From IMG/VR virus record IMGVR_UViG_3300010885_083984, positions 1-30,500 of that record: a DNA stretch of 30,500 nucleotides; one strand, 5' to 3'. The position numbers were made by a program, and so were the translations under genes. Positions within the stretch are counted from its first letter, which is position 1. The number at the start of each line of letters is the position of its first letter. Below the pieces are notes generated by a model. That model saw nothing but the letters and a program-made list of their open reading frames with translations. It ran no database searches and was not told where the DNA came from. Origin of the DNA: a virus. This document shows, one piece after another, positions 1-30,500 of this stretch.

Positions 1-1
1 A

Positions 2-472
2 AATAAAGATGCTAAACTATACGGTCTTGACTGGGCTGAGTCTTCACAGCGTCTGATTCAAAAAATCAATGATAAGAAAATATTATCTTGCAAAGGATAT
101 AATTTTGATTTTTTCAATCCTAACTATGACATCAAACTAGATGATAATTCAATTATTTATACTTTTGCCGCTTTAGAGCAAGTTGGAAATAATTTTGAAA
201 GATTTCTTGAATACATCTTGCACCAAAAGCCAGATCTATGTGTTCATATTGAACCTTTGACAGAGCTAATGAACAAAGATGTCGATCTTGATCGATTTTG
301 TTCTTCTTACTGCAAGAAAAGAAATTATCTAGATGGTTTCTTAAATGCTGTTCGTACTCTTGAAAAAGTGGGTCTAGCAGAAATCTTAGAAGTCAAAAGA
401 AATTCAATAGGAAGCTTTTACATAGAAGGGTATTCACAACTCGTGTGGAGACCAACAGGAAATAGAAGATGA
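2..472 (+). CDS. SAM-dependent methyltransferase, 5'-truncated by the window edge
   Basis: The frame is open from base 2 to the TGA at 470-472, so only the C-terminal 156 residues are visible. The segment YGLDWAESSQRLI looks like the second strand of a class I Rossmann methyltransferase, with the acidic residue that contacts the SAM ribose. The later IIYTFAALEQVGNNFERFL resembles the strand-4 region with the following helix. The glycine-rich SAM loop would lie upstream, outside the window. The TGA overlaps the ATG of the next gene (ATGA), so the two are probably co-translated. Its position at the head of a sugar cassette suggests a sugar or glycan substrate, but that is inferred. An internal TTG at 218 is not the likely start because homologous-looking sequence continues upstream of it. 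Confidence 0.6.
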   Translation, partial: NKDAKLYGLDWAESSQRLIQKINDKKILSCKGYNFDFFNPNYDIKLDDNSIIYTFAALEQVGNNFERFLEYILHQKPDLCVHIEPLTELMNKDVDLDRFCSSYCKKRNYLDGFLNAVRTLEKVGLAEILEVKRNSIGSFYIEGYSQLVWRPTGNRR

Positions 473-1395
473 AATGTTTGATAACTGGAGCATCAGGTCT
501 TTTAGGCAGTGAAGTTTTTAAGATTTGTAAGAATTCTATACCTCTCTCTTCCAAAGATGCAGATCTTAGTAAGACTGCATCTATTATAGAAAAAATTGCG
601 ATAGAAGAAAAAATAGATACAGTCGTACATTGCGCCGCACGAGTAGGCGGCGTGAAGGCAAATAGTGACCACGTTGCCGACTTTTTTGATGACAATGTTA
701 GAATGAATATGAATGTGCTTGATGTGTGTAAGAAATTGAATCTCAAGCTAATATCAGTTTTATCAACATGTATATACCCAGATAAAGATCATGTAACTTA
801 TCCGCTTACTGAAGACCAGCTTCATCTTGGCCCGCCTCACCCGTCAAATTTTGGCTATGCTTATGCCAAAAGAATGTTAGACGTGCAAAGTCGAGCGTAT
901 AGACAACAATTTAACTCAAAATTCATAACAGTCGTTCCTAATAGTCTATATGGGCCAAATGACAATTATGACTTGAGCGCAGGTCATGTCATCCCGGCAA
1001 CTATAAGAAAATTTCACGAAGCGATGATTAATAATGATAATCATGTTAAAATCTGGGGAACAGGAAATCCTCTTAGAGAATTCACTTATTCAAAAGATGC
1101 TGCTTCGATCATTTTGTGGCTTGCAGAGAACTACGACGGCATTGACCCAATAAACATCGGAAATCCAGAGCAAGTTTCAATAAAAGATCTTGCATTTCTA
1201 ATAGGTCATGAAATAGGATTTAAAGGTGACATAGTTTTTGATTCATCTAAACCTGATGGACAGTTCAAAAAGCCTTCGTCAAACAAGCGCCTACTAGAAT
1301 TAGGATGGAAAGGTTCTTATACACCACTTGAGAAAGGTCTAAAAGAATCTATAAGCTGGTTTAAAAATTCATATCCAAATATTAGAGGTGTTTAA
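469..1395 (+). CDS. fcl: GDP-L-fucose synthase (GDP-4-keto-6-deoxy-D-mannose 3,5-epimerase/4-reductase)
   Basis: A 308-residue short-chain dehydrogenase of the size usual for Fcl/WcaG. The N-terminal ITGASGLLG is the NAD(P)-binding GxxGxxG loop. The motif LSTCIYP gives Ser99 and Cys101, followed by Tyr130-x3-Lys134 (YAYAK) and His173 in SAGHVIP. The spacing of Ser, Cys, Tyr, Lys and His matches the catalytic set known for the E. coli enzyme, where it performs both C3/C5 epimerisation and C4 reduction with NADPH. The product would be GDP-L-fucose in the cytoplasm. Its substrate is the product of the Gmd encoded at 2726. The ATG lies in a 4-bp ATGA overlap with the previous gene, with AGGAA upstream. 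A related GDP-sugar reductase is the main alternative. Confidence 0.88.
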   Translation: MKCLITGASGLLGSEVFKICKNSIPLSSKDADLSKTASIIEKIAIEEKIDTVVHCAARVGGVKANSDHVADFFDDNVRMNMNVLDVCKKLNLKLISVLSTCIYPDKDHVTYPLTEDQLHLGPPHPSNFGYAYAKRMLDVQSRAYRQQFNSKFITVVPNSLYGPNDNYDLSAGHVIPATIRKFHEAMINNDNHVKIWGTGNPLREFTYSKDAASIILWLAENYDGIDPINIGNPEQVSIKDLAFLIGHEIGFKGDIVFDSSKPDGQFKKPSSNKRLLELGWKGSYTPLEKGLKESISWFKNSYPNIRGV

Positions 1396-2025
1396 ATGGT
1401 CTATATGAGCCCAACAGAAATCGCAGGAATAGTAGGTGGTATCAATGGTGTCATTCATGTAGGTGCACACCTCGCTGAAGAGCATGGTCCATACTGTGAT
1501 GCAGGAATACAAAAAAGAGTCTGGATTGAAGCCAACCCTACTCTTGCAAGTAAAATATCTGATACTTTTTCTCAAAGTAGCAACGATCTAGTAATTTGTG
1601 CAACAATTACAGATAAAGACGATGAGGATGTTGTTTTGAATATTTCCAATAATGAACAATGCTCATCAGTGTTAAACAGAATGTCGTCACCGAAGCATTA
1701 TCATGACATAATTTACGTTGATAAGCATGTGAGCAAATCTAAAACGCTTAGCACCATCTTAGGTCAAATTCCTAATTCTGAAATGTATGACATGATAAAC
1801 TTGGACATCCAGGGCATTGAATTAAAAGCGATAAAGGGTTTAGGCGCAAAACTCAAGCAATTTAAAGTTGTCTACACAGAAGTCAACAATCAAGAATTCT
1901 TATATGAGGGTACTGATCTTGTCAATGAGATTGACGAGTATCTTGTAATTAATGGATTTTCAAAGCACGGAGAGAAAATATTCGATACAGGATGGGGAGA
2001 TGCGCTCTACATTAAGTGGTTTTGA
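1396..2025 (+). CDS. FkbM-family methyltransferase (first of a tandem pair)
   Basis: A 209-residue protein with VIHVGAHLAEE as the SAM-binding glycine loop (residues about 20-30), VWIEANP as the acidic strand-2 motif, and MINLDIQGIELKAIKGL (about 133-149), which is the characteristic FkbM central segment. The C-terminal KVVYTEVNNQEFLYEG also fits the family. FkbM enzymes O-methylate sugars or polyketides; here a glycan or nucleotide-sugar substrate is inferred from the neighbours. The ATG directly follows the TAA of fcl with no gap. A second in-frame ATG at 1405 could be used instead. It differs clearly in sequence from the FkbM gene that follows, so the pair is not a recent duplication. Confidence 0.75.
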   Translation: MVYMSPTEIAGIVGGINGVIHVGAHLAEEHGPYCDAGIQKRVWIEANPTLASKISDTFSQSSNDLVICATITDKDDEDVVLNISNNEQCSSVLNRMSSPKHYHDIIYVDKHVSKSKTLSTILGQIPNSEMYDMINLDIQGIELKAIKGLGAKLKQFKVVYTEVNNQEFLYEGTDLVNEIDEYLVINGFSKHGEKIFDTGWGDALYIKWF

Positions 2026-2028
2026 GTT

Positions 2029-2670
2029 ATGAAAGAATTACAAATTTCAAAATTTTTGATACATGATCAAGATCCTGTGTTTTTTGATGTTGGAGCAAAT
2101 GATGGAAATTTTACGCTAGAAATCTTGTCATTATTTCCAGATTCGTTAGTTTATGCATTTGAACCCGATAGAGACTGTAGAATATTTCAATTAGAAGATG
2201 ATCGTATAAAATCATTTAATTACGCTCTTTCAAATGACTGTGTTGATAAAAATCTTTACAAACCTCTAAACAATAGGTCTCATAATTCATTTCATGTGCG
2301 ACCCCATTTTTTAGATTTGACTTACACAACAACCTCTAGCGTCTGCACGACTGTTGATGAATTTGTGCGAGAAAACAAGATCAACAAGATCAGTTATCTT
2401 AAAATCGATACAGAAGGTCATGAGCTTGAAGTACTGACCGGAGCCCAGCAATCATTTGAGGATAAATTAATCAAGGCAGGACAATTTGAATACGGCGGCA
2501 CATGGAAAGAAAAAGGACTAAAATTTTCTGATGCTTTTGATTTCCTAGCACTTCTTAATTATGAAATTTATGATCTGGAAAACATCGGAACTGAACCGAT
2601 TACTAGAAATTTTCAAGATACATGGTCCTACAAGAATTTTTACTTTGCTATTCGAAATTCTCAAATTTAG
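2029..2670 (+). CDS. FkbM-family methyltransferase (second of a tandem pair)
   Basis: A 213-residue protein. FFDVGANDGNFTLEIL (about residues 17-32) is the SAM loop, VYAFEPD is the strand-2 acidic motif, and YLKIDTEGHELEVLTGA (about 123-139) is the most diagnostic FkbM segment. The conserved order TTVDEFV before this block also matches the family. The start lies 3 bases after the previous stop with only a weak GAG upstream, so translation probably depends on ribosomes from the preceding gene. It is likely a sugar O-methyltransferase that caps or decorates the glycan made by the cassette; the exact acceptor is unknown. It is followed by one of the few real gaps in this region. Confidence 0.82.
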   Translation: MKELQISKFLIHDQDPVFFDVGANDGNFTLEILSLFPDSLVYAFEPDRDCRIFQLEDDRIKSFNYALSNDCVDKNLYKPLNNRSHNSFHVRPHFLDLTYTTTSSVCTTVDEFVRENKINKISYLKIDTEGHELEVLTGAQQSFEDKLIKAGQFEYGGTWKEKGLKFSDAFDFLALLNYEIYDLENIGTEPITRNFQDTWSYKNFYFAIRNSQI

Positions 2671-2683
2671 GTTAGAATTTACT

Positions 2684-2711
2684 AAATTATAGTTACCTGT
2701 TCCTATAATTT
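2684..2711. repeat. Inverted repeat in the gap before gmd
   Basis: AAATTATAG (2684-2692) and CTATAATTT (2703-2711) form a perfect 9-bp inverted repeat with a 10-base spacer. The octamer GTTAGAAT also occurs directly repeated at 2671-2678 and 2712-2719, flanking the palindrome. The stem is almost all A/T and no T-run follows it, so it does not look like a strong intrinsic terminator. An operator for a dimeric regulator or a weak RNA hairpin is possible. The right arm overlaps a TATAAT hexamer. Confidence 0.5.
2704..2709 (+). promoter_or_regulatory. Possible -10 element (TATAAT) for gmd
   Basis: A perfect TATAAT sits 16 bases before the gmd ATG, inside a 55-bp gap between convergently unlinked reading frames on the same strand. 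Initiation about 7 bases downstream would give a leader of roughly 10 bases, and no Shine-Dalgarno sequence is present. I found no convincing -35 box at the usual distance, so a host sigma-70 promoter is not certain. The element is embedded in the right arm of the inverted repeat, so the same bases could instead be an operator. Confidence 0.35.
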
Positions 2712-2725
2712 GTTAGAATGTAGTT

Positions 2726-3700
2726 ATGAAAACAGCATTAATAACAGGTGTTACAGGGCAAGACGGATCATATCTGGCCGAGCTTCTCCTAGAAAAAGGG
2801 TATCGTGTAATCGGCATGAAGCGTAGAACTTCGCTTCTAGCAACAGATAGAATTGATCATGTTCTAACACACCCTAATTTTCAATTAGTTTACGGTGCGA
2901 TGAGCGATTCTGGATCTTTCTACAGGCTTTTTGCAAACCAAAAGTTTGATGAAGTCTATAATCTTGCTGCACAATCTCACGTTCGTGTTTCATTTGATGT
3001 TCCAGAAGAGACAGCTGATGCCGTGGCAATGGGCCCACTTCGGTTGCTTGAATGTATTAAAACCATGCAACCCAATTGTCGCTTCTACCAAGCATCGTCA
3101 TCAGAGATGTTTGGCGACAATCCAGAACATCCGCAGAACGAGGAGACCCGACTTATGCCGGCTTCTCCCTATGCCTGCGCAAAGGTCTTTGCGCACGGTC
3201 TCACTCGCAACTACCGTGAAGGATACGGCACCCACGCATCATCAGGTATCCTCTTCAACCACGAGAGTCCTCGTCGCGGCGAAACATTTGTCACTCGTAA
3301 GATCACACTTGCAGCAGCACGAATTAAACTCGGTTTACAAGATAAGATCACACTCGGCAATCTTGACGCGCTCCGCGATTGGGGATATGCGAAAGACTAC
3401 GTTGAGGCAATGTGGCTCATGCTCCAGCAGGAAAAGCCGGATGACTATGTAGTTGCAACAGGAGAAACGCATACAGTTCGCGAGTTCCTAGATGAAGTTT
3501 TCCAGATTGCAGGCCTTGATGTCGATAAGCATCTTGTCATTGATGATAGGTTAAAAAGGCCACATGAAGTGCCATGGCTTGAAGGTGACTGTACAAAAGC
3601 TAGAGAGAAGCTTGGTTGGGTTCCAAAAACAACGTTTAAAGGTCTTGCAAAGCTTATGTACGAGTCTGATTTTGAGAATTTGAAAAATTTTCATGTTTAA
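2726..3700 (+). CDS. gmd: GDP-mannose 4,6-dehydratase
   Basis: A 324-residue enzyme that dehydrates GDP-mannose to GDP-4-keto-6-deoxymannose, the substrate of Fcl. [17 protein letters not shown] is the Gmd-specific form of the NADP-binding loop. ASSSEMFG supplies Ser125 and Glu127, and Tyr149-x3-Lys153 (YACAK) completes the catalytic set; Gmd usually has Thr at the Ser125 position and Ser is an accepted variant. [18 protein letters not shown] and [15 protein letters not shown] are further family signatures. It is slightly shorter than bacterial Gmd (about 370 residues). No Shine-Dalgarno sequence precedes the ATG. The middle of the gene (about 3100-3300) is much richer in G+C than the surroundings. 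Identification is firm. Confidence 0.95.
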
Positions 3701-4565
3701 GCGATATACAAAAAAAAGAAATCAAGACGCATTTTTTCCATTTCTCAATGAGCTGTACAATTTAATACCAGAAAATAATCGGGATAGAATTTATTGTGCA
3801 GATTCTTTTGAAGAGATGGTAAATCATGATTGGATTAGTTCGATAACAGATGAAAAAATTGTCATTCTTGCGCTGGGGTGTGAAAATCACATAGATTTAA
3901 GTGAAATGTATAGATTTGACAATGTTAAATCAATCATTCGTTGCTATCCTCAAATCAGTGAATACAGGCCATGGCCGCCAATGAATTATCAAATTAAGAA
4001 TGGAATACCTGTCATACCAGTTAATGAAGATCCAAGAACAATTGTGATACCTATAGCACCCAATGTCATGGAAGAAAAATTAAATGTTTCTAAGCGTATT
4101 AGGCTAAACTTCACAGGCCAAGTGTCTGGATCAAGATTGGCAAAATTACAGAAGCTTTCAAACATGTTTACTGATCAAGACATGATAACTGTTTTTGAAG
4201 GTTGGGGTGCGCTCAGATCACTTACAAACGACTCAGAAGGCGTGTTATCTCATGAAAAATATATTAAAAACATTGCAGAATCTAAGGTATCTCTTTGTTT
4301 TGCAGGTCACAGCCACGAAACTCATAGACACATTGAATCTGCAATGCAAGGTTGCGCAATCGTAACAGACCCACTTCCAGACATAGACTTTTATAATGCG
4401 GCACCCTTTGTAAGGACAATTGGATGGGATCAATCACACATAGAATTTGCAATTAAGAATTACGATCAATTAGGAAAAGCATCATATGATTGGTATAATG
4501 ACTATGCAAGTCCAAATGCAGTCAGCAAGAGGATTTGCAACGAATTGGAGAGAGTAGGAATATGA
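3693..4565 (+). CDS. Exostosin-like glycosyltransferase
   Basis: A 290-residue protein overlapping the end of gmd by 8 bp. The C-terminal half carries [18 protein letters not shown] (about residues 138-155), and from Cys202 the segment [20 protein letters not shown] followed by [13 protein letters not shown]. This pattern, a nucleotide-sugar-binding loop followed by E-S/A-x-x-x-G-C-I/V-P/T-like residues, resembles the C-terminal GT-B domain of exostosin/GT47-like and related family 1 transferases. No signal peptide or membrane segment is visible, so it should act in the cytoplasm or at the inner face of the membrane. Donor and acceptor cannot be read from sequence; GDP-fucose and UDP-sugars are candidates given the neighbours. 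Confidence 0.6.
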
Positions 4566-5533
4566 GTATTGCTGTAATCGGTCAGGGTTTTGTGGGCGGA
4601 AGTCTGACAACAGTGTTTTCTGAACGTGGCGAAACAGTTTATGTTTATGATAAAGCTGGGAAGGTCGCACCAGGCGGTGTACCAACCTTCACGCGGCAGA
4701 TCACAAGAGATGTTGTTACTCCGGGATCAATCGCCGAGTTTGTAAGAGAGTGTGAAGGAACTTCGGGATTTTCAGGCATCTATTTTGTTTGCGTACCCAC
4801 ACCGATGTACGAGGATGGATCGCCAGATGTTTCAATCGTTTTAGACGTTCTAGAGCTACTAGCTGCAGCACCATATGGTTCAGATTCTCCAGAAAGAATT
4901 GCCGTTATTAAATCAACAGTTCCACCGGGATCAACACAAAGATGGAATCAAATCTTCAATGATCGAGGCCTACATGTTGTCTTTAACCCAGAGTTCTTAA
5001 CAGAAGCAAATGCTGTGAATGATATGCGCGAGCAGAATCGAATCGTTCTTGGCGGACCTCGACCCTATATAAACACCGTGCGAAATGTTTTCATGCGTGC
5101 ATTTCCTAAAGTTCCGATCATCAAAACAAGTTCATCTACAGCGGAGATGGTCAAGTATGCTACAAACTGCCTTCTTGCAGTAAAAGTTGCATTTGCAAAT
5201 GAAGTTGCGCAGATTTGTGAAGAACTTGATAAAGATGGTCTCAATATAGATTATGACAAAGTTGTAGAGTACATAAAATTTGATAAAAGATTGGGTGAAA
5301 CACACTGGTCTGTGCCAGGACCTGTTCCAACTCATGACGGTAGGTACGTTAGAGGTTTTGGAGGACATTGTTTTCCAAAAGATATCAATGCCCTCATGAG
5401 TGTTGCAAAGCATTACAATATCAAGCCTACTGTATTGCAAGCGGCCTGGGATAAGAATCTTGAAGTAAGGCCGCCCAATGATAGAGATTGGGAACACCAA
5501 CACGGCCGTGCTGTTAGTAAGAGGAGGCAGTGA
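4562..5533 (+). CDS. UDP-glucose/GDP-mannose dehydrogenase-like enzyme lacking the C-terminal domain
   Basis: A 323-residue protein with IAVIGQGFVGGSL as the NAD loop, FNPEFLTEANAVND as the family motif of the central domain, SSTAEMVKYATNCLLAVKVA as the long central helix, and Cys270 in FGGHCFPKD, the nucleophile in nucleotide-sugar dehydrogenases. Only about 53 residues follow the Cys, against about 140 in typical enzymes, so most of the C-terminal nucleotide-sugar-binding domain is missing. It would oxidise UDP-glucose to UDP-glucuronate (or GDP-mannose to the uronate). The ATG at 4562 overlaps the previous stop (ATGA) and follows GGAGAGAGTAGGA; a further upstream ATG at 4535 is rejected because the Rossmann strand begins at MSIAV. 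Confidence 0.8.
   Translation: MSIAVIGQGFVGGSLTTVFSERGETVYVYDKAGKVAPGGVPTFTRQITRDVVTPGSIAEFVRECEGTSGFSGIYFVCVPTPMYEDGSPDVSIVLDVLELLAAAPYGSDSPERIAVIKSTVPPGSTQRWNQIFNDRGLHVVFNPEFLTEANAVNDMREQNRIVLGGPRPYINTVRNVFMRAFPKVPIIKTSSSTAEMVKYATNCLLAVKVAFANEVAQICEELDKDGLNIDYDKVVEYIKFDKRLGETHWSVPGPVPTHDGRYVRGFGGHCFPKDINALMSVAKHYNIKPTVLQAAWDKNLEVRPPNDRDWEHQHGRAVSKRRQ
5523..5527 (+). promoter_or_regulatory. Strong ribosome binding site deciding the epimerase start
   Basis: GGAGG within GAGGAGG lies 5 bases before the ATG at 5533 and only 2 bases before an in-frame GTG at 5530. The spacing favours the ATG, which overlaps the previous TGA by one base. Confidence 0.7.
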
Positions 5534-6417
5534 TGAGAGCACTTGTAACAGGCGCAGCAGGATTTATTGGTTCGCACATCGTCGACGCTTTAATTGCGCG
5601 CGGCGATGAAGTAATCTGTATTGATGACGAGTCTGCTCCACAGAACAGCACGTTCTACTGGCACCAAGATGCGATCAATGTCATTGGTGATATCAGAGAT
5701 GTGAATTTAAGAAGGCATTATGAAAATGTTGACGTTGTTTTCCATCTTGCAGCAAGATCCAGAATTCAACCAACTGTCAATAATCCTTCTGAATGTTTTT
5801 CCGTTAATGTACTTGGAACGCAGGAAGTGCTTGAAGCAAGTCGAATTGCAGGTGTCAAGAGAATTGTCTACTCAGCATCATCTTCCTATTACGGGCACGC
5901 ATCTTTGCCGCCATTTGTCGAATATGCACCGAAAGGTTGTGCGACGCCTTACTCACTCTCTAAGTGGCAAGGTGAAGAAGTTTGTGATCTCTACACAAAG
6001 TTATACGGACTTTCTACAGTGTCTCTTCGTTACTTTAACGTGTATGGCCCGCGCGAACCGTTGAAGGGTGAGTATGCTCCCGTTATGGGACTATTTAGAC
6101 GTCAAAAGGCGGCAGGACAGCCGATGACTATTGTTGGTAATGGAAAACAGCGCAGAGACTTTACGCATATTAGCGATGCAGTTGAGGCAAACTTGCTTGC
6201 TGCAGAAAAAATTGGTGTGACAGGTCCTATCAATATTGGAACAGGGCGTAACTATTCTATTAATGATCTTGCAGTTATGATTGGCGGAGACAGACTTTAT
6301 GTTGCTGAACGTGTTGGTGAAACTCGAGAAACGCTCGCCAATAACATGAGAGCTCGTGAGGAGCTCGGCTGGGTACCAAAGGTAAGTCTAGAAGATTATC
6401 TCAATGAAAATAAGTGA
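5533..6417 (+). CDS. NAD-dependent UDP-sugar 4-epimerase-like enzyme
   Basis: A 294-residue extended short-chain dehydrogenase. ALVTGAAGFIGSHIVDALI is the NAD loop, SASSSYYG (114-121) holds the catalytic Ser region, Tyr140-x3-Lys144 (YSLSK) is the catalytic pair, and LRYFNVYGPREP (about 167-178) is the substrate-binding segment typical of UDP-glucose, UDP-GlcNAc and UDP-glucuronate 4-epimerases. The RRDFTHISDAVEA motif also fits that group. Because it directly follows a UDP-glucose dehydrogenase-like gene, UDP-glucuronate to UDP-galacturonate is an attractive reaction, but GalE- or WbpP-type activity is equally open. It is a little shorter than most family members (about 310-340 residues). 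Start chosen by the strong ribosome site. Confidence 0.8.
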   Translation: MRALVTGAAGFIGSHIVDALIARGDEVICIDDESAPQNSTFYWHQDAINVIGDIRDVNLRRHYENVDVVFHLAARSRIQPTVNNPSECFSVNVLGTQEVLEASRIAGVKRIVYSASSSYYGHASLPPFVEYAPKGCATPYSLSKWQGEEVCDLYTKLYGLSTVSLRYFNVYGPREPLKGEYAPVMGLFRRQKAAGQPMTIVGNGKQRRDFTHISDAVEANLLAAEKIGVTGPINIGTGRNYSINDLAVMIGGDRLYVAERVGETRETLANNMRAREELGWVPKVSLEDYLNENK

Positions 6418-6438
6418 GTGTATGCATATTATTAAATT

Positions 6439-7248
6439 GTGACTACATTCCCAACTGGCAAACCACATATCTCTTTTTCTGAACTCAAAAATTATCATGA
6501 GTGTGGCTGGCGACACAAGCTTCTCTATGTCGACAAGATTAATCTTTCAAAGCCTAGTGAAAATCTAGAATTTGGCACAGCGGTCCACGCTGAATGTGAG
6601 GATTATCTTAAAAACAGGACAATGAATCCTGAGCGTCTTGAAGCAGAGATTAGAAAGGTTTGGCAAGAAAAATCATTAGCAAATGTTGATTCTTGGGTCA
6701 AAGAAGGCAAGCAGATCCTTGAAGACGTGCCCAAGTTTATGGATGAAACATTCCCAGAATGGGCCTGCATTTCTGCAGAACATGAGCTCTATGAAGAAAT
6801 TGTAGGTCATGACATAAAATTCAAAGGTTTTGTTGATGCCATGATCAAAGCTAAAAATAAGCGCGGTCAATGGTGTCTGTGGATTCTTGACTGGAAGACG
6901 TCAGGACCACGTGGATGGAGTGCCGATAAAAGAAGAAATGTTCTTGTTCAATCACAGCCTGTGCTTTATAAGAATTACTGCTCACAGAAATTTCAAGTCG
7001 ATCCAAAAGACATCAAATGCGGTTTTGTCTTACTGAAGCGCGGACTAAAGCCTGGGAAAGCCTGTGAGTATATCGATGTCTCAGCAGGCCCGAAGACATT
7101 AGAGAAATCAGATAAGCTTGTATCATCAATGATCAACGGCGTCAAGACAGGAAAGTTTATCAAGAATAGGTCTTCATGCAAATTCTGTGATTTCAAAAAT
7201 ACAGAACATTGTCAAGGTTCAAGTGAGTTCGAGCCTTTTACCAAATGA
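6439..7248 (+). CDS. PD-(D/E)XK nuclease with a probable Fe-S cluster (Cas4/AddB/RecB-like)
   Basis: A 269-residue protein. ISFSELKNYHECGWRHKLLY places the first Cys (Cys22) as in the Y-x-x-C start of AddB/Cas4-type nucleases. GTAVHA (His50), Asp133 in GFVDAMI, Asp151-Trp-Lys153 in ILDWKTS and QPVLY (173-177) are the RecB-nuclease motifs in order. C-terminal Cys247-x2-Cys250-x7-Cys258 would complete a four-Cys iron-sulphur site. It is likely an exonuclease in phage DNA replication or recombination, or in host DNA breakdown. It begins with GTG; a TAA lies just upstream in frame, so no earlier standard start exists, and no Shine-Dalgarno is visible. It is the only DNA-processing gene inside the sugar cassette. 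Confidence 0.82.
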   Translation: MTTFPTGKPHISFSELKNYHECGWRHKLLYVDKINLSKPSENLEFGTAVHAECEDYLKNRTMNPERLEAEIRKVWQEKSLANVDSWVKEGKQILEDVPKFMDETFPEWACISAEHELYEEIVGHDIKFKGFVDAMIKAKNKRGQWCLWILDWKTSGPRGWSADKRRNVLVQSQPVLYKNYCSQKFQVDPKDIKCGFVLLKRGLKPGKACEYIDVSAGPKTLEKSDKLVSSMINGVKTGKFIKNRSSCKFCDFKNTEHCQGSSEFEPFTK

Positions 7249-7271
7249 TTTAGGTGATATTATTATCAAGC

Positions 7272-8519
7272 ATGAGTAACAAATATAAAGTTTTAGTTCT
7301 TTCTGATCACGCACTATCAACGTCAGGCGTTGGAACACAGACACGCCATTTGATAAACGGTCTTCTTAAGAAGGGCTGTTGGTCATTTAGGCAGTTTGGT
7401 GCAGCAATGAAGCATTCTGACTATAGAACGATTATGGTCAATGAAGACTTCATCATTAAGCCTATTGATGGTTTTGGAAATAGAGACTTAATTAGAGTCA
7501 CTTTGGCAGCTGAAAAGCCTGATCTGATTTTGATATTTACGGATCCAAGATTTTTTACTTGGCTGTTCGAGATGGAAGATGAAATTCACCAAATGTGCCC
7601 AATTGCATGGTGGCATGTTTGGGACAACGCTCCATTTCCAGAATTCAATGATCCATTTTACCAGTCTACTGACTTGATAAATTGCCATTCACACATGACA
7701 TATGAATTGATTAAGGATCATTATCCAGGAAAAGTTAATTTCATACCACATGCAATACCTCCCGATCTCTATTTTCCGCTAGATAGACACGTGAGAGATT
7801 CTTTTAAGAAGAATATCTTGGGTGAGAATAGATTCGATCACTTTACCGGTATTTGGGTTAATAGAAACGCAAAGAGAAAGCGCCCGGGCGACGTTCTTCT
7901 TTCATGGAAGATATTCCTCGATGAGCTCCAGGCAAAGCATGGTCATAGAAAGGCAACTCTAATCATGCACACTGACCCACTTGACCAAGAGGGACCAAAT
8001 CTACTTGCGACTGCTGAAATGCTGAAGATATCTGACAGTGTCATGTTCTCAAAGGAAAGAATAGAATTTGACAAGATGAATGTGCTCTATAACATTTCAG
8101 ACTTCTGCATGAATATAAGCTTCGCTGAAGGCTTTGGCCTTGGCACACTTGAGGCAATGAATTCAGGCACACCAATCATTGCGGCTAAGACGGGTGGCCT
8201 AACGCGTCAAGTTGTTGATCATCGAGATGGATCAGAAAATGGCGTTGCATTAGATATTGATACCAAGACACTCGTCGGCAGTCAGGCAGTTCCGTACATT
8301 CTTGAAGATTATGTAAATTGTGAGAATATTGCAAAAGGAGTCATGAAGCTATTTGAGACTCCTACTGCTGAAAGAGAATTACTTCGTAAGAAAGTTAGAA
8401 ACTATGCGTTAAGTGAGTTTTCGTATCAACAAACTATTGATGATTGGCATGAGACTGCTTTGAAACTTGTGCAAACCTGGAAAGAAAATCACAATCCATG
8501 GGAAATCAGGAGCTTTTAA
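7272..8519 (+). CDS. GT4-type glycosyltransferase (first of a tandem pair)
   Basis: A 415-residue GT-B glycosyltransferase. The N-terminal half begins with VLVLSDHALSTSGVGTQTRH, an acceptor-side loop with the glycine-rich turn usual in GT4. The C-terminal half has GIWVNRNAKRKRPGDVL, where the donor domain begins, and FAEGFGLGTLEAMNSGTPII with the E-x7-E pair (Glu286 and Glu294). A retaining transfer from a nucleotide-sugar donor to a glycan is expected. I chose the ATG at 7272 because MSNKYKVLVL starts directly at the first Rossmann strand; an in-frame GTG at 7254 would add six residues. AGGTGA at 7252-7257 may be its ribosome site. Tandem with a second, distinct GT4 gene. Confidence 0.85.
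   Translation: MSNKYKVLVLSDHALSTSGVGTQTRHLINGLLKKGCWSFRQFGAAMKHSDYRTIMVNEDFIIKPIDGFGNRDLIRVTLAAEKPDLILIFTDPRFFTWLFEMEDEIHQMCPIAWWHVWDNAPFPEFNDPFYQSTDLINCHSHMTYELIKDHYPGKVNFIPHAIPPDLYFPLDRHVRDSFKKNILGENRFDHFTGIWVNRNAKRKRPGDVLLSWKIFLDELQAKHGHRKATLIMHTDPLDQEGPNLLATAEMLKISDSVMFSKERIEFDKMNVLYNISDFCMNISFAEGFGLGTLEAMNSGTPIIAAKTGGLTRQVVDHRDGSENGVALDIDTKTLVGSQAVPYILEDYVNCENIAKGVMKLFETPTAERELLRKKVRNYALSEFSYQQTIDDWHETALKLVQTWKENHNPWEIRSF
8508..8512 (+). promoter_or_regulatory. Ribosome binding site deciding the start of the second GT4 gene
   Basis: AGGAG lies 6 bases before the ATG at 8519, which overlaps the previous TAA by one base. This favours 8519 over the in-frame ATG at 8498, which would encode seven extra residues overlapping the upstream gene. 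Confidence 0.7.
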
Positions 8520-9679
8520 TGAAGAAAGTTGTTATTAGAGCACCGTTATTGAGCATCTCTGGGTACGGTGAACACTCACGTCAAGTTTATAAGTTTTTAG
8601 CAGGCAGAGACAATCTTGAGCTTAAGACACAAATTGTCCAGTGGGGCAATACAGCGTGGGCAATTGATAGAGATGAATTCAATGGCCTTGTTGGCAAGGT
8701 CATGGACCAATCTTCTAATGACCCCAATGGCTTTGATGTTTCATTCCAGGTCCAGCTTCCAGATGAATGGGATTCTTCTCTTGCTTCATTCAATGTAGGT
8801 ATCACAGCCGGTGTTGAAACAGACATTTGTAATCCTGCATGGATAGAGTCAATTAATAAGATGAACTTGGTAATCGTTCCAAGCAACCATGTCAAAGAAA
8901 CATTCTTAAGAACTGGTAATTTGACAACAGAGGTCGTTGTAATTGGCGAATGGTATCAAGAAGAAATTGATAAAACACCTCTCGACGCTATTTTAAACTT
9001 GAAATTTGACACATCTTTCAACTTTTTAATTGTTTCACAACTTACTGCAGTTGATGACGGTGGTGATAGAAAGAACATTCTTAATACAATAAAGTGGTTC
9101 TGTGAAACATTCCAGAATGACAAGGATGTTGGCTTAATTTTGAAGACGAACTTAGGCCGAGGAACAAAGATTGACAGGACAAATGTCTACAGTATCGTCA
9201 ATGCATGTATTAGATCTTTTAGAAAGGGTCCTTACCCCAAGATACATGTTATTCACGGAAATATGACAGATCATGAAATTTCTTCTATCTACAGGCATCC
9301 ATCTGTAAAGTGTCTAATAAGCCTTACACGGGGAGAAGGTTTTGGTTTGCCAATTCTTGATGCAGCAACATCCGAACTACCCGTTATAACAACTAACTGG
9401 TCAGGCCACTTAGACTTTATGAAACTAGGGAAATTTGTTGGTATCGATTATGATCTTGTTAAGATACCAGACAACAAGATAGATAATCGTATATTTGTTC
9501 AAGATTCAAGATGGTCTAATCCTAAAGAAGAAGATTTTAAGAAGCGTCTTGCTAAATTTAGATCAAGCCACATCGTCCCAAAGCAATGGGCGGTTGAACT
9601 TTCAAAGGCTTGCAGAGAGAAATTTTCACGCAATAATATCGAAAAGATGTATGAGACAGCTTTGAGTGACATCCTATGA
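8519..9679 (+). CDS. GT4-type glycosyltransferase (second of a tandem pair)
   Basis: A 386-residue GT-B protein. VVIRAPLLSISGYGEHSRQV is the N-terminal acceptor-domain strand and glycine turn. GEGFGLPILDAATSELPVI includes Glu273 and Asp281 in the position of the E-x7-E donor motif, with the second acid replaced by Asp. The segment FNFLIVSQLTAVDDGGDRKN marks entry into the donor domain. Family members of this type transfer sugars in surface polysaccharide assembly. Sequence similarity to the previous gene is limited to the common fold, so the two probably add different sugars. No membrane segment is seen. Its TGA overlaps the start of the next gene (ATGA), linking the cassette translationally to the late region. 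Confidence 0.8.
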   Translation: MKKVVIRAPLLSISGYGEHSRQVYKFLAGRDNLELKTQIVQWGNTAWAIDRDEFNGLVGKVMDQSSNDPNGFDVSFQVQLPDEWDSSLASFNVGITAGVETDICNPAWIESINKMNLVIVPSNHVKETFLRTGNLTTEVVVIGEWYQEEIDKTPLDAILNLKFDTSFNFLIVSQLTAVDDGGDRKNILNTIKWFCETFQNDKDVGLILKTNLGRGTKIDRTNVYSIVNACIRSFRKGPYPKIHVIHGNMTDHEISSIYRHPSVKCLISLTRGEGFGLPILDAATSELPVITTNWSGHLDFMKLGKFVGIDYDLVKIPDNKIDNRIFVQDSRWSNPKEEDFKKRLAKFRSSHIVPKQWAVELSKACREKFSRNNIEKMYETALSDIL

Positions 9680-9987
9680 TTGCTTTACTAGTCATTATGA
9701 CATTAGTTTTTGCTTGCTCGACTGTCTTCTTTGCACTTCAGGCGTTTCGTCTTGGAAAAGTCGTTCTAAACGTTCAAGATGCAATTGAAGAGTCACTTGA
9801 TGTGCTAGACGAGCGTTTTAAGTCAATGTCTGAAGTTCTTGAAAAACCTGTGTTTTTTGACTCAATAGAGATCAGACAAGTGATAGCAGAAATTAGTGCG
9901 TCTCGTGATGCTGTGTTGTATGTCGCTAACCAACTTACAAACATTCAAGAGTTAGAGGCAGATGACAAAAAAGACCGTCAAGACTAA
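9676..9987 (+). CDS. Small membrane-anchored protein of unknown function
   Basis: A 103-residue protein. Residues 1-23 (IALLVIMTLVFACSTVFFAL) form one strongly hydrophobic segment with no obvious cleavage site, so it is most likely a membrane anchor. The remainder is acidic and predicted helical, with heptad-like stretches (VQDAIEESLDVLDERFKSM) that could form a coiled coil, and it ends in a charged DDKKDRQD tail. I do not recognise a family. A single N-terminal anchor plus helical domain also occurs in inner-membrane spanins, but no partner gene or lysis gene is nearby, so that is not claimed. It overlaps the GT4 gene by 4 bp and the next gene by 26 bp. Confidence 0.65.
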   Translation: MIALLVIMTLVFACSTVFFALQAFRLGKVVLNVQDAIEESLDVLDERFKSMSEVLEKPVFFDSIEIRQVIAEISASRDAVLYVANQLTNIQELEADDKKDRQD

Positions 9988-10681
9988 AAAAGTCGCCAAG
10001 AAGAATGATTTGAAGTATTACTTCAATTCTGGAACACACGCAGCAATTGTTAGATTTCAAGGCGAAAATATCCAAAAAGAAAAAGAAAAGATCTACGTAG
10101 AAGAGATTCTACCGGCTTTCAGCAAACTTGTTGAGAATTTAGTCTACATTCACGGAACAACTGCAGTCATCACTTCAGATGACTTTAAGAATGACTGTGT
10201 TACATTTCTTTATGAGACACTTAAGAAATTTGACGCATCGAGGGGCACTAAGGCATTTAGTTACTTCAATGTTGTGGCTAAGAACTGGATTATAGTCAAG
10301 AGTCGTCAAAGACAAAAGCAAGTTAATCGACATATAAGCATGGAAGATAGAGGGATCATGTCAGAAATAGAGATGGTCCCATTTGACATTTATAAGCATG
10401 ATCCACTGTCAAATACAGAAACAATGCATAATGACACTGTCGAGAAAATTGCTGATATGTTGCAAAAAGTAAAAATACGTCTTTCTTGTGAAAATGATAG
10501 AGTTTGTATGGATTCTATCATCCGGCTATTCGAGAACATAGATAATCTTGAGAGTCTAAACAAGCGTGCGATATTTGTCTACGTTAGAGACATGACTAAT
10601 TTAACGCCAAAACAGCTTTCTTCTTCAATGTCGTCAATTCGAAAGCATTATAGAGAAGTTTCAAAGATGCAAATATTCTGA
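9962..10681 (+). CDS. Putative late sigma factor, T4 gp55-like
   Basis: A 239-residue basic protein. Residues about 74-129 (DFKNDCVTFLYETLKKFD, then TKAFSYFNVVAKNWIIVKSR, then a basic RQKQVNRH) resemble sigma-70 region 2 as reduced in T4 gp55: a helix ending in F-D/N, then an A-F/Y-x-Y-F/I motif, an Asn, and a run of basic residues that would contact RNA polymerase and the -10-like element. The N-terminus (KKTVKTKKVAKK) is very basic. The C-terminal 100 residues show no domain I recognise. In T4-type phages gp55 directs the host polymerase to TATAAATA late promoters, which would fit the CTAAATA motifs downstream. AGAGG precedes the ATG. An unrelated DNA-binding protein remains possible. Confidence 0.55.
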   Translation: MTKKTVKTKKVAKKNDLKYYFNSGTHAAIVRFQGENIQKEKEKIYVEEILPAFSKLVENLVYIHGTTAVITSDDFKNDCVTFLYETLKKFDASRGTKAFSYFNVVAKNWIIVKSRQRQKQVNRHISMEDRGIMSEIEMVPFDIYKHDPLSNTETMHNDTVEKIADMLQKVKIRLSCENDRVCMDSIIRLFENIDNLESLNKRAIFVYVRDMTNLTPKQLSSSMSSIRKHYREVSKMQIF

Positions 10682-10687
10682 GGTAAC

Positions 10688-11074
10688 ATGGCAAAAAACG
10701 CTGTCGAATCGTACACAGATTCGCTTAATAAGATCAAAGAAAAAGAACGCAAAATCGTACAATTCAGTGATCTACTTCACACACTGAAAGAACTCGATGA
10801 CAAGAAAAAGATCTTGTGGTCTGAGATTTATGATAATGCTGTCACAGATCGAGAAAATGCCTCAATCCTGTTCACGGATACATTGATGCAGGTCAAAGGC
10901 AATGCAGCAAATCATAACATACTTGGTCCTGTGATTGCCAAATATCTTGAAAGAATGTCAAGAGCAAATGATCAAATTTTAAAATTGGCAGAATTGATTG
11001 CCAAAGAAGATGCAAAAGAAATTGATACAAATTCAATATTTGACAAGATTTCAAATTTTGAGGATGTAGAGTAG
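10688..11074 (+). CDS. Small helical protein of unknown function
   Basis: A 128-residue charged protein with a strong GAGGT ribosome site just upstream. It is almost entirely predicted helical: a Lys/Glu-rich first helix (SLNKIKEKERKIVQFSDLLH), a middle helix pair, and YLERMSRANDQILKLAELIA near residues 87-106. The C-terminus, SIFDKISNFEDVE, is acidic with spaced aromatic and aliphatic residues. I do not recognise the family. Its place between a sigma-like gene and the hub gene would suit either a late-transcription accessory protein or a virion assembly factor; neither is shown by sequence. Its TAG overlaps the GTG of the next gene (TAGTG). Confidence 0.6.
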   Translation: MAKNAVESYTDSLNKIKEKERKIVQFSDLLHTLKELDDKKKILWSEIYDNAVTDRENASILFTDTLMQVKGNAANHNILGPVIAKYLERMSRANDQILKLAELIAKEDAKEIDTNSIFDKISNFEDVE

Positions 11075-12249
11075 TGACACAAGACGATTTTCAAATGATG
11101 CAAGGCACGGGCCCCTTCATGTCTGCGGTTGTAATTGACTATGTTAAACAACCGCTTCAAGGTGATGATGAAGTGGCATCGTATCTAGAATATTTAAGGA
11201 TCACCGCTGGTGTAGTCCTTCCTGACGGTGCTACAAGACTTAAAAATGTCCCACGTGGTTCGCTTATAGGAAAATTGATCAATAATAACACGACAACAGC
11301 AACGATTTTTTATCCATTTTTCTCACATGTCAACATGCCTGTTAAGGCAGGCGAGGTTGTATGGGTCATTAACAACCATCCAATTGGTTGGTGGTTTACT
11401 AGAAAGACAACTGATAGAATTGCAGAAGACCCAAATTTTACACATGGGCCAAGAGCTCTGAACACATATCTTGCTGTTGATAAAATCGGAAATGCGAGAA
11501 GCGTCCAACAGACTTTCAATAGTGATCGAGCACAGATCGTCGACTATAAGAAAGTTTTTGATAGCTCAAAGTCAAACCAGGAATCATTTCAAGGTGAATC
11601 AGTTCCAAGATTTTTTACTCCCGCTGTAGATTTATCACTTGAGGGATCAAATAATTCGCTTGTGGTTCTAGGAAGTGCAGGAACATTAGGAAATAAAAGT
11701 CCTAATGCCGGGATGATTGATATCGTTGTAGGCCGAGGACAAACAGGTAGCACGTCACCTGCCGGAACATTTAGTAATGGCAGGAACTTCACAGAGAATG
11801 ACAAGACAGCACAGCTCAAAACTGCTGAAGGTGACATTGATCTTCTTAATGACCTATCAAGTGTCTATGTTTCAATGAATGACAATCTTGATGATCGTTT
11901 TGGTGTCAACATTGGAACTAATCAACCAGCAGGACCTTCAGCAGGTATTAGATCAAGTCACATTAGAATATCTGGAAGAGATGATGTTAAAATCACTGTT
12001 GAGTCTGGTGCTCAAAAGATTGGAATTGTCATCAAAGACGGCGGAGTTGTCATAACGAACGGCGACGGAGTCACTGCGACAGATGTCATCGTTGACGGGC
12101 CCACAAGTTTTCAAAATAGTCTAGCTGCAGCTTTGACAGAGCTTTCCAAGCCTCTTATTATTTTTGGATATCCTGCTGTCAATACAGAAGCCTTGATAAA
12201 CATGCTTGCTAGTAGAAGTTTTAGCTCAAAAGTAACAAAGAGTGATTAA
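11074..12249 (+). CDS. Baseplate hub/central spike protein, gp5-like OB-fold, no lysozyme domain
   Basis: A 391-residue protein starting with GTG in a TAGTG overlap. Residues about 15-115 look like the OB-fold domain of T4 gp5 and its relatives: GSLIGKLI, then FFSHVNMPVKAGEVVWVINN and GWWFTRK, a set seen in hub proteins that cap the tail tube. The central part (about 185-215) has LEGSNNSLVVLGSAG, a recurrent turn in spike proteins. Residues about 300-340 (HIRISGRDDVKITVES, IGIVIKDGGVVITNGDG) form alternating short beta strands that suit a trimeric beta-helix stalk. The T4 lysozyme domain between OB and stalk is absent. Neighbouring gp25 and gp6 genes support a baseplate role. Confidence 0.7.
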   Translation: MTQDDFQMMQGTGPFMSAVVIDYVKQPLQGDDEVASYLEYLRITAGVVLPDGATRLKNVPRGSLIGKLINNNTTTATIFYPFFSHVNMPVKAGEVVWVINNHPIGWWFTRKTTDRIAEDPNFTHGPRALNTYLAVDKIGNARSVQQTFNSDRAQIVDYKKVFDSSKSNQESFQGESVPRFFTPAVDLSLEGSNNSLVVLGSAGTLGNKSPNAGMIDIVVGRGQTGSTSPAGTFSNGRNFTENDKTAQLKTAEGDIDLLNDLSSVYVSMNDNLDDRFGVNIGTNQPAGPSAGIRSSHIRISGRDDVKITVESGAQKIGIVIKDGGVVITNGDGVTATDVIVDGPTSFQNSLAAALTELSKPLIIFGYPAVNTEALINMLASRSFSSKVTKSD

Positions 12250-12624
12250 ATGGCGCTTAACGTTGACAAGCTCATAGAGAAGTTAGATGATAAATCTAAA
12301 TTGTATTTTAATTCTGAGTATGCTCAATTTAGCGAGATATTCAAAGAAAAACTTTACAGAGTCATAGCAGAATCCGTTATTGAGCATTTTAAGGAAAATG
12401 CTGAAATTAGAGTCATAGTTGCTGGTCTTGACGGCGGATCTGCAATTTCAGGTGAATACCTGGATCGATTCGTAACACGTGGAGACCAAAGAGTTCCAGG
12501 TGGATCTTCAGACAAGCCTCCGCTCTCTGCAACATCAGGTATCCAGACTTCATCGCAGGCCGGCGCGGGCACAGAAGCATCAACGACCACTAAGGTTCTA
12601 TCGACACCTGGATTTATAGATTAG
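12250..12624 (+). CDS. Small protein of the baseplate region, function unknown
   Basis: A 124-residue protein beginning directly after the previous TAA with only a weak ribosome site. Residues 1-50 are helical and charged (LIEKLDDKSKLYFNSEYAQF), residues about 50-60 contain a hydrophobic strand (IRVIVAGL), and residues about 75-120 are low-complexity, rich in Ser, Thr, Gly and Ala, probably disordered or extended. I do not recognise a family. Its position between the hub protein and gp25 suggests a small virion or assembly protein, inferred only from context. Confidence 0.6.
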   Translation: MALNVDKLIEKLDDKSKLYFNSEYAQFSEIFKEKLYRVIAESVIEHFKENAEIRVIVAGLDGGSAISGEYLDRFVTRGDQRVPGGSSDKPPLSATSGIQTSSQAGAGTEASTTTKVLSTPGFID

Positions 12625-12642
12625 ACTCTGCACACGTAAGTT

Positions 12643-12649
12643 CTAAATA
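12643..12649 (+). promoter_or_regulatory. T4-late-like promoter motif CTAAATA before gp25
   Basis: TCTAAATA (12642-12649) differs from the T4 late consensus TATAAATA at one base. It lies in a 35-bp gap, one of the few in the virion module, and ends 10 bases before the ATG at 12660. If initiation follows the T4 geometry (motif at about -13 to -6), the transcript would start near 12655 and carry a leader of about 5 bases. The sequence from motif to ATG is closely similar to that before the gene at 23114. Confidence 0.55.
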
Positions 12650-12659
12650 ATTATGTAAT

Positions 12660-13157
12660 ATGGCAGACCCGAATACAACACCCAGCACTCCATCTCGTGC
12701 CTTCAAAAGCAAGAGTGTAATTAATGTCAGGACTGAAACCATACAGCCCGTGAGTCCAAACTTATTTGGGCTCTTGACACCTATTTCGATTGTTAAGAAT
12801 CTTGGTACGCTGTATAACACATCAACTCAAATAGACACTCAAATCATTGATAATTTTAGAAACATGTTATTGACAAATCATGGAGAAAGGCTGGTCGCAA
12901 TAGACTTCGGCGCTAACATTAATAACTTGATTTCAGAAAGATCTGCAAGGCCTGATTGGGATCAAATGGTGGCATCTCAGATCACTGCAACAACACAGAA
13001 ATACATGCCATACATAACAATCGATAGCGTTCAATCAGCAAGCCAGCCCGCAAAGAACGACGGGTTTTCACGTGTCATTGTGGCAGTCAATTTTTCAATT
13101 CCAAAGCTTGGTGTTCAAAACAAAAGAATCGAATTGACATTCACTAATCTGGGGTAA
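12660..13157 (+). CDS. 25: Baseplate wedge protein, gp25-like
   Basis: A 165-residue protein of the GPW/gp25 family. The hallmark LLTNHGERLVAIDFGANINN (about residues 70-89) matches the conserved segment in which a Gly-Glu-Arg triplet is followed by a D/P-x-F-G turn. The segment FRNMLLTN precedes it as in T4 gp25. The C-terminus forms alternating strands (VIVAVNFSI, RIELTFTNL). In T4, gp25 forms the wedge core with gp6, gp7 and gp53 and seeds sheath assembly. It is somewhat longer than T4 gp25 because of an N-terminal Pro/Ser/Thr-rich extension of about 40 residues. No Shine-Dalgarno sequence is seen; a CTAAATA motif lies just upstream. gp6 follows 2 bases after its stop. Confidence 0.92.
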   Translation: MADPNTTPSTPSRAFKSKSVINVRTETIQPVSPNLFGLLTPISIVKNLGTLYNTSTQIDTQIIDNFRNMLLTNHGERLVAIDFGANINNLISERSARPDWDQMVASQITATTQKYMPYITIDSVQSASQPAKNDGFSRVIVAVNFSIPKLGVQNKRIELTFTNLG

Positions 13158-13159
13158 CT

Positions 13160-15007
13160 ATGTCTTCTTTCAACCTAAAAAAATCACTCGCCCAGAAAAA
13201 GACCCGTTCATACCTCAATAGAGATTTTGAGAGTTTCAAGGCAGAGCTCTTGCGCTACGCAAGAACATACTATCCTGATCAAATACAGGATTTTAGTGAT
13301 GCGTCATTAGGAGGAATGTTTAACGACTTGGTGTCTTATGTCGGCGACGTAATGTCGTTTTATTCAGATCACCAGTTTAATGAAACTAACATTGAAACTG
13401 CAGTTGAGCCTAACAATATCGAAAGATTAATACGACTTTCTGGCGTAAAAATAACAGGTGCATCTCCCGCTCAAACTCTAGTTGATTTTTCTCTAAAAGT
13501 TGAAGCAGAGATTGTTGATGGAACTTACAGGCCTAAAGAAATTTATCTTCCGACAATACGTGCTGGAACTAAAATTCAAGCAAATTCTGGAATAATCTTT
13601 GAACTTACACAGGATTTAGATTTTGCTGCGAAGGTGAAGAATAAATTGATTGCAAAAGTAAGTGTTGATTCAAATGATGCGTCAGGGAACCCGAGCGTTT
13701 TTAAACTAACAAGACCCGGTCTATGTGTGTCAGGAGAGACTGTTGAAGAAAATTTCACAATTCCTAACACGTTTATACCTTTTAGAACCATCACACTTTC
13801 ACAAAACAATATTTCACAGATCATTAGAGTCATAGACTCAGATCTTAATGAATACTATGAAGTTGATACTTTAAGCAACGACGTTGTCTATAAAAAAGTC
13901 GCAAATTCTTCAAATGACGCTGAACAAGTTCCCGATAACATGTATGTTGTTCCTGCTCCTTACAGGTTTATAACAAGAACATCTTTAAATAGCGCAAATA
14001 CGACATTAGTCTTCGGATCAGGTAGGGCAGATACAATTGACGATGACGTCATTCCTGATCCTAGTGAGGTCGCACTTCCGCTTTATGGTGATAGAAAGAC
14101 ATTTTCAAAAGTTGCAATTGATCCAAACTCTCTTTTAAACACTAACAGTTTAGGAGTGTCGCCGGTCAACACGACAATCACAGTTAGATATCGTTCAGGT
14201 GGAGGAATAAATCACAATGTCGCACCTCGGACAATAAGAACTGTAGCAACACTATCGACAAAATTTCAACTTAGCGTCCCACAGGTCAAGATAAATGCCA
14301 TAAGAACATCTATTGAAGTTAATAATCCTGACGTTGCTGTTGGTGGAGAAAATATACCGACTCAAGAAGAATTTAGAAACATTGCAATAAGTTATAGAAA
14401 TTCTCAATCAAGAATAGTAACAAGGCAGGACTTGATCGCTCGAGTTTACTCTATGCCACCTAATTTTGGAAGAGTCTACCGTGTAGGTACAAGATCAAAT
14501 CCGACAAATCCGTTAAGTTCGCTGCTCTACATCGTCAGCAGAAATAGCGATGGTAACCTTGTTATCTCACCTGACTCACTTAAAAGTAACTTATCAAAAT
14601 ATCTAAATGAATTTAGACTTACTTCAGATGCTTATGACATCATTGATGCGCAAATAGTAAATTTCAAGTTTGAGTATTCGGTGGTTATTGACAATAGTGT
14701 CAATAAGGCAACGACTATTTCGACTATCAATAAAAGAATTGAGAACTATTTAAACATCAAAAATTTCCAGATAGACCAACCGATCGTGGTGAGTGATCTA
14801 CTCAATCTCATACTTAACCAAGACGGTGTAATTTCACTTGAGAGATATAGATTCACTAATTTGGCCGGCAATGTCAAAGATAGAACATACTCAGAAATTA
14901 GGTACAATCTTGGTTCAAATACGATGCGAGGCATGATAAATCCACCTGCTGGCGGAATTTTTGAATTAAAATATCCGAATTATGACATAATAGGTAACGC
15001 ACTGTGA
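13160..15007 (+). CDS. 6: Baseplate wedge protein, gp6-like (baseplate J family)
   Basis: A 615-residue protein close in length to T4 gp6 (660). Early residues RSYLNRDFESFKAELLRYAR and FSDASLGGMFNDLVSYVGDV are the characteristic N-terminal block of gp6/J-type wedge proteins, followed by NNIERLIRLSGVKI and AGTKIQANSGIIFEL, the beta-rich J domain. Residues about 410-450 (EFRNIAISYRNSQSRIVTRQ, then DLIARVYSMP) are the second conserved block, and the last third is the C-terminal dimerisation region with the helix-strand pattern seen in gp6. In the virion six wedges of gp6 heterodimers form the inner ring. GGGGT precedes the ATG. Identification rests on strong motif order and the adjacent gp25. 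Confidence 0.9.
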   Translation: MSSFNLKKSLAQKKTRSYLNRDFESFKAELLRYARTYYPDQIQDFSDASLGGMFNDLVSYVGDVMSFYSDHQFNETNIETAVEPNNIERLIRLSGVKITGASPAQTLVDFSLKVEAEIVDGTYRPKEIYLPTIRAGTKIQANSGIIFELTQDLDFAAKVKNKLIAKVSVDSNDASGNPSVFKLTRPGLCVSGETVEENFTIPNTFIPFRTITLSQNNISQIIRVIDSDLNEYYEVDTLSNDVVYKKVANSSNDAEQVPDNMYVVPAPYRFITRTSLNSANTTLVFGSGRADTIDDDVIPDPSEVALPLYGDRKTFSKVAIDPNSLLNTNSLGVSPVNTTITVRYRSGGGINHNVAPRTIRTVATLSTKFQLSVPQVKINAIRTSIEVNNPDVAVGGENIPTQEEFRNIAISYRNSQSRIVTRQDLIARVYSMPPNFGRVYRVGTRSNPTNPLSSLLYIVSRNSDGNLVISPDSLKSNLSKYLNEFRLTSDAYDIIDAQIVNFKFEYSVVIDNSVNKATTISTINKRIENYLNIKNFQIDQPIVVSDLLNLILNQDGVISLERYRFTNLAGNVKDRTYSEIRYNLGSNTMRGMINPPAGGIFELKYPNYDIIGNAL

Positions 15008-15013
15008 GGCATC

Positions 15014-16516
15014 ATGTATAGAATACTTCAAGCTTCTAAAGACACGTACATTACTAACAAGATTGTTGGTCAACTGCGTGCGACTGATGCTAACGTTGGC
15101 GCTGCTGGCTCAATTGATATTTTTAAACTCTATGATGAAAATACATACCAGAATGAGACATATCCGATTGAAATATCAAGAGGCCTAGTCTATTTTGACT
15201 TAGCACCAATTAGAGAAATGACTGCTTCTACGCTTGACATAACAAGCAGCACATTTAAATGTTACCTGAAGCTTTCAGACATCTATGGTGGGCAAACTAC
15301 GCCCGCAAACTTTACTTTAGCTGTATATCCTCTTTCTAAGTCTTTTGATGAAGGTAAGGGAAAAGACGTTGTTAGGTTTGAAGATCTTGATGTTTGTAAC
15401 TTTGTTTCTGCGTCGTTCATAAGCACAATCACGAAGTGGAATCTTACAGGCGCCAATGCCAAAGGTTTACTGGGGAGTAGTGATATTGACGTTATAAGTT
15501 CAGGAAACTTGAATAATGGTCTAGGTGTGGTTGATCTTTTTGTGACTCAATCATTCCCATTAGGCACAGAAGACCTTTATGTTGACGTGACTCAAATCAT
15601 CTCAGGAACAATTGCAGGCCTAATACCAGATTGCGGTTTTAGAGTTTCTTACATTGATGCTCAAGAAACAGACACGAAAACTAGATTTGTCAAGCGTTTT
15701 GCATCAAGAAATACAACGGACACATCTAAGCGCCCTAAGTTGATTGTCACATTTGATGATGCAATATCTGATGATCACAACTTATTTTTCTTCGATCTTA
15801 CCGGTTCACTTTTCTTAAACAACTATGCAAGAGGTTATCCTGGCAACATCCTGTCAGGCGCAGCGGCAACTCCGCTGACTGGTAACAATTGCATGAAGTT
15901 ACAAATATACTCAGGCACTTTCAATCAAACATACTCTGTGACGCAGTATAAAATTGGTAATAACTTTCAAACAGGCATCTACACGGCTTCGCTTGCAATA
16001 AGCTCTTTTGACACATCAATATCAGGCAATCTAAGTCAGACAAAAAATATGACCTTTAATGAGATGTGGAAGTCAAATGATTTGACTGTAACTTTCTATT
16101 CTGGCACTTTTGATGTTCAACCATTCCAGAGAACATCATTTATTCAAACACCCGAGCGTTATTTCATTAATATCACCAATATGAGATCATCATATAAGGC
16201 CACTGAGAGCTTTAGATTTAGACTCTTTATTGAAGATTTCAATGCGCCTGTTGTTTATGAGAAGCTGCCAATTGAAAACACAGGTATTATTGTTGATAAA
16301 TGTCTCTACAGAGTTAGAGACTTTGAAAGCGGTGATGTTATAATACCATTTGAAGATCCTGCAACAAAGACATCAAATGATGCCAATTCACACTATTTTG
16401 ATTTCTACATGTCATCATTACCACTTGGTAGAACATATACGTTTGACTTCATGATAATTAATAAAGGGCTAGAAATCGTCATTAACGACGTCGCCGCAAA
16501 GTTTAGAGTTGAGTAG
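15014..16516 (+). CDS. Virion protein with DNRLRE/CBM96-like domain
   Basis: A 500-residue protein, TGAGG before the ATG. Residues about 5-250 follow the DNRLRE-type jelly-roll pattern: an initial KDTYIT, then an Asn-x-Gly-rich turn (DANVGAAGSIDIF), RGLVYFDLAPI (the yLrFDls strand), KWNLTGANAKG, EDLYVDVTQIISG (the DVT motif), and the end block RFVKRFASRNTTDTSKRPKL before IVTF. Many proteins with this fold bind carbohydrate or decorate cell-surface proteins. The second half (about 260-500) is beta-rich with no family I recognise. Located directly after gp6, it is probably a baseplate-peripheral or short fibre protein. The assignment of the domain is from pattern only. Confidence 0.6.
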   Translation: MYRILQASKDTYITNKIVGQLRATDANVGAAGSIDIFKLYDENTYQNETYPIEISRGLVYFDLAPIREMTASTLDITSSTFKCYLKLSDIYGGQTTPANFTLAVYPLSKSFDEGKGKDVVRFEDLDVCNFVSASFISTITKWNLTGANAKGLLGSSDIDVISSGNLNNGLGVVDLFVTQSFPLGTEDLYVDVTQIISGTIAGLIPDCGFRVSYIDAQETDTKTRFVKRFASRNTTDTSKRPKLIVTFDDAISDDHNLFFFDLTGSLFLNNYARGYPGNILSGAAATPLTGNNCMKLQIYSGTFNQTYSVTQYKIGNNFQTGIYTASLAISSFDTSISGNLSQTKNMTFNEMWKSNDLTVTFYSGTFDVQPFQRTSFIQTPERYFINITNMRSSYKATESFRFRLFIEDFNAPVVYEKLPIENTGIIVDKCLYRVRDFESGDVIIPFEDPATKTSNDANSHYFDFYMSSLPLGRTYTFDFMIINKGLEIVINDVAAKFRVE

Positions 16517-16521
16517 ACTAC

Positions 16522-19500
16522 ATGAGATCTAGGACAGGAATACGTCCGAGCTTTGAATCTGCTTTTACCAGCGGAAGATCAAAAGATGCGCCCGTGTTCA
16601 AAGAAATTGATGGGATAAAGACATTATTTGATGATGAAGTATCTCAAGAGTCATTTAGATATGATTCTGCTGGGATGGGCTTAAAGTCAACACAAGAACT
16701 GCCGATCGACTATACGTCATTTGAAAATCATACTTTCTTCAATTCAGCAAGAGGAAAAGTTGATGTTTCATTTGACACTATCATCAACGGATTTCCTTAT
16801 GACAAAGAAAGGTCAACAATTGAATCTTTTCTTGATAGCTTGACAGGGTTTGAAAAGAATGTCTTTGACAGATTTCCAAAGAATGTTGGTTATTTAAACT
16901 TTTCAAATAATTCCTACGTTAAAATTAGAGATGGAAAATCACTTAATTTTCCTAGACTCAACAAAGATGATTATGGCACAGCTGTTCTAGACCCAGGCAG
17001 CTCGCCATTTTCGATTGAAATGCACATTAAGGTTCCTAATGTAGCGAATGATAATCAAATAATCATTCAACGATTAGGCACATCTGCAGGTATGACTATT
17101 GGGATCTCACAGTCGGCTTCGACTTCGACATGTAATTTACTTTACTTGATCTCATCAGGAACTGACGCATATCTTGTTGCATCAGGAACAATCCAAAAGA
17201 ATGAATGGGTTCATTTTAGCGCACAATTAGAGAATTTTAATGGTGCAAAGAAAGCTGTCATATATCTTGATCAAGAACCGAGATACACATCAACAGACGT
17301 GCAAGACTTTGGTCTTATTGCATTTGATGGCGCATCTATGTTTGTGGGGACAGGTAGCACTCATAGCACGTTTGACTACACATTTACTCCTGTGTCAACA
17401 CTTTCAGCATCAATCGATGAGATTAGATATTTCAAGCAACAACGCACAAGTGCACAACTTAAGAAGTTTCTCCAGCGCGAAATCTATCCAGGCATTGATG
17501 ATCTTACAGCATACTTTAAATTCAATGAACCATCAGGATCTTACACGGGATCGAATGTCGCCCTAGATTCTTCAGGCAACCAGCTACATTCATACATCAT
17601 GAATTATGGCGCATCGAATAGGTCGACTGGCGCTTTTGAATCACCTCTGTTATATGAGAATGTCAATTACTCACCTGTTTTATTCGCAAGCTATGATGAA
17701 GTCATAAATTTGAACTATGACCTCTTGACAGACGCTTTGAATTATGACCTAGATAATCCCAATTTGATTTATAAGCTGGTGCCGCCTCATTATCTTGTGC
17801 AAGGCGCGGCAAGTCAAGGACTCTCAACGGTCGACCAGAATTTAGGCAGAATCTACACAGCAGATTCAATTCCAGGTACAGGCAATCTTCCAAAGCCACA
17901 GCTCCTTATATCGCTTCTTTTGACTTATGCTAAGTTCTTCGATGAGATGAAACTATTCATCGACTATTTTGTTAATTCAACATACGTCGAACTAGACGAC
18001 AACCAATCGGCAATTGATAAATTTTTACCTTACATTGCAAGTTACTATGGGTTTAAGCTGCCAAATTTCTTTAGTAACACTACACCAGATCAGTTCTATT
18101 ATGGACAATCATTAGGTGACAATTACGAGATTGCTCAAAGATCATTAAAGCATGTTAGGTATCAAATCTGGAGAAGAATTCTCGGAAATATAACGCCTAT
18201 TTTGCAATCTAAGGGAACACGAGCGTCAATCAAATCTGCTATTTTATCAACTGGAATTATACCAGACAATTTCTTCAACATTAGAGAATATGGCGGACCT
18301 CCTCTAAGAAACCTAGAAGGTCTAAGACAACAAACTCAAGAAGTCTCAACACTTGCCGACTTTGTGTCGACAAATACCGGGCTGATTGCAAATATGAATT
18401 CACAAGGATTCTTTTCTAATATTCCTCATGCTGTTTCACAATTCTTGTCAGCATCAAGAATTGAGCCGGGTGTACCTAGAATTGCAGGAACCCTAGTAAA
18501 TGATGGAGGCATCACACTTTCAAATAATAAGAATGATGGTTTGCTGACGTCTGGCTCGTTTGCAATCGAAAGTATAGTAAAGTTTAGACCAACATTTAAG
18601 CACAGCGAAAAGCAAAGTCTTTTTAGACTGCAGACAACAGGCTCAGCAACACCTTCAATAACTCAAGCATGCCTAATGAATGTTGTGTATGGGCACAATT
18701 ATCTGTACGGATCGGGAACACTTACATTATACGCAAGATCTAGCAAAGAAACTACAGCACCCGGTCTTGAGTTAAGCATACCTAACATCAACTTGTTTAA
18801 TGGCGAGAAGTGGTATGTGTCGGCTGGAAGAGTTAGAGGTGATCTAACAGGATCACTATCGTCTTCATATTTTCTCCGATGCGGATACAATGAAGACAAG
18901 ATTTCATACACTTACTTCTCTACTTCATCTTATTTCAATGAAACTCAAGCAGGTGTGTCCAACGATATGTTCCAAAGCATAGATGGATCATATAACGCAT
19001 CTGGTACATTTCTTGTTATAGGTTCGCAGAGCCTTGATACAACTTCACCTAGATTTCTTAATGCAACAGGTGATAAATCAATCACGACTTTCACAGGAAG
19101 AACAGGATTCTTGAGATTCTGGTCGAAAGGACTTGATTCTGTTGAAGCTTTAGAACATTTGAGAAATTATAGGTCATTAGGAGTCGAAGATCCTAAGATT
19201 AATTTCAATTTTGATACGGAATCAACAGGTACATTCCAAAGAATCAGAGCAGACATAACAACAGATCAAAATATTACAGGCTCAGATTCGACTGGCAACA
19301 TAAGATTGTTTGACTTTTCACAAAATAATCTTCACTTTGCAGGCGCGGGATTTTTAACTAGTTCTCTCGTCATCAAGAATGAAACTTTTACTGTCAACAG
19401 AATATCACCTAATATCGATCTACTTCAGACAGATGAAAAAGTTAGAGTTAGAAGTCTGTTAGATCCGCTTTCAACAGACTCATACACACAGCCCGCGCCG

Positions 19501-19965
19501 GTTTATACATTAGGCCCAGATACCTCAGTAAATGATGACAATAGGTTTTCTATCGAATATTCTTCAATTAAAGCGCTTAATGAAGATATTGTAGGAATAA
19601 TTGGAAATACACAAACACTTGATGATGCACTTGGTCGTCCGGCGCTCATGTTTGACGAAATTTATCCTGACCTTGACAAGCTTTCAAAAGTCTACTTCAA
19701 CAGGCTGGTATCACCAATAAACGTGAGAGATTATTTAGAATTGTTTAAGTGGTTTGATACTTCACTGACTAATTTGCTTGAACAACTGCTCCCAAGAAAG
19801 ACTAATTTCCTAGGAATTAGCTATGTCATTGAGTCACATTTGCTAGAAAGAGCACGTCATAGATACCTGTTTGACCAGCAATTCTTAAACCCGGCGGGTC
19901 CTAGGCCCAAGCAAGATGAGAATAAAAACGAGTCAAACCTAAATGCTAATACTCGGAGGTATTAG
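16522..19965 (+). CDS. Giant baseplate wedge-like protein with LamG-like domains and a tail-protein-I/gp7-like core
   Basis: A 1147-residue protein. Residues about 123-360 form a LamG/concanavalin-like domain: YLNFSNNSYVKI, FSIEMHIKVPN, EWVHFSAQLEN, AVIYLDQEP, SASIDEIRYFKQQRTSAQL and LTAYFKFNEPSG are the usual strands in order. Residues about 460-595 (YAKFFDEMKLFIDYFVN, IDKFLPYIASYYGFKLPNFF, WRRILGNITPILQSKGTRAS followed by IKSAIL) resemble tail protein I, the fold used in the wedge protein gp7. Residues about 675-890 contain a second LamG-like block (FAIESIVKFRP ... TGFLRFWSKGLDSVEAL). The C-terminal helix-rich tail is unique. T4 gp7 is 1032 residues, so size and order after gp6 agree. It is probably the gp7 counterpart with added sugar-binding lobes. 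Confidence 0.65.
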   Translation: MRSRTGIRPSFESAFTSGRSKDAPVFKEIDGIKTLFDDEVSQESFRYDSAGMGLKSTQELPIDYTSFENHTFFNSARGKVDVSFDTIINGFPYDKERSTIESFLDSLTGFEKNVFDRFPKNVGYLNFSNNSYVKIRDGKSLNFPRLNKDDYGTAVLDPGSSPFSIEMHIKVPNVANDNQIIIQRLGTSAGMTIGISQSASTSTCNLLYLISSGTDAYLVASGTIQKNEWVHFSAQLENFNGAKKAVIYLDQEPRYTSTDVQDFGLIAFDGASMFVGTGSTHSTFDYTFTPVSTLSASIDEIRYFKQQRTSAQLKKFLQREIYPGIDDLTAYFKFNEPSGSYTGSNVALDSSGNQLHSYIMNYGASNRSTGAFESPLLYENVNYSPVLFASYDEVINLNYDLLTDALNYDLDNPNLIYKLVPPHYLVQGAASQGLSTVDQNLGRIYTADSIPGTGNLPKPQLLISLLLTYAKFFDEMKLFIDYFVNSTYVELDDNQSAIDKFLPYIASYYGFKLPNFFSNTTPDQFYYGQSLGDNYEIAQRSLKHVRYQIWRRILGNITPILQSKGTRASIKSAILSTGIIPDNFFNIREYGGPPLRNLEGLRQQTQEVSTLADFVSTNTGLIANMNSQGFFSNIPHAVSQFLSASRIEPGVPRIAGTLVNDGGITLSNNKNDGLLTSGSFAIESIVKFRPTFKHSEKQSLFRLQTTGSATPSITQACLMNVVYGHNYLYGSGTLTLYARSSKETTAPGLELSIPNINLFNGEKWYVSAGRVRGDLTGSLSSSYFLRCGYNEDKISYTYFSTSSYFNETQAGVSNDMFQSIDGSYNASGTFLVIGSQSLDTTSPRFLNATGDKSITTFTGRTGFLRFWSKGLDSVEALEHLRNYRSLGVEDPKINFNFDTESTGTFQRIRADITTDQNITGSDSTGNIRLFDFSQNNLHFAGAGFLTSSLVIKNETFTVNRISPNIDLLQTDEKVRVRSLLDPLSTDSYTQPAPVYTLGPDTSVNDDNRFSIEYSSIKALNEDIVGIIGNTQTLDDALGRPALMFDEIYPDLDKLSKVYFNRLVSPINVRDYLELFKWFDTSLTNLLEQLLPRKTNFLGISYVIESHLLERARHRYLFDQQFLNPAGPRPKQDENKNESNLNANTRRY
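19955..19960 (+). promoter_or_regulatory. Strong ribosome binding site for a GTG start
   Basis: GGAGGT ends 4 bases before the GTG at 19965, which overlaps the preceding TAG by one base. The near-perfect site supports this non-ATG start. Confidence 0.7.
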
Positions 19966-20693
19966 TGACACCTTTTAAAGATCAATCTATCGCCCTCATA
20001 GAGCAATCCACGAATCCTTTGACGTCTTCTCCAAGTAGCATGACAATTTTGTATGATGACCAACGTCAAGGTGTCGATGTAACTCTTGTCAATCATTTTC
20101 TGAAGTCTACAAAGGTCTATATTTCTTCCAAAGGCGTAGTGAGATCTCAAGTTAATTCTTTGCTTGTGCCAGACTTAGACACACGAGACTTAGGTCAACA
20201 AGTCAATATTAGAGATTTTTCATCCTTTGAGGACAAGACAGAACGCATTCAACCTGGCACGATCTTAGAGTCAGGTCTAATTGAAGAAAATGACACAGTT
20301 GACTTCAATAGCTTAGAGCAAGACGGTCTCATTGTCGTTTTTTCTGATACAGGTAAAAGAAACATCTATCTCAGCACCGAGCGCGTCAATAAACGTGGAA
20401 TTTCATGTACAACAGTTTCATTACCAATTAAAGACACATATGATAACAGCAGCAATATATTAAATGCATTCCAGGATGGTGTTGAGACTAGTCTGGGCAT
20501 TCCAATTGAAGGATATGAAAGTATTGTCGGAGACATCTCTCCCTACAATGAGGAAGATACTTTGAATGGTTTGAATCTAAAAATTGTATATGACTCAATT
20601 TCAATTAATGAAAAAGTCCCAACGTGTGGTTTTTCATTCTATGGCTCAGAATTTGGAACTGACTCTGTTGCTTATGGCGGAAGGTTAAGATGA
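19965..20693 (+). CDS. Virion-region protein of unknown function
   Basis: A 242-residue protein starting with GTG. It opens with an extended Ser/Thr-rich segment, then short strand-rich stretches (VDVTLVNHFLKSTKVYISSK, GLIVVFSD, RNIYLSTERVN) and an acidic C-terminal third. No signal peptide, membrane segment or known motif is visible. I do not recognise the family. Flanked on both sides by large structural genes with translational overlaps (TAGTG before, ATGA after), it is most likely a tail or baseplate component expressed in stoichiometric linkage with the next gene. Confidence 0.6.
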   Translation: MTPFKDQSIALIEQSTNPLTSSPSSMTILYDDQRQGVDVTLVNHFLKSTKVYISSKGVVRSQVNSLLVPDLDTRDLGQQVNIRDFSSFEDKTERIQPGTILESGLIEENDTVDFNSLEQDGLIVVFSDTGKRNIYLSTERVNKRGISCTTVSLPIKDTYDNSSNILNAFQDGVETSLGIPIEGYESIVGDISPYNEEDTLNGLNLKIVYDSISINEKVPTCGFSFYGSEFGTDSVAYGGRLR

Positions 20694-23089
20694 GCTCTAA
20701 AATACTCAATACAGCGCCGCTGGCACAGATCAACGACTCTGATTGTGCACCTGGATCATACCCAGAAATCTTGAGGACAGGTGACAGCCAAAGGCTTGGT
20801 AATACGCAGGTCATATTTGATGATTCTAAGACACAATTAGGCACTCCACAAAATGTGTTGATGCCTTACAATATTTCTGCAAGAGACGCGGCTTTATCTA
20901 ACTTTTCAACTGGGTCTATAACATTAGTAAAAGTTCCGTCTCTCTCAAGCCAGTTTTTAACCAAATTTGACGATGGCGACGCCATAAGCCCATATGATGA
21001 GTCTAAGAATGTCGCAGCATTTTTTACAGAAACTCAAAATGCTGGAACACCAACGTCAGTGTATCCTGGGTTTGATTCGCCGGTTTCGTCTAAGATTGCA
21101 ATCGTTATTGACATCACGTCAACAGCAACGAAGAAAGTTTTTAAGATGCTTTCAACCAGAGCAGTTGACACAAACGGTCTATTCTATAATGAATCAGGGA
21201 CAGGATTCTTATACTACAATTTTGACACAAATGAATGGGATGACATAGGTCTGAAAGATCCGGCAACAGGAGCAACAACCGGCTACGACTTTATGATGAA
21301 AAAAGCATCTACAGATCTCATTGTTGGAAAAAATAATGAGTACATGTGCCAGTTCATGCCTTCGCCTAGCGTAGCCTTATCACCTCAACTTACAAAGGTA
21401 GGTGATCTTAAAAGCATTGGATATGACAAGATCGGAACACCAACAGCATTTTTTGGTGCACCAAATGCTCCAAGATATCATGCAAGCGAAGAACAGACTT
21501 TAAAACTTTCAAATTACATCCAGCACCCATTCGTGTTAGAAAAAGCCTATCTTGAGCTTCCAACAATTGGGTCAAGAATTCAAAATGGCGGATCTCCTTA
21601 TCCAAAAGGTTTCTTTAGAGACATTGTCAATTATGTATTTTTCATGTACAAGCAGAATCGTGCTGGAAATGTGGCAAAAGACACAGTTGCTGACGTTTCA
21701 AGTAGCATCAGATCTCTAGTATTGGATGGATCATTTTGTTACTATAACTCGGCATCAATATCGGCAGGTGTAGGACCACAGCACGAACACGGCGCGGCAT
21801 TTGACCATGCAATGGGTACATCTACATTTGGAACAAGCACACTTATTGGCAATGTTTCAATGCTGATGTCACCTAAAATTTATAATGAACAATTGACAGG
21901 TCTAAGCCCGCTCCCGTACACGACTCAAGCACCACCTGTTTCCTCAGGCGAAACAGTCAATATTCAAAATTTTTGGACAGGTGGTACAAAAGGTTACAAT
22001 GTATCAGGATCATTAAGCCAAGTTGGAAAAGTTTCAAATAGGTCAATAAATTCCTACACTGGTGTAAATAGCATTAATAATCCGCAAATTAGTCTCCAAG
22101 ATCTAAAAGTCAACATTGATCCAAGAGCAATGAAATCAAGCGTTTGGAGATCAGATCAAGTCGTAAGAATAAACTCATATTATACAGCTTCAAACGGCCC
22201 GCCAATACAATTTTATCAATGCACTGATGACACAACAAACTATAAAAATAGTCCTTACATACTATTTCCATCTGATGAGCTTGTTTTTGGCATAGACGCC
22301 GGACAGACAACAATATCTTCATACCCCGGGATATTGCCTGTATCAAGCCAAGATGAAAATGCTCTCCAGATAACAGGCTCTTACTTGACAATTCCTGCAA
22401 ATCCTGCAAGGATTATCTTGTATGGTTCTTTAATCCGTGAGAACAAAGAGCAACTTCCAAGTTTAAATCAAAATTTGACGTCTGATGCGATTCACGAAGA
22501 CCTACATGAAGTTATTGTCGACCAATTCGATATTGCAGAAAGAATCTTGTATTCAGGATCTTATCTAGACAGTTATTACACGGGATCAATGACATCTACA
22601 AAGGACAGAGTTTATGTTGGTAGAGCCTCAATGCCCCCCGTATATCCAAATTACGCATTCAATCGTTTTGCCACGATGGCTAGCACATCAGAAAGATTCA
22701 CAAAAAGTGACCAGCTATATCCCATTGTGAATTTTAGAGCAAATCATTTTGGTCATTTTAGAGACATTCTAGAGCAAACAAAAGACTCGGAGAAGATTAC
22801 AGTTGAGTTTGTGAAAAAATCAACTTCATTTTTAAACTTTTCGATGCCACGACAGGAAACTAAAACTAGCGGTCCTGCCTTATGCTTATTTGTCTCTCAA
22901 TCCAGCGAAACAATCGTCGATCCTATTACAACTAGATCTTCAAATCTTAGCACGGCATTCACGTGTTCATTGCCCTATTTCGAAGGTGAGGCACGTAATA
23001 GGTCAGAAATTATATCTGGCTCCAACTCTCCGTTTAGGGCACAGACAGTAATACTCAACAAGCCCTCAACTCTTTTATCCTCTACGTAG
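20690..23089 (+). CDS. Large virion structural protein, family not recognised
   Basis: A 799-residue protein with GGAAGG upstream and an ATGA overlap. It is rich in Ser, Thr, Asn, Gly and Tyr with few Cys, typical of beta-structured tail proteins. The segment HPFVLEKAYLELPTIGSRI (about residues 280-298) looks like a jelly-roll strand pair, LVLDGSFCYYNSAS and QHEHGAAFDHAMGTSTFG are distinctive, and FRANHFGHFRDILEQTKDSE (about 683-702) is a motif I have seen associated with large phage virion proteins but cannot name. The His-rich QHEHGAAFDH might bind metal. A role in the baseplate periphery or tail fibre is inferred from the neighbourhood. Confidence 0.6.
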   Translation: MSSKILNTAPLAQINDSDCAPGSYPEILRTGDSQRLGNTQVIFDDSKTQLGTPQNVLMPYNISARDAALSNFSTGSITLVKVPSLSSQFLTKFDDGDAISPYDESKNVAAFFTETQNAGTPTSVYPGFDSPVSSKIAIVIDITSTATKKVFKMLSTRAVDTNGLFYNESGTGFLYYNFDTNEWDDIGLKDPATGATTGYDFMMKKASTDLIVGKNNEYMCQFMPSPSVALSPQLTKVGDLKSIGYDKIGTPTAFFGAPNAPRYHASEEQTLKLSNYIQHPFVLEKAYLELPTIGSRIQNGGSPYPKGFFRDIVNYVFFMYKQNRAGNVAKDTVADVSSSIRSLVLDGSFCYYNSASISAGVGPQHEHGAAFDHAMGTSTFGTSTLIGNVSMLMSPKIYNEQLTGLSPLPYTTQAPPVSSGETVNIQNFWTGGTKGYNVSGSLSQVGKVSNRSINSYTGVNSINNPQISLQDLKVNIDPRAMKSSVWRSDQVVRINSYYTASNGPPIQFYQCTDDTTNYKNSPYILFPSDELVFGIDAGQTTISSYPGILPVSSQDENALQITGSYLTIPANPARIILYGSLIRENKEQLPSLNQNLTSDAIHEDLHEVIVDQFDIAERILYSGSYLDSYYTGSMTSTKDRVYVGRASMPPVYPNYAFNRFATMASTSERFTKSDQLYPIVNFRANHFGHFRDILEQTKDSEKITVEFVKKSTSFLNFSMPRQETKTSGPALCLFVSQSSETIVDPITTRSSNLSTAFTCSLPYFEGEARNRSEIISGSNSPFRAQTVILNKPSTLLSST

Positions 23090-23096
23090 GATCACA

Positions 23097-23103
23097 CTAA
23101 ATA
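23097..23103 (+). promoter_or_regulatory. T4-late-like promoter motif CTAAATA before the gene at 23114
   Basis: ACTAAATA (23096-23103) ends 10 bases before the ATG at 23114, the same distance as the CTAAATA before gp25, and sits in a 24-bp gap between tightly packed genes. The two 23-base upstream segments agree at most positions. The T4 geometry would place initiation near 23109, giving a leader of about 5 bases with no Shine-Dalgarno sequence. Confidence 0.55.
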
Positions 23104-23113
23104 GTTATAAACA

Positions 23114-24067
23114 ATGGCTGGAATACTAGACACAAAATCAAGAATCATGGACCTCCTGATGACACAGGAGGGCAAACGTCAAATCGCTGCAGGAGATTTT
23201 AAAGTTAAGTTTGCATCATTTACCGACCGTGGGACTTTTTATGATAAAAGTTCTATTTCTGGGTCATACGATGCTGCTTTTAATCGTCTCTATTTTGAAT
23301 CTTCAAATCTGCCATTTGATTCTATTACTATCGAAGCAAACGACAAAGGAAACGTACTTCCTGTAGGAATAAATGCCTATGATGGCGGTTCAAGAATTGT
23401 TGTTTTTGACGGCAATATATCAAAGCTTGACGAAGCTCCTGTTTTAAATGCGACAGGTTCGTTGTTTGCAACATATGTTGATGACATTATTAGCAGCACA
23501 ACGGCTAACTTTAGAAAACAGACGATTATTGCATCAAGAGACCCAGTCGACAATTCAGATACGTTCACCTTGTCGACAGGATCAATAAATTTTAAGTATG
23601 ATAATCGAGGCCCAATATTGGGCGAAGACTTAATACCCACAATAGATCAAGCACCTCCGCTTTTTACGCATCGAAGATTTGCAAACTCACTTAATTTTGC
23701 CTACCTTCCCCCGGTCGTTTCTGAGAGTGGAACAACTAGCGTGTTAGGAAAATATACTGACATCAAACAGATGAACAAGTATAGCTATGCTGACATTATG
23801 AAGGAACTTGTTGGCGATAAAGCAGATGATCCTATTTGTCCCGTTAACACTGTTAGATTCGTTGAGACATCACAGACGAATGACATATGCATGCAAGCAT
23901 ATGAAATCAATGGAAATACTCTTAAGAAGCTTGACATGGTTGACTATGGTGATGTACCTGCAGATGATGATAATACATCGCGAAGAATTGTCTTTCTCGG
24001 TAAAGTGTTCATTGACTCATACCAGTCACCAACATTTGCTAACATATTTACAATAATACTGGAATAA
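23114..24067 (+). CDS. Virion structural protein of unknown family
   Basis: A 317-residue protein. The N-terminus, GILDTKSRIMDLLMTQEGKR, then QIAAGDFKVKFASFTDRGTFY, is a compact helix plus strand block that I associate with structural proteins of large tailed phages, though I cannot name its function. The centre is beta-rich (RIVVFDGNISKL, DTFTLSTGSINFKYD), and there is a cluster of three Cys near residues 237-260 (DDPICPV, NDICMQAYE). The C-terminus RRIVFLGKVFIDSYQSPTF ends in a strand and helix. It begins a probable new late transcript, indicated by the CTAAATA motif and the gap upstream, and it may drive the last three genes. Confidence 0.6.
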   Translation: MAGILDTKSRIMDLLMTQEGKRQIAAGDFKVKFASFTDRGTFYDKSSISGSYDAAFNRLYFESSNLPFDSITIEANDKGNVLPVGINAYDGGSRIVVFDGNISKLDEAPVLNATGSLFATYVDDIISSTTANFRKQTIIASRDPVDNSDTFTLSTGSINFKYDNRGPILGEDLIPTIDQAPPLFTHRRFANSLNFAYLPPVVSESGTTSVLGKYTDIKQMNKYSYADIMKELVGDKADDPICPVNTVRFVETSQTNDICMQAYEINGNTLKKLDMVDYGDVPADDDNTSRRIVFLGKVFIDSYQSPTFANIFTIILE

Positions 24068-24070
24068 GAC

Positions 24071-26017
24071 ATGGCAAAAATAGTTATTCCTGATGTTCCT
24101 GTAATAGGATTTGATAGCGCGCTGCCTATTGAAATCATTGACCACACGATTAGTCAGGACACGGATCACACTATTTTCAAATACAGAGTAAGATTTCAAG
24201 TCAAATCTCTTGATGTGTTAAGAAAGCCTATCTTTTTAAACTTTTCAAGTGAATCTCCTTACAGACCCAAACTTAACATGTTTAAGAACAGGAATATTTC
24301 TACAACTGCTTCAGCATTAGATGCAATAAAGACATACGATGAACGTCGCTTCAATGGCATGAGACAAGAAAAATCTATTATTGTCTCTAGACCTATTGAG
24401 TACACAGACATTGACAGGGGTTATGCAGACTTCGAAGTAGATCTTAGCAATACAGGAATTATGACAATCTATGCATATTTCACATCAAGATTGAATCAAT
24501 CGACAGAGATTCTTTCGATGTATAGTTTTGATAATTCAAAAATTATTGAAAGATATGAAATGCCTTATGATGATTTTGTTTTCAATACACAGGTAGTAGG
24601 AAACAATTTTAGAAGAATTCTTGTAGGGACCAACGATAAAAGAATTGGATATTTTAAAGTATCAACAAGGTCTTTGTTCGGTGTCAATCAATCTCAATTA
24701 GACACGCAGGGAAAGACATATTCTATAAGAATGTTGAACAATACAGGATTTATTGACATACCAGAAGTTGACACAGTGTGTCGTGAGTATAGAGTTTCAC
24801 CTGTGTCATTCCTTTCTAAGACAGCACTGTCGCAATACAAGAAGGCGCTTGTCAATGACGATAAACTACAAACAGGAAAATGTATTGTCTATGCATCTGA
24901 AGTTGGATCTCAATTTGCAACAATAGCTGTTGAATCAATACCCGCAGGTGTTGTGAGTGTGTCTCTTTTAAGGCGTAATATAACACAACGTGAGATAAAG
25001 TACGACACAATACTGGTGACAGGAAATATAGGAAGTGTTGCTAACGGAATAACAGATAGAACGATCATACCCTACAATGCGTATGACTACAAAGTGAGAC
25101 TAGAATTTGCTAACGGAAACAAGCTAATCTCAGAATCAAATTGTGTAGTTTTTCCAATGACATTAAACGACGTTGCCAACTTAAAGGTTACAAGTTTATC
25201 GTCTACAGTGACAAATGGAATATCAACAAATAAGTTCAATATTCTTGTTGATTATAAAAGCGTAACACAGCCTGCTAGAGTCATAAATGACCTAAAGACT
25301 CTTGGAATTAACAACATATTTCCTAACGAAATAAAGAACTTATCAACTCAAATAGAGCCACTGATTTCTGTTCTTGTAACTAAGGTTTCACTTAAAAATG
25401 AGACCGAAGAACGCGTCGGGCTGTTTAAGCCCGGTGACATTACAATTCAGACGACAGACACAACAGATTCGATTTACTTATTTGAAATTTGTGTAAGGTC
25501 GCCTGCAGATGTCATAGAAGAAATTGGGTCTTCGTCTGACTTTACTAGCAGCGACATGTCATCAACAGCAAACAGGAGCATGACAATTGATAGAGTTTTG
25601 TCACTGAACAATGTTGTTAATCCAAAAAACTTTACACAAAAGTTCTTTAGTAAAAGGTCGCTAACAAAAGGTAATCTTGCATACGGTCAGGCACTTCAAA
25701 CAAGCAGTTCTGGCCTAGAATCTGGGCGCACAGGCATAAGAAAAACCTTATTGATTAAAAATGAGAGAGTTGCACCGACAATCAATTTCACGTCTGCAGT
25801 TAGAAAAAATGACGGTTTATACATAAAGTGGACAGCACAAAACACAAGTGATGTTACACATTTCGAAATTCAGACAGCAGATGGTCGTGTACAAACTTGT
25901 GATGTAGATAATGAAGTACAAAATTATGCCGCTACAATTAGGACTTCTCTCAACCAAGTGACACTTAGAGCACACACAAATTATGATGTTATAATAACAA
26001 CGGAATTTACTGCATGA
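24071..26017 (+). CDS. Large virion protein with a C-terminal fibronectin-III-like domain
   Basis: A 648-residue protein starting 3 bases after the previous stop. Residues about 1-350 are made of repeated strand-rich units (DHTIFKYRVRFQVKSLDVLR, YADFEVDLSNTGIMTIYAYF, ATIAVESIPAGVVSVSLLRR), suggesting stacked immunoglobulin-like folds. The last ~90 residues read as a fibronectin-III-like domain: PTINFTSAVRKNDGLYIKW, THFEIQTADGR, and ANYD-like strand VTLRAHTNYDVIITT. No enzymatic motif is visible. Such multi-Ig/FN3 proteins usually form fibres, collars or baseplate arms that touch the host surface. The TGA overlaps the ATG of the next gene (ATGA), tying their expression together. Confidence 0.55.
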   Translation: MAKIVIPDVPVIGFDSALPIEIIDHTISQDTDHTIFKYRVRFQVKSLDVLRKPIFLNFSSESPYRPKLNMFKNRNISTTASALDAIKTYDERRFNGMRQEKSIIVSRPIEYTDIDRGYADFEVDLSNTGIMTIYAYFTSRLNQSTEILSMYSFDNSKIIERYEMPYDDFVFNTQVVGNNFRRILVGTNDKRIGYFKVSTRSLFGVNQSQLDTQGKTYSIRMLNNTGFIDIPEVDTVCREYRVSPVSFLSKTALSQYKKALVNDDKLQTGKCIVYASEVGSQFATIAVESIPAGVVSVSLLRRNITQREIKYDTILVTGNIGSVANGITDRTIIPYNAYDYKVRLEFANGNKLISESNCVVFPMTLNDVANLKVTSLSSTVTNGISTNKFNILVDYKSVTQPARVINDLKTLGINNIFPNEIKNLSTQIEPLISVLVTKVSLKNETEERVGLFKPGDITIQTTDTTDSIYLFEICVRSPADVIEEIGSSSDFTSSDMSSTANRSMTIDRVLSLNNVVNPKNFTQKFFSKRSLTKGNLAYGQALQTSSSGLESGRTGIRKTLLIKNERVAPTINFTSAVRKNDGLYIKWTAQNTSDVTHFEIQTADGRVQTCDVDNEVQNYAATIRTSLNQVTLRAHTNYDVIITTEFTA

Positions 26018-29000
26018 GACCAATTCTAACATTCCAGACAGGCAGAGATCTTGCTGTCAAACCAAGAGATGCTGTAACAGACCGTACATACACATTTCGG
26101 CGTTCTTCACCGACCCGACGCATTCCTACTCCTGCAGCAGAATTCGATGATAGCATTACGTGTAATGAATCTGGCTATGACGCATTAATCAAGAGTAAGG
26201 GAATAACATCTTCTTCACCTGTTGTTTTGGGAATTGTTCCATTACGAGACTTAGATGAAGAACAAGAGATCATCAATATACAAAGAAATTTGAACATACA
26301 CACCATCTTGCCAGTGTCAAAATTGATAGATTCCACAACAGGATCATTCACACAAGGCGAACTTGCCGTCACTTCAAATGTGCCAACACAAGAATTGAAG
26401 ACGGCGTTTAATGACCTGTTTGCTGTATACAAGCCAAAAGTAAACTATTTAAGATTTATTGATGACTTTTTAGCGTTGCAAACTGCTGAGGGATCGAAAG
26501 TAAAGATTGAAATCAATAGGATTGATACATCACGAAGCGTTATTTTTCAATCTCCTGACGTATATGGGATAAGTTCGTACGCAACAACAAAAGAATGGGC
26601 GACTAATAGAGCCAAGATGCAGATAAGCAACGTCTTCCCGCGTCTCAATGTCACTAACATGATGCAAATGCTAAAGAACACACTTAGCATGCTTAAGTAC
26701 ACAACAATTACCATCTTGCCTGCAAGTAATAAGACATTTTCTGTCGATGGAATCAGCCCAGATCAAACATTTCTTGATGCTGGTACAACGCTGCTTAATC
26801 TCTATAATAACTCACAGATTATTCTTGAAGGTGATTTTGACAATATAGCAGATCAAATGCTTCTTTTAATTGCAAAAGAAAATCTTTTCAACGCTTCTTT
26901 TGCATCAACAAGCAGCCCAGATACCATAAAAAATGCAATAAAAACTCTAACAGGCGATCTCGTAGAAGATCTTAGAACACAAGATTTTCAAACAAAGCCG
27001 AACCTAGGACTGCTTGAGCCGCTGGTCTATAAAGACAATGCTGGAAAAACTGTTTTAAGTTTTGACAATATGTTGACGAGTCAGGCTCTTTTAAGCACAT
27101 TTGAAACAGCAGACCAGTTTTATCTCACATATCCTATTGCAAATGATAAACAGCTTCTAGTTAGCAGAACAAATGGCTTAGTGTCAACCTTAAATTCAAT
27201 TTCATCTCAAATAAGCACACTTCAAACAAAACTAGAAAGTAACAAAACAGAAATTGTTATTAAGTCATTCTTAAAGACCTTAAGAAATTTTGTCAAAAGC
27301 TCTATGTTAGTTGAAACGTCGGGGACATCAACTGAGCAGGACCAGCAAATTAAAACGATAGCTGTTTTGTTAAAAGCTCGAGAAGATAAGCAACTACTTG
27401 ACTATATTATCAAAATTCTAATGTATAGAGACAGAATTAGAAATCCGTCCAGTTATGTAACAGATGATCAAAAAGCTGACTTTATTACTTTATCGACACA
27501 AAAGCTTTTAGAATATGTGCGAAAGCTATCATGGACGTATTTTGGATTTCGTTTTAGCACAGAAGGCGCACTTGAAGTGCAAGATGATTTTATAGAAAGA
27601 ATCATCGATCTTTTGAATGGTGCGTCTATAGGAAATTTACCAGACAATAGACAATATGCTGTCGGTGCTTACGGTAATACGTCAGCAAGAGATCCTTACG
27701 GTGGCTCTTCAGCATTGCAAGGATTTGGTTATCTTTATTTTGATTTAATTGACACAAGTAAAGACATGATGTGGGACGTGTTCTTTAGTGGTGCAGCAAG
27801 TGCTGCTTACCCTTTTGCGTCGACAAGAGTCTCAACATTTACAGATAATCCGCTAACTGCTAGAGCAAATCAAACAACACAGTTTTATCAAATTGCTAGA
27901 GATCATCGTGCTCTTGCATTTTTAATGTCAACATTGCGTTTCTTAAATTCAAGCGTTGATGGATCTAGATTTTATGTGAGTGCGTATAGAGAGCTTATCG
28001 ACAGCGAAACATGGTTTAAATACAGGTTTGGACATGCAGATTGGTACTTTAATGATCTCGTCGAAGCTATAGATAGAATAACAGCAAGTTCATTCAAGGT
28101 CGCTTATGGGACCGAGAGTCTAAATATAATCAGAGAAGTCGTTCCTTCTCCTGCGTCGATGGCTTTGACAGCTACGTCCGGTTATTTGACTCCAATTTTA
28201 AGGAATCTTCTCCAGAGCTTTCAAGATGGAATTGATGGCTTAGATTATGTCAACACCTACATCAATGCAGCAATTCCACTTCTTAAAGATGCATCAAATG
28301 CTGCTTACAACTACAACTCAAAATACGGCGAATCTTTAGTTTCTCTATACACGGCAAATACTCTGACTAATCTAGCAAAGATGAAGGAGCGATCTTTTTC
28401 ACCTTTGCCTAATTTCAAGAAGTATAATGCATACTACTTTAGGAAATCGGGTTATTTGCCAGGCATGGTGCAATATGCACAAAAAATTCTTCCCAAGAAC
28501 GAGGATAGTTTTGTTGTAATTTGCGGTCTTCCATATGGAATGCTTGAAAGGTTGGGTGCTTATGACTTGTCAAGAGTTAGAGACATCACGATTACTTTGA
28601 CATTTAGAGAAATCAATAATAATTCAACGACTCTGGCAACTGTCACTAACACATACCCGGCCGTATCATTCATCGACCCAGGTGTTCAGAACTATGATAT
28701 TGAATCTTATGCAAGCGAAGAGCAATTTTTAGAAAGCACTAGATTGTATTACATGAACCAGTCGGGCGCGCTAGCAGTTGATACATTTACGCAAGATGTG
28801 CTTAAGAAGAAAGAACTCGAGAGCACGGCTACTCTAGAATACTTTAGAGCTTTATATGGTCTTGATCTTGATATCGAGTCTCTCACACAGCAAGATCAAG
28901 TAAATGCTTCAGCACTATTTCCTCAACTTGAATCTGCAATAAATAAAGTCAACACATCTATTGAAAAGCTTCGCTATGATGATTTATTGACATCTCGATA

Positions 29001-29289
29001 TTATAGAGCTGCAGCAAATACAATTATGCTAGGCCAGCAAGACATATTTCAAAAATCACTCTCAGGATTTTCATTTGATAAAATTATTGCAATTCCAATA
29101 GACGGTGCTCTGCTTAGAGGAAGCAAAGACTTTTACTTGTGTGACATATTGATGACAGCAACACTTATTGCACAAGAAGAAATACCCACCATTGAAGCAG
29201 AAGAATTATTAAGAAATATGGAAAGTAGATCAAGCAGAGTTACATCTACAGTGCTATCAATAACAAGAAACCGTTTTAATCGTTCTTGA
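26014..29289 (+). CDS. Very large virion protein, family not recognised
   Basis: A 1091-residue protein overlapping the previous gene by 4 bp. Unlike its neighbours it is largely helical in the first 550 residues: TFNDLFAVY-like helices, ISSQISTLQTKLESNKTEIV (coiled-coil-like, about residues 395-415) and a long Lys/Asp-rich helix follow. Residues about 555-800 contain aromatic-rich segments (ALQGFGYLYFDLIDTSKDMM, DWYFNDLVEAIDRITASS). Near residue 850, DSFVVICGLPYGMLERLG followed by DITITLTFREI resembles a folded alpha/beta domain. No catalytic motif is recognised. Size, position and helical content would suit a baseplate or portal-proximal scaffold, a tape-measure-like or an ejected protein; none is demonstrated. 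Confidence 0.6.
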   Translation: MRPILTFQTGRDLAVKPRDAVTDRTYTFRRSSPTRRIPTPAAEFDDSITCNESGYDALIKSKGITSSSPVVLGIVPLRDLDEEQEIINIQRNLNIHTILPVSKLIDSTTGSFTQGELAVTSNVPTQELKTAFNDLFAVYKPKVNYLRFIDDFLALQTAEGSKVKIEINRIDTSRSVIFQSPDVYGISSYATTKEWATNRAKMQISNVFPRLNVTNMMQMLKNTLSMLKYTTITILPASNKTFSVDGISPDQTFLDAGTTLLNLYNNSQIILEGDFDNIADQMLLLIAKENLFNASFASTSSPDTIKNAIKTLTGDLVEDLRTQDFQTKPNLGLLEPLVYKDNAGKTVLSFDNMLTSQALLSTFETADQFYLTYPIANDKQLLVSRTNGLVSTLNSISSQISTLQTKLESNKTEIVIKSFLKTLRNFVKSSMLVETSGTSTEQDQQIKTIAVLLKAREDKQLLDYIIKILMYRDRIRNPSSYVTDDQKADFITLSTQKLLEYVRKLSWTYFGFRFSTEGALEVQDDFIERIIDLLNGASIGNLPDNRQYAVGAYGNTSARDPYGGSSALQGFGYLYFDLIDTSKDMMWDVFFSGAASAAYPFASTRVSTFTDNPLTARANQTTQFYQIARDHRALAFLMSTLRFLNSSVDGSRFYVSAYRELIDSETWFKYRFGHADWYFNDLVEAIDRITASSFKVAYGTESLNIIREVVPSPASMALTATSGYLTPILRNLLQSFQDGIDGLDYVNTYINAAIPLLKDASNAAYNYNSKYGESLVSLYTANTLTNLAKMKERSFSPLPNFKKYNAYYFRKSGYLPGMVQYAQKILPKNEDSFVVICGLPYGMLERLGAYDLSRVRDITITLTFREINNNSTTLATVTNTYPAVSFIDPGVQNYDIESYASEEQFLESTRLYYMNQSGALAVDTFTQDVLKKKELESTATLEYFRALYGLDLDIESLTQQDQVNASALFPQLESAINKVNTSIEKLRYDDLLTSRYYRAAANTIMLGQQDIFQKSLSGFSFDKIIAIPIDGALLRGSKDFYLCDILMTATLIAQEEIPTIEAEELLRNMESRSSRVTSTVLSITRNRFNRS

Positions 29290-29318
29290 TAGAATATACT
29301 TAAAGAAGAGTCAAACAA

Positions 29319-30500
29319 ATGTCACAAAACTTCACACTTCCATCATTGCCTGGTGTCGTTGCAGGTTTGAAAAATCCTGAGAGTGTTACAGGTGAGTTTG
29401 TCTATAACTTCTTTATGGCAGATGAGAGAGTTTCTGAAATATCTCAAGTAACGCCTGCTGATAACGTCACAGATCAGGCATACTTTGCGTCAAGAATTGG
29501 TAAGGTTCCACGCTTTATTAGGATTAGATTCACTTGTAATGCTTCTGAAGTCAAAGATGTTGACATCAAATCGCTTGTCCAGAATGGTGCACCCATCATG
29601 TTTGAAGATGCACCATTTAATGAAAATTTAAGCGCCATTGTCGTCGCAGACACCGTAGCAGATTCTCGTGCATACCTGGTAACATCAGCGTCTGTTGACT
29701 TATTTTCAGGATCAAGCGAATCTTCAATTGAAATTGAGCCGTCTCTAGGCACAAGAACTGGAGAAAGAAGAGCTTATACAACTAGCAAGTCATTTCTTTT
29801 TAATTCACTAAATAACATACAGTCTGCTGGTTATGAATATGCAGAAACTGATGTCAAACTTCCCGTTAGAAACCAATTCTTAAGAAATGTCAAAGGTTTT
29901 TCTGCAGGTTTAACTCTTAATAATCTTTTTATTGATGATATCACAACAAATATTATTAATAATGAAAACTCAATTTTTGCAGATGAATTTGCTGCTGCCA
30001 AAGATCGTTCAACACAAATACAACAAACATCGAGAAGTACAAGAAATCCTTATACAATAACATCAAATGTCTATGACCTTACGATACCCTACTATGAATA
30101 CAAACTAATTGTAGGTGCAAGTAGAGAACTGCTAAACGCAGAATCAAAGGCAAGCCTTGTAGGTTACTGCATTGACAAATATGGGCAAAACACTGATGGG
30201 TCTGTCGAGATTTATGACACAATTTATGTCAATGCTTCCAAAGACTTCAATGAAGTATTTGACCCAAATGTTCGATATGGAGGACTTTACTCCTACGTCG
30301 TTAGGTCGATGTATGAAGTTGAAGTTTATGTCGCAGCTGAATCTCCGGGCGGTCGAGCAGTCGGCGTAGCACAGGCAAAAATGTTATTTGCAACATCAGG
30401 TGTTAATGTCGACGTCTTTTGTGAAGAGACTGTACTGCCGCCGCCACCTGAAGACATCTATTTTAAATTTTTACTAGATGCTAAACTTATTATTGGATGG
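29319..30500 (+). CDS. Virion structural protein, 3' end beyond the window
   Basis: The frame is open from the ATG at 29319 to the last base (394 codons, no stop). AAGAAGAG lies 8 bases before the ATG. The first ~250 residues mix strand-rich blocks (FIRIRFTCNASEVKDVDIKS) and a helix (IINNENSIFADEFAAAKDRS). YDLTIPYYEYKLIVGASREL and YGGLYSYVVRSMYEVEVY (about residues 320-337) are strand pairs. From about residue 374 a PPPP run is followed by EDIYFKFLLDAKLIIGW, which resembles the first strands of a fibronectin-III domain, so more FN3-like units may follow outside the window. It probably belongs with the preceding tail proteins. I do not recognise the family. Confidence 0.65.
   Translation, partial: MSQNFTLPSLPGVVAGLKNPESVTGEFVYNFFMADERVSEISQVTPADNVTDQAYFASRIGKVPRFIRIRFTCNASEVKDVDIKSLVQNGAPIMFEDAPFNENLSAIVVADTVADSRAYLVTSASVDLFSGSSESSIEIEPSLGTRTGERRAYTTSKSFLFNSLNNIQSAGYEYAETDVKLPVRNQFLRNVKGFSAGLTLNNLFIDDITTNIINNENSIFADEFAAAKDRSTQIQQTSRSTRNPYTITSNVYDLTIPYYEYKLIVGASRELLNAESKASLVGYCIDKYGQNTDGSVEIYDTIYVNASKDFNEVFDPNVRYGGLYSYVVRSMYEVEVYVAAESPGGRAVGVAQAKMLFATSGVNVDVFCEETVLPPPPEDIYFKFLLDAKLIIGW

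Follow-up and report, generated by a model that had tools for sequence, protein, structure and literature searches.

The window, a 30.5-kb fragment that constitutes an entire viral record, had no megablast match among known phages. Two of its plus-strand genes are considered here. The first (12660–13157) encodes a gp25-like baseplate wedge protein, recognized by the Pfam family GPW_gp25 (E-value 1.1e–5, just under the curated cut-off) and by a PHROG baseplate wedge family (E-value 9.8e–5). The second, a virion-module gene (23114–24067), encodes a 317-aa protein of the MAGILD family. It has orthologs in ten other records, matched no family in Pfam or PHROGs, and gave an AlphaFold model too poor for use (pLDDT 41.5). 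Both genes are preceded by gaps (12625–12659, 35 nt, and 23090–23113, 24 nt, respectively), and neither start has a Shine-Dalgarno (SD) sequence at a usable distance, whereas many coupled genes do. The first-pass annotation had noted these features, together with the string CTAAATA (12643–12649 and 23097–23103, plus strand) followed in each gap by exactly 10 bases and ATGGC, and all of them were confirmed. It had further proposed that CTAAATA is a T4-type late promoter motif yielding leaders of ~5 nt.

The choice of CTAAATA as the motif did not hold. The string occurs six times on the two strands of the window (5.4 expected), i.e. at the chance level, and it is absent from the closest relative (68–80% protein identity), which has CGAC in place of CTAA and keeps ATAATTATGTAAT-ATG. 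The full comparison is CGACATAATTATGTAAT-ATG in the relative versus CTAAATAATTATGTAAT-ATG in the window. As the two share ATAATTATGTAAT but differ at CTAA, the conserved element is ATAATTA at 12647–12653 and ATAGTTA at 23101–23107, each 6 bases before ATG. The predicted promoter elements are then AATAATTA for the gp25 gene (12646–12653) and AATAGTTA for the second gene (23100–23107), and the unconserved CTAAATA copies overlap them. The earlier register was off by 4 bases; the reading was right in kind and is stronger once corrected. A third such element, ATACTTA (29296–29302, plus strand), lies 16 nt before the ATG at 29319 with an SD-like AGAAGAG in between, and belongs to the leadered class described below. 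Two other sites deserve mention. In the largest gap of the window (2689–2725), ATAGTTA stands 30 nt before a GDP-mannose dehydratase gene with TATAAT between them, possibly another promoter. At gp25, ATAATTAT (12648–12654, minus strand) is its own reverse complement, so the element there also reads as an opposite-strand promoter.

Using gp25, gp6 and the 23114 protein as queries, we retrieved about 35 related viral loci, in most of which ATANTTA or ATANATA stands directly before the ATG of the gp25 and 23114 genes. ATANWTA was found 5–8 nt before ATG in 5/6 distinct upstream sequences of 23114 orthologs. For gp25, a wider set of 111 loci provided 74 distinct upstream sequences. With d denoting the distance from the end of the element to ATG, 39 of them carry the element at d = 5–9, none at d = 10–14, and 16 at d = 15–21; the remaining 19 lack the motif, in some cases because the start was cut or mispicked. 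Nearly all of the 16 long-spaced orthologs have an SD-like leader. Across this set, gp25 occurs in both arrangements and never between them.

Because the window is the whole record, we turned to relatives to test for enrichment. Genes were called by open reading frame over the full length of 13 related records, and the nine nearest, including the window, provided 775 distinct ATG starts. As the motif had first been found before gp25 and 23114 orthologs, it was then tested on all of these starts. The distribution of ATANTTA was bimodal: no copies at d = 0–4, then 17, 6, 1, 2 and 2 copies at d = 5, 6, 7, 8 and 9, none at d = 10–13, and 48 at d = 14–26. Dinucleotide shuffles gave expectations of 0.4 at d = 5 (17 observed), 2.1 at d = 5–9 (28 observed) and 6.0 at d = 14–26 (48 observed), for counts that are not fully independent as the records share ancestry. 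The motif is biased towards the coding strand (168 versus 60), and ATANATA is rare compared with ATANTTA around the starts of the nine records. Of the 28 short-class starts, 17 belong to neither gp25 nor 23114 orthologs; among them are a ~100-aa gene present in six records and one of 242 aa present in three. Hold-out contigs around the sigma gene described below, which cover few late promoters, contained gp25 but no other short-class gene, and three non-gp25 starts in hold-out contigs had the motif at d = 10.

A motif search free of prior assumptions found only the SD when run on all starts, and SD-less starts were therefore searched apart. This gave TATAATTA with a score of 40.6 versus 20–28 in shuffles. 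On single records, the SD-less search found nothing above shuffles in G012 and one doubtful, unrelated motif in G006.

The two distance classes differ sharply in their SD content. When the SD was scored only as a core at usable spacing before ATG, it preceded none of the 28 short-class starts (d = 5–9) and 40/47 long-class starts (d = 14–26; Fisher's test, P-value 2e–14). As no upstream signal is more common in these genomes than the SD, its absence from the short class is not a habit of the host. Genes of the leadered class include those for the tail sheath, the tail tube and an Ad2-like neck protein, so that together with gp25 the element precedes virion genes, as in T4. The short class has 30 AUG and 2 GUG starts, which is only suggestive of a preference for AUG (P-value = 0.07).

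Late motifs of T4 occupy positions –13 to –6 (PMC1524935). With this spacing, d = 5 would place +1 on the A of AUG, d = 6 would give a leader of 1 nt, and d = 14 a leader of 9 nt, roughly the shortest that can hold an SD. At T4 spacing, the floor at d = 5 and the valley at d = 10–13 would both be expected if a transcript has to contain its AUG and if its leader is either missing altogether or has room for an SD. Predicted leaders are then 0–4 nt in the short class, 0 nt at its commonest spacing and 1 nt for both window genes. Transcription of the 23114 gene would start at the A at 23113, the sixth base after the motif, giving 5'-A-AUG; the predicted gp25 start is the T at 12659 by T4 spacing, or the A of the ATG at 12660. 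A T4-type late promoter right before each ATG and near-leaderless transcripts, as originally proposed, are thus retained by inference, in the ATANTTA register and not in that of CTAAATA. We give hardly any credence to the original version, in which CTAAATA is the promoter, like that of Aeromonas phage Aeh1, and the leader is ~5 nt: the string is the predicted late promoter of Aeh1 (PMC1524935), a C-containing variant of the T4 late motif matched exactly at both window sites, but its copies in the Aeh1 region tested are at least 18 nt away from ATG, its CTA is not conserved in the present clade, and leaders of 5–8 nt would fall in the empty valley. Among the 775 starts, CTAAATA occurs twice at d = 10, both times in the window itself, and once at d = 11. 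In the few relatives that have it at the leaderless position it lies 9–11 nt from ATG, following ATANTTA and not a fixed distance of 10.

One could also expect an A/U-rich stretch near AUG to act in translation, with no promoter involved. A/U-rich flanks are often seen at SD-less starts. However, the same element also occurs 14–26 nt before SD-led genes, its distance distribution is bimodal, and neither the reversed motif nor other, related A/T-rich strings show a peak at d = 5 among the 775 starts. Nor would a translation signal explain why 16 gp25 orthologs with leaders have this element too. We regard a pure translation signal as very improbable.

If the element is a promoter, a different question is which polymerase holoenzyme reads it. 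No clear –35 signal was detected by column information around 44 leadered and 28 leaderless copies. T4 late promoters likewise have no –35 element (PMC2988020), and what we find here is, as in T4, a single 8-bp, A/T-rich, –10-like TATA element before virion genes. Its consensus, (G)ATANTTA, sets it apart from TATAAATA, although its mode of action would be that of a T4 late promoter. The same leaderless mRNAs would result if it were a sigma-70-type –10 box read by the host holoenzyme. TATAAT is contained in TATAATTA, and a shared element alone does not tell which sigma factor reads it. Against this, a –35 box is not conserved, the base preceding ATA in leadered copies is G (66%) and not T, and the element extends downstream to include TTA; the host holoenzyme is, in our judgement, an improbable reader. 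The preceding G is found in 66% of leadered versus 32% of leaderless promoters (nine records, P-value 0.008), and strength or regulation may differ between the two promoter classes.

A candidate for a phage-encoded reader lies at 9962–10681 (plus strand). This gene encodes a 239-aa protein with orthologs in 11/13 other records and at least 530 relatives in IMG/VR. No sequence-level family match was found in Pfam, PHROGs or PDB. Nearly all best structural matches of its AlphaFold model (pLDDT 74.6) are sigma factors; the best Foldseek E-value is a modest 0.008. A second structural alignment with T4 gp55 (7d7c_F) reached Z 10.3 over 121 residues at 5.8 Å, and region 2 of sigmaE was matched at 2.4–2.8 Å; for a helical protein, a Z of about 10 does not settle the matter, though the list of matches is consistent. 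At the sequence level, hhalign against a gp55 profile gave a weak link (E-value 4e–4, probability 36%). We suggest that this gp55-like protein is probably a late sigma factor and the likely reader of ATANTTA promoters. No match to the gp45 clamp (PF09116) was obtained in five partial records, where the control gave no match either. The window also carries a sugar-nucleotide/glycan cassette (469–9679), immediately before the genes for the sigma candidate and the baseplate, with epimerases, GDP-mannose dehydratase, UDP-glucose dehydrogenase, two FkbM methyltransferases, two glycosyltransferases and a PD-(D/E)XK nuclease.

Overall, we consider it likely that the window belongs to a large clade of uncultured myoviruses that uses one T4-type late promoter at two distances from ATG, the short one giving leaderless mRNAs. 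The promoter would consist of one –10-like element, (G)ATANTTA, related as a variant to the TATAAATA of T4. Guided by a phage sigma factor, probably the 9962–10681 protein, RNA polymerase would begin transcription ~6 bases beyond this element. Placed 14–26 bases before ATG, it would produce a leader of 9–21 nt with an SD, as for the tail sheath, tail tube and neck adaptor. Placed 5–9 bases before ATG, it would produce a leader of 0–4 nt, and the ribosome would need to initiate at the 5' AUG of a leaderless message, as predicted for the gp25 and 23114 genes of the window with their 1-nt leaders. The promoter might be real and leaderlessness still hardly matter, if translation proceeds mainly from polycistronic mRNA that reads through from upstream genes, which run in the same direction with short gaps. 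But the two window genes have no usable SD in the DNA either, so that a read-through mRNA would offer them no advantage, and even diverged gp25 proteins have kept the short spacing. We think it unlikely that read-through is the main source of translation.

If leaderless initiation is indeed used, the clade may run two translation regimes off one late promoter, with high-copy virion proteins SD-led, other virion proteins strictly leaderless, and the choice encoded only by the promoter-to-AUG distance. We put this forward tentatively, as a possibility a little short of an even chance. Such regimes could set dosage, or could allow 70S or altered ribosomes to go on translating leaderless mRNAs late in infection. 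Leaderless starts would be notable here since the other genes of these phages mostly use SD sequences. The sharp lower limit at 5 nt would also allow the transcription start to be read from genome sequence alone, and the occurrence of gp25 in both arrangements offers a natural comparison for what leaderless initiation is good for. To our knowledge, this would be the first T4-type late system in which promoters are systematically positioned to make transcripts begin on the start codon.

The leaderless class has a further peculiarity. An N-terminal peptide resembling LRRxIxREMxxVL is found in 9/25 leaderless-class genes versus 15/451 other genes (P-value 5e–7, for a pattern chosen after the data were seen). 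It comes from records G004, G006, G009, G005 and G002 (loci L045–L082), for example at 5485–5772 of L047 (minus strand) and 16173–17150 of L070 (plus strand), and may act in targeting, with the prohead as one conceivable destination.

T4-type late promoters and leaderless phage mRNAs are each already known. T4 late promoters (TATAAATA, served by gp55/gp33/gp45) share with the present ones the features given above, including the probable sigma factor of gp55-like fold. However, in 50 kb of T4 tested, TATAAATA lies 14–28 nt before ATG (12 nt at minimum with the first base free) and never at 5–9 nt. Unlike this clade, the S-PM2 and Aeh1 regions tested also had no late-motif copies at 5–9 nt, so the leaderless arrangement was seen in none of the three. 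We found no leaderless late transcripts of T4-like phages in the open-access literature searched. Most middle and late mRNAs of the Thermus phage phiYS40 are reported to be leaderless (PMC3594737), a property that is predicted here from motif spacing; that phage and its host are unrelated to ours, and no arrangement in two classes around a T4-type late element was seen in its description.

Flavobacterium phage immuto and Microcystis phage Mel-JY01 are cultured distant relatives of the clade, with gp6 homologs at 30–32% identity and homologs of the sigma candidate at 25–28%. The immuto region differs in having no peak at 5–9 nt. We did not accept its ATANTTA copies as support, since most of them, at 14 and 28 nt, belong to an array of promoters that are nearly identical and look early. 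This array (GTTG...TATATTTAGGTATCAATAATTAAAA, 7000–14000 of the immuto locus L098) precedes many small genes and probably represents early promoters of Bacteroidota type.
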